A stretch of DNA of 64,000 nucleotides, taken from Tubulanus polymorphus. Lineage: Eukaryota > Nemertea > Palaeonemertea > Tubulaniformes > Tubulanidae. The translations under genes were made by a program, and so were the position numbers. The notes under the pieces are model-generated. The model was given only the letters and a program-made list of their open reading frames with translations, was not told the origin of the DNA and searched no databases. Location of the stretch: NCBI RefSeq assembly GCF_964204645.1, contig NC_134029.1, forward strand, positions 1,249,001 to 1,313,000, given 5' to 3'. This document shows, in pieces, positions 1 to 64,000 of the stretch (positions are counted from its first letter, which is position 1; each line of letters starts with the position of its first letter).

Positions 1-249
1 ATTCGGAAATTAACAAATCTTAAACTCTGCACTCCAAAAAGATAATGGCATTGGATCTGATGGCACACTCAGTTCTTACGCTTGCGAGCATGGTTAATAT
101 ATTGATTTTGATTAAATGCAATTGAATAAATAAAAAGAAAAATCATCATTTGTATATTTATTTATATACATTTTCCTAATATAAATTCTTGTGTGTGTAT
201 AAATATCTGTATAAATATGGGACGAATGTAATCTGATATTTCATATTAT

Positions 250-3200
250 TTACACCATGGAACTTTTACGTGGAACGTCCTCTGCATCAGTCGGGTTTAT
301 AGACGGATTTACTGGTAATATAGCTGGTTCCGTGCGAGGTGGACCGGCTATATTATCGAAGCCCTGATCTGTACCTCCAGTAAACTGTGCTTGCTGTTCA
401 TTTGGCGAAACTAAGAAAAATGAAAGACATGTGCAGGAAATGAAGAAGTGTATCGGTGCGTAACAATGCTTTGGATACAGGAACCGTATATTCACGAAAG
501 ACCCGTAAGAACCCCATTTCGCGTTCCAATTTCAACCGCATCACTTTAGATTCTATTCAATTTTCATTAAGTTTCGATTTTTTTTCTGGGTGCTTGGATC
601 CCTACGGAACATAGCCCCCGTTTGATTTGCAAGCATCCAGCCTTGTATGTAAGTAACTATATTGAATGTTTTTCCAAGTTTTTATAATCATATATAATCT
701 GTATTGCATATAAACATGGCAAATGAATAATATATAGGGTATGTATGTGCCACGTAAGATTTACAGATGAAGCTCTTGCAGGAGTTTCGTGAACACGGTC
801 CCAGGCAAACATGCAATTCAGGGGAAATATCATGCATGTTATATACGTTAAGTTTAAAGGGAAATTCAAAGTAAAGAAATGAATAAAATTAACCCATTGA
901 ACTGTTTATTGATTATCTGAAACTAAGGAAAAAATCTTATGAGTTCATCTATCGTATAAATGAAAAAGATAACGGCCACAATGACACCGTTTGGTCTTCC
1001 ATATTTACGTGAAGTTCTAGTTACCTATATCATCCCTGGAGGCGGCCATTCCTTCTTCGACATCTTCTTTCTTCTGTAAATCAGTCATCGTTGTTTCGGT
1101 TTTATCTTCACCACTTTTTCTGTAGATACCGAATAAATATAAACCGTTAATGAAACACTCCGAGTTCGTGAGAAATGCCACTATGATAATGAAAAATAGG
1201 GCCTGCAATATTTTCCTCGAGTTTATTAATGTATAAATCCACTAGTCTCTCGACTAGTTCTGAATTGTGTTTCTCTCATTACGTTGTTGCAATGGTATTG
1301 TTGAAAATGACGACTAGGATGTAATCGAAACGGTGAATAAATTATTAGCTCGAGGAATGTAATAATATTGCTCGAGAAATTTCGCGTTTTTTTCTATTTT
1401 TCATTCTTAGCGGAACGCTTATCATGATATTTCCTTTCCTTCTTTCTTAAAAGTTTGTCAAATTAGTCCCTAGATTTAATGAACTCAGAATGAAATGCCC
1501 TTTTTCTCAGGCTTAGCTACTTTATAACGTTTACATTCATTTAACCTATAACCCATAACACCATAGGGTTGATGCATTTTCAAGCGTTTTGTCCTCAGAA
1601 GTAATAGCCTCAGTAAATTACGAGAAATTCAGCCCAATTCATTTTGGCTTCTTTCAAGTCTTACGAGGCTTTAACAATAGAATTATGATTAGAATTAATT
1701 ATCAAACAATAATTATAGGATTTTCTATCATTGTACATAAAATCACATACGATCAAAGTAATAACGTCTAAGTGTTTCTGTTTTGTGTTGGTTATTAGCA
1801 GTTGATCATTAGCATGCTAATTGCCAAAATGAGAGATACAACATTGTGCTACTAACATTGAGATCCGGTACTCGACTTTTCGAGGAAACTGGATTTTCAC
1901 AACGTGCATTCTCTATTGATTGCGTGCTGGGAGAAACACTAACATTTTGAATGTGAACGAAACAATCAATTGTATTGTCAATGTGTCCATCTGTCGTCTG
2001 TACTGTCGTCTCAGGGTCGAAATTCTGTGATCTTGCACCACCCCAGCGCATAAAACCTAGCTTCTAGGTTATAAATACGACCCCCCCACCATAAGATATA
2101 AAGGATAATTCTTTAACGAAATGATTTCTGAGTTCTCTTAAGCTCAACAATATTAGACGATGGGAACGAAGTATCTATTCCGGGACGAATTGAGTCTTTG
2201 ATACTCATTAGATTTTTGAGTTTTTCCATCGTCGTAAGTTCTCCAGCCTGATTTTCATCGACTTCGAGAGGAACTGGGTGATTACTTCCATTTGTGTCAA
2301 GGATCTTTATTTTTTAGACTAAAAACTGATTTTAAACGGAGAGATCCAAATGTCAGTATGTTTTCGTCAATTTATATACGCGTCTAATCTATTACGGAGC
2401 GAACAGGCACGAGTCACGTGGTCAACAATCGTTACGCGCGCCACCTATACTTACTGGTTCTTCATTTCTTTTTTGTGACGTAGGAAGAAAAAGATGAGAA
2501 CTCCGACAACCGCTACAACAATCAAAACGGCTATAAGTATTCCAACAATGAGTCCAGCCTCACCGGAAGTGCTACTGCCAGCCGTCAGGATGGCTAAAAT
2601 ACAAAAGTACATTCAATTTAGTACTAAAAGTGTTTATCAGAAGTTTCAAAGTTTCTGTGAAAAAACTGTATTTATTTCAACTAAGCTGACTGTTTAGATT
2701 GAACGAATAGTACTTACCCTCACAGGTGATACCAATAGCCGGAGTCCATATTGCTTGACCGTTTATCAATTCGCATCGATACTGTTGTGTATTTCCAACT
2801 GATTTGAATCCTTTATGGCATCCATTAATAGTTACTAAAGCTTGCACCGAGTAATTATTGTTGTCTTTGACGCTGTGAGGAATGTTCAATAATCCGCAGT
2901 AAGTCTCTACAAATTGAATGGCAGTAAAACGATAAGGACTCTGATTCAAAAGTGTAAAAGTTCTAGGCAAAATGCTTATGAATCCTAGCTGATGTTGTTT
3001 TGGTTCAACAGACAATCTAACAATTTAGAACCGGTCTAAGCACATTCTAACCATTCTAAAAACTGACGGAAGACCGGTCTGAACTCCTGCTCATATCGGT
3101 TCTATAGGCAAGTTTAGGATGATATGGTTCCTACAATTCCGATATATACTTACTGGGTACAATGCTTGCCTGTTGTGAATCGAATGATTCGGAATATTGT

Positions 3201-6200
3201 TTTGTCGCGATGGCAATAGCTTCACTTCCAGTAGCCTTCAAGTCGAAAGCGCAAGGTTCATTATTACCACACGTATCAGCTACAGTCGCGTTCGTCACCA
3301 TATCGATATTGTCAAACTGCGGTGTATATTGCGTATCATCATTGAACTTAAGAAAGGTTTCTCCATCCGAATATTTGAATAGTGATTCGGTTTCTTGTAT
3401 TCTCCCTATAAAATCAATCAGTTCATCAGAATATCAGTTCAACAAAACGTTTCATTCACGCGCAATTTAAAAGTAATTTACGATTCTTGCTTACATTGAT
3501 TTCTAAATTCGTCGTAAATTGTTTGAGTATTTTCGAATGTTTGACCGTATTTAGCCGGTTCAGCCGACATCCACGTTCCTAACAGTCCTTCAGTCTTCGT
3601 CTGAAAAGGATAGAGCTTGAAATGTCGAATGCTGCCCCCACAACAAAGGCAAGTTCTGCTACCTCCCCTTTACGAAGGTTAATAGGTCTAAGGGTGGATT
3701 CAATAGACGATTGACTGGATATAATTCAATAGAATAAAAAAACCCACAATATGACGAAGACTATGAGAGTTGGGGAAATTAATGAAAAAATCTCATAGAA
3801 TTGAGTCTAAACGTCACTTTCTTAGTTTTCTTCATGGTTATTTCACTGAGAACCTTAGTGTCAGTGGTATATATCGCTAACGTGGTTCACGCGAGCTCTT
3901 TAGTATAGGCAGTATACGGAGCTCCGCGAACCGGCCATTCTCAGGACTGGGTGGTTATGTGGAATGGTTATGGGCTTTTTCTTCAACTTAATCCATAGGC
4001 TGTTACTTTGTTTATGGGAACCAATTCGGTCTAATGGTGTTTTATGAATAGGTATTCGATGCAAGAAAAAAAGTCGTGATATCATTTCACATACTTTGAA
4101 TTGCTCTGGAATGGTCACCAGAGCATTTAATAAGTTGTTGCTTCTGGTTATTTTGATACCGATCCCTTCAGCAAAGGTCAAGACAAACTCGGAGACATCG
4201 GCCGGTCTAAGTCGGTTAATGTTGAAACCTACAAAAATATATCACAAAGATTTATTCGAATAAATGAAATGTTCGTTTTCTTCGAAATTCATTTGTAATG
4301 GCGAAAGTTTTGAAATCATAAACGACTTACTTTCGAATTTCTGATAGAGCTGACCGGGTTGCGTGAAGAAATGTTGCTCCCATATACCGTTTTTATTCAC
4401 CCACACAGATATTTTTCTGGACGTTTCCCAACCTATCGGCGCGAGTCTAACCTCGACCTTATCGGTATCGCCGTACTGCATGGCTATTGCAGTTACGACA
4501 GTAGCTGGAGTGTTAGTTGAAGCATCTATTGAAAATCATAAAACACAAAGAAATTAAATTTGATAGTAAAAGTGTGTTTTTAGTAGCAAATGAGTTATCG
4601 AATCTACTGGCCTTCAGTGCAGGTCGTTTGCTAGTTTTGGGTAAGCTAGCTGAAAGTACCCCTCCCATCCTAAACCAGCGGACGCAGCGTCGCCCGTGGT
4701 TGATCAGGATTTTCAATTTGTAAACGTAGGATATCTTTGTTTAAATTATAACCGTTTTTCTATTTAATTATTACCTATAAGCATCTGTTGTAATCGGGCT
4801 TGAATCTTGAGACCATTCGGTGCCCCGGCAACAGGTTTCAACAGCCAGAATTCACCTTTACCGTTAAATGTAATTCTTCTACCGTCGAATTGGACGAAAT
4901 GTGGATCTCCGAAAACCGTCGCTTCAAACATAAAGATACAGAATGATATACAAGATCAGACAAAGCGATAAAACACACCTACAGACATAACACCCAAACC
5001 ACGTCGATGCCAGCAAAACATATTCAATTGTCTGAAGAAGTTTTGATACAATTCTCTCCTCCATTATTACGCCGGTAGCAATCTGCTGCCTGGATCCCGC
5101 AGAAACATCAAAACCACAACTAACGATGGTCTCTTGAGAGAGTGTCCGAAATGCAAAGTCCTTTAGGTTTTAATCGTATTTATCGTATCTATTCTCCACA
5201 TCTGAGTGTGTTTATACTACTAACATCCAGGCTACACTGCTAGCACTGATTTATCAGAATTTCTCCTGGGTGGACAGAACAAAATGATGGACTGTGTTTT
5301 TCCGGCTTGCCCGAGGACACTACGGCGGTACCAGCCTACATCTGCTGTATGTAAGTAATTCTAATCAATGAGATGGATTTAAAGGCCCACTGGCAGTAGA
5401 AGTTGAAATCTCACCTGCTTTAGGCGATGCATACGATTTACAAGAAGTCGTTGGTCGTAAAGTCATATACTGGAGACAGTTATCAGAATACAGACAGCAA
5501 TGATAGTAACTAACTACGTCACGTATCCAGTGTGATAGTCTTGGTAAATAAGGTGGTTTCTCGTAGGGATATTTCCCGAAGCTCGCTGCCCTATCCGGAG
5601 TACTACCGTTATACGAATCCATGCTATACATGAGAAGACCTGCCGAATTGTAGCAACATTGATTCCCCGCACCTTTAGCGCTGAAAAGTGAAAAATATTC
5701 AGAATCATTCATTTCAAACATCTAATAGATTCAGTTCCACAGATGTCGGTGATGACTCGACTATGTGACCTGTAACTGTGGCACTGCGTCCAAGGTTTCA
5801 ACGACTGTCTTATTAGATTTGGTCCATTTCCGAAGTTATAAGCCCAGAATCCTAACTTAAGAACCCAAAAGGTTTTTGCCAAGAACTATGGAACTGGATA
5901 CTGTTAATTGATTTATTAATATACTTACTTGGGCTGCACGGATCGGACGCAGTGTTGAGCACCGACGTGAAAGCGACATTTCTTCGGATCTGGGTCGTTC
6001 TCGTTACAGGATACATCTGGTTCCCAGCGACCTATGTCTACTTTAGCTTGTTTCAATTCACACGGACACACCGGTAAATCATTCAGCCACGATGAATCTT
6101 GTTTGTCCTGATTCACCCATTTCAGACATTTCTGCTGTGCCCCATTCGCGCTCAGTCCTCTATTCGTCAACCATGACACCATTGTAAGCGTCGACCAAAG

Positions 6201-9200
6201 ATAACTGTTAGAAAATACAAAATATGTTACAGATATTCTCAATTTAATTCAAGTACAACTCAGGCAGGTATCAATCTGCAGCAGTCTGGAATCAACCCGT
6301 CGGACCATTTTAGTGTGAAGTTTTTGAAGTCCTGATGAAATGTGGTCAGTGCTTGGTGTTTGTAGTTCATTTTCAATTAAAAATGCCTCAGATGAAGCAC
6401 TGAACACATGCGAAGTGTAAATGATCGGTTTATGAAATTGTGCTGATTGATTGTCTTTGTAGTTCATTTTCAATCAACTTGTCTCAGGTATACGTAGTCC
6501 TGAACACATGTGTGAAAGTCTGAGGAGGTGCAGGGCCCATGCAGCAGATTGACCGCGTGATAATGTTGAAGCTATACATTGTTTAAAACGACTCTTACCT
6601 GGACTGCAGTGTGCTTTCTCTTATAACTATCGCTCCCATGTCGTAAAGATGACAGTTTTGATTCGAACATTGTACAGAATTAGCTTCGAAGATATGCATA
6701 CCATCGTTCGGTGAATTAGCTGAAATCGTCGCCAGCTCGACCCACTCCGCCTTCAATGAATATAATCAATCCAAATATGAATGAAACAGGTACAAAATAC
6801 AAAAATGCCCAAAAAGTATTGAAGTTGCCATAATCAATGAATACAAAGTTTATTAATCCGGCAGTTTCAAGATGTCCCAACAAAATAGTAATGCGATAAC
6901 TAACTGTTTCTCTGAAGACTAGATTTAGATAAATCTTGAAACCATCAGATAAATGAACTAAAGATATCATCGATTGTAGGATTGTTCATTGTCATCTACA
7001 GGTTACAAATCACGTGACTCAATTACCCGATAGCTATGATAAACCAAGTCAAATATGCGTCTTTTGAAGATTCGTTTCTCAATTATTCTAAAACTTACGC
7101 CTCTGTTGAATGTAGGGTGCTCCCTGTAACCATAAACATAGATGTTCACTGTGGAAGTTTCAGCGAAAGCCAGCGTGTTCCATTTCAATTCCAGAGGAAA
7201 TCCTGGTTGTCTTTCCGACCAATTCTGACGATCGACAAGAGTAACCGGGAACGTATCTTCAGTTGGCAAACCTTTAATATACATTACACAAATTACAGGA
7301 TATTTGTAAAGATTTAAAACATTATAACGTATTGAATGAATTCATTATAAATGAACTGTGTTTTCGAGATGAGATGAGTTTCCCTCATCTATTCAATTGA
7401 TTCATTTCATTCGATGTCTTTTTGGCATCGCCCATACAAATTAACAAGTCATATCTGTCAGGAACGAAAAAGGGAGTTTGAAATCGAAGTACAAATGTCT
7501 AGATGGTTGGTCGAAAAGGGAAGATGTCACCGCCATCGGGCCAGTGGGGGTTGCGAGTTTATTGACCGGACAGACCGGCACCGCGTCTGGTGGGACGAAG
7601 CAGAAATTGATTCTCCACCAACAAATAGACTGAAAGAGAGAATATACTTACCGACATGTATATGAGTTGGGTTACTATAATAAGTGGCACCGCCGTCATA
7701 ACTAACTTCAACTTTCACATCTCCGACTTTCATGAAATAAGGGGTGATACAGTGAACCCCGGTGCTGACGATGGCGGGCTCTTCATCTTTACCGTCAAAA
7801 CGACACATAACTGACTGAGTGATACCCTGTTCTAGACACAACCCCGATATCTCAATCATATCTCTACCGAATGAACTGACTGTATGCGGATACGCCTGTA
7901 ATTCCATACCTGTGTGGTGGTGGATTAAATCAAAACATCGAAATAAGAGCTAGAATTAACTAGATACGCGATAAAACCATGCAGAAGAAGAAAACGAGTT
8001 GGAAAAGTTTCCCCGAGCTACGTAATATTCATGCTGCCCAACGTTGCGATTATATCCTAGAAGTCATCTTGCAGAAATTGTGAAATAAATATTCCTGAAA
8101 GATGTGAATCAGGATCTAGTTGAACTGTTGAATTTACTACCAGCTCAAGGAAACATTTCAGACTCGTTTTTGTATTGTGGGATTTTATCATATACATGTT
8201 ATCGTTCAAACACCGAGTGTTTCATATAGATTTCAGTTTCAGAGAATTTCAAATTGTTTTTAAGACATTTAAATGTAAAATTCTCGGGTAATATTTGGAT
8301 TCTAACGATGTGAAATTGATAATTGCTTCACGTACTGGCTTCAAACTCAGGTTTAACACAGCCGCCTCGTAGAATGTTTTCTGTCGATATCTCATAGTAG
8401 AATCTTCCCGGAATATGAGATCCCATATTCACCAGTTTCGTCATCTGATCGACATCCCCTGATAACGGTAGAGGATACCAGCCCTGTTCCATACCAGCAT
8501 TGAATCCAGCCTAAACAAGGAAATAAGTATTAGGATTTATTGCAAATTTATAAAATAGCAGTGAGCAAAACTATCTTAAGATCTCAAAATGCTGAAATTT
8601 AAAGCTCTATGAATTCTACAGTCACTTGTATTTGTCATGGAATTGTTCGGAACAAATCAGCCGAATAGAACTTCACTATACGTCACTGTGACGTCACAGT
8701 ATACTGGATGATCATGATTTGTGAAAGCTGAATGATCACGCCGACCCGTGGCCGAACGGGACGGTCGATCGTCACCGACACCTGAGAGCCGAGTTCGAAC
8801 CGTGAACCACTCACACATATAAACATGCGACCAAAATGTGATTAAATATTTCATTGTTTTTTTCTTCAATTTGACCTTTATTGCAGCTTGATGTGGATTT
8901 TTTCTAAAAGCCAACACGCGTTAAGGATAATCATACTTGAATAGTTATTGAATAGTTATTATGAATTACTTACAGCCGCTGAAATAGCTCCCTTCGCGAG
9001 GTTTTGAATGGTGTAATACTGTAATATTACGTAAGTCTTCACTTCATCTGTTAACACCGTCAGTCGAAATGTATTTGTCTGTGTGGAAAAAATCAAGACA
9101 ATTATTAGTTAGCGACGAATCATTTCCTCGGAGTCATTTAGTGGAAACTGAATATGTAAACTGTATATGTTTTTAGTGTCTGGGTGTGGGTTGTTTTCAA

Positions 9201-10519
9201 CACGATACCGTCGACAAAGGTATCAGTTCAAACAGTTACACTTTTCACACGAATATCTACATCGAAACATCTGATAGATTGAACAATTCTGATATTAGAA
9301 ACTCCTTGTAGAAACAATAGATGTAGATGTATCGGTCACCTTGGTCGTATCGGCGGCGTCTTGCTCCGCGAGTTGGTTCCAAATCACTTCAAATCCATTT
9401 TTAGATTTATAACCTCGGGACCCGATTGCGTATTGTCGGATTTCAGTATCGTAGGCGTCTAACGTGGCATGCGCTTCCTGAATACACCAGAAACAAACAA
9501 AAAAATCAACAGATTATTAACCATTGCTGCAACACTAGGAGTTCCGTGTTGTAACGATTGTATGAAATCCCAAACTAGAAAAAGAAAAATGGTCCAAAAA
9601 GTATCCTTTTGATGATTAAGTAGATTAGTCCAATATAGTCGGAACCTTTTCTTCTTCATAGTGTAGGGTTTTATATCACATCTATAATTACAATATTTTT
9701 GATATATCGCTATGTAATATCAGTAAAGAGAAAGGTACATAAATCTTGAATAAATTAATAAATTACGTTAATTGTCGATATTCTCATCGAATACGTACCG
9801 GAAGTTCTCTGTATGATATATTTCCGGGTGAAGTTGGCTCGTTGTTTACGGGATAAAGTAACGCAGCAATTAGTGGTTTATCCGATTCAGGTAATGCGTA
9901 AGGTAGTGGAAACTTTCTGTACCTTCGCTCGTTATCTTGCCCCATAATCACATAGCCGTTTGCATATACCTTGACAAAATATGGCGTTAGCATAGTTATT
10001 GTATTAAACTCCAAGGGAAGTAAAGTTCTGGTCGGTATCTTCGATACCTGGGACACTCCTGAGTTTCACAGTGTTTATCAAAGTTATAACTTCGAGTTGG
10101 GATTAATAGAATGTTTGTCAAGTCTTAACCGAGGACTGGGTGAATAACTAATGTTAATTAGTTGGTCGGAAATCCCTAAATCTAGTCCATATATTAAACG
10201 ATGTAATTCGTCATTCGTTGTACTCGGTACCATCTGTAATAACTTTATCAACGAATATATTCTGATGCAAGTATTTTTTTGTGAAACGACAGGAAGATTA
10301 ATGAATGGAAAAACTTACAATTATTGAACTAAACATTCGGCCGTAAAACGGATATTGAACTGAGAATTGTTTGATGCAGTTGCAGTTTTCGATTTTATCG
10401 TACATTTTCGGAATTTGTACAAATGGCGGATCATTTTGCGCGAATATCTCTTCCACTGAAAAGGAAAAGATGAGAAATATAAATTCAATAATGCGGATAA
10501 TAGAAAACCTAGCAAACAT
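250..10519 (-). CDS. mesh: Mesh/SUSD2-like transmembrane adhesion protein (NIDO-IPT-AMOP-VWD-Sushi-TM), 19 exons
   Basis: Predicted type I membrane protein of 1136 aa. Exons: 10319-10519, 9799-10047, 9340-9477, 8974-9078, 8336-8510, 7652-7909, 7099-7271, 6599-6750, 5929-6204, 5415-5680, 4775-4921, 4331-4525, 4095-4228, 3495-3600, 3154-3405, 2718-2906, 2455-2593, 1025-1119, 250-410; every GT-AG junction keeps phase. Signal peptide about 1-30 (cleavage near IFA|QND). NIDO spans about 68-290 (GWYPLPLSG, IPGRFYYEI). IPT/TIG about 290-375. AMOP about 484-664 (WLNDLPVCPC, then NQCCYNSAG). VWD starts near 667 (VFGDPHFVQFDG, later GLLGTW). Sushi 943-1005 with four Cys. TM about 1016-1040, then a roughly 95-residue acidic tail. 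Drosophila Mesh organises smooth septate junctions in gut epithelia; vertebrate SUSD2 shares the AMOP-VWD-Sushi part. Start chosen at ATG 10519, which gives the signal peptide. Least certain junction: the acceptor of exon 8. Confidence 0.9.
8738..8815 (+). mobile_element. tRNA-derived SINE head
   Basis: An A-box-like TGGCCGAACGG (8749-8759) and a B-box-like GAGTTCGAACC (8791-8801) about 31 bp apart, the spacing and spelling expected of a tRNA-derived SINE promoter. It sits inside intron 4 of the Mesh-like gene. No intact cloverleaf. Confidence 0.5.
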
Positions 10520-13201
10520 CCTGCTGTCACACACTAGAATTCAGCTCGATAAATATCGCTGAAAGAAATATAATTATCAGATTCAGATAAACAACAAAAT
10601 TCTAAAATAGACTTCCGTAACGATGAAATTTCGAAAATTTATAAAAATGAAACCACACCATTCATGATAGTTATTTATCTTGTTAATCACATTTTCTCAG
10701 TATTTCGCTATTATTCGTCATTTATTACACTTTACATTTGATTTATCACGTATAACTAGTATCGGAATCATATTTGATTATTTCTGGCTGAAATACCGTT
10801 GGTCATATTCACGTTCTGTAATGGGTGGGTGTAACGTAATTCACGCAACATTATTTACATTGTATTTAACCTAATCTAAGTAATTCTTTTGACAATAAAT
10901 CGCTTATCACCAATGCGTCATTCTTTCGAAAAATAATAAAAGACATTCATTTCTCACGAAGGGTTGGGGACATGTTATCGTACATGTATATATTATGTAC
11001 TATGCGATTTAGCTTGGAAACGATTGATAAGTCTCATTATATGCATTGTGTATTTACCTAATCTAACAGGAATGATTTACAATCTTCCATTTTACTATCG
11101 GTTACCTGTGACCGTGTCAGGATATCACACAGGCCAGGTTGATTTTAACCTGCCCAAACAGAGTGAATCGTTTTAATTTCGATGAATTATTTTGACGGTA
11201 TGAGATGCGTCTTATAATCAAGGAACGTTTGTTGATGAGTTACTTTGAAAAAATAACTGGTCCGGATCCAGACCCAAGGCATATATTTGGCCCGTGTCAT
11301 ATAAGATTGCGCGTTCACAGGTAAATCACTTAATGCTATTAGAACGATAATGAGGCAAGTGACTGGAGTCACTTACAGTACCACTAAGCATTCACACGGA
11401 CTAATTTGACCCATGCTTAAATTCGGAACGGGTCTGGTCTGACGTTTTAGATCAAGCCATATTTGGCCCGCGTCAATAAGGTACGCACCCATTTGGCACA
11501 TTGTTGTATCGCAGTTGCTATATTGAGTTGTTATTGATGTCGTGTAAATAACTTCTCAGATTCGAAGAAAGGAATTTTGCATTATCAATAGATGTCATAT
11601 TGACTCACAGTATATGTATGACACATTATGGTCGTCTATACATCATCTCAATACGTCGTCAACTTTATCATTACTTAATCAAAAACAATCAGGAGAATTC
11701 TGCATCTGACATTCTGGTGGTACTCGGACGAGGGCTCCGCAAAGTTATTTGATTATTTAGAATTTTTGATATGATATTGACTTCCAAGGTGACTAAAATA
11801 AATTTTATCTTCCTTTGTCTTAACTTTTCGTTCAACAAAAATCGTAAAAGTAGTTGCAATCCTCTTTCGAATACATATTCAAAATAACGAAAATGATTTA
11901 GAAGAAGGATTGATGAAATCTGGGTTCCATTGAAATGGTACGTACATGTACATCTAGATATACAGAATTCGACCAACCTGTTCTATGTTAATGAGAGTTT
12001 GTATCGTAATTGATTAACGTAATAAATATATTCTACCATATAGACAATTTTATAAAGTCAATTTTAACAATGTTTTTTAGATGATAGAATATCTGGTTGC
12101 TAAACAAGGTACAACACCGGTGACACGAATGGCCTGACACGCCTTAATGGCGGATCGCCATTTTGTGGGTCGGTGTTGTGAGTCTGATGAATGTAAAGCT
12201 AAATCAATCCTTGCAATATCAAACAGTATTTTCTCAGTGATCTTTACCTGTTTGTCCATGAGATGAAATTACCAAATTCAACCAAACGATACTCAATATA
12301 CTGAATAATCCTGTTAATAGCTGCCGATTACAGGTATGCGACGCCATGACTATGTCTCCAAGCCTGGTATCATCCCTATTAGAACCTTATCAAATTTTTG
12401 TCCCACATGCGACTCGACTCCGAGATAAGCTAATTTTACATGAGTAGGCTTAAAACAAACATTAGGACGAACGCATACAGGTCTATTTACACAATATACA
12501 TAGTCATCTGACCCAAACTAAAGCTTTAATGACAATAAAACTATTTCCCTTCCTCTTCCTTGCGTTTATCGTTTATCTGTATTTTTTGTGAAAGCGTCAT
12601 AAATGAATAAAAGACAAGCAGGATCCAGTTCCACAGGTGTGAGTAATTGACTTCGAATTAACTCATTGGCAATGGACTGATTTCAACTCAGATTTTTATT
12701 CTAACTCGCAACTGTGGAACTGGGTCCAGAATTTTAATGAATCATACATCTATCCGATTTTGAGGACGAATGATCTATACTTTTGCTAAAGGCAATGAAC
12801 ACGATGAACTCTCAATCCAACTATAATAAAATGTGAAAATTATATTACTGAATCAATCATGATTTATTTTCGGAGCTTTCAAAAATGTTACTGCCCAGTT
12901 ATTTTATTATTCAACTGAATTCAACAAAAAAAAATGAATTAATGAAAATTGATTCGGAAGAAAAATGTAGTTCTATTGAAAATCGTGTTGAATCGCCGCG
13001 AAATTTTACACATTAAACACAATGAGAATTTACAATGAGAAAAGAAATGTCGATATTTGCAGATCTATCGTTATTTCTTTACTGGTTTCATCATCACACA
13101 CACACACGATATAAATCAGGAGTGATATCTACTGGTAACGATTGTTGTAATCTATAGATCACGATAACTTGGTATCGCATCTCAGATAAATCTCAATAAT
13201 C
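10520..13201. other. Intergenic stretch
   Basis: No supported gene between the Mesh-like gene and the first GPCR. It holds an exon-like fragment on the minus strand at 11187-11530 (see findings), a short inverted-repeat element at 12628-12733, and a small CA run near 13094. The rest is AT-rich without long open frames. Confidence 0.6.
12628..12733. mobile_element. Short inverted-repeat element with CCAGTTCCACAG ends
   Basis: GGATCCAGTTCCACAG at the left faces CTGTGGAACTGGGTCC at the right, enclosing about 75 bp. Degenerate relatives occur at 26224-26380, 57965-58071 and probably 5731-5795. Confidence 0.6.
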
Positions 13202-14152
13202 ATGAATTTTACTCATGTTCAGATGGTTCCAGCATACAACAGTTATACCGTACTCATGTCCGTGGAGAACAAGTCTGGCGTATATCGCATGTGTTCATTG
13301 GTCATTTCGTTGGTTCTATTTTTACTGGGTGCCTTCGGAAATTCAGCTACTTTCCTGATAATGATAAGTCGTAGATTTCGCAGTTTATCTTACGCTAACT
13401 ATCTGATCATTTTGTCTGTTACCGATTCAGTCGTCTGTGTTAACATATCACTGATGCCCGTTTTACAATATGTTTTAATGCACGTAAAAAGTGGTCCTAT
13501 ATTCATAATGAATTCACTGATCAGTTGTCAAATCTACGAAGCTGCTTTGTTGTTCTCTGTATCCAGTAGTTCGTGGTTAATCGTGGCTATATCTCTAGAA
13601 CGTGCGGCAGTTGTTCTCTTCCCGTTCACATCTCGTTTAATATGTACACCGAGATTCGCCCGAAGTGTTATTGTGGTAATTATGGTTACGAATTGTATTA
13701 TATTATGGATCTATCCTGCTTGGATTAGCTTTTTCGATAACTTAGATCCTCCTCTATGTTATTACGGGTTACGTGAACAAATGATTTGTTTTATCACTAT
13801 AGTTGTCCATGTTCATTTTCTTCCTTTAACCATCATAGCGACGTCAAATTCTGTAATAATAATGCAGTTATTCAGAGGTTCAAAAATAGTTTCGTCCGAT
13901 AAGAAAACTACAAAAGCAAAACGTACAACAATAATGCTTGTAACAGTTTCACTCACATTTGCGATGTTAACACTTCCCTCCTCTATTTCTGCGATCTTGC
14001 CAATCACCGAGAATCAGAGAGTATTTCTTTTAGACATTTTCACCCAGATTCAAATGTGTAACTATGTGGTCAACTTTTACATGTATCTGTTACTGGGACG
14101 AGAAATTCGAGAATATTTCTGTGAAAGAATTCGCTGTTTCTCCTGGCAGTAA
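13202..14152 (+). CDS. Orphan rhodopsin-like GPCR, family copy 1 (intronless)
   Basis: 316-aa seven-helix receptor in one exon. The N-terminus carries an N-glycosylation site (N2-F-T). TM1 has the conserved N47 (GAFGN), TM2 has D75, C109 before TM3 can pair with C186 in extracellular loop 2, TM5 has P208, TM6 has P259. The DRY motif is ERA (133-135): the acidic residue and Arg remain but Tyr is Ala. TM7 has N-F-Y-M-Y (291-295) instead of NPxxY, with Phe in place of Pro, followed by a basic helix 8 (GREIREYF). These variations resemble FMRFamide-receptor-like and lineage-expanded invertebrate chemoreceptor-like GPCRs; the ligand is unknown. The ATG at 13202 aligns with the MN(S/F)(T/S) start of the other three copies. 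The tandem paralogue begins about 520 bp downstream. Four copies within 12.3 kb indicate local duplication. Confidence 0.92.
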   Translation: MNFTHVQMVPAYNSYTVLMSVENKSGVYRMCSLVISLVLFLLGAFGNSATFLIMISRRFRSLSYANYLIILSVTDSVVCVNISLMPVLQYVLMHVKSGPIFIMNSLISCQIYEAALLFSVSSSSWLIVAISLERAAVVLFPFTSRLICTPRFARSVIVVIMVTNCIILWIYPAWISFFDNLDPPLCYYGLREQMICFITIVVHVHFLPLTIIATSNSVIIMQLFRGSKIVSSDKKTTKAKRTTIMLVTVSLTFAMLTLPSSISAILPITENQRVFLLDIFTQIQMCNYVVNFYMYLLLGREIREYFCERIRCFSWQ

Positions 14153-14671
14153 GAAACCATAACTTTTCAATTAGACGCATGAACACGTTTGATATTTGGT
14201 CAAGATTCTAACTTTTTACACTTGCTTGTGTAATTGATTATTATTGTATGTGGCCAGTCCTTGGTTGATCATGTTTAGGGCGAGCTGAACCTTCCGGAGA
14301 ATACTGACTCACGCAATCTTTAGAGAATATCTTCTCTGAGATATCTTCAGTGACAAATGAAATTTGTGTATTCTTTAAACTGAAATATCTACACGAATTA
14401 TTTGCGCATACGTTCATAAGTAAATAACAGTTTATTCTCCGCATTTTATTAGTATGTCATTTGGAATGATATTAGAGTGTTCACATGTAAGAGATATTAA
14501 CAATATTTTGAAACTTGTGGTAGGTTTCAATGAGATGTTGACAATAATACGGTACCGAATAAGACATAATAAGACTTGGATTGGATTCAACGCGTGGACA
14601 GATAATCATCATGTATTTATTTGTTAGAACATATTCAGCAATGACGGCCATGAATAACATTGAGAATAATG

Positions 14672-15649
14672 ATGAATTCTTCATTAGTAACGCAGATTGG
14701 TAAACGACCGTATCACAGTTACACAATCGTCATGTCATTAGAACACAGACACGGCAAGTACCGTGCATTCTCGATAGTTTACTTTTTGATTCTGTCTCTA
14801 CTGGGATCATTTGGAAATATAGCTACATTCCTGATAATGATGACTCGCAGATTCAGGAGTTTATCGTACGCTAACTATCTGATCGTTTTGTCGTTATGCG
14901 ATTTTGTATTTTGTTGCCACATGACGTTGATACCAATTTTACAGTTTATTCTTTTGCGCGTAGCGAGCAAACCGATACTGATGGTGAATTCGAAGAACGG
15001 TTGCAAAGCCTACGAATTTATAATGCTGTCTGCCTCCTTAACAAGTTCGCGTTCAATAATAGCTATATCTCTAGAACGTGCGGCAGTTGTTCTCTTCCCG
15101 TTCACATCTCGTTTAATATGTACACCTAGATTCGCCCGTTGTGTCATCCTATTTATCTTGATAATGAACATTCTTGTCGCATGTTTTATTTCCCCAATAC
15201 TGACTACGGAATATCTTGAATCTTTTGGATGTTACTTCAACAACTCTTTCCTACCGTTAAAAGTTCGTTTGATATTTTTCCCTATTTATACATACAGTCT
15301 GCCCATAGCGGTGATTATTACATCCAATATTGGAATAATAGTTCAGTTATTCAGAGGTTCAAAAATGGTTTCGTCCGATCAGAAAACTACAAATTCAAAA
15401 CGTACGACAATAATGCTTGTAACGGTTTCACTCGCATTCACTGTATTCACATTCCCCTCCTCTGTCATTTCATTTTCGCCTATTCCCTTAAAACTGAAGT
15501 ATTTTCTATTTGAATTTTTCACCAATGTTGTAATGTGTAATTACGTAATAAATTTTTACATATATCTTTTACTTGGTCGAGAAATTCGTGAATATTTCTG
15601 TGCTAAAGTTTGTTGGATGTTGAATAAACGGTGGACCGGCTTTCATTGA
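14672..15649 (+). CDS. Orphan rhodopsin-like GPCR, family copy 2 (intronless)
   Basis: Seven-helix receptor of about 325 aa, tandem with copy 1 in the same orientation. I take the Met at 14672 because it gives the MNSS start shared by the family; a second ATG lies one codon earlier. TM1 GSFGNIATF, cytoplasmic loop 1 with RRFRSLSYAN, the ERA variant of DRY (LERAAVVLFPF), RTTIMLVTVS at the start of TM6, and NFYIY in place of NPxxY followed by GREIREYF. Compared with copy 1, the TM4-ECL2-TM5 part is most divergent, while the TM1-IL1 and TM3-IL2 segments are nearly identical even at DNA level. One difference stands out at the top of TM3, where the usual SSWLIVAIS reads SSRSIIAIS. Function inferred only as G-protein-coupled receptor; ligand unknown. 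Confidence 0.9.
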   Translation: MNSSLVTQIGKRPYHSYTIVMSLEHRHGKYRAFSIVYFLILSLLGSFGNIATFLIMMTRRFRSLSYANYLIVLSLCDFVFCCHMTLIPILQFILLRVASKPILMVNSKNGCKAYEFIMLSASLTSSRSIIAISLERAAVVLFPFTSRLICTPRFARCVILFILIMNILVACFISPILTTEYLESFGCYFNNSFLPLKVRLIFFPIYTYSLPIAVIITSNIGIIVQLFRGSKMVSSDQKTTNSKRTTIMLVTVSLAFTVFTFPSSVISFSPIPLKLKYFLFEFFTNVVMCNYVINFYIYLLLGREIREYFCAKVCWMLNKRWTGFH

Positions 15650-16152
15650 AAATCGCTGATAAAAAGAACAATCCTTGTTATTTAATGATGCAATACATTT
15701 ATTACGTATTTCAAGTTGTAAAATTAACACAACGACTCTTTTAAAGAGTCGAACGAGATCTCCAGCATTCGAACCCTGTGCGCAAACCTCCGAGGAGCAG
15801 TCACAGTTTATCAGTGTGGTGACCAGTCAGGATATGGTCCCGGGCAACTGGTTGTCGAACGCTCTATTCACTTACAATAACCTTACCAGGCCAATTACCT
15901 TGAAGAAAATTTCCCATCAAAAAGCAGATTACATTTAGGCAAAACTAGAACTAAAAATATTTTCAGTAGAGATAATGCGAATGCACAGTGACATTAGATT
16001 AGTTATAAGACAGGTGATATTTGATACACGGTTTTATCAGTAAAATGACTTTCATTCGTCACAAAATATACAAAAATGTTCGATAAATAAATGATGATTA
16101 TTTCATGTTCATATTTGATTGAGAAGCGACGAGTGAATTTAACATCGAAAAC

Positions 16153-17321
16153 ATGCGTCTAGTTATATTTCTCGTGTTTGCCATTCTCTCGGGTAAAACG
16201 TTGGCTAAGTACAGTTTCAAGAACTGTGATAGTAAGTGATAAGTATTTCTACAAGGTTTTATATATGAGCACGTACATATCGTGACAACGAAATTAAAAG
16301 ACGTATTTACGCGTCTGTTGGTTTCAATAGACAAGTGACTACATAATTCAATTGAGGAAAAACACCCATAATTATTGAAAACTAAGAGAGTAGTGACGTT
16401 TAGACTCAGTCTTATGAGCTATTCTAAAAACTGTTTTGAAAATGGCGCAAACAATTGAGTTGGAACATGGCTCATAGAATTGAGTCAAAATGTCATTAGT
16501 ATTAAAAACGGCTGATCGAATTGAGCCGAAGCATCATTATACTCCTTTAGTTTCTAAAGATTTTTACGCTATTTCTATACACTGAGTTAATGGATTGAGA
16601 TCAAGTATCAGAAAATGTATCTATGTAGCTTGAATATGTATCTATGCGTAATTCTTAGATGGACCTCGTAACGTGTCACTGGAAAATTTCTCAATCGATT
16701 CCTCGAAAATTTCAACCGATGACTTCATTGAATTACCCGGAACTTACAACATATCAGCGACATTCTCGGTGAATGAGCCTTTCGACTCGATCGACGCAGA
16801 TGTCACTATGAGAAAACATTATAAAGGAGGTCAGATACTCACAATTTCGTGTTACAAAAACACGGGCTCTTGGTAAGATTTTTGGTTATTTTACAAGTTA
16901 TCGCCTGGTCGTATCGCATGAATTCCAAACGCTTCTTCGACCATAAAAAACTACATACATCTGCCCAGCAAACTACGCGCATAAAGCCTGATTTTCTTTG
17001 AAGAATTAAATGAAATAAGATGGTTTTATGTTGTTTGTGATTTCTAGTTTTTATGAAGATATCTACGGTTCCTTTAACCAAACTGGTAGCATAGTTATTG
17101 ATAAAGAGTTTGATTTACCGGTCATCGCCGGCAGTTCGGGATTATTTGCCCGGGTAAGTCAGATCTTATGAATAAAGCCTAGAACAGATTTTGAAAATGT
17201 CACTAGAGCATTCATTGATCATGTTGTAATATTTTTGTAGGGATTTTATGAATTGACGGTCAAACTACTCTCCGATTCGCAGCAGGTCGGGTGTTTTGTA
17301 ATAAGCGCTGATGTACGATAG
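16153..17321 (+). CDS. GM2-activator-like (ML-type) secreted lipid-binding protein, short form
   Basis: Four exons: 16153-16231, 16659-16872, 17048-17153, 17241-17321; phases 1, 2, 0 agree across all junctions and give 159 aa. Residues 1-18 are a signal peptide (MRLVIFLVFAILSGKTLA), then YSFKNCD, matching the FSWKNCD start of mature GM2 activator proteins. Later landmarks are the strand SLENFSIDSS, the pair C..GSWC near the exon 2/3 junction, and a C-terminal VGCFVISADVR that matches the GCIKI ending of the family. GM2A-type proteins form a beta-cup that lifts glycolipids from membranes for lysosomal hydrolases or carries lipids outside cells. This copy lacks the Cys-rich CxCPF segment present in its neighbour at 17916, so the disulfide pattern is reduced. 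It sits between GPCR genes; a link is not shown. Confidence 0.8.
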
Positions 17322-17876
17322 AATATGAATTTCCGATTCTACTCACACGGATCCAAAACTCGCTCACTCCTCGTTCAAAAAACATTTCAGAAATTTTCTA
17401 TCACTTTCAATATTTGGATTGATTATGAATAATTGTGCAGTAATAATAAACTCGTTCTAATACTGAAAAATTAAATTATAATTGGGTCAGATTTTACCCC
17501 GATTTTACCTGCAAGTGTTTGGCTCCCGGTTGGACTTGACGACTTACACTAAGTAAATTAAATTGGAAATACAAATTGAGACTCGAAAATAGAGATGACT
17601 TCTGTAGTGCGACGACTAATCCAAATGACGGTTAGAGAGTTTGGCTGAGGTCTCTGAGAGATGGGCCGACATCGAGGAAATCCTCATGAAATAACGGATG
17701 TCTCCGACTTGGAATAAGGTCACGAAATTGTATTTATTTCCATCCGAATGAAACAATATTTCATCAACGTGATTTTTCCACGAAAAAAAAAACCGATAAA
17801 TTTGCACCTGTTCTATCGCATAAAAACAGATGCTGATTCTCCCGTGTGAGATCGTTATCTTATCCTAAACTCGGTG

Positions 17877-17883
17877 TATAAAA
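17877..17883 (+). promoter_or_regulatory. TATA box of the second GM2A-like gene
   Basis: TATAAAA lies 33 bp before the ATG at 17916, so the expected start of transcription is only about ten bases upstream of the start codon and the 5' UTR would be very short. Confidence 0.5.
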
Positions 17884-17915
17884 CACGGTCATCATAAAAA
17901 ATCGAATCATTAAAG

Positions 17916-19012
17916 ATGTTGAAAATCACAATAGCACTATTGAGCGTGTTGGTCGCGTGCTCAACTGCTTTCAAATATAAAAACTGTGGTAAGATCGTAT
18001 TTTTATTTTATCTATTCACAATATTTCTGCAATATTACCACCAGGGCCGAGTTGCGCATTCTCCAACTGGTTCTTTAGTTGTTAGATTAGCTATAGAACA
18101 ACACATGTCTCAAATCCAAGCCACGTCTCTGTTACTGGCCCCGGGTTAATTTGTTCATTTTTCTGTTGAATTGCAGGCAGTAATCAGGCTATTCGAGTGA
18201 ATCAACTTTCTTTGTCGCCTTCGTCAATTCATTTCCCCGGTCAGCTGCGTATAAGTGGTTCAGCTACTATAAACAGACCTATCAATGGAAATCTTGAAGT
18301 TAAGATGGATTTAAAGAAGAAATTCCTCTTCTGGATAAAGGTTCCTTGTGTCAAAGGTATAGGATCATGGTAAGTTACATTTTAGATGATGTCTCCGTTA
18401 AAAGAACCGAAATCTGAAGCCGGATCTATTGTTGAATTTAACTTTAATTTTTTATGGAGTTAGATTATTTCATTTTCAAATTGTTAACTCTATCGTCAAA
18501 GCCTAACTCATAACGGTGGAACTGGTTTCACAGTTTGGATTATTTCTGACATATCAAGAAAAACAAACATAAAGACGACGTACACTTGAAAGAAAGGGCT
18601 GTATGACGTTATCTTAAAGATGTCTCAGAAATGTTCCTGTTTTGACTCGAATCAGCCTCAAGCCGTATGTAATAAAACCGCGCATATCTTCAGCACTCAC
18701 CGGAATATATGCGACAAATTGAAGTTGATCTCGTGTCCGGCTGGTAAACAATGTCGTTGCCCATTTTCACCCGGAACGATCAACTTCGACGAAGTTGTCA
18801 ATTTACCAAAAATACCCACTGGACTGAAGATATTAGCCAAGGTACGAATGTACATAACACAAATACTTAAAACGAAATAAAGCTATATATTTGTGATAGA
18901 TTATATAGATATTCATTCATTGATATTTCAGGGATCAATCAAAGTAAAAGCGATGCTACGAGAAAATGGAAGAGAAATCGGTTGCGTGGAAATTGAAACT
19001 TCAATCAAATAA
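17916..19012 (+). CDS. GM2-activator-like (ML-type) secreted protein, long Cys-rich form; one junction unresolved
   Basis: Exons seen: 17916-17988 (signal peptide MLKITIALLSVLVACSTA, then FKYKNCG), 18177-18369 (strand SLSPSSIHFPGQLRISGSA, then VPCVKGIGSW), about 18620-18841 (Cys-rich: KCSCFDSN, ICDKLKLISCPAG, CRCPFSPGTI) and 18932-19012 (GREIGCVEIETSIK, stop). This follows GM2 activator order closely, including the CHCPF-like block missing from the neighbouring gene at 16153. Exon 2 ends in phase 2, but every AG that could start exon 3 in its open frame gives phase 0, so the 2/3 junction does not close. Either there is a small exon or non-canonical site, or a 1-2 nt indel has damaged the gene or assembly. 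Polyadenylation signal AATAAAAG near 19032. Tandem duplicate of the upstream gene. Confidence 0.72.
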
Positions 19013-19158
19013 TACACGATTTTACGAATGTGGAATAAAAGTGAAATTAATTCTAAAATATCTGAAATATTCGTTCGATGTTTAGAATGGAGACCCGAAC
19101 ATAGGAATATCTCAGCGGACTGATATTTTCGATAAAGAATACGTTCTCGTAATGAGTC

Positions 19159-19427
19159 AATTATCTCCTAGGAAAAAAACTAGATGTTATTCTAGTCGCT
19201 GTTTCTTCCTAAGATTTCCGTGTACAGAACAGTCCTCGCAGATAATTCGCTATATTTAATACGACACCTTTTTCCGTACATGCCACAATCTGGTTTGCAC
19301 CAGAAAGATCAAAAACTGACCTATTTGGTCAATCTATAGATCGCGCATGAGCGGTCAGTGGAAGGTTCGTTTGTCGTCTCGACCTGAACATGATCTCACA
19401 GACTGTGGTCACATAAGATTATAATGG
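19159..19427 (+). repeat. Dispersed repeat, copy 1 of 2
   Basis: About 270 bp nearly identical to 26875-27146 in the same orientation, most strictly over the last 150 bp (from TACATGCCACAATCTGG). No ORF. The two copies flank the GPCR3-otopetrin-GPCR4 block as direct repeats. Confidence 0.8.
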
Positions 19428-19733
19428 AGTTCTAGTCGGTTGCCACGACCACAATTTTAGGTTCTACCCGACGCGTATTTCGCCAATTTGATTTTTTTAA
19501 ATGATTTCTATCATTTGTGAATTTTATTGAATCTAATTCTATCAGTGAAGTTGTTACTATTTGACCATATATTTGAATGTAAATATGTTTCTATTCCACA
19601 ATTTCAGGTTCCCCTTTTAATTAAACACAACCCACATTTTCACCTTAGTTTAAATGATTACTATTCGTCGTGAATTTCATTGAATCTAATTCTATCAGTG
19701 AAGTTGTTATGTAAATGTACTGCGTCTATATTT

Positions 19734-20735
19734 CTATTCGACGGTTTTCACTGAACTCTCGGTCACGTGATAAACATTCCGTCTTCTGTTCAACATCCAA
19801 CAAACTTTAGCAAAGAAATAATCACGAATTTCTCGTCCCAGCAGGAGATATATGTAAAAATTTATTGCATAATTACACATTACAAAATTGGTGAAGATTT
19901 CAAAGAGATAGTATTTTGGTTTCAAGGGAATCGGCAGAAATGCGGCGATAGACGTCGGAAGTGTGAACATGGCAAACGCGACTGAAACAGTTATAAGCAT
20001 TACTGTCGTACGTTTAGCTTTAGCCATTCTTTTATCGCAAACTAATTCTGAACTCCTGAATAACTGGAATATCAAGATAGAATTCGATGTCACTATTAAA
20101 CCTAGAGGCAACGGGTAGATGTAAATAGTTAATGCTTCCATTATAATTTCCAGTGGGATGGTAAAACTATAGTAACATCCGATCATTTCTAGGAATTCCA
20201 CATTCAGTGCAGGGGACACATAAATTACAACTAGGACGTTCATGGTTAGAATAAATAGGATGACGCATCGGGCGAATTTCGGTGTACATATCAAACGAGA
20301 TGTGAACGGGAAGAGAACAACTGCCGCTCGTTCTAGAGATATCGCTACTATCAACCACGAACTGCTAAATTGGACAACGGACATAGCAAATTCGTAGGTT
20401 CTACAACTGATCAGTGATCTCACCATAAATATCGGTTCACTCGCCACGTGATAGAATACAAACTGTAAAATAGGCATTATCGTCATATCGCAACAAAACA
20501 GAAAATCACACGATGACAAAACCACTAGATAGTTAGCGTAAGATAAACGACGAAATCTGCGACTTATCATTATCAGGAAAGTGGCTATATTTCCGAACGC
20601 CCCCATTAGAAATAGAATCGCCAAGAAGACAATTGAGAATGCTCGGTAGCTGCCCGTTCTGTAAGCCAAACCCAATAGAATGGTGTAACTGTGGTAGGCG
20701 CGGCTGCTTATGTGCATTGATACAGTTGAATTCAT
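19734..20735 (-). CDS. Orphan rhodopsin-like GPCR, family copy 3 (intronless)
   Basis: About 333 aa from the Met at 20735, chosen because MNST aligns with the start of the other family members; the frame stays open about 35 codons upstream without a convincing ATG context. It shows GAFGNIATFLIM in TM1, a SYANYL motif at IL1/TM2, C before TM3, the ERA replacement of DRY (LERAAVVLFPF), RTTVMLITVS before TM6, NFYIY for NPxxY, and GREIRDYF in helix 8. The C-terminal tail (LNRRRNVYH to KTVE) is longer than in copy 1. Most similar to copy 2 by eye (both have PLKPKYYLFE/PLKLKYFLFE before TM7). Ligand and G protein are unknown. Confidence 0.9.
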   Translation of the reverse strand: MNSTVSMHISSRAYHSYTILLGLAYRTGSYRAFSIVFLAILFLMGAFGNIATFLIMISRRFRRLSYANYLVVLSSCDFLFCCDMTIMPILQFVFYHVASEPIFMVRSLISCRTYEFAMSVVQFSSSWLIVAISLERAAVVLFPFTSRLICTPKFARCVILFILTMNVLVVIYVSPALNVEFLEMIGCYYSFTIPLEIIMEALTIYIYPLPLGLIVTSNSILIFQLFRSSELVCDKRMAKAKRTTVMLITVSVAFAMFTLPTSIAAFLPIPLKPKYYLFEIFTNFVMCNYAINFYIYLLLGREIRDYFFAKVCWMLNRRRNVYHVTESSVKTVE

Positions 20736-21106
20736 GACCATCCTTCCTCGCTGATTGTATTCAAACCAATAATGAATAGAGAAAGGTCTTGGCGAATCAA
20801 TCTGTTCGCATTGAATTAATATTCTATTATCTGTTGTCAACGTTTATTGAAATGAATTATTCGTTGAAACCTAACACAATTTTTATAATACACCAATTTA
20901 ATTCAATTCACGAATATGTCAAATGGACTATTTTAACGGACTAAGTAACGATTTTTGAATAAAATGCGAGCTCGAATAGAATCTGAATTAAATTTACGTG
21001 TGCTCTTGTGGTCAATTTCACATAAAGAAATAAGTATCTGCATATGTTGCTGAAATCTGCGATAGAATGTCATGTTCTCGGGAAAACTGCGAACTTGTTC
21101 TGCGAC

Positions 21107-21315
21107 TTTCTTAAGACGTTTGTCTTAAGACGTATGTCTTAAGACGCTTGTCTTTAGACGTTTGTCTTAAGATATTTTTCTTGAGATTTTTTTCTTAAGA
21201 TTTTTTCCTCAAGATATTTTTCTCAAGATATTTTCCTCAAGATATTTTACTTAAGACAAACGTCTTAAGACAAGCGTCTTAAGAAATACGTCTTAAGACG
21301 AACGTCTTAAGAAAG
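21107..21315. repeat. Large imperfect palindrome built from CTTAAGAC-type repeats
   Basis: The left arm repeats TGTCTTAAGACG-like units, the centre repeats TTCTTAAGAT/CCTCAAGATATTT, and the right arm is the reverse complement of the left (ACTTAAGACAAACGTC...). The arms could form a long hairpin. It lies in the spacer between GPCR copy 3 and the 3' end of the otopetrin gene. Confidence 0.85.
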
Positions 21316-21674
21316 TCCTCAGTCACTCCTCCTCCTCCCTCCACTGTGGCCCCATAGTGACATACCCTTAACATTACACAACCGATGATTTTGCTCTTTT
21401 CGAATATTTCAAAGCTATTCGTACTTAGATGTAGAAACAAGAAACGAATTACAACTTCACGAATACGTACACCCAGGCATGGACAATTCGGACTTTTGAC
21501 TAATTCGGACAGAAATTAAATCGTTTTCGGATTCCCTGACGTACTTTCTTATCCTTAACTTAGACTCTCGCTTCACCCAATCAATTTTGCTAGTCCCTCG
21601 TGTTAGGCGGAATTTACCGTATAACGATAGCTCTTTATTGATAGATCTCGAAACAATAAAACATTTCTTTATTA

Positions 21675-24600
21675 TTACTCGACGTGTTTACGTCTTAAAT
21701 CGTATAGCGAATACCAGATTTCAGCGAGACAAACAGTCGAATGGAACCGATAGAAAATCCCCATCGGAAGCGTTATGTAACTGGCGACCATCCACGGAAA
21801 AATACGATGTTGATTGCGCTGTACGTTCAACGCCATGACCGTCGATTCTCTGACCTCGAACGTCAGTACGGCCCATAAAGCCACGTTAGCGATCAGCAAA
21901 AACGTGATAAACGAACGTCCTGGTTTTTCGTGGCGATCCGAATCGCTCATCGCCGACCGACCAAATGCACAGATTATGAAATGCGTTTGTAAAAAAGTTT
22001 GTAACATTTTAAAAAGTGGTAGCATCAAATAAGCGCAATGTGGACCGTCGATTGTTGAGTGGAACGTGACGATATCGATAGCTCCTAGTAGGTTGAATAT
22101 CTCTCCGGTGAAATACCCGGCTTGTCCTATCAGTAAGAGTGTATCATCGAATAGATCTGGTGAGGTTCCCGTGTGACTCAGTTTACTTGTGGCTTTTAAA
22201 GCGCAGAATACTGCGATTGTGCTGACGGAAAGTAGGAAGAATTGAGTCGTAAGGAATAGTAACATCGACACGTAATACTCGGTGCCGTCTGATGTTTTGT
22301 AGTTCTCAAACACGAAAAACATAGCGATGCTTATAACAGTGATGGACAATACGACGAGACCTAGGAACAAACCTCGATTTGCGCGGTGACAGAATATATC
22401 AGTGTACGGTTTTTGAGGATTTTCTCCGATCTGATCGTCGCTATCCGGAAGAGGTTTCGATACGTTCAGTAACATTTTGTACTGAATAGCAGCGCAGATG
22501 ATGCAGTATTCGACCACGCACGGGTACAGATACGGCGACGCGTTTGTAGCCAAAGTCGCCCCGTTCGACAAGGATTCATCTTCTGTTGTATCATTCTTCA
22601 AAAGTCGGCCTGAAATCACTAAAAAAATTCATAATTCATTAACCTTTATCATCAGGTTTCGTAGAACCGGAAGTTAGGTAAGGTGTGTTAGAATGTGATC
22701 TTATAATTGTGTAGGCGCACTAGATTAGTACGACACCTAGAGTATATGTACTGTACTAAAAGTTTATGTATGCATGCACAGTTGATTAATAAAGTTAGTT
22801 ATTCAGTAGTGTTCATAGAAGATACGTCGTTATTGTTTATCCTCTGCTGATAGTCCGAAATGGCTAATCAAAGTCAATCAGTGACCCAGGCTCATTCGTC
22901 TAACATAGTACCGTCAACAAGGTGGTCATATCTGTCATCATTCATCTTATGGGCCACGTGATCGATTGTATTTATAGGGATCTTTGAACAAGGTGAAATA
23001 CTATAAAATAGAATACAAACAGAAGACTAATGATATTTACTTCGAGTGTGGTGGTTTTCATTGCTCATCGCTTCCAGGGTTTCATGAGTTGTGATTGAGC
23101 ACCAAAGAGTTACGTTATACGCAATCAGATGTATCAAAGCGAATCTGACTAGCTTCACTCGTCTATTCACATATATCTGTAATGTAAATCATCAACACCA
23201 TTTATAGGGACAAAAACACTGATCTAATAATATTCAAATCACGCTTTATACAGACCGCCAGATCGCGGAGGTTCGTCAATTCGCTGATCTATGCATATAT
23301 GAATTTTGCTTGTATTTGAACTTCAAAGTTTATTTTTCAGAATCTGAGCATTTGAGCATCTGAGCATTGGGGAAATATATCTAGCGTTACATGCATTATT
23401 TTAATAAAAGGCAAACAACAAAAAAACAGGAGGAGGCCCTCCGGAATTCAAGAACCTAGACTTGAATCTCACTCTGCAAGCCTGTAAAAGTTATGCCACT
23501 TACATTGCTGTATTTGAATACTTGAAACGACTGCAGGAGAATAATGAGAATCGTAACGAAGTTGTTTATTGTATCGATGATGTCTTTCCACGTCCAGTTC
23601 TGTTTCAACTGTTCAAACGGCGAAACCAATCGAAATCCGAACATTATCATACCGACAATGTTAAATGCTGAAAATAATGTACGATAATCTGTGACCAAAA
23701 CAATAGAATACCGGCTTCATTTAACATCACAAAACTTTAGTTTTGGAGTCAAATGCACACCGACCTAAGAATATTTTTCTTTAGACAGTAAAATAATTCT
23801 GAAGGTCACACCCCTAATTCAAATTCGGACAAAACCTGTAACATGTTCACATTATCATATGATTTATTACACACAGAACTATATGAATGTTATATCTGGG
23901 TTTTCTTCAATATTATTTTCGTATTCTGTGCATATTTGGGGAATCATAGATATTCAATTGAACGAGCTGTATTTTATTTGAAAGGGCACTATAGTTGTAT
24001 ACTTTTATTGGACATGGATTCTGATGACAGCCTTAATTCGCATTTCGCCGACGATTTCTTTTTTTATTTTAGGATTCAGACATCTTTTCCGATCCATTGT
24101 CCGCGGCGTTGCTTTGCAATACGTACCGACCAGGCCGCATTTAGGATACAAGCTTATCACGTGCTGATATCCATACGCGACTTCCGGGTAGAATGCGTGC
24201 CGCTCATCTTGTTCGGTTGGTTGGTCTCCGTCCGGTTTGCTGTCAGCTCTGGATATCGTAGTTAGTTGGAATTGTGAATTGGGTTGTGAGATGGGGTCGC
24301 GTCTGTGACTTGCACGTCTGTATATGTCTAGGTGAAGGTACAACATCGCTATAAGTGCTACAAGTCCCATATACACCCTAAATACTATACCCTAGACAGA
24401 GAAACAAAACACTTATTCAAACCTTTACAACATCAAAAACATTCAATAATATGTATTTGTATTTTACTATAATTTCTAACGCTTGCGACAGATTTTTCCA
24501 ATGAAATATGTTCGAATTTCTTTTCCCAGTAAAAGATATATGTAAAAATTAATGGCGTAGTTACAAACGTGCAACTGTGTGAAAATATCTAAATAGAATT

Positions 24601-26583
24601 CGTTCAGCTCCCCGGTGAGTGGTATGAAAGCGCTGACTGACGTCGGGAGTGTGCATATTGCAAATGCGAGTGAAACTGTTACAAGCATTATTGTTGTACG
24701 TTTGGATTTCGTAGTTTTCTTATCGGACGAAAGCATTTTTAAACCTCTGAATAACTGAATTATTATAGCAGAATTTGAGGTGAAAATCAAAACCAGAGGC
24801 AGGAAATAAACGTGGACAACGATTGCCATATTGAACACGAATTGGTTGAAAAGTTCATAATAACAACCGAATATTGGGAACGAGAAATATATCTTAATCG
24901 TCGGTAGAACGCATATAACTAACGTATTCAGTGCAGAAATTGAAACGATGACACAACGGGCGAATCTCGGTGTACATATCAAACGAGATGTGAACGGGAA
25001 GAGAACAACTGCCGCACGTTCTAGAGATATCGCTACTATTAACCACGAACTGGTAGAGCCCATAAATGACATTATAAATTCATAGATTTGACAACTGATC
25101 AGTGAATTCATGATGAATATAGGACCAGTGTTGACGCGCAAGAGAACAAACTGTAAAACAGGCATCAGTGTAAAATTGATGCAAAAAGTCAAATCACTGA
25201 GCGATAAAGCTATCAGATAGTTAGCGTAAGATAAACTGCGGAATCTACGACTTATCATTATCAGGAAAACGGCTACATTTCCGAAGGCGCTCATAAGGAA
25301 TATGATTGGTAGAGTACATAGTGATATTGTACGGTATCCATCGGACTTGTTCTCCACAGACATGAGGGCGATATAACTGAGATAAGGTCTGCCAAACTGC
25401 ATATGAGTAGAGTTCATTATTTCTGGTGGCACGAAGTTTTCTTCTCCTGAGCTCAGAAACATCGATTAGGGTACAAAGAACGAGATAGAATTATTGTCTG
25501 AATATTATTATGGATTGTCTTAATGAAATAAACTGGTTTTTTCTTCATTAATTTAGTTCCCTGTGTGCAGCAATTTCATAAATCTAACCACGCCAGAGCA
25601 ATATTGATTTAGATTTCTAAAATGGTTGGTTGAAACATGAATCATTTTTCTAATCCATGGTTAAAAATAATGGTGATACAGAATGGTTGACTCGATTAAG
25701 TTAGAATATAGAGTCAAATTAGTTCGTCTACAACGCGTTAACCGTGAAGCTATAAGCGAGAACCGTCGAAACAAGGTCCATTATAATCTTTAAACAGAAA
25801 AGAAGCCAATAAAGTAGAAAAACAATTAAGGCTTTAGAAATAAACATATTCCACACGAAGCACACAACATTAGCAAATTCAAGCCATTGTTAACTTTGTC
25901 TCTGTGCAAACCAGTTCTAACTCTATATTCGTGATTTATTTTAGCATGTGAACATAGGTCTGTATGGTGAAAGGAACATTTGAAAAGAATTCTATATAAC
26001 AGCCTTTAAACCAGACTGGAATTCTGTGTTTTTGTGACATGACAATTTCGATGTTCTAAATGATACATTCTACTAAATGATTGTATATGGGCTTAATATC
26101 AAACCAGGTAGATATATAAACATGTAGATAGTTGATAGATCGTGTTTGAAAGCTGTTTCTATTAATTAACGAGGTATGTTGATTATTGGTATATATTGGT
26201 TATCTAGGACTCTTACTCTAACAGAATCCAGTTCCACAGTCTGTCGGTTAGGTTTGACTTGAAGTTCATTACAAGACCCGCTTCCTCTGGTTATCAAATA
26301 AGTTCCCTATAGATGAAATTAGTTCATTGTTAATGTTCTAAATCTAGTCAAATCCTAACCGACAGCACCGGGACTGGGTCCTACCGATCAACGGAACCAA
26401 AATGGCACCATCTGATCATATTTAACACTAATTGTATCGTAGACAGGTTTCTTTTAATCTTACCGGAATATAGTAATGATCTTTGAAATAGGCTCGAATG
26501 AACGTATCCGCTATTGAAAATACTATTCCCAATATACAAATAAAAATGAAATATAAAACAGTAAAAGTTTGTGTAGTCGCCAT
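21675..26583 (-). CDS. Otop: Otopetrin-family proton channel, 5 exons
   Basis: Exons 26464-26583, 24127-24391, 23504-23667, 23041-23176, 21675-22618; all phases agree and give 542 aa. Diagnostic otopetrin strings include ALIHLIAYNVTLWC (exon 4) and YLYPCVVEYCIICAA (exon 5), with about twelve hydrophobic helices overall. Exon 1 (MATTQTFTVLYFIFICILG) and exon 2 (GIVFRVYMGLVALIAMLYLH) supply TM1-TM2. Otopetrins are proton-selective channels used in acid sensing (OTOP1 in sour taste) and in otolith/statoconia formation. Typical animal members run from about 550 to over 700 aa, so this is at the short end. Intron 1 (24392-26463) contains the complete GPCR copy 4 gene on the same strand. Exon 1 is the least certain part, since it rests on phase, hydrophobicity and splice signals rather than a diagnostic motif. 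Confidence 0.92.
24476..25417 (-). CDS. Orphan rhodopsin-like GPCR, family copy 4, nested in otopetrin intron 1
   Basis: Intronless receptor of 313 aa from the Met at 25417 (MNSTHMQFG, family start); an in-frame ATG at 25462 would add 15 residues. TM1 has SAFGNVAVFLIM, TM2 has the conserved D (SLSDLTF), then a Cys before TM3, the ERA variant of DRY, RTTIMLVTVS ahead of TM6, NFYIY for NPxxY, and GKEIRTYF in helix 8. It resembles copy 1 most in the N-terminus (LMSVENKS in both) and in the TFCINFTLMPVLQFV region. It lies entirely within the first otopetrin intron in the same orientation, so it needs its own promoter or it would be removed as intron from the otopetrin transcript. Confidence 0.9.
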   Translation of the reverse strand: MNSTHMQFGRPYLSYIALMSVENKSDGYRTISLCTLPIIFLMSAFGNVAVFLIMISRRFRSLSYANYLIALSLSDLTFCINFTLMPVLQFVLLRVNTGPIFIMNSLISCQIYEFIMSFMGSTSSWLIVAISLERAAVVLFPFTSRLICTPRFARCVIVSISALNTLVICVLPTIKIYFSFPIFGCYYELFNQFVFNMAIVVHVYFLPLVLIFTSNSAIIIQLFRGLKMLSSDKKTTKSKRTTIMLVTVSLAFAICTLPTSVSAFIPLTGELNEFYLDIFTQLHVCNYAINFYIYLLLGKEIRTYFIGKICRKR

Positions 26584-26874
26584 AGTTGACGATCGCTAAC
26601 GATCGTTTTATCACAGGTCGTGTGATCACCTGTAATCATCTGATATGAATTTATTTGACCCGGACATTGTGATAATGGTATCAGCGATATTTGTGTCCCC
26701 GTTGACTTATAAGAGTTTTCATTTTTGAAAATTATTCTTAGACATTTTCAAGGACTGGGCGTTTTGAATTGTTTTTATCACAGATGATTTGATCTTTTGT
26801 CTCATGTCCGATAAGACGCGCCGCCTTCTTATATCATAGCATTTAGGGAAATTTCAGTAATATAACTTTGACCT

Positions 26875-27146
26875 AATTGTCTCCTAGGAAAAATAACTAG
26901 ATACAATCTTATCCGCCGTTTCATTTTAAGATTATCGTGCGCTTGACCAGTCCGCTGAGCCACTATCACGTGACAAGAACGTGACCTTTTGACGTACATG
27001 CCACAATCTGGTTTTCACCAGAAAGATCAAAAACTGACCTATTTGGTCAATCTATAGATCGCGCATGAGCGGTCTGTGTAAGGTTCGTTTGTCGTCTCGA
27101 CCTGAACATGATCTCACAGACTGTGGTCACATAAGATTATAATGGG
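26875..27146 (+). repeat. Dispersed repeat, copy 2 of 2
   Basis: Matches 19159-19427 in the same orientation, with a few substitutions (for example GGTTTTCACC for GGTTTGCACC). It has a GGTTCG core that could be a decayed pol III B box, but no A box or A-tail was found. Confidence 0.8.
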
Positions 27147-27664
27147 ACCATCGCCATTTTAAATTCACTCATGAAACGATTCGAATTCAGCGAACTTTTC
27201 AAAAGATATTTGTGATTAGTGAATTATTTCCATATTCGTTGATGATACTAATTAGACTTTAGCCAAAACGTTGTTCAAATATATATCGGTATACACTGCT
27301 GTTAATTCAGAACTTTAGGCTGAATTATTGCGGGATTTCTATCGTATGTTCATTTTACACTGATATTGTGTAATCTCTCGACCTATGACCTTAATTCTGT
27401 ACGTCTATGGTAACTATCAATCTGGACAGGGGCTCTTATTTGAAGTTTGGGGGTGAACTGTGACTTAAGGTCATCCGGTATCCTCGGTACAACTGGAACA
27501 GGACGGTAAAAATAATTCCTAATTTCGTTTTCTTTTGTTCCCAGAACACCACGGAATTTATATTGCAACAAAAATAAACTGATTCATTTATTTCCTTGAG
27601 CTCCCCTACCGACCGCTATGATAGCACTTGAAATTAATTAACATTTATTAAATGATCACTATCA

Positions 27665-27838
27665 TCATCCTGTTTCCTCCGTTCCAGCAGATATTGCCGT
27701 TGATGACGATGACTCATCTGGAGCTGCCAAATTTAGACGAAGATGCAGCAATGAGAAAATCAAACGGTCGATGTATCCATGGTAACAAAGAGAAGCGTGG
27801 GAATATAATGTAACAGCGCCGTTCTGCAGCAATGCTTC
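27665..27838 (-). other. Possible terminal coding exon of an unidentified gene
   Basis: After a TTTATTCAG acceptor, 57 open codons run to a TGA (EALLQNGAVTLYSHASLCYH at the start, then DRLIFSLLHLRLNLAAP). Composition looks protein-like, but no upstream exon was found and the family is not recognised. Confidence 0.22.
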
Positions 27839-28862
27839 CTGAATAAATGCTGATGCATATACAATCAGTTACTGACAGGGAACCTATTCGTTTTTCTATA
27901 AGTTGTTTTCGTATGCATGAATCGTGTAAGTATAAACATCATTTACATTTTCCCGTTATATTTCTACGCGTAGAAATATGTGTTCTTTTCGATAACCACA
28001 CTGTATAGGTAGGTATCTCGAGTCTACCATACTAGGGAATTCATATTTGGCTTATGCATTTTTTTTGGAAGAGACATATTTGCCATTGGACTACGCTTAT
28101 ACTTTAAGGTAATCTTGCGCTGAAAAGTCCCTAGTAGCCTATATACAGGATCAGACACATAAAGTAAAGTAGCTTTCTTGCGTGTATATTTTCCGATTCA
28201 ATTCTAGTAGTTTGTTTTTAACTGATATTAAGCCTCTACCAACAGTAACGCAACGAGACGATAAGCTGTGTGTCTATCTATCAGTGCAATTTCATACGTG
28301 GCTTACTTGTTTATACGTGTATATTTTGTCATTCAATTCTTTTGCTTTGTTTCATTGGGAGAATTTCTTTCACGTGTTTGACTTGTATTAAACTACACTT
28401 TAATGTGTCTGTCCACTATCTGAATATCAAAAACCTTTAGCTAGGAAGAGAAACGAGTGGCGTTGTTTCCACCGATGCTATGATCGCTTTACAAAACTGA
28501 AACAGGTTTTCGAAATGTCTCATTGAAGAGCAACGAGACAAGACTATTGTGTCTGTCCGTTATCTGAATATTAAAAACCTTCAATCAGGAAGAGAAACGA
28601 GTGACGTTGTTTCCAAATCGATGCTATGAGCTTTTTTACAATACTGAAACAGGTTTTCGAAATGTCTCATTGAGTTGAGTCGAAACGCTAAGCGAAAATA
28701 TACTCGTAGGTGCATCTTAATTGTGGGGTTTTTTTAAGACCACCGTCCGTTACGTTGACTCAACTACGTATTAAGAAGACACATATTGACTGTATTTGGT
28801 TAATGAAACAAATTCTATTGAATTCTCGTTTTATTTTCCAGAATTGATAACAGGAATGCGCG

Positions 28863-30227
28863 ATGTTGTGCGATATTTTATTGCGAGGAAGAGGATCGCG
28901 CAAATATATCCGATGTTTCGCGCTATTGGGAATACTGTGTATGGTGATTATTTTACTGTTGCGGCGCTCGTCTAGCCGACGAAACCCGGGCGGAAAAACT
29001 GTCAAACTAATCAAAGATCCCGAATCCTACCCGACACAATGGAAATACATGTTCAACGATGAGTTGTTGGTATTTTCGGCATTTTCAGTCGACGCGCGCA
29101 CGAATGACCCGTATATCAGAGCTTTCGGATTGATTTCGAATAAATTCGACGATCTGTCCCCGTATTATTGCGTAGTTAACTATAGGCAAAACGGAAAGTT
29201 TTGCCCGACGAAAAGACAACGCCTAAAAATGCAGGAAATAGATTCTGAAAATCGGGGCTGGGCCTTCTTCCCGGTTTCTCTGAAATGTCCATTCGCGAGA
29301 GGAATGGATCCGGTATCGATAACTATAATAAAAGATTTGAACGATTGTCGTGAAAAGGATAACCTAGCTTGGGTCAAGGTCACCGAAACAGAGGCTCGAA
29401 CCGACGTAAAATTGAAAGATTTCGGGCTGTGTATTTTACCACCCGAAGGATTCGAAAGCGTCGGTCAGATTTTAGAAGTGATGGAACTGAACAGAATTTT
29501 AGGCGCCGATTTGATACTTTTGTACGACCAGGCGTGGAGAAAAACCGACCAGATCGTGCTCGCTTTACAGCATTATCTGAAAAGTGGAATTCTCGATATC
29601 GTCGACTGGCATCTTCCGTTAGACGCGCATGATAAGTTTCACCGACACGGTCAAACTGTGTTCCTAAACGACTGTCTTTATCGATTGAAGAATAAAGTGA
29701 AATACGTCGTGTATACGGACGTTGACGAGTTTCTAGTTCCGCTGAAACACTCCGATTGGCCGTCGATGATGGCGTATTTAGAACCCACTAACAAACACGT
29801 CGCTTCGTATCGAGTCGATGACTTGTATATGTTAGTTAAAGACCCAGCCGACAGGTGGCGGTGTAAAGACGAAACGGGTATAGAAAAGTTGACTTTCGAA
29901 TCCGAGGACGTGTGTCCTATGGTGCTGTCACATACCCTCGTCTTGCAGAGCAAGTTCTCCTACCCGTCTCACTCCAGATGTATTCTTCGTCCGGATAAAG
30001 TAAATCTCGTAACTGTTGATAAAAGTATCGAAACAATACCGGGTTTTACCGATAAAACGTTAAGTCGTGATTTAGTCGTTAGTTTCCACTACATCGACGA
30101 AGAGGAGGCGAAATGGTGGTTAGGCGACGAGTCGTTGATAAGCGCGAAAAAATACATGTATATGTTCGAATATAAGGAGGAACTGATAGCGTCGATTAAA
30201 GAAAATCTGAAACATTGGGACACGTAA
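28863..30227 (+). CDS. Glycosyltransferase family 92 (DUF23) enzyme, type II membrane protein
   Basis: Single coding exon of 454 aa. A short cytoplasmic stretch rich in Arg is followed by a signal anchor at about 18-33 (CFALLGILCMVIILLL) and RRSSSRR, as expected for a Golgi type II enzyme. The GT92 core begins with ELLVFSAFSVDARTND, then YYCVVNY, FFPVSLKCP, the block FGLCILPPEGFESVGQILEV, and YTDVDEF, whose D286-x-D288 is the DXD metal/nucleotide-sugar site. Late conserved parts are SHTLVLQSKFSYPSHSRCIL and VVSFHYID. The best-known member, C. elegans GALT-1, adds beta-1,4-galactose to core fucose of N-glycans. Which acceptor this one uses cannot be told from sequence; invertebrate genomes carry many paralogues. 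An acceptor-like TTATTTTCCAG 10-20 bp upstream of the ATG points to a spliced 5' UTR. Confidence 0.93.
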   Translation: MLCDILLRGRGSRKYIRCFALLGILCMVIILLLRRSSSRRNPGGKTVKLIKDPESYPTQWKYMFNDELLVFSAFSVDARTNDPYIRAFGLISNKFDDLSPYYCVVNYRQNGKFCPTKRQRLKMQEIDSENRGWAFFPVSLKCPFARGMDPVSITIIKDLNDCREKDNLAWVKVTETEARTDVKLKDFGLCILPPEGFESVGQILEVMELNRILGADLILLYDQAWRKTDQIVLALQHYLKSGILDIVDWHLPLDAHDKFHRHGQTVFLNDCLYRLKNKVKYVVYTDVDEFLVPLKHSDWPSMMAYLEPTNKHVASYRVDDLYMLVKDPADRWRCKDETGIEKLTFESEDVCPMVLSHTLVLQSKFSYPSHSRCILRPDKVNLVTVDKSIETIPGFTDKTLSRDLVVSFHYIDEEEAKWWLGDESLISAKKYMYMFEYKEELIASIKENLKHWDT

Positions 30228-31971
30228 TGAGGATTAAGAAAAATAATGCCTTGGTTTTCCTGATCGGCCGGGTCATTTTAAAAACCGGAAAAATTTGTAA
30301 TCAGTTCTTTTCAATAGCTGCCGAATCTGTTAGCTTGATCACGATGTCCACGGTAGATAGGCGGTTGACTGACTTTTTTGAGACGCTCCCTTGGTTGATA
30401 CGTTTTGTGTGCGGAGACACTCCCTTGGTTGAATTAATGATCTCAAATTCGAATCATTTTTACGAGTTCATTTTCAGAAATGTCTTTGATTTCAGTAGAG
30501 GAAAGCGGAATAAGTAACTAAGCTACAATTAATCTGAGGGTTTCGATAATTGATAAAAGCATAATCCGTATATATGAATAGTTATTTGTTTTCGCTAATC
30601 ATTTCTATACGGGTGGGGTTTTCAAACATTCCATAGTTATGCATGGTCTCATTATCTTCTCTGATATCATAGGAAGTTCAATAATATTCGGTGCTGCACT
30701 CGCTTTGTACGATTATATATTATACATTATATACCACACACTTCGTGCGATATTGTGTGTTTTAATAAGATAAAAGGCGCTGAACGAAGCGTAAATTGAG
30801 ATTTCATCTTTTGGCCTGGAGCCGCTTTTAGTTTCACAATTTCACACACCCTGTACATGCGTAATCACTCAATCGATAAACGTATCTATGCACAATATTC
30901 AAAAACCCTAAAAAATATGAACATGAATAAATGAATGATTATTTTATGCATAAATGATTGTGTTTGCTCGAAGGGGATTCTACGTCACTTGCATTCGCAG
31001 TCTCGGAATTTATTCCGTTTTGACTGATATTTTTCACAAGAGAAACGATCATAAGTTTAGTCGAAACTGTTAAAATCATCAACTTTAGGTTTGAATTTTG
31101 AAATACTGAGATAAATACTCGAGTCTACCAGTCATTAGTGTAGCGTGTCTGTACGATTCACACCACTTACATTTCTCAATAGGTTTATTTCGTTTGGAAG
31201 ACGTGAAATCAGTTTCAATAACTTGTAGTGTTCTGTATGAAACCAATAAATTCATTTATCAAGTTTTATCGTTTGTGTTTGATGTTCGTAAAAGCGAATT
31301 GATTTTTACATTTATGGCGGTTCATTCACCTGATGAAGCTACTACCTGTATACATTTAGTAGCGAAAGCTCGTGCGTCAAATTAGTACTACTCGTCTCAT
31401 TCGTAACGAAATAATTCTTTTCAATATTATGTCATCAAGTCCGAACCTGTTGAAAATGAGTCAAGCCCGAGATACAACAACAACGATTTTAAGATGTACA
31501 TTCAGTATTTTATATTTTCTTATTCAAACATTTTTCCAAAAATACAGGATGAAAGAAGATTAATACAACCTACAGTAGAACTCATTTCAGTTTTCGTCAG
31601 ATAATTTTTCACATAACTGGAGTCATTTTCGGCCCGGAATCTGTATTTCAAACTCATTTCATAAAGTGTAATGTCTTTATTTGAATTCAAATCATCAACA
31701 AAATGATCGTCCCAATAACGATGACTTGAGCAGCGGGTTTCACGATACTTGTATTCAACACAACGCATTTTCTGCTATATCAGTCTTATGTATTATATGT
31801 GTAAAGAGCGACACTGTTCATAGAATCAATTATCTCATACAGAGATATTCAATAAGTCGAGTACAGCGCGGTGTCTTCCATACAAATTAGAACATCAATA
31901 GCTCAGATCAGAATACACGTAATATCTGCATCAATAATAATCACACAATCCACCGGTGATTATAACACAGC
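30228..31971. other. Intergenic stretch between GT92 and TAF7
   Basis: AT-rich. Several short open frames (for example at 31194-31385 and 31520-31768) show no domain, no supporting splice structure and no conserved composition. I see no gene here. Confidence 0.55.
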
Positions 31972-34900
31972 TCACACCTGATTCAACATGGCCGCCAATA
32001 ATTCATACTGAAAATAAAACAATTCATTATACGTACTACATTTAGAAAGATACCATTCATAACTTTAAAATTTATTGTAGAAAAACAGGTAAAAAAGAAC
32101 AGCGAATTCATTGCTTAATTCGTCGTAGGTGTGCGAATCATTTTTTTGACAACTCATCCAAATTACGACTTACAACTAGCAAATTGAATTATAAATCCAA
32201 ATTGGGATTCCAGAAACTTATCAAAATGAGAACTAAAGCGAGTTTGACCTCAACATTGTAGCGAATATTTACCTCTTTCTGCTTTTCTTGTTCTTCATGA
32301 ATCAATTCATCCAGAACGTCTTGGAATCTTTGCTGAAACACAAACACAACATTCAATAAATTTCCGACGATTGAATTTCTAAATGAGATTCAGCGAATTC
32401 TATTATTACCCGTAAAGCCAGATTATCAATGGCTGAGATTTCTGCCTCTTGTTTCTGGCGCTGTTCTTTTAATTCTTGAAGCTGTTGACCCAATTCTGAC
32501 AATTTCATCTCCAACTCAGCTACGGAAAAACAAAGAAATAAATCTGTTTTAAAATCATTTCTTACGGATTAAGAATTTCAGATTCGTGTTTATGATTCTT
32601 ACTGTTATCGACCGACATTTGTGATACATCGAGGTCGTCAGTTTGTGGAACGGTTTCATCTCTTACAGCCCCTCCTCCTTCTTCATCATCTTCACTATCC
32701 ATAATATTCACATCTTTATCATCATCTTCCTCTTCACTACTGCTCACTTCACCGAATATATGCTCAGCTATGGAAACAAATGGACATTAATAATAAAACT
32801 CGAGAATGAACCAAAGGAGTTAAGATCCCTAGAACTCAATTCGGATCTTTTGACTTGAGAGTGATATCTGAGTTTGATCGTACAGTAGACTCCGCTCAAG
32901 TCTGATCTTTTGACTTGAGAGTGATATCTGAGTTGGATGGTACAGTAGACTCCGCTCAAGTCTGATCTTTTGACTTGAGAGTGATATCTGAGTTTGATGA
33001 TACAGTAGACTCCGCTCAAGTCTGATCTTTTGACTTGAGAGTGATATCTGAGTTGGATGGTACAGTAGACTCCGCTCAAGTCTGATCTTTTGACTTGAGA
33101 GTGATATCTGAGTTTGATGATACAGTAGACTCCGCTCAAGTCTGATCTTTTGACTTGAGAGTGATATCTGAGTTTGATGATACAGTAGACTCCGCTCAAG
33201 TCTGATCTTTTGACTTGAGAGTGATATCTGAGTTTGATGATACAGTAGACTCCGCTCAAGTCTGATCTTTTGACTTGAGAGTAATATCTAAGTTTGATGA
33301 CACAGAAGACTCCGCTCAAGTCTGATCTTTTGACTTGAGGGTTATATCTGAGTTGGATGGTACAGTAGACTCCGCTCAAGTCTGATCTTTTGACTTGAGA
33401 GTTATATCTGAGTTGGATGGTACAGTAGACTCTGCTCAAGTCAGATCTTTTGACTTGAGAGTTATATCTGAGTTGGATGATACAGTAGGAAAAAATAAGT
33501 CCGGCTTGAGAACTTCATGTTTTGTTGGTCGAGCTGATAAGATCTGATTGGAGCAGAGTCTATTGAAGCAGTGATTAGTATATTTTACCGAGGTTAGTGC
33601 TGCTGTCAGCGTGAGATATTACACTCGGTTCATTCGTTGTTTCTCCTTTTAATCTTTCACCGGGAGCCGAATCATCGTCATAAATTATTTCCCATTTAAC
33701 ATCAATAGCTTCGTTATCAGCGCGGAATAAACGCTTCACTTCCTTCTCAATATCCGGCTGTTCTGTGTACTAGAAACAATAATCAGTGAAAATACTGCGA
33801 TAGAGAGGAGGGTGGCATTATTACCCAAATAAACTGAAGGGACACATCATTACGGTATCCAGGCAAACTGACATCATTCAAATAAACATCATAAGTAAAT
33901 TACCACATGAAAATCCCATTAAAACTTACATTTTTCTGTAGAGTTTTTCTGAATCGTTTTTTTCTGACGTTTTTTAGGGGTGGAGTAACTGAAATAATAA
34001 CAGTATGTTTAATACAGAGAGCGTACTGTGCAGGTACACGGTGTACTACTGTGCAGGTACATGGTGTACTACTGTGCAGGTATAAGGTGTACTACTGTGC
34101 AGGTACACGGTGTACTACTGTGCAGGTACACGGTATACAACTGTGCAGGTACACGGTGTACTACTGTGCAGGTACACGGTGTACTACTGTGCAGGTACAC
34201 GGTGTACTACTGTGTACCCGGTAGGTACACGGTGTACTACTGTGCAGGTACACGGTGTACTACTGTGCAGGTACACGGTGTACTACTGTGTACCCGGTAG
34301 GTACACGGTGTACAACTGTGCAGGTACACGGTGTACTACTGTGCAGGTACACGGTGTACTACTGTGCAGGTACACGGTGTACTACTGTGTACCCAGTAGG
34401 TACACGGTGTACTACTGTGTACCCAGTAGGTACACGGTGTACTACTGTGCAGGTACACGGTGTACTACTGTGTACCCGGTAGGTACACAGTGTACTTCTG
34501 TGTAACCGGTAGGTACACGGTGTACTACTGCGCAGGTACACCGTGTACTACTGTGCAGGTACACGGTGTGCGTGGTGTTCTATAGGCCTAATACTGACGT
34601 CCGTGAGGATAGCGAAATTTTCTATCTTTATCTTTGTCTTTTTTCGATTGAGTTTCTTCATCAGCGCTGTCACTTGTATCAGCATCTTCTTTACACAATA
34701 ACATCTAAAACACAAACACACACGTACATTAAACACTTGATCCAGTTTCACAGTTCAGGAATCATCCGAGGTTTTAAATCGGTTCATTAGTCAAATTTCA
34801 ACCCAGAAAATTCTGTGGATCTAGGTCCTGAATATATCAGTGATTTCAATATTTACCTGGCAAATATCAGCAGTTTTATAAAATGTTTTTTTATCCGTGG

Positions 34901-35800
34901 TTTTTAGACATTCAGTAATACAGGGAAGATCGTGCAACTAAAAAGAAAGTTAGAAAAGTACAAATAACTTCTAATTGAGACCCTCTGTGGCAAGCGAGGA
35001 TGATTCAGTCTGTGGCAAGCGAGGATGATTCAACCTGTGGCAAGCGAGGATGACTCAACCTGTGGCGAGTGAGGATGCGAGTAGCGGTACTTACAGTAGC
35101 TTTCAGATATTGTCCCCCATAACGAACGCGTCCAACTCTTTTATCAAGCGGTACTTCTATCGTTAATTTATCTTTTAAATTCATCGAACCACTTTGTATA
35201 TCGTGTTTCAAAGCTAAAGCCGGACCCTGTGAATATAGAAAACATTTATCGATCCATCAACATAACAATATTCCTCACTGGACACGGATTTGAAGACTCC
35301 TACAGCACAAAATCCTGTGCAATCTCGTGATGCTATCTATCAATCATCAGGGATCAGGTCCCAGGATCAAGATCCCCCAGAAAAAAGTATCTATCTTGTT
35401 GGGACCTCCAAATTACTGAGATGACACAATTTACAATAATGTATGTACGTGGTGTAAATGCTGAATGCGGACAGATGGAGAGATGAGAAATGTTCACAGA
35501 TGAATAAACTGTCAGTCAGTATTTGATACTTACAATCGGCATCCGTAAAATGAATTGTTGTTCTAAATCGAATGCGTCATCTTTCCTCTGAACCTGAGAG
35601 GGTCCAGCTCCGATCTGATGATGAGCGGATGAGAGTTTACCGGGAGGTCGACCAACTGTACCACCTCCTTCCCTTTTACCTCCTCGACTCTTACCCCCGA
35701 ATACTCCTCCTCCTTTCTTTTTCGATCCTTGGTTTTTACTCTTGAACGGAATTTTCTTTTTTATAAATAACGGGAATTTCATGCCTTTATTTCCAGACAT
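31972..35800 (-). CDS. TAF7: TFIID subunit TAF7, 10 exons
   Basis: Exons 35534-35800, 35095-35226, 34857-34937, 34599-34704, 33930-33988, 33589-33769, 32603-32767, 32410-32519, 32273-32332, 31972-32007, all in phase, 398 aa. The TAFII55 N-terminal domain is clear: LEQQFILRMP, GSMNLKDKLTIEV, LPCITECLKTTDKKTFYKTA, DICQML, then TPPLKNVRKKRFRK, PDIEKEVKRLFRADNEAI and VKWEI. An acidic stretch (VSSSEEEDDDKDVNIMDSED) and a coiled coil (ELEMKLSELGQQLQELKEQ) follow, as in vertebrate TAF7. TAF7 binds TAF1 in the preinitiation complex and restrains its acetyltransferase activity. The 89-residue exon 1 begins with a basic, Gly-rich extension (KKKGGGVFGGKSRGG) absent from human TAF7 (349 aa). Start is ATG 35800. 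Introns 2, 4 and 6 carry minisatellites. Confidence 0.96.
32840..33487. repeat. 60-bp minisatellite in TAF7 intron 6
   Basis: About eleven copies with a period of exactly 60 bp. Each unit contains CTCAAGTC and GACTTGAG, an 8-bp inverted pair that can form a small hairpin. Because the period is a multiple of three, the array is open over 223 codons on the minus strand, but it lies inside an intron and its frame does not continue into TAF7 exon 7. Confidence 0.95.
34020..34570. repeat. 23-bp minisatellite in TAF7 intron 4
   Basis: More than twenty tandem copies of a 23-bp unit centred on the near-palindrome GTACACGGTGTAC followed by TACTGTGCAG, with a variant TGTACCCGGTAG. It fills almost the whole intron, ending about 30 bp short of the exon 4 donor at 34599, and is open in several frames as a by-product of the repeat. 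Confidence 0.95.
34985..35075. repeat. Short minisatellite beside TAF7 exon 2
   Basis: About four copies of a 25-27-bp unit (TGTGGCAAGCGAGGATGA) end about 20 bp from the donor site of TAF7 exon 2. Confidence 0.85.
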
Positions 35801-36657
35801 TTTCAATATTCATTTATTTGTATTTGTTTGGTTATTTTTGGTCAATGTTGAGATGACATTTCGACAAATCTAGTAACAAACCCTAAAGTGCGGATTTGGC
35901 TTCATAACTAAAATGCGGATTTGGTACATGAATAAAATGAGGATTCGGCATCGATTTGAAAATCACTTGCGGACAGGAGGATGCTGGGTCCCAACTGGTT
36001 ATAATCGACTATCCAGATGCTACTGACGACTTAGGATCGCGACTTTCAAGACCTCGTTGCCCAATCTGTGACGCCGGCAATCACGAGTTGCAGGCGGGGT
36101 AGTTAGTTACCTAATCGTTGGTGGTAAGCTTTTTATAATCGGATGGGCTTATACCAACGTTAGGGATGACAAGGACCAAAACACGGTTGAAAAAAGTAAC
36201 ACTTCAAAAATATACTTTCTATTCACTTCAGTCTACAATTAATGGCTTAATTCACAAACTAACACAGGTACCTTTCGAAATAATCCAATTTTATGTATGT
36301 TTCGAGTGATTAATCAACATTATTTTGAGAAATTAATTAATTTCTCCACAAATTTCGCCATTGGCCGCCATTTCTCTGTATTGCACATGTGGCATGATAA
36401 GACAAGGGGACCTACAAGGATTTATATAAAACTTCCAAGACGAAACGACAATTTTTATTTTTGATGGTTTTCCAACTTGTATTTCAAATCTTCGTGTTTT
36501 CCATAACGAATAATGAAACAATAAATTTCTGGTAAAAGAAAAATGTGTATAAGTGTTGATTTCTTCATTTTTTTAAATTTCGTCGTTTCGCTTCGTTAGT
36601 TTGTGCTGTTGTCCTGGCCTCAGTCCACAGGTGCCAGCACCTCCAGTAATTTTCAAA

Positions 36658-36816
36658 ATGGCAGCTGTTGACTGGACGGAAATTTACTCTCACTTTACGG
36701 CCGATTTGCACATGGATTAAGATCGTCAGGTGAGGTGTTATAGGTATCAGACAAACTACGAATCTGTTGTGCGTCGATTACAACAAAAATTAGACAGATA
36801 TCTTAAGAGACAATGA
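36658..36816 (+). pseudogene. Short open frame with one internal stop, possible relic of a small gene
   Basis: From a well-placed ATG (TTCAAAATGGCA) the frame reads MAAVDWTEIYSHFTADLHMD, then TAA, and then continues in the same frame with DRQVRCYRYQTNYESVVRRL and QQKLDRYLKRQ to a TGA. The composition after the stop looks coding (heptad-like, basic). Not recognised as a family. A donor-like CAG|GTGAGG at 36727-36735 means a first exon with a 20-codon uORF is an alternative reading. Confidence 0.3.
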
Positions 36817-37127
36817 AATGCCAGGCAAATTACTCGTCAGTCAAATTGGCTGACGAAGATTTCATACAAAAATGACCTTCCCATTCCTGACTGTGGTTTG
36901 TGAAAATATCCGATCGTGAAACTAAACCACAGACAGGTTACTGACTTACTGGCGGGGTTGACACCGAGTTTCCGTTGAAATCGAATGGAACTTTGATTGG
37001 CCGAATTGAACCAAAATAATTGATAGACTATTATCAAAAACAAAATAGAAATTTAAACACTTAAAGAGAAGTTTATTTCTAATCAATAGTATAATAATAG
37101 TAGAAAAGATTATTATTTGGAATGTAT

Positions 37128-39407
37128 TCAAGAACATTGCACTTGAAAAACTTTGACAGCTTTGTTTTCAGGATTTCTTACAGAGAATGGAAAATGACCA
37201 TCAAAACCATGACAGGCAGCACCTAAAATATCAATGAAACATTTTTATCACGCATTGAATTGAGAAAATCATGATACGATTCTCAATGTCTTCTAATGAA
37301 ATTACCGAAGTTTCCATTTATATCAGTAACAATTAAAGCACCACTAAATGATGGATACTTTTTAATAATAGGAAGAATTGCCATTCGCCCAGCTTCACTT
37401 GGAGTGTATCCTTGCTTTAGATATTCAACAGCCCTGAAACTGAAAACGACAGAAATTCATCCATCAAATCAAGGACTTTACGAGATTCATAAATACTGGC
37501 GCTACAAAAATACCTGGGAAGAAAACGCATCATGAGATCTCCATCACCAGTAGCTGCAGCTCCTCCAGCATCAGAATCCACATACACCCCTGCACCAGCA
37601 ATCGGTGAATCACCAACACGACTACAAACATCGATACAACAATTAAACACAGTAGACGCCGCTTGCCACCGAGCTGACTGCTATCGGATTATCTCCTGAC
37701 AAAATGTTTGAAATCTTCTTACTCCAGCACCCAGCAACAAAATCAAATCAGATGCAAGCACCACAGTCTACCGCATGTACAAATAAATATCACCTTGCAA
37801 TAGAATAAGTATCGGCAAGTTTTTAACTTAAGAGCCACTGTTGAGAAAAGTCGTACTGTCTACAATTCCTTACATTACTGTTAGATCGGGTAAATTTGTG
37901 CAACAATAAAATGAAACATACCCGGGTATTTTATGAATAGCACCGTTAGTTGAAGTACCGCCTGCTATTCTCTGTTTATCATCTATAACAATCATTCCTA
38001 TTGTATCGTGGTGACGTTCATCGGTGTGTTTATTATAACGAAGTGATTGTTCGAATTGTGCTGTACTAGGAGAGTACGGACCACATGACTTCAAAGGATC
38101 CGGCCTCACATTCTACAATATAAATCAACATTGTATTCATTATTGATTAAATGAATTTCAATTCTATGATTTCAGTTATCGGATGAAACTCACATGCCAG
38201 AAATTCGGTTGGCAATTTGAAGACTTCCATTTTTTCCATAAGGAAATAGATTCAGCAGTGCGTAAATCAGTTTCTTTAAAGCCTAATGAGATTGAGAATT
38301 GTGTCGCTAAAAAGATTAATAAAAACGATTCAGTCTCAGTCACAAATTGATAAGACTCAATTTCAAACCCGACTGTTTAGTTACAGTATAAGGCCCAGTT
38401 GCTCAGAGTTAACCAGTTGATAGTCAACATAATTAAAATTGATAGTTCATCGTTACTTTCGCATTCATCTGCCGATCATCTCAGAGCAACTGGTCCCTGG
38501 ATGCATAATTTGATACTGAATGAAATGAAAACAGGTATCAATCTGCAGCTCCAACCAATCCACTTCAGTGTGAAATGTGGACGATCAGTTTCTGAAAGTG
38601 TGCTGATAAAATGAGCTGCACATTGAGACTATGATGTATTCCGATAGTCAGTCCAGTTGATGAGGACTAACATGATACCGTACGTACCTGATTCGCCAAC
38701 AAGTAAAGTATGTTTAGTGTGTTTCATCACGGAACGAGCTACGGATATTGCTTGTTTTATTCTTCTCAGATCTCCAACTCCTCCGACATCATGAGTTTCA
38801 CTACAAAAAACATTCAAAATCATTAAGCAAAAAATTAACCATTTCTACAAATTCTAGTGTCAAAATTTTCATATTTTGGGTCCTCTGCTTCTAAATTTGC
38901 GGATTCTTTGTTCATGTAATTCTATCATTAGAAAAGTAACTTCAGATGATAATTGATGAAACAACCCACCCATCCATGATTACAGCATCTAGCGTTGTTT
39001 CTCCGCGTTCGTCGGGACTACCACCGAACCCTACTGATCCATCGCACTGTAAAATCTCACATACCGAACAACCGATCTCTACCGCATCCAGGTAATTACC
39101 AGACGATGATATCACGTTATTCCAAGCTGAAACAATCATCGTCATTTTCGTTTCGTTATAAACAACAATACAGCTTCATTTAATTGCATTGATCGAACTT
39201 ATACAATTATACTTCCGGGTTTGGAAAAACAACCGATTAGTGAAAGAAAGACTATGGTTTTCTTATTTCATACGAACCGGCTTGAGTCGAGTTAGTAAAT
39301 GCCCACGTATTTATCACTAGAGGTAATCTGTGGGAAGTTTCAGAACTCAGTGAAGTCGAGAATATGACCAATAAAATCAAAATTCGAAAATCATTGGGCG
39401 CCGCCAT
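37128..39407 (-). CDS. AGA: N4-(beta-N-acetylglucosaminyl)-L-asparaginase (aspartylglucosaminidase), 8 exons
   Basis: Exons 39278-39407, 38970-39126, 38688-38800, 38194-38306, 37922-38112, 37514-37621, 37306-37433, 37128-37222; phases close to give 344 aa (human 346). This lysosomal Ntn-hydrolase cleaves the GlcNAc-Asn bond in the last steps of N-glycoprotein breakdown. Signal peptide: [20 protein letters not shown]. The precursor is autocleaved at D207|T208 (HHDTIGM), making T208 the N-terminal nucleophile of the beta chain. T226 (STNG), R236 and D239 (GRVGDSP) and T259-G260 (AATGDGD) match the human active-site residues with a constant +2 offset. The alpha chain contains [31 protein letters not shown] and [19 protein letters not shown]-terminal Cys residues match the human disulfides (AACHGF, VQCS). 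All catalytic residues are intact. Confidence 0.97.
38391..38505. mobile_element. Short MITE-like element with GGCCCAGTTGCTC termini
   Basis: Terminal inverted repeats GGCCCAGTTGCTCAGAG and CTCAGAGCAACTGGTCCC bound about 115 bp with no coding capacity, in AGA intron 3. A related end (GGGCCAATTGCTCAAAGG) occurs near 47238. Confidence 0.65.
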
Positions 39408-40966
39408 ATTGTTTACACGTGTTGCGTCAAAACATGTTGTCTATTGTCTAAATGTGAGAGAGCATTCATCAAGATAATACACTTTAGAGCTAAAATAAAT
39501 ACATGATAATCTATGGTTATTACAATTTACTGAAATTCAATTTTGAACTTAAAATCATAAATGTCAATGTAAATTCAGAGAACTTTATTGAGAATGTTTT
39601 CCCAGGCTTTTTAGCTAGAGTATGACAATAATTAGATTAGTGGAAAAGGGGCACCTTTCTCAAATTTCTTTGGGATATCGCCTCAGGACCCCTGTTACTA
39701 GCACTGATTAAAACAAACAACAAAGAACAAGCTTTGAATCAGTAGAGTGCCGCAGGGCGTTATGGCATACACGTGTTCGAATTCTTATAGTGTGTTTTTA
39801 AAAACTGGGTCATGTCAGTAGTGTGGAAACAGAAATGTCTATGGTTGAAATATCGGCGTGAAGTTTTTGAAGCGGGAATGCGATGTCTACGCGGGCCAGG
39901 TTGCGGAAAACTTAATTAGAAATCTCATCCATCGGGTTATAATCTCCTCGCCGCGAAAACAGTGGTTTTTGCTCCCAATCCTCACACGTAGACTTTTTAT
40001 TGAAATCGACGATTACGTCACCAGTCAACAGAGCAAAAAAAAACAATCAGCTAAACTAATTAAATTTAACTTATAAATAATATATTTTCTAAAATGTCAA
40101 TATTTACTACAGTCATCCTAAAAACTATATTTACAATAATTTATCAAACAACAAACACCGGACAATCATTTGATCGGAATATTTTCACATACAAAGAAAA
40201 TGCAACAATTATAATCAACATAATTATTCCACAACTCGGAAAGATTTGTGGAAGAACGACATAAAACTATGGGAAGAATAGATTAATGAATACCTTTTCA
40301 TTTAAAGCCAACTGTATCACATATACGATATATTTGATTATCAATACTTGTGCGAGTAAAACTATAACTCAAAACTTAACCAGCTCTCAAATAGACTACC
40401 AGGGTTTCACTTAACCCTAAATGGTCCCTTAATCGAAAATCTGGGGCCAACGTTCACAAAAACGTTTTTTAACACTTAAATAGATTTGATTTCTGCATTT
40501 TTCAGCTTATCTTTTCTCGAGTCAACTGATTTTTTACTGGATTGAATACAAACAATTCCTGAGCAACTAGATACGACAAATACCAATGAATGATTCATTA
40601 GATTCAGTCGAAAATGTTCAAATGAATAGATTCTAAATTACCTACTGGTAATTCTATGTTTAATATACATGTATAACGCAGCAGGATATCGAAACAATAA
40701 ATCACTTAATTTATCAATAAACCATTGATCGTCATCATACAATTATTGTAAGCCAAACATTCTGCTTTAATCAATATAATACATGAATATATATAAACGT
40801 CTTTGTCATATAAATATTTTGATTGGCTTTGATTGATTGATTGATTGATTGACTGATTGATGATTAGAGAAAAAAAATGTTATTCCATACAGAATAGTAA
40901 ATATATGTACAAAAATACCTCACTACATCGTAACTGAGTATTGAATGATCAGTTAGTGATTACACA

Positions 40967-41122
40967 GGGGATCATTCATTCATTACGTACGCATAAAATT
41001 TGAATTTTTCAACCCCCCTCCCCCTCTGTACGCAAAATCGGCCATTTTTTCATATACATTAAGCATTACAGTACGCACTGACCCCTCCCCCTCCCCTAAT
41101 GCGTACGTAATAAATGAATGAT
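40967..41122. mobile_element. MITE-like element, ACGTACGCA family, copy 1
   Basis: About 155 bp with long terminal inverted repeats: ATCATTCATTCATTACGTAC at the left and GTACGTAATAAATGAATGAT at the right. A second copy is at 59348-59507. No transposase is present. Confidence 0.8.
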
Positions 41123-41185
41123 TTTTAGGTAAAATCCCAGCAGAAGTTCAATTTGAGTCGATGGTCATGTCTAGAGGGAATGTAG

Positions 41186-41650
41186 GTAATAATCCCCCAG
41201 GTAAATATCCCACAAGGTAAAATCTCCCCTAGTTTAAATCCCCGCAATTTCAGTTTTCAATCAAACTTACGTATAAAACCTAAATGAAAATAGATAATAC
41301 TTTTTACACTAATATCTAAATATGAACATAGATATTTTAATATTACTTAGAAATATATTTCTTTATAGAAATTTACAGAACTATGATAAGGTGATTTTTG
41401 ATGCATGTAGCTTATAGTTAATAGTCACAGAATAATGTCATGTATGCACATAGCCTAAAGTCAAAGATTATCCGAGGTGAATATTGTGATTAAAAAACAC
41501 CATTGAAAATTGGAAATATTTGAAATCTATCACAGTTTTTCAACATAAGAATATTGGAAGTATTTTGTTTAATTTTGGTGTGAAATCAAATTTAGGGAGA
41601 TTTTTACCTTGGGGGGATGTTTACCGGGGGGGGGGGGGGATATCTCTTAC
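41186..41650. mobile_element. Element with GGTAAA..CCCC inverted termini
   Basis: The left end (GGTAAATATCCCACAAGG, TAAAATCTCCCCTAG) is the approximate reverse complement of the right end (AGGGAGATTTTTACCTTGG, GGGATGTTTACC), enclosing about 350 bp of AT-rich DNA. A run of about 14 G lies at the right end. Non-coding. Confidence 0.5.
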
Positions 41651-41924
41651 TGTCTAGAGGGTGGGTTCAGCCAAGTAGATTAGGACGCAGTTCACAGTTA
41701 TTAATTGACGCTAAGGATTAAGATTTTGAAAGTAAACTAATTTTTACCTAGAGAATGGAACTGGTTCCAGGGTTTCATAGGAACTGCCAAATCTGAAAAA
41801 GTCTGCATTTTCGAAGCACAATTGTTTAAAGGGCAATATCTTGTCATTAAACAGCAGCTAAAAGGGTCCAGTTTTCAAGCCACCATAAAATTAAGGCAAG
41901 GGACACCTTGCAAGGCTTGCAGGC

Positions 41925-42243
41925 ACTGGGGTCACCCTGCAGAGACTGCAGGGGTTACTCACTAGAGACTAGGGACACACCCAGCAGAGACTGGGGTCAC
42001 CCTGCAGGGATCGGGGACACCCAGCAGAGACAGCGGACACCCAGCAGAGACTGGGGTCACCCTGCAGGGATCGGGGACACCCAGCAGAGACTGGGGTCAC
42101 CCTGCAGGGATCGGGGACACCCAGCAGAGACAGCGGACACCCAGCAGAGACAGCGGACACCCAGCAGAGACTGGGGTCACTCTGCAGGGATCGGGGACAC
42201 CCAGCAGAGACAGCGGACACCCAGCAGAGACAGCGGACACCCT
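41925..42243. repeat. Compound minisatellite beside the NIPA gene
   Basis: Interleaved 38-40-bp and 20-bp units (GACACCCAGCAGAGAC with GGGGTCACCCTGCAGGGATC) end about 55 bp downstream of the NIPA stop codon, probably in its 3' UTR. Both strands stay open, which creates spurious 83- and 118-codon frames. Confidence 0.9.
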
Positions 42244-42297
42244 AAATTGATACCCACAAGTTGAAATTCATTTATTCACCAGTTGTTGAAATGCTTT

Positions 42298-45200
42298 TCA
42301 ATGATTTGAATACGTGCGAAATACTGATTCTCGTGATTGACTATCGTGCAGTAATACTGTATCTGAGACTTGAAGACTAGAATCATCATCATCATCATCA
42401 TTGAAATAATCGCGGAACTCTCGCTGCTCTGGAGCGCCCCCTACAGTCATGGCAGCATCTTTACGAACTGTCGGTAGATTCCTCCACGTTATATTCATAT
42501 CTTTAAACGCTTGTAGCAGAAATATCCCGGCGATGATCGTGAAAAAACCACTCAAATTACCGACGATATCTAAAATGCTGAGGCGTCCCCATTCTTTAAA
42601 CAAAATGGCCGACGCTAGCATTACGAATACGTTGAATATAACGTATAAAATCGGAGTTACGACCGAAGTGTTGAAAATATCGAGAGCTTTGTTGAGATAG
42701 TTCATCTGAACCGTTATACAGAATACGACCTGCAGTAGAATGAGCCAGGTTAACCAGTTTGTAAACTGCTGATTGCCATGTACTGTTTGCATTATGGCGA
42801 CTCCTAATCCCTTACACGCCATCACCGATAGAGATCCGATCGAACCCGATATCGTCAGATAGATCAGAGGATTCGTCTGCCCGAATTTGGGCGCGAGCCA
42901 AAAAATCAGCAGGACGTTTCCAAATACGATCGCGATCGCGTAAACTATAAATGCTGAAACAAGATTTAGATATGAAATTAGAAACAGATCACAAAAACTG
43001 TGGCAGAATTATCCAGCTTTTGTCCATTTCAAGTTTGCATGAGAGGACGTCTACCCCATCCATTCAAAGAAGACTTTTGGCAAACCTTCAATACAATGTA
43101 AAATGGATTAAAGTGGATTAAAAACAGACATTATAGTTCATCTGCCCGTCTGTGCTGGTCCTATTAAGAACTTTATGAGGTCTTTCTGTATGTACCACTA
43201 ATACTGACCGAGCTAGGCCACTCAATGTCCTCTAAAGCAAAGTTGAAATAGACATTATAATTGAAAGTATATTTCACACGGTAGACTCTGTTTACCCTGC
43301 AGTGGATTGCCTCGAATTATCACGAGCCCCGTCTGATAATATATCACAAATTGTCCTGCTTGTGCTTAAAACTCACCGATATCTTTCATTTTTTCGGCTA
43401 ACTCATACATGCTGTTGATTTCGGGTTCTTTAGGAGCATGTATGACGACGACAGTTGATCCCAGTATACAAACAGCGCAACCGACTTTACCCAATAAATT
43501 CAATCGTTCGTTGAGAAAATACGACGATAAAATGGCGCTGAAAAAAATAAACAACATTTCAACATCAGTCGTTGGAATGACAGGAAGAGAGATGAGATTT
43601 CCATTCGTAACTCGCGCTTACCTGACGAGAACGCTGAGAGCTCCGAGAGTTGTGACTAAAGTCGCCGGAGCGAACGCGAATGCGGCGAAATTAAACCCTT
43701 CACCGGCTCCCACTGAAATAATAAACACGAACATCGATCCAATCAGCACCGTGACAACAGACTCACCTTTACTCGTTAGCAGTCAAAAAACTGATCAATT
43801 CTTACATGCATTTTACTATCATTTATTATATCATTGGAAAAACTTTCTTTTTCCCTGATTGTCAATAATGTAATCAGTCAACTCAACTCTGCTGATTAGA
43901 GCAGAGTTTAATGCGTTGAAATTCAACTCACTCAGTAATAGGCCAGCCCACCACATCCATTCTTTCAAGTATCCATGGCCCCCAGCACCTGAAATATATC
44001 AATATCGTTCTAAATGATAATCGAATAAGTGCATTTTATCAGCACAAAAACGAATCTAGAATTCATAGAACAAGTTTGAATGTCTGTCTGAAAGGTGGTT
44101 TCAAATCACCAGTCAAACACGCCTTAATAAATTCATCATCGTTGTGACCCTGGTTCCCACAGTTAGATGAATTCAAAATTCCCAAGTTTTTCCCAAGTAT
44201 TTCATGGGTGAATTTTCAATTTTCCCAAATGGAAATGAACACATATCGTCATTCAACAGTCAACATTTTAGCGGTGATTGGTTTATCGATTTTTATGTTG
44301 ATGAAAATAGAGATGGCTTCGGTAATGTGAATATTCGATAATGATTTAAAAGCAGGTACCTGCTCTTGATCCATGTTTGGCTAAACGAAGTAAACCTTTC
44401 TTCTTCAATATAAAACTGGATCCTATGAATATCGTTGATAAAACTGCTAAGAAGAGACCGATGTAGAAATGTCTTTGGGCATCAGGATTGTCAAATTCCA
44501 TATCAATAGTTGAATTATCAGATGATGATGAATTCGTGGAATTTTCACTAGGTTCAACCTGAATCATAGTAAACAATTCATAGTTAGTTTCTTGTAACAA
44601 TTTTTGATTCTTTATAAGTAAGAACAGGGCTGGATTCATGGAGACAGTTTGCTGAAAAGGGCAGATTGTTTAAAAAGGCAGAAATCCACGTTGGGTGAGT
44701 TCCGCCGAGAGGAAACCAAAATGGCGGTCTGAAAATTTAGCCGGGAAGGGGACAGGGGAGCAGTTGCCCCATAAATTTTGGAAAGTGTCCTTTTTGCAAA
44801 TATAATTGTTATATCCTACAGAACTGCCCTTTTTCGGGTTTCTCTGCCCTACCCCTCTATAATTCAAATGCTAGGTATGGTCCTGTTCAGTGACAATAAA
44901 GAGTCACTAACTAAAATTGTCCAAAAAAAATTGCCATTGTTTGGGTGCAACTTGTGTATGAGGTGAAGTGACTAATAAAAAATATAATATTTGCCAAGGA
45001 GTGAATATTGACTTAACGAAGGTTAATATTTACTTTTCATTTACACAATGAGCAAAGAATAAATACCAGGTTCTCTTCTAACATAGATTTTACCCTATGC
45101 ATATATTAATGTAAACCAAACATTCTGCTAAGTGACCTATTCCTATTTTTCATTTCAATGTTATGACGTTTTTAACTTTTTACTGCAACTCGAACAACTG

Positions 45201-45686
45201 ATTTCTAGGAGAAATGAAACCAATTTTTCCTCTAAAAATTCAACTTCTCTGTAGAATAACTTGACTAAAATCCGATTACTTAAATAGAAAACATTACGAA
45301 AAATTGATTGCATTTTTTTACTCTAAAACCTGCATTTTCAATACAAGAATACGTCAATCCAGCTATTTAGAGATAAATGACTTTAACACAGAAGATCTGA
45401 ACAGCAGCTTGTTGCAGGATTACAGGAGAATCAGCAGATTTTATAGAATCTAAACAATTAATGATGATTCAACAGGTTTTCTATTCATTTCTCCTGTAAC
45501 TGAATTACAACCAGTAGGTAGAATTACCACCACATTTTACTGACGCCAGAGAAGTCAAAATATTGAACACGAACTAGAATCTAACTTAAATTGGCAACTG
45601 TGGAACTGGATTCATTACTTAGAACTTAAGTTAAGGTTATCAAAGTTTACCTTTGTTGGTGAATAAATTGTTGTAGTCGCTGCCAT
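42298..45686 (-). CDS. NIPA2: NIPA-type magnesium transporter (NIPA2-like), 6 exons
   Basis: Exons 45651-45686, 44360-44651, 43932-43988, 43622-43712, 43377-43537, 42298-42953, in phase throughout, 430 aa. Members of this family have about nine membrane helices and carry Mg2+ across plasma or endosomal membranes. Diagnostic strings: [92 protein letters not shown], and [16 protein letters not shown] followed by SAILFKEWG and [17 protein letters not shown]. The last block is closer to NIPA2 than to NIPA1. The N-terminus is longer than human NIPA2 (360 aa) and carries a Ser/Asn-rich segment with N-glycosylation sequons before TM1. The 36-nt first exon ([12 protein letters not shown]) is supported by phase and a donor only; initiation at the Met in exon 2 (MNPALFLL) is an alternative. 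Confidence 0.93.
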
Positions 45687-46599
45687 AATTAAGGATGATG
45701 TTTTTCGAAATAAAATCCCAGAAGTTGTCGCGGTCATATTTTTGCAAATTTGAAGAGTCAAGAAAATGACACAGTGCACATTTGTAAATCAGTTAGAAAC
45801 CGTGAAACTCAAACTGTTCTTTTAGGATTAAATTTCTAATCCGCATTCCAATAATTTCCAGTATTACGAATGAACTTGAAGAGATGAGAAAGTTTAAGAC
45901 ACGACGATAGTCCAATCAAAAATCTTAAAATCTAGTAATCAATCGTAATGAGTACAAGTGTAGTTCTAATATATCCCAGCTGCACACTACCAGCACGCCG
46001 GTGACAATAACTGATATGCGAGTGGCTAAGCAACAATCATCGGATACCCACAGAATGTGAAAGCTACCGGTAATGACATCTATTATAGCAGAAAAGCGAC
46101 ACTCTGACGCGGAGATTAGATTTACCCGGTTTATACATATGTACATTATTACAGAAATTGTCATTCGATTTTTACTTCATCTTTTGAGGACTTAAAAAAG
46201 CAATGAGTACCTTAATGGACAGAATTTATTGTATTCTTCGTGTTGAATAAATATATCGATGATTTCATAAAATAGATTATTCGTTCAGGGCTGTACATAG
46301 TGGGGCAGTGAAAAGTGCCAATATTATTTCTATATTCAATTGAAATTTAATGTAGAACCCTTCACAAGGGACCGACAAGGGACCGCATTTTGTTATTGGC
46401 TTAAGAGAGTTTTTGTTAGGACCTAGAATTGGTATCTCTAAAGATGGTATAAAAGTCCCTTGATGATTATGTACATACTAATCAATCTAATCATCGAGTA
46501 TGAAATTAACCAAACTACTAATAATCAGATCTATGTTTACTAATTTACTAATCAACGAGTTCAATTAACCTAACAAGAAAGGGAGTTTCTATCTTCTTC

Positions 46600-46603
46600 A
46601 TTA

Positions 46604-46689
<86 letters not shown>

Positions 46690-46691
46690 GG

Positions 46692-46767
<76 letters not shown>
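46600..46767. repeat. (GAT)n trinucleotide microsatellite
   Basis: About 55 trinucleotide units of GAT, interrupted once by a GGT run at about 46676-46692. Open on the minus strand as poly-Ile/Thr, which is not a gene. Confidence 0.98.
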
Positions 46768-48162
46768 ATAAACTACCGGTACCCTTCTTCCGGGTTTCTC
46801 AACATTTAAATTCAAATGACCCTGCAGTAAAAGCTTCTTGTTGAAAAGGGCAGAAATATGTGACGTTTGTGCGATTAAATGTCTGATACTTACAATTTGT
46901 CTCTCTTCAACAGCTACAGGAACAATAAATTAGATGAATTGAGCGGACACCGGGGGCTGACTGCTGAATTAAAATATAAAAATATGCATTACATGGGTAA
47001 CAGAAAGAGCTGACTGATATTTATCACACATAGCCTAATAGCAGCCATTGTTTAAGGGAAATTATTCAGTAATCTGTTGGTGGTTTAGTTTCGCGACGGA
47101 TATTTTCACATAAGCCCATCAAAAGCTTACCAATGATTAGTCAACTAACTAGTATCTAGCAGGTGTTCCTGAAACCAGGGGAACCTAACCCCGGGGAAGG
47201 TGGGCAAATCAGACGGCAGTACGGTTAGTTACCAGCCCGGGCCAATTGCTCAAAGGTTGGTTCAAGATAACAGCTGATAAACACTAGTGGTAACTCTAAC
47301 TAATCTTTGAGAAACTACTTGTCCTGCTGGTTACTGACTCACTGTCTGTTGCTGTGTTGTGTGTCAGGGGACCAGTGTTCTGATAGGGTCCTCCTAATTA
47401 CCGAGATGATGCAATTTACCGAGATGAAATGAAGTGGGCCTATAGCATTTTTGTTAATTTCTTAACCGTTTTAACACTTGAAATCATGTTATATCAGTAA
47501 TAAATACCTTCTCGAGTCATATTTTACGTATTTTGCCAGATATTTTGTAGAAAAAATATTGACTTCAAGTTCATCATCTGGGTTACCAATAAATTCCGTT
47601 GAATTTGATTCTGATACGCTTTTTATTAAGGATTACAGAAGAACATTGTGCCAAGCTCTTATAGTGTTCAAGCAGAACTTTCGAATTTGTGATACAATGA
47701 TTTGAAGACTACCTGCGTCTGAAGTGAGGTGTGAGGAGTGTCATATACAAACCCGGAACCGAACTGACTGAGGTTTGTGATCTTTGTTTTGTTTTCGATT
47801 CCGATGTAAACACGAATAAACATATTCTCATCATTTCCAAGTAGTCTAATAAGTAGCTACTACACTAACATTCATAGACGCTAAACTTACTGTATAAAAA
47901 CGAGGTAATTAATTCAGATTATATCAAACTTTCGCCTTTCTTAACGCAAGAGGCTATATTTCTAGAGAAGGGACAACCGATAAATATGGAAAGCTGTCTC
48001 TTACAGAGGTGACTGAAGTGGCAATAAAGAATTGAATTGAATTGTCCTCTGAGTCTGAGTTCGAGTTCCTCTAATCGGATTGACCCTGACAATTAAAAAT
48101 CAATTAATTACACAGTGCCTATCTAATTCATGAATCATTTAGATTTTATTTAGTTATAGGAT

Positions 48163-48373
48163 AATGCCTGAGGCTTTATTTAACCGTTTAAAGGACTATT
48201 ATGTGGACAGCACAACATGCCTACTGCGACAATCATATCTATCTTATTCTTATTGTTATATTAAAGTAAAATGTTTATGTCTTGTAAATACTACTTGTAA
48301 ATATCACTCTGTACATCTCGACCCGAAAGGTGTGTATCAGTATAATAAAGAGTTTATTGAATTGAATTGAACT
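48163..48373 (+). mobile_element. LINE-like 3' end with ATTGA tail
   Basis: Non-coding segment ending AATAAAGAGTTTATTGAATTGAATTGAAC. Tails of (TTGAA)n are typical of some non-LTR retrotransposons. A shorter similar tail ends at about 48046. Confidence 0.4.
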
Positions 48374-48448
48374 GAATATTCGATACAGTCGCGAGGAAAT
48401 AGTAAACAACTTCGTTATATAAGAAAAATACTTCCGCGTTTGGTTTCA

Positions 48449-49386
48449 ATGTCGAATCAACAGCAGAAACTGATATATCTGAGGGGCTGGAGATATACAG
48501 CACTTGTCGGAGGATTGATTGGGTTAATAGGAACTGCTATGTATTTCACAGCTGTTGATCCGTACATCAACCCCAATAAATGGCGTAAGTTTTCTAAAAA
48601 AGTACTAATGTCTATTTATTAATTGATGAGACCTGTTTTTCTTGGATATTTTGCTTACTTTTTGGGGTACATACCTCATTTATGTCTTAACAGAATGCCA
48701 AAAATCGCGGACAACAACTGAATATCCGATATATTTCCAGTTCTGTACCAATTAGATGGATTGGCAAAAAGACTCCTTAAGTCCAGTTGAATGAGAGAGA
48801 AAATCCTCCATTTTGTCAAATTTCTTGGATTTGAACATTGTTACCATGCCTACGCCACCCTGATTTAGTTGTTGAGACCCCACAAGAAAAATAACTTCAT
48901 TTCGTAGGCATGGTGACAATGTAAAAATTCAAGAAATTTGACAAAATGGAGGATTTTCTCTCTCATTCAACTGGACTTAAGGAGTCTTTTTGCCAATCCA
49001 TCTAATTGGTACAGAACTGGAAATATATCGGATATTCAGTTGTTGTCCGCGATTTTTGGCATTCTGTTAAGACATAAATGAGGTATGTACCCCAAAAAGT
49101 AAGCAAAATATCCCAGAAAAACAGGTCTCATCAATTAATAAATAGACATTAGTTTTGACCTGACGGTGGCAGCACCTATCGGTAACGCGTTTTTTGTCTA
49201 ATTGTACTAGGATCAGTACAGAAAATTACTAGAAGAGATATCGATCAAGATGAAATACAGCCTGGAGGTAATTTGAATTGTAAAATTGATCATAAATGAT
49301 TTTCTTTGGTTTTGTCGTGTAAACGGTCTTGTTTTCTTAACACAGGAATGAGAGTCTGGAGTGATCCATTTCGAAAGAGAGAATGA
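48449..49386 (+). CDS. SMIM20: SMIM20 / MITRAC7 orthologue, cytochrome c oxidase assembly factor
   Basis: Exons 48449-48584, 49211-49267, 49346-49386; phases 1 and 1 close and give 77 aa (human 67). A single helix at about 17-34 (TALVGGLIGLIGTAMYFTAV) corresponds to the human [20 protein letters not shown] segment. The C-terminus reads GMRVWSDPFRKRE, matching the hallmark LKVWSDPFGRK ending. Between them, the stretch ITRRDIDQDEIQPG resembles RAGIVQEDVQPPG. In mammals the protein sits in the inner mitochondrial membrane, binds newly made COX1 and stabilises the MITRAC assembly intermediate; the vertebrate protein is also proposed as phoenixin precursor. Start chosen at ATG 48449 because it leads directly into the helix. 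Intron 1 (48585-49210) is almost entirely an inverted repeat, so the pre-mRNA should fold into a 250-bp hairpin between exons 1 and 2. Confidence 0.92.
48604..49153. repeat. 251-bp near-perfect inverted repeat inside SMIM20 intron 1
   Basis: Arms 48604-48854 and 48903-49153 are reverse complements with only a few mismatches; the loop is about 48 bp. Neither arm has a long ORF. It may be a foldback element or two head-to-head copies of one short element. Confidence 0.95.
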
Positions 49387-49657
49387 AGGAATCGTAAATT
49401 GAATTCAGCTATATCAGTAGTTTATTCATTGTGTGTTAGCAAAAAACGATTTTTTTGTAATTTTTTTCATGTAAATAAAAATGTACATAGTGATAGCATA
49501 TAATTGTAATGTTCTGCTGACTGTAGTTCTTCTGATTAGTTGGAGAGTGCCTGGATGTTTGGATAGAGAAAAGCATCAAACCAACAACAAAAAAACGATA
49601 TTCTTAGTATGGACTTTCCTAAATTTACACGATGATGTACCGTCTAATCCAGTATGG

Positions 49658-49796
49658 AAGCCCCTAGGTGACATGGGATAATTTTTTTCACAATTTCGAC
49701 TTATTATGTCAAATTTCGAGATAATAAGTCGAAATTTGACATAATAAGTCGAAATTGTGAAAAAATTATCTCGTACATGTCACCTAGGGGCTTTCG
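49658..49796. mobile_element. Palindromic MITE-like element
   Basis: About 139 bp, almost fully self-complementary, with ends AAGCCCCTAGGTGACATG and CATGTCACCTAGGGGCTTT and a core of repeated AATTTCGACTTATTATGTC. Lies about 270 bp downstream of SMIM20. Non-coding. Confidence 0.8.
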
Positions 49797-50252
49797 TAAG
49801 TACCGGTATCAAAATTAAAGGAAATAATGTGCTTTTCAAATGAATTAGGAGTGGCAAGCATGAAGTTTCTGGCGGGATTTCGGATGATGCTTCAAGTAAT
49901 TAAAAACAGCCTAATATGTCTCCCGGCCTCATCAATGGAATCAGGGAAGTGTCTCTCATTATACACTTCCCTAATTGAACCAAGAAGTTTTTTTAATTGA
50001 AAACTCGGGATCTCCGTGATAACCGTATGAATGATGATTAATCACGAGATGGTAGTGCCAGGGTTTTCCCTAATGACTCAAATAGCACTTTCCACGTGCA
50101 TGGTGTGAACTACACGTTTTTTTACCAGGCGGCGGCTAAATTCGGAGAGGGAAGCTGTTGGGAATCAAGTAATTTATTTTATGGCCTTAATAAAGTTCCA
50201 CGATATTGTATAGCTGGCTACACTGGCGCGTATTCAACCCAGTGGAACCTTC

Positions 50253-50260
50253 TATATAAG
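50253..50260 (+). promoter_or_regulatory. TATA box of the candidate tandem-exon transcript
   Basis: TATATAAG, with a likely start of transcription about 25-30 bp downstream near 50285. It precedes the exon-like array at 51.4-54.5 kb and an ATG at 50411 that opens a hydrophobic leader-like stretch (MLPWILLLAIFAALPLLLLF). Confidence 0.35.
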
Positions 50261-50619
50261 CTCTCAATGTAAATCCATTCCATAGAGACACAATTGCGGC
50301 TATTCAGAGTTGTTGATATCATTTATACGGGCTATTGAATACGTCACCGGCTGACCACGGTGTACACAAGCATAGACCATTCACCTCCGCTCTCTCACAC
50401 TGTGCAGACATGCTACCGTGGATTCTCCTCCTGGCGATTTTCGCTGCGCTCCCGCTCCTGCTCCTGTTCCTGCTTCCTGAGGAACGACGTCTTTATGTTT
50501 TATGTGTTACTGTTCGTCTCTGTGCTGTCCTGTACTGTTCCGTGTTTATTAACCCGTTCTTTTTTGCAGGTTCTAACCCGTTTTATTTTTCAGGGCCGAT
50601 TTCTCTGTCGAATTTCAAT

Positions 50620-50800
50620 GTTTTCAGGAACAAAACTAATGTCCGAAAGCGTCGGCTCTCCTTCGCCGGTCACGTCTCGAGGATGTCAGACAAAGAGTCG
50701 GTCAGGAAATTCTGCCCTCTACGCGCCCTCATACGGAACACGAAAACCAGGATGACGAGGCCTCACTGCCCCCACCTATCTGCAAAGTGTGCTGAGTGAT
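50620..50800 (+). mobile_element. LINE reverse-transcriptase C-terminal fragment
   Basis: Reads RRLSFAGHVSRMSDKESVRK, the pattern that follows the RT domain at the C-terminus of RTE/Jockey-type non-LTR elements (xLxxAGHxxR). It is truncated; the RT core is absent. An inverted relative lies at 51230-51405. Confidence 0.6.
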
Positions 50801-51229
50801 GTCAATGACGGGCATATCTGTGAGATTGCACGGGATACAAATGGAGCGGTTATACTGGATTGTCACGCTACTAGCATTCATTGTGTCCTTGTGACCGCCC
50901 GGATGAGGGATGATTCTACTGTCACGCTCTTTGTTTCTGGTATTCTGAGTCGGCTGAGGGATGATTCTACTGTCACGCTCTTTGATTTCTAGTTTGAGTG
51001 CTAGTTTTCATTGTGTCCTTGTGACAACCCCGGTCAGTGGATGAAGTCTCTTGTCGGCTTGTGAGTGTTAGTTTCATTGTGTCCTTGTGACAACCCGGTC
51101 AGTGGATGAAGTCTCTTGTCACGCTTTTGAGTGCTAGTTGAGATCCTGAATCTCAACCCGGTCAAGCTGGTTGTACTGCGCTATTTGTGTTTCGTGCAAT
51201 TTTACAGGTGTGTCCGTTTCTGACGTCGC

Positions 51230-51405
51230 CCAGTACATCCTGCAGTTAGATGGGGAATGTGAGGCGTCGTCATCCTGGTTTTCGCATTCTGTGTGAGGGC
51301 GTGTAGAGGGCAGTATATTCCTGGCTGGCTCTTTGTCTGGTGTTCTCGGCATGTGACCGGCGACGGAGAGCTGAAAAGCTTTCGAACATTAGTTTTGTTC
51401 CGTAC
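51230..51405 (-). mobile_element. Inverted LINE C-terminal fragment
   Basis: Minus-strand copy of the element at 50620-50800 (LSVAGHMPRTPDKEPARNIL), diverged by substitutions and small indels. The two together form an inverted pair separated by about 430 bp. Confidence 0.6.
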
Positions 51406-54400
51406 CAGGTTTTCATCGCTCTTCTCTTTTTTTTTCATTTCAGGACTCCCAAGAAGTTGAAGAAGAAGATGGTAGAAGGCGACTACAGAAGATGCCGAAA
51501 AAAGAATAGTGAACTCCGCAATCTTGAAAGTTAAGTTGATTCACATATAAATTAGGATTAATGATGAAGAAATGTGTGACTACAAAATGTTTTTCTTTTT
51601 CTCAATTTCAGCTTCGACGACACCCAAGAAGACAAAGAAGTACTTCGATTTTGAAAAAAGATTAAGTAAAATCGACCGACGATCACGCAACTATATCTGT
51701 ACTTCGATTTCCAAAAAAAATTAGACAAAATTATCTTCATCCTTGTAAACTTTTGGACTACTTATATGAAAAAAAAGACCAAATATTGTAAAATTATCGA
51801 AAAAAAATGATGTAAATTCGACCGACGATCACATAACTATATCTGTACTTCGATTCCCGCCTGTTTCGCTCCTGGCAGGTGTATCACGATCGTAAGGGAC
51901 ACCAACTCAAAAGTCAAACGCGAGCTCATCAACTAAGATCTGCCGATTAGAGAACAGTGCACAGAAGGGGCCAATTTGGATGAAACTCAACCAACCAACT
52001 TAGGAGATCCTCCGATAATGAACCCAGCCATCATAAAAGGTAATTTGATATTTGATACGAACTTAGAACATTTTAACCGATACTGAACCCAGCAAACTTG
52101 AAATGTGATTGGCTGTTTGTTGGATATTCCGGAAATTCCGGGAACTTCTGATGTAATTGGGAAAGCCCATTGGGAAAACCCAATGTGGAACCCAAAACAA
52201 AATGGCGAGCATTTCATTCGACTAGGTATCGTATCGTAGGCTATTCTAGGTATATTATTTATGGAAATTATTATGATAAATTCTAAATGAAATATTTTGT
52301 CATTACAGGATATCTTCTTTTAATCATTGCAGCTTAATTTAAACTATAAGAAAAAAACCCAGCTTGAGATCAACTACTCGTCCAAAATCGACCAACTGGA
52401 ACAGCGCACAGATGAGGCCAGCTAACTAACCAACTAATAGGATAATCCCCGATAACCAAGCAATCATAAAAGGTAACTTGATATACATGGAATTATTTCG
52501 ATAAATTCTAAATGAAATATTTTGTCATTACAGGATATCTTCTTTTAATCATTGCAGCTAAATTTCAACTATAAGAAAAAACCCAGCTTGAGATCAACTC
52601 CTCTTCCAAAATCGACCAACTGGAACAGCGCACAGATGAGGCCAACTAACTGACCAACTAATAGGATAATCGCCAATAACCAAGCAATCATAAAAGGTAA
52701 CTTGATATACATGGAATTATTTCGATAAATTCTAAATGAAATATTTTGTCATTACAGGATATCTTCTTTTAATCATTGCAGCTAAATTTCAACAATGAGA
52801 AAAACCCAGTTTGAGATCAACTACTCATCCAAAATCGACCAACTGGAACAGGGCACAGATGAGGCCAATTAGAATCCAACTTTTCAACCAACAAACTTAA
52901 GATGATCCACGCCAATAACGAACCAAGCAATCATTAAAGGTAACTTGATATACATGAAATTATTTTGATTAATTCTAAATGAAATATTTTGTCATTACAG
53001 GATATCTTCTTTTAATCATTGCAGCTAAATTTCAACTATGAGAAAAACCCAGTTTGAGATCAACTACTCGTCCAAAATCGACCAACTGGAACAGGGCACA
53101 GATGAGGCCAACTAACTAACCAACTAATAGGATAATTGCTGATAACCAAGCAATCATAAAAGGTAACTTGATATACATGGAATTATTTCGATAAATTCTA
53201 AATGAAATAGTTTTCATTACAGGATATCTTCTTTTAATCATTGCAGCTAAATTTCAACTATAAGAAAAAACCCAGCTAAATTCAAACTCGTCCAAAATCG
53301 AAAAGCACAGATGAGGCCAACTAGAATCCAACTTATCAACAAACAAACTTAAGATGATCCACGCCGATTATGGACAAAGCAATCATTAAAGGTAACTTGA
53401 TATACATGGAATTATTTCGATAAATTCTAAATGAAATATTTTTTTCATTACAGGATATCTTCTTTTAATCATTGCAGCTAAATTTCAACAATGAGAAAAA
53501 CCCAGTTTGAGATCAACTACTCGTCCAAAATCGACCAACTGGAACAGGGCACAGATGAGGCCAACTAACTAACAAACTAATAAGATAATCGCTGATAACG
53601 ACCCAAGCATAAAAGGTAACTGGATATATGTGGAATTATGTCGATAAATTCTAAATGAATTCAACTATAAGAAAAAACCCAGCTTGAGATCAACTACTCG
53701 TCCAAAATCTACAAACTGGAACGGTGCACAGAAAAGATCAGAACTGAACCCAGCAATCTTTAAAGGTAAGTTGATATACATGAAATTACCTGTATATAGA
53801 AATTTCAGTCCTCATATGAACATCATTTCATAAGTGGCTATCATCAAAATCTATTTACCGGTCCACATGGCTGAACTTTTATCTTCACTAGTCTTAAACA
53901 GTGATGAACTAGTCCTACTACTGCAATTAATTATTGGGGTTTAAATCAGCAATTGACGTCAATGAATTTTACTTTGTGAAAAACAGGGTGGCTTGTAATT
54001 TTAAATGACATGTAAATTATGATAAATCTGTCTGAAATGTTTTGCTTTCTTCACTAATTTGTTTCAGCCAAACTACATCTCGGAAAAATTGGCCTGAAGA
54101 AGACACTCACAAGTAGATGAATACTGATCGACCCATTTTTAGAAGTTGAGGAGCCAGCAACGGATTAATCACTTAACGATGGATTCTTCTACAATCGGTG
54201 GTTGATTTCTATAAAACATTTTATCAGGAGCAGCAGAGACAAAAGTGTATCTTATAAACATTGATTCGAGCAGCAAAACTAATGGATTATTTCATAAACA
54301 CTGGATTCAGGATAAACATTTTTCTAAAAGCAGCTAAGACAATAGTGTATCTTATCAGGAGCAGCATAAACAATTGTGCATCTTATAAACAGTGAGATCC

Positions 54401-54565
54401 AGGAGCAGCGAAGACGATAGTGGACTTCTGAAGTAAAGACAGTATTGATTTTTTTTTACTTACCACCCTTTTTCGAACCAGTATGATGGATAATAAAGCG
54501 TATTTGAGGAAACTATTTTATGATGTGTTATGCAATGTGAGAGTCTAATAAAAGCTAAGCTCCAT

Positions 54566-56475
54566 TAATTCACGATATTGGTATTCGATCCTTGGTTAAT
54601 AGACGAGTCAATTTAGGTTAGTGACTAGGGGTAAATGGTCGCGTCGAGCGCCTAGTTTGGACTCGTAGGTCTGTTGAGTTAACTCCTCAACTGAGATATA
54701 GTTTCAACATGATATTGTGAGTTTAATCTTCGTGCTTACCATAGTTAAACAAAGTTAACCTTACGCTTTCCAGAGTGAGTGAATTTGTAGCTTAATGTTT
54801 TTATTTTGAACTGTTTTTAAATAACTCATTTTAGCAGGGTATAATTGTGTAAGAATAAAACGACATACACGTTCGTAGGATCTTCCAGTTTGAATTTGTG
54901 GTTTTTATGTTGGAGACTTTTTTGAACTGAGGGACTTCCTCGAGTACATAAATACCTGTCATTTAGGTATAAATATTGTTGCGGGGATAAAACGACATGT
55001 TCATGTCAATTATTCATAAAACACTGATTTATTCAGGTCCTATCGAATAAAGTTGAGCTTTGACAATTGAGATCTCAATCTCGATGTCATTTGAAAAGTT
55101 GACATGATAGATTCATATTTCATGAAATATAACAAAGTGTCGGTTATATTGACCTCATGAATTGTCAAATTCATAAGCTTAGACTTTCAGACTAGTCCAA
55201 CTTTCGGTGTTTTATGGATCAAAGTTTACAATTGTGTATTTTTATTTTCCTATTGATGCAAATTGTATAAATCAGCTGTAGTGGAAATGTATCGTAGATA
55301 AAGACTTCTAAATACCTTCAAAATCGACCAAGCTTTCAACTTTATGCAGTCGCCATCTATCCACGTTATCGTAACTAATACGTCAATGATCAAAGAAGTC
55401 CCACAATTGGAATTTTATATGAAATAATTTATTTAAACGTAACCACAACGTTTCGGCTAGTGGCTAACGGCCATCATCGGGTGGAATGAACAGAAAACAA
55501 GTAACGCAGCATATAAACTTACAGGACATAAACGAAAGCGATGTAAACAGCGAGAACGACTGTAAACCGAACAAGTGACAATTTAGTCTAGCACGGTACC
55601 TAGCTGTCGTTCCCCAAACACCTACGGGCTGAGCCGGTCACAACGACTGGTATTCAGACTAAAATGAAAACAACCAGGGGTGTACTGTAGAAACCACAAA
55701 TATTCTATGAACAGTTCACATCGAATACAAATTATGTAACTAAGTGAAGTAGACTGGGGGAGTAGAAGAGGGCGGGATAGATGCAGCGTGACATTTACCA
55801 AAATCTAGTAGAGTTGATATAATTTAATAGATAATAATTGATTTTGTGGAGATGGTAGATATTAAGCTGGATTTCGAAAGTTTACAAATAAGGGCTGATT
55901 AATCCACTATGTGTCTCTTATGGGTGTCTTCACATGGATAAATGAGTTTCGAACTCGGAGTCAAATTCTAAATGCGAAAGTCCATAAAAAGCCCCTCTCA
56001 TAAAAAACGAAGATTTGCAGTCAGTTATATCATTGGAATAAATCCTTTATTCATATCTCTCCCTAGGAGACCAGCTCCTAATGGTTAACAGTACATCTAC
56101 AAACTAAATCTACAATTTTACATCATTTCACTGATATCAATGCGACGTATGTTCATAATAAATGCATAAAATGAAAACACCTCAAATAGGCGTGCTTACT
56201 TTCATTCCTATATAAAATATGATTACATGTATCATCTAAATTTGTAAATGATTGATTAAAAAAAAAGATTCATTTAATTTATTAAAATGGAATGTTACAA
56301 TTCGAATGGCTGATTATAGGTAAATAACGCCAGGGTTTATAAAACGTTTAAAGATAATACAGATTAAGCAGACACGGCTGGAGTAGACCGGACCTGCAGA
56401 CACGGCTGGAGTAGACCGGACCTGCAGACACGGCTGGAGTAGACCGGACCTGCAGACACGAAAGTCCATCATAGC
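54566..56475. other. Intergenic stretch
   Basis: No gene. Contains a Penelope-like terminal motif at 55430-55490 and a 28-bp tandem repeat (three copies of AGACACGGCTGGAGTAGACC plus CGGACCTGC) at 56370-56460, which ends about 16 bp past the PIBF1 stop and may lie in its 3' UTR. Confidence 0.55.
55430..55490. mobile_element. Penelope-like element terminal motif
   Basis: The run AACCACAACGTTTCGGCTAG, then TGGCTAACGGCCATCATCGG, matches the style of the conserved end of Penelope-like retroelements (ACGTTTCGGC...CCATCATC). No GIY-YIG or RT frame is attached. Confidence 0.5.
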
Positions 56476-59400
56476 TCATGAATGACTGATACCGTACGCA
56501 CTGCTATATTTGCCTGTTGTCGCTCCCCTCCCCTGCTTCAGTTTCTCAAACCACTTCGGATTTTCCTGATTCGTCTGAAATGAGAATAACGCGATATCAA
56601 TTCATCACATTACAGGATAAACCTGCATTTCACGTCGCGTGATGACGATCGATCAATGCTCTGACAGCCCTGGCGAGCGTACAGACGAGAACGCACCACA
56701 GATTAGACTTACAAATAATGTCGCTCCTGGCTTATGAACATTTTCATCTTGAAACGTGGTATGTTTTTTGGTAGATCTCGCTGATCTCGGTGTAGTGGAT
56801 TTAGAATGCGGTGAACTACCGCTCAACTGCTGTTGACTCATATTCAATACAACTTGTTTCATTACAGCCATTTCCTGAAATAATACGTCAGTTACAACAG
56901 ACTGGGTAGACTGAGCAGCCCTGAACCACTCCTGCAGCTCTTCAGACATTCACCAATGTAGTATTTAAGCGTGGACGATCAGTTTTTTAGCCGATAAGTC
57001 TAGTGTTTAGTTGATACCTGTTTTTGATTTAGCAATCTCTCCAGATCAGCTGCCATCGTGTTACGCATTTTTGTCAGTTCCGATTTATCTTTTTCTAAAC
57101 GTCTATAAAAACCAGAAACAAACGTCGATCAGAAAGTAGTCCTTTCAAACATTTCATAAAATTGAAATAGAGACAGATATTTTACTCGATATCTTCAGTC
57201 ATCGTGTGAATTTGATCTTTCTGCGTCTTCATTTGTTGATCTCTCAATCTGATGCTGTCTATCAGGTAATTATACGGCTGTTGAGCGTTGTCCAGAATGT
57301 TATTCGTGTTCTTCAACTGAAGCAGATAAAATCACAAATATTGATAAGCAGCAGAAAGGACTGAAGGCTTATATAGAAGTATATCGTACGAATTACACGT
57401 TTTCGCGAACCTCTTCGGCGAGTTGTTGAACTTTAGCTTTCTCACGATCTATCTCTTTCTGTAATGATGAATTAGCTCTTTCCAGTTGTAGAACTCTACG
57501 CGCTAACTGAACGCTAAAATAACCAAACACACAATTATTTAAGTAAAAACACCAAGTAAAATGTTTCAGAAATGAGTGAATTCAGGCCGCGACCGGTTCC
57601 TTAATCTACCTTTGTTTCAGTCTTCGTTTAGTCGTACTGGGAACATTAGCTCCATAGCCGTAAGAAAACAGAACTCTTTCAGCTTCTTGTTCATTTTCAA
57701 CTGAAAAATACAGCAGCATTTTAATCAAAAATTAGCACAATTCACCGATTCTTCTATCACAGCGAAACAGCAAATTTACTTTCAGCCGATTGCATGACGA
57801 CATCATCCAGTTCCTGTTCTAATTTCTCATAAGTATCGAGCTTCGAAGATTTTTCCGAGAGTTGAGATTCTAAATCGGTGATTTTACGTTCGGTAGTAGT
57901 TTGTAGCGCGTAATACTCTTTAGTCAGAGCCTACAGTAAAAACATTCGATATTAAATCACTTCAAAGGACCCAGTTCCGAAGTTAGTGGTTAAATTTGAC
58001 TCACAGCCTCTCAACTCAGCCTTAGAGTCAAATTAAACCCAAAAAGTCAGCGTCACTGGTTCCTGTCTGTGGAACTTGAATCAAATCGCTACAAACCTCA
58101 GTTTTTTTCTGCAATTTCTCGTTTTCGATTTGACATTCTTTCAGATGTTTCACGGTTTCCTCGTAAACCATCTGCGTGCGTTCCAACTCAAACGATTTGA
58201 TTTTCAAATCATTTTGAACCTCGGATAATTTGTTGTCTCCGCTGATTTGCAGTTGACGGAAACTATACGAAATAAATCAGAAATATAATCGATACTTATA
58301 AACTTTAAAATCAGAATTCTAGACACACGGGACGGAATTACAATTCTACACTCACTCTGACATCAACTGTTCGTATTTATTCGACGCTTCTTTCTCAGAC
58401 ATTTGAGCGCGATCTTTTTCGGACGTGGCTAAATCTCGCGCTTCTCTAAGATTCCTAACAATCACAACAACAACAAGGAATACAACCGATTAAATCAACA
58501 ATAGTATAATTGAAACGATAAAATTCTCAGACGAAAAATCATAACTAGATTAGGAAACAGTACGTTTTTCATTTTTGTCAAAATTAAGATTTTAAATTTG
58601 AAACTGCATGTAGAGAGAATCCCACAATGACAAGGAAAAAGTCCGAAAATGTAACTTTGGGATAGTAGTTTATTCAACGTTTCGACTATATCGTAATAGT
58701 CATCTTCAGGAATACTGTATTCCTTGAGCTAGTGTAGTTTATTCAACGTTTCGACTATATCCTAATAGTCATCTTCAGGAATAATGAGATACAACAAAAT
58801 TTATGAGATATATATATATACAATCCATAGACAAAGAGACTAATTCAAGTAATCAGAGATGATATCACTCCTGAAGGAACTTGACTTTACTTTTGGCAGT
58901 CCTGGATTTGATATAGCATTTCTCATAATTTCGGAAGCTGGCGATGAGGTACCCAATGTGAAGAAGAAGAATTTGAAACTGCATACTACAGTATGGACGT
59001 TACTGTGTAGTGTTTGTTGTAGGGGAAGTAGAAGGTTTATAGTTTATACCTGTTTTCTCTTTCATACATCTCTCTTGTACTCGTTTTCAAACGATCGATT
59101 TCGTTTTCAGTTCGAACGCGAATCGTATTCAATTCTTCTTGTAATTTAATCTCGTATTCAGATTTATATTGTTCCCTACAAAATCGAAATAAACTCGAGT
59201 CAATTTAAAACACGTATCGAAATCTCTTAGAGCGCCGTGAAGATTCGTGGTTTCTATTCCTCGATGCAGGGCGAGACAAATGAAGAACCATTAACCATGA
59301 AACTGTGCCGCCACGAGGATCCATCAAAACATAGATTAATGAGACCTGGGGATCATTCATTTAATACGTACGCATAAAATTTGAATTTTTCAATCCCCCT

Positions 59401-61925
59401 CTTTACGCAAAATCGGCCATTTTTTCATATGCATTAAGCATTACAGTACGCAATTGCACTGAACCCTCCCACCTCCCCTAATGCGTACGTAATAAATGAA
59501 TGACCCCTGACCAGTACTCAGTGAGGACACGATGATTTTGTACCTCGAGCTGACGTATCTTTCATACATTTCTTCGCGTGCCTTCTTCGCCAGATCGATC
59601 TCAGACGTCAGTGTTTGTATGCGATCGTCGCCGTACATCACGCGGTTCTGTAGTTCGTTTACTTGTTTCGATAAATAATCTTTATCCTGAGTAATCATCG
59701 CTAACGAATGTTTTAAACTCGTTATCTGTAAACAAAAACAACAAATATTTGAATACATTAAAATCATTCATAATGTTCCACAGTTCTCGCTGTGTTCTTA
59801 CAGACCCGGGAATCTAAGATTCCCTAAAATATCCCAGACTTTTGTCCAAAAACATCCTGATTAAATTATAATATATCCTCACTGAGGGCTGTTTCTTATC
59901 AAGAGTATCCTTGTGTCACTCGTCACCAGCAACAACAAGTCATCAAATTCTCTAATATTTCCTCCAGGGAAACTCCAGAATTCCCTGATCTGTAAGATTC
60001 CATATTAAGTTTGACAATTAGATTCCTGCTGTTATTGTTCTATACCTCTTTGTATTGTTCGTCTCTTTCTTTAACCGCAGTTTGATAGGAAGCGTCTAGG
60101 AACGCGTGGTTCTGTTTCAACGTAACCAGATCTTGTTCGTACGTGTCTCGATCTCTATCGAAAATATATCAATATTTCATTATGAAATAGCTGAATTGAA
60201 ACGTAGGGGTTAAAACTCCGGAACTCTAGAGGTTGATGCGAGATAGAAACAAACAGCTCCTGGCTCCAGTTTTGTAGGCGTTCAGGCTTTACTTACTGTT
60301 TCACCTGGTCGTAATTCTCAATTCTAAAATCCCCGTATTGAACTTGGGATTTCGTATCGGCGAGTTCGAGCGTTAATTTCTGATGTTCAGTTTGAAGTTC
60401 TGAGTAGAGTTTTCGTTCCTGGTGTAAATTCTACAAAACGTTGAAGAATTAAAGGTTAGATTTAACAACATCTATGATTTAGATTGGTTAGGTTTGAATA
60501 CAACTGACCTGATGACACGTATCCAAATCATCGGTTGTTTTCTTTAAATCATCGGCTAATAAATCGCAATGATTCTTTATGGTTTCACTGAGCGTCTTTA
60601 AAGGATTCACTTTTTCAAATATTTTCATCTAGACAAAGAAAAATATCGCATTCGAGTTAAAGAATCCGTTAACATTCATTCTAAATAACTTAAAAAGTTA
60701 AAAGTGTTTGAACTCATTTTGACCGTAGAGTAACTTTAACTTTTAGAAAACAAGTTCATCGTCGAATGCTTGAACTCGCTGATAATTGAAAGTGAACTGA
60801 TGTAATGAACGCCGGGGATTTAGATTATAAATTTACCGATACGAATTGTTTCAGCGATATTTCAGTTTCGTCCTGTAATTTCAACTCGTCGTATTCCGAT
60901 TCAGCGATCATCAGATCTCCGCGTAGAGTACGTCGGACGTTTCCCGCTCGTTCCGACAGTTTCTCGTTGGCGTCTTCGAGCGATCTCTGACGATCCATGA
61001 TCGATTCCATCTCGCGTCGGATCTGATCCTGTCTGTGTTTAGACTCGTCCTGAGTGATCTTCAATTGAGCCTCGAGTCGCGCTTGTAGAATCTGTTTTTG
61101 ATGTACAACGTCGGCTAACTGCTCCTGTTACAAATACAATAATAACAACAACAACATAGTCAGTGCTAGTCTCATGAATTATCTCAGCCCAACAGATCAG
61201 TTATTCTTTGATGTAAGGAGTTTTAAGGAGAATTTTTCATATCTCAAGGAAGCGTCTGCATCACCTTCATATCCCAGTTACAACGGACTCCTAAATCGCT
61301 ACAGTTTATCTCGGTAAACCATTAATTCAGTGGTTTTGTTAGCAAGTTTTTATCCTTAACACTATCTAAACTCAAGTTCGGTTAGTAATTTGGTAACCTC
61401 CTAATTGGGTAAAAAAATCCTGGTTCTGCCAGTAACGTTACTGATCTACCTAGGCGAAGCCTATTAGCTTCATTAGTAACTGCCTATTTCTGAAAATTTA
61501 AGGAGTTTCCAGCATTCTTAAAAGAATTTTCTGTTTAGAAGAAGTTGTAGGGATCCAGCAGCAGGTTTCACCTCTGGTTAGTATTTGACTCGGGTCATCC
61601 TTCAACCACCGACCGAGATGACACAATTTATTTTTACCTCCAATTCTTCCATTTTCTGCATGTGTTCAGCCTTCATATTATCGATTACCAGCGTTTTCTG
61701 AGACAATTCAATCTTTAACAGCTGTAAATCGTGAGAAAGTTGTTTCTTTTCGAGGAGTTGTTTAGTAATTCGACTCTTACGATCTCTCCTCCTGGCTCCG
61801 GGATCGCTGGTTTCATCGGGTGACAGTGTGAAATCAGTGATCGGTTCACTCGTCTCTAAACCCGTTAAATCGCCTTCAGTTTCAAACTCTGTAAATGTTT
61901 TCGTGATTTCACCGCCTTCAGCCAT
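56476..61925 (-). CDS. PIBF1: Progesterone-induced-blocking factor 1 (PIBF1/CEP90), 16 exons
   Basis: Exons 61638-61925, 60837-61124, 60509-60628, 60297-60430, 60046-60154, 59544-59725, 59050-59175, 58356-58454, 58097-58262, 57780-57930, 57610-57700, 57411-57513, 57186-57316, 57018-57102, 56713-56874, 56476-56574; all phases close, 777 aa (human 757). Almost wholly coiled coil after an acidic 50-residue N-terminus. Landmarks shared with vertebrate PIBF1: [89 protein letters not shown], and [20 protein letters not shown] followed by [18 protein letters not shown]. The last exon encodes [10 protein letters not shown], like the human EAPEWSKKQK end. PIBF1/CEP90 is a centriolar satellite and distal-appendage factor needed for ciliogenesis. 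Exon 12 uses a weak donor (GAG|GTTCGC), chosen because it aligns without insertion. Confidence 0.96.
58660..58790. mobile_element. Duplicated Penelope-like terminal motif in PIBF1 intron 7
   Basis: Two direct copies of GTTTATTCAACGTTTCGACT followed by ATATC.TAATAGTCATCTTCAGGAATA, a typical Penelope-like element end. No coding region is attached. Confidence 0.5.
59348..59507. mobile_element. MITE-like element, ACGTACGCA family, copy 2
   Basis: Same inverted termini and internal sequence (AAAATCGGCCATTTTTTCAT) as the copy at 40967-41122, here inside PIBF1 intron 6. Confidence 0.8.
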
Positions 61926-64000
61926 GTTTTACAGATTCTAGCTTGCTTAAAATGGGTTAAAAATTATTGAAATCCGCGGAAAATAAAAGTAAAAAAGATG
62001 TTTGAATTTGGCACAGCGTCCAGTTGTAAATTGAGCGTACGCTTCTGTCGCCAGGCGCACTATTTAGCAAACAAAACCAATGAAACGAATATACAGACAA
62101 CGCGGTATCGGATGACGGTGCCGGACTGGCATCGGGACTCACCACGTTCCGAATTACGAAACGGAGTCTACATACATAATCGCGATTCAGCGTCCTCAAA
62201 TTAAAAGAAAATCTCTATATACATGTTACACAAATGCCAGCTGCTGGTAGAAGTTCGGCACATAAGTGTGGTGACCATCTTTTTGGTGTCGTTTCATCTC
62301 GCGGCCGCTTCTGAGTACTATGAATTATTCACTAAACGTGCTTTATCGAAAAAAGAAAAAAGAACAAATCATTCGAAAATAATCACATTAAATTTTTTCA
62401 GCTTTCCAAATGAATCAAAAGTAGCATAATTGTTTCGGATTCGTTGGATCGGGTAGTTGTATTTAAACAATGAGAAATGGTTTTTGTTATTTCCTGACGA
62501 GTGGCACTTCTATTGCTTAATGAATATTATAACATCATCAGCAGCAACAAAAAGCGGTTTTTTTCTCACTCACTCTCTCTCTCTATCTATCTCGGTCTCT
62601 CTCCTCTTGCTCTCTCTCTCTCTCTCTCTCCCTCTCTTCGGGTCGATAGCGCGTCAGTAAATCTATACATAACGCTACTGCTCGAGCGAGCGAGCGAGCG
62701 AGCGAGCGAAAAACATGCTGAGAATTACAGAGAACCACTGACGAAAAATTACATATTCTCTGTTCTTTAGAACACCGTTCACTGCGTCTAGAAAATCGTC
62801 GTCTAAGAATATGTTTGTCATCTCAATATGCACTGTTGCTGCTGATTTGTATTTATCCACACGTGGATTACGACTGTCGTAGATTTCAAATCGTAAGTAA
62901 AAAGTGAGTTCCACGTCACGTCTTTATGAGATTTTCTTGTTTGATTTGTGTGTGGACGATCGTGTTTAATTGCTCAATCTAACGACGTTTCTTTGCTGAT
63001 GAGATGTTAAGAAGTTAGGGGGAGGGGGAACATATTGCATTGCTCAATCCAGCGCAACTTTTCTTTAGTCAATAAAAACTCGACAAGATTGCCGATGCTA
63101 TCTTGCTATCTTCCATATGAAAGATCACTTTTCACATATAGAGTATTACAATTATATAGAAAACTGATCTTTAAACATCGCTTCATTGAAATTATCTACT
63201 TTTCATCAAGTACAAAATCCCATAGATTCATATGTTAGTGAATATTTCGTCTTCATACTTTCATACTGGATGTTGTGGAATGTTATAATTTTTCATCTGA
63301 CACAGGAACCGTGTTTAAGCTAAAACATTTTCATTGTTCACTCTTTCAATCTTTCATTCCTAACCGCACTTTCCTGATTACTGTAAGATTGCGGACCAAG
63401 TTCAGTGAGAATTACAGAATTAACTCCACGTTTCAGCTTTACACGAAAACTATACGCGAGGGAAACATAAACAGCTCTTATACAAATATTACCCGAGACT
63501 GTATGATATAACAACTGTATATGTTTGAACACGAGAGCTTAATGAGAACATGGTCTACCGTGATCAAACGTAATTCTCATTTTATAAAACGTGGCGTAAC
63601 TCGGAGGGATGTAGGAGAAACAGACCTGTTAGGGTAACTGTGTGTCCTCTAGGCACGAGGACGTGATGCTCACTCGGGTAATGCGAACATTAGATAAAAT
63701 ATCCCTAAAGACCGCATTGCTGATTACTCGCATTCGCGGCAATAAACTGAGACCAACGATAATACGTTCTAACTACGAAATGGTCACCGAAGATACATCA
63801 TTAACCATCTCTTCCTTCATGTCGAAGATTTATTTCTTCTTTTGTGCAGCCTCGTAACACTGGACCTCCTCCAGCCGCGAGGAATAGACAGTAATTTAGT
63901 ATGCACCATTATCGGGACGTGTCCGTCGCCGCCCGGCCGGCGGTATTGCTGTTCTTCGATGTGTACATGCCACCCGCCGATCGTTAATATGAACTAGGAA
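61926..64000. other. Intergenic stretch at the right edge
   Basis: No gene I can support. Contains a (TC)n run at about 62567-62635 and a (CGAG)n run at about 62684-62709. A 79-codon minus frame at 62675-62914 begins with protein-like ELTFYLRFEIYDSRNP but has no good splice sites. The last 150 bp are GC-rich. Confidence 0.5.

Follow-up and report, generated by a model that had tools for sequence, protein, structure and literature searches.

We interpret the tandem array of exon-like units in the window (the whole 64,000-nucleotide stretch analysed) as part of one copy of a large, multi-copy host repeat family that carries an internal satellite derived from an exon-intron pair and is copied at the DNA level, a reading to which we assign a probability of roughly 70%. 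Searches of the genome (267.8 Mb in 77 contigs) recovered at least 314 matches to the array unit (37 of 171 candidate regions scored) and at least 151 to the ORF1 protein (150 of 392 candidates scored), while the acceptor pattern, with up to three mismatches allowed, matched 810 times (339+471) against 7 (4+3) for the reversed control. The ~5-kb structure of 5' ORF, array and polyadenylation signal recurs as a single dispersed family with more than 100 copies on contigs C1-C12 and C55, and because it occupies well over 100 genomic places we regard it chiefly as an ordinary repeat and not as a special gene. In all 20 fetched loci the array has other family sequence alongside and so is not a bare satellite, and in 13 of the 20 the ORF1 core, array and 3' part follow the window's order, with identities mostly of 80-97% and some pieces lower. 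Arrays vary among loci in unit number and in the order of A and B units. A first-pass annotation of this DNA had listed among its options a satellite that arose from an exon-intron pair and had named many copies of the unit elsewhere as the mark of an ordinary satellite; the unit and pattern counts agree with both, the array lying inside a larger family.

The copies are strongly biased toward distal positions, with 71 of the 119 listed on contigs of known length lying within 3 Mb of a contig end (29.3 expected) and only 3 of 119 in the middle 30% of contigs (35.7 expected). Orientation toward the contig end showed no bias, as 38 of the 71 copies within 3 Mb point to the end (earlier counts were 17/25 and 7/19). 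We read the array as a satellite in a distally biased repeat family, which may have arisen as a transposon or by segmental duplication.

At the window locus (table below), the array units are arranged head to tail with constant period and high identity, with TRF scores of 1489 for period 224, 1285 for period 243 and 2062 for period 453. Each unit pairs an intron-like spacer (GTAACT...TTGCAG) with an exon-like block of 138-158 nt. The acceptor ATCATTGCAG occurs six times, with exon starts at 52333, 52558, 52782, 53025, 53247 and 53478, and donors of the form AAAG|GTAACTTG place GT at 52473, 52697, 52940, 53163 and 53392, followed by GTAACTGG (53616) and GTAAGTTG (53766); a donor-like GTAATTTG stands upstream of the array at 52040. 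The five complete spacers measure 85, 85, 85, 84 and 86 nt and there are six exon-like blocks, much as first annotated (at least six units with a common acceptor and donor and 84-86-nt spacers, between a TATA box and polyadenylation signals). The annotation was right that the spacers carry splice sites but gave each a single acceptor, whereas all five spacers, as well as the stretch before 52333, contain one AG (TCATTACAG, hereafter AG1) and, 24 nt further on, a second (ATCATTGCAG, AG2). Its proposed exon starts at 52558, 52782 and 53025 were recovered. As for its junction 53615/54068, the last long spacer is more plausibly set at 53766-54067 than at 53616-54067, because the unit at 53616-53765 has lost both AGs by deletion. 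The 3' end of exon-like block 1 resembles the 3' ends of the array exons. Downstream homology of the window copy stops at 55318, while other copies run on.

Features of the repeat copy in the window (positions count from the first letter of the window)
Feature	Position	Strand	Basis or remark
Dispersed-repeat copy	49590..55318, outer limits seen	+	49590 end common to L031 only
Core common to most scored copies	start ~50118-50137	+	37 alignments begin there
TATA-like box TATATAA	50253..50259	+	sequence
ORF1, 129 codons + TGA, hydrophobic N-terminus	50410..50799	+	sequence, matches in other copies
Long inverted repeat	50627..51401	.	arms 50627-50850 and 51175-51401, ~77% complementary; in other copies too
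Exon-like block 1	51444..51529	+	strong acceptor before, GTTAAG after
Exon-like block 2 (start)	51612..51730, end uncertain	+	preceded by TTTTTCTCAATTTCAG
Junction with ~424-442 extra bases in other copies	52102..52122	.	e.g. L031, L032, L033, L034, L044, L045
Tandem intron-plus-exon-like array, period 224/243	52261..53765	+	TRF, unit alignment
Example spacer, 85 nt	52940..53024	+	GT donor, branch-like CTAAAT, AG1 52999-53000, AG2 53023-53024
Last unit, 150 nt	53616..53765	+	both AGs gone by internal deletion
Terminal exon-like block, ends at AATAAA (54547-54552)	54068..54552	+	39 other scored places, 81-91% (best 40 of 190 candidates scored)
Junction with ~1.3-2.2 kb more in several copies	54753..54760	.	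extra stands before sequence matching 54753-55318; e.g. L032, L034, L036, L038, L039, L045

The array is non-coding. Delimiting exons across the family by one of two acceptor spellings plus a GTAA[C/G]T donor gave 85 exons, of which 77 have no open frame among the three, in line with the earlier remark that most exon copies carry stops, and 8 have frame 0 open; with lengths modulo 3 (0/1/2) of 25/34/26, a protein-coding array with a common open frame and symmetric phase is rejected. An intronic snoRNA or other known RNA is likewise rejected, as neither intron nor exon matches an Rfam family at the gathering score (two sub-threshold matches, E 3.5 and 4.9), and so is a structured intron, folding being ordinary in both intron (z 0.03) and exon (z -1.13). 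Two longer junction patterns yielded 0 matches to intronless (processed) copies, which is weak evidence either way; the first junction pattern was useless here, the genomic acceptor being similar to the junction.

Comparing 100 complete units from 21 places, we found mean non-majority rates of 8.4% at intron positions 7-40, 2.4% up to AG1 and 4.7% from AG1 to AG2, against 9.8% at the exon 3' end and 7.0% in the exon 5' part, which bears out the first impression of spacers conserved like the exons or better. The donor GT is intact in 100/100 units, AG2 in 98/100 and AG1 in 91/100, and of 194 dinucleotides 16, 37 and 101 are conserved at least as well as GT, AG2 and AG1, respectively. The better retention of GT and AG2 than of AG1 is not predicted by a purely passive satellite. 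Selection or recent amplification had been proposed for this unit: amplification fits the many copies, whereas selection on splicing is weakly suggested, other dinucleotides being equally kept, and the retained signals suit an inherited, perhaps still usable intron. Identity among A units is 0.938 within and 0.934 between loci, with the nearest relative in another locus for 55 of 66 units, while B units are more alike within (0.932) than between loci (0.900) and so point to some local homogenisation. Eleven loci have one unit in which the intron is common but the exon strongly diverged, which is what exchange points inside the intron would produce. A good acceptor, TTTGCTCATTTCAG, is still present in this diverged unit; in some copies one frame of its exon is open by eye, and elsewhere a 12-13-nt duplication shifts the frame in at least four.

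The family might instead be a giant, perhaps non-autonomous transposable element, Helitron-like or of a composite telomere-associated type, one that has a promoter, an ORF and internal tandem repeats of its own and is moved by enzymes encoded elsewhere, an explanation that we consider possible but do not favor. Its copy number would suit such an element, as would the common start at window 50118-50137 in 37 of 38 other primary places, although 9 of these 37 have a separate, weaker match further upstream and one place matches the upstream part only, which weakens the otherwise attractive idea of a common element start near 50126. Flanking direct repeats were found at L048 only (an imperfect repeat of 30 letters, 93%, at both edges) among 7 places tried (9 edge pairs, exact 11-mers within 200 bases), and no inverted copy of 55299-55318 that would form a terminal inverted repeat occurs elsewhere in the window. 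A minus-strand frame of L050 has a sub-cut-off HTH_Tnp_4 match (E 0.0053, 16.8 bits against a cut-off of 27, 16 residues); no transposase, helicase or reverse transcriptase domain reached the Pfam cut-off in six frames of L033 1600-9901, L050 and L043 1-1700 or in forward frames of L045 1-2000 and window 48000-57500. A RepHel/helicase coding region was also absent from these parts of four loci and the window, though non-autonomous copies would lack RepHel anyway. The 3' ends differ from copy to copy, flanks are common to small groups of copies, and the ends are ragged and copy-specific; no clean outer ends were found in the copies compared, which leaves both transposition and segmental duplication undemonstrated.

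We think it unlikely that ORF1 encodes a genuine microprotein of the membrane or secreted type, with the family a distal multigene family and the array its decaying 3' untranslated part. The microprotein option, already raised in the first-pass annotation, draws support from the aligned part of ORF1, which is free of stops in 138 of the 150 rows listed (members at 55-71% identity included), from indels within its first 156 nt that come in multiples of three in 18 aligned copies, though inside a CTC/CTG repeat, and from a higher score of the ORF1 stretch (95-98% at 39 other places) than of the 3' end (81-91%), though each search scored only its best 40 candidates. Substitutions look nearly neutral, however, with a dN/dS of 0.69 in 13 close copies and variant counts (45 N, 23 S, 0 stop) matching random ones (45.7, 19.7, 2.6); adding five divergent copies puts 26 of 28 pairs at 0.58-0.92, the lowest and highest values being 0.44 and 1.22, and the three codon positions change almost equally. 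An 18-copy set, with 40 N, 20 S and no stop variants, again stands near random (40.6, 18.1, 1.3). L054 and L055 are apparently frameshifted after ~codon 53 yet still open, a +1 at nucleotide 300 occurs in four close copies, and a second frame has 0-2 stops in the window copy, L031, L034 and L039 and 4 in L049, so that openness is partly compositional. ORF1 matched no Pfam family at E 0.01 and no PDB sequence below E 0.9. Purifying selection, hinted at by the few stops, is not borne out by codon counts, and dN/dS does not prove that this usually open frame is coding. Less probable again would be a functional spliced non-coding RNA built by serial exon duplication, with selection for splicing many minimal introns. 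The retained GT and AG2, the kept branch-like CTAAAT and the acceptor of the diverged unit speak for it, and the equally conserved other dinucleotides, ordinary folding and Rfam result speak against it, as do the many, variably truncated copies and the absence of the TATA-like box in 5 of 13 other aligned copies (L033, L034, L044, L048, L049; L036 diverges right at the box, yet has TATAAA nearby). We hold it very improbable that every monomer is a working minimal intron, with serially spliced transcripts from more than 100 distal loci and selection against mis-splicing keeping GT and AG2 while AG1 decays; were it so, the satellite would be maintained by the spliceosome and not by its DNA sequence.

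Our preferred reading of a repeat family with an exon-intron-derived satellite would start from a gene-like unit within the repeat, comprising a promoter-like region, ORF1, a few exon-like blocks and a polyadenylation signal, of which one intron-plus-exon pair would have become the short satellite. Arrays would then have grown and shrunk, most likely as units exchanged unequally or slipped against one another, and the entire unit, introns included, would have been copied to well over 100 places, mostly in the outer megabases. We infer that this copying went via DNA with exchange between chromosome ends contributing, and that the splice signals were probably inherited, perhaps still usable, rather than selected for a product.

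Several known systems share parts of this organization. Tandem exon duplications and non-coding tandem host genes such as SNORD115/116 have repeated exon-intron units, all in one direction of transcription, with non-coding exons and conserved introns, and the exon- and intron-like units of our arrays are arranged in the same way; our arrays differ in matching no Rfam family at the gathering score and in occupying more than 100 dispersed loci. Subtelomeric segmental duplications and multigene families are distal with ragged, copy-specific ends, and our family resembles them in its strong bias to the outer megabases, its ragged ends and its flanks common to small copy groups, but not in lacking a recognised gene, in having internal copies too and in showing no orientation bias. 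Helitrons are marked by 5' TC, by 3' CTRR with a hairpin and by insertion between A and T, and introns are tolerated in the Terminons/Athena of bdelloid rotifers. Helitrons usually carry central tandem arrays, and Helitron/Helentron elements and MITEs hold short arrays within larger dispersed units, with variable copy number and parts shuffled between loci (PMC12628747), which is like the arrangement here. Our monomer differs in consisting of an intron and an exon and in carrying splice signals, and the family differs in having yielded neither element termini nor, in the scanned stretches, a helicase or transposase at the cut-off. Terminons, described as much larger, unusual retroelements (PMC7943196), are telomere-associated composites and are similarly large, composite and distal, unlike our family in that no reverse transcriptase was found in the scanned stretches. 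Among the literature matches listed, no matching case of a non-coding tandem exon array appeared.

The family illustrates how a pair of exon and intron can turn into a satellite inside a dispersed repeat, with its splice signals surviving, and it cautions that what looks like a many-exon gene in a single window may prove to be repetitive DNA. Should the monomers really be spliced, the hundreds of near-identical introns with single-position differences would offer a natural test bed for minimal introns in this lineage.

Neither the array nor the repeat that carries it is a single locus. The tandem units described in the first-pass annotation proved real, repeating at 222–243 bp across 52261–53765, each consisting of an 84–86-nt intron-like spacer that runs from GTAACT to CATTGCAG and, after it, a 138–158-nt exon-like block; the last unit bears an internal deletion. 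Every spacer also contains a second, earlier AG (TCATTACAG; AG1), 24 nt 5' of the acceptor AG chosen in that annotation (AG2). The TATA box and polyadenylation signal claimed to flank the array were likewise recovered, as a TATA-like box at 50253, missing in 5 of 13 other copies aligned at this place, and AATAAA at 54547. The window lies at C5:1249001–1313000 in a genome of 267.8 Mb, where we found at least 314 matches to one 224-bp unit (37 of 171 candidate regions scored) and 339+471 matches to a 23-base acceptor pattern allowing ≤3 mismatches, vs 4+3 for the reversed control. DNA searches placed ORF1, the 129-codon 5' open frame, in at least 39 other places at 95–98% identity (best 40 of 304 candidates) and the 3' end in at least 39 at 81–91% identity (best 40 of 190 candidates), while an ORF1 protein search gave at least 151 matches (150 of 392 candidates scored).

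To compare structure, 20 loci of 9.9 kb picked among the best-scoring places were set against the window. Thirteen of the 20 keep the window order, from the ORF1 core through inverted repeat and array to the 3' part (L031–L034, L039, L040, L042–L045, L047–L049); L037 and L041 have a partial 5' region with other sequence 5' of the array, in L036 most of the 5' part is missing, and L035, L038, L046 and L050 carry array and 3' parts with no ORF1 within the stretch compared. Other copies hold an extra ~424–442 bp at 52102–52122 that is absent from the window copy, and several hold an extra ~1.3–2.2 kb at 54753–54760. A genome search with window 49950–50300 found matches starting at 50118–50137 in 37 of 38 other primary places; because 9 of these 37 also match separately upstream, we regard this as a frequent break rather than a proven end. 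Other copies extend past 55318, and the 3' border varies among them. A second tandem array, built of sequence like window 51641–51776 in steps of ~119–132 bp, occupies L035 367–1037, and related repeats at L037 4034–4588 yield a 185-codon open frame that is itself repetitive. In L049 a run of N (~8354–9901) starts ~200 bases past the last window match (8140), marking either a gap or withheld sequence. At window 49683–49765 two 37-nt arms form a perfect inverted repeat around a loop of 9 nt; in L032 this motif produces numerous overlapping matches, each offset by 20 bases.

Unit number and the order of unit types differ between arrays. From 127 unit matches in 21 places we obtained 66 full units in 19 places, with identities within and between loci of 0.938 and 0.934 for A units and 0.932 and 0.900 for B units. 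Since 55 of the 66 have their nearest relative in a different locus, array structure is mostly older than the spread of the copies, or was exchanged between them. Eleven loci contain a unit with a near-identical intron and a strongly diverged exon, often close to the array's 3' end. That most exon copies carry stops was borne out: of 85 exons delimitable by a simple rule, 77 have none of their three frames open and the other 8 have a single open one, which excludes a continuous protein through the array.

We then assessed the splice sites. When units were split at the donor, 202/202 cells retained an intact GT, 244/248 an intact AG2 and 236/250 an intact AG1; because broken donors could be hidden at match edges, the model was rotated to place the intron centrally, giving 162 matches. 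Among the 100 complete units, which come from all 21 places, all 100 keep GT, 98 keep AG2 and 91 keep AG1, in agreement with the acceptor originally chosen. Across all 162 matches, 62 of them partial and including some from other repeat parts, non-majority rates were 5.5%/0% for GT, 9.9%/9.2% for AG1 and 0.8%/6.1% for AG2. Of 194 dinucleotides, 16 matched or bettered the summed rates of GT, 37 those of AG2 and 101 those of AG1; AG1 behaves as an average site, and GT and AG2 belong to the conserved tail but do not stand out from it. This conservation accords with a genuine intron in the ancestor, and is no proof of present-day splicing; selection on a splicing unit, one of the options in the annotation, is possible but weakly supported. 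Two search patterns found no spliced retrocopy.

ORF1 is open for ~127–130 codons in all 13 copies with an alignable start, and in four a +1 at nucleotide 300 shifts it into another open frame. Among these 13, dN/dS was 0.69 and the 68 variants were distributed as random placement predicts. Adding five distant copies, eight sequences gave omega of 0.58–0.92 in 26 of 28 pairs, with extremes of 0.44 (L054–L055) and 1.22 (L031–L034), both from pairs with few changes; L054 and L055 show an apparent frameshift after ~codon 53 and remain open. Over the first 52 codons of 18 copies we counted 40 nonsynonymous, 20 synonymous and 0 stop changes vs 40.6, 18.1 and 1.3 at random. Given near-neutral omega and this random-like split, we claim no protein for ORF1. 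Internal stops occur in 12 of the 150 listed protein-search rows, fewer than we would expect from long neutral decay. No Pfam family matched ORF1 at E 0.01, and the sole PDB matches had E 0.94–0.95; the second half of the peptide has a possible resemblance to C-terminal tails found in certain non-LTR reverse transcriptases.

Beyond the repeat, the window holds several genes and simple arrays, including four rhodopsin-type GPCR genes in one cluster. The coiled-coil exons presumably resemble PIBF1, and one of them had no Pfam match.

Features of the window outside the repeat copy
Feature	Position	Strand	Details
Rhodopsin-type GPCR gene, single open frame	13190–14149	+	
Rhodopsin-type GPCR gene, single open frame	14654–15646	+	
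Rhodopsin-type GPCR gene, single open frame	19737–20843	-	
Rhodopsin-type GPCR gene, single open frame	24479–25465	-	
GT92 glycosyltransferase frame	28851–30224	+	E 2.9e-26
60-bp minisatellite	32768–33514	-	10.9 copies, 95% matches; open 248 codons, 152 in second minus frame
23-bp unit array	34024–34569		further periods 30, 53, 76; partly open in three forward frames
NIPA magnesium-transporter exon	42301–43008	-	E 1.1e-50
Long (ATG)n run	46604–46767		98% matches
DUF4538 small gene, two exon pieces, directly upstream of repeat copy	48479–49269	+	E 2.6e-8 and 0.04 (0.04 piece is the next exon)
Coiled-coil exons	59441–61928	-	

As to how the family spread, a composite repeat would have been copied with its introns included; this would suit either a non-autonomous giant element or chromosome ends that repeatedly exchanged sequence. 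Pfam scans of L033 1600–9901, L050 and L043 1–1700 in six frames, and of L045 1–2000 and window 48000–57500 in the forward frames, gave no transposase, helicase or RT domain at its cut-off, the sole match above cut-off being the flanking DUF4538 gene in the window. We take those below cut-off as probable chance matches: HTH_Tnp_4 in L050 (E 0.0053, 16 residues), six ankyrin models in L043 (best E 0.0011), and RE_ScaI (E 0.012), Orthopox_F8 (E 0.21) and DUF4131 (E 0.039) in L033. Both edges of L048 carry a 30-letter direct repeat, imperfect at 93%, and none was found in six other places tried. Window 55420–55620 has a possible resemblance to a Penelope-like element's 3' terminus.

Copies concentrate toward contig ends, which were treated as chromosome ends. 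From the 121 of 150 listed ORF1 rows on contigs of known length (leaving aside 29 on contigs C8, C11, C12 and C55), merging of fragments gave 119 copies, of which 71 lie <3 Mb from a contig end, where 29.3 were expected (p 5e-16); the middle 30% of contigs holds 3, where 35.7 were expected. The position test on the best 40 places of each search gave 25/29 for ORF1 and 19/32 for the 3' end. Orientation showed no bias toward contig ends (38 of the 71 copies within 3 Mb).

Part of the literature on Helitrons describes transposable elements with satellite arrays at their centre, as well as loci where arrays and element parts are shuffled (PMC12628747), and part of that on Terminons offers an example of distal composite repeats (PMC7943196). 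As far as those Helitron accounts go, central arrays are shared with the window repeat, whereas the latter's monomer is an exon–intron pair. The portion of the literature on non-coding tandem exon arrays that we surveyed held no published case of such a monomer. To our knowledge, it is a less usual one for a satellite. The first-pass observation stands and its interpretation is partly supported: in a repeat family with many genomic copies, for which we met no existing name, the array is an intron-bearing satellite, and mostly an ordinary one.
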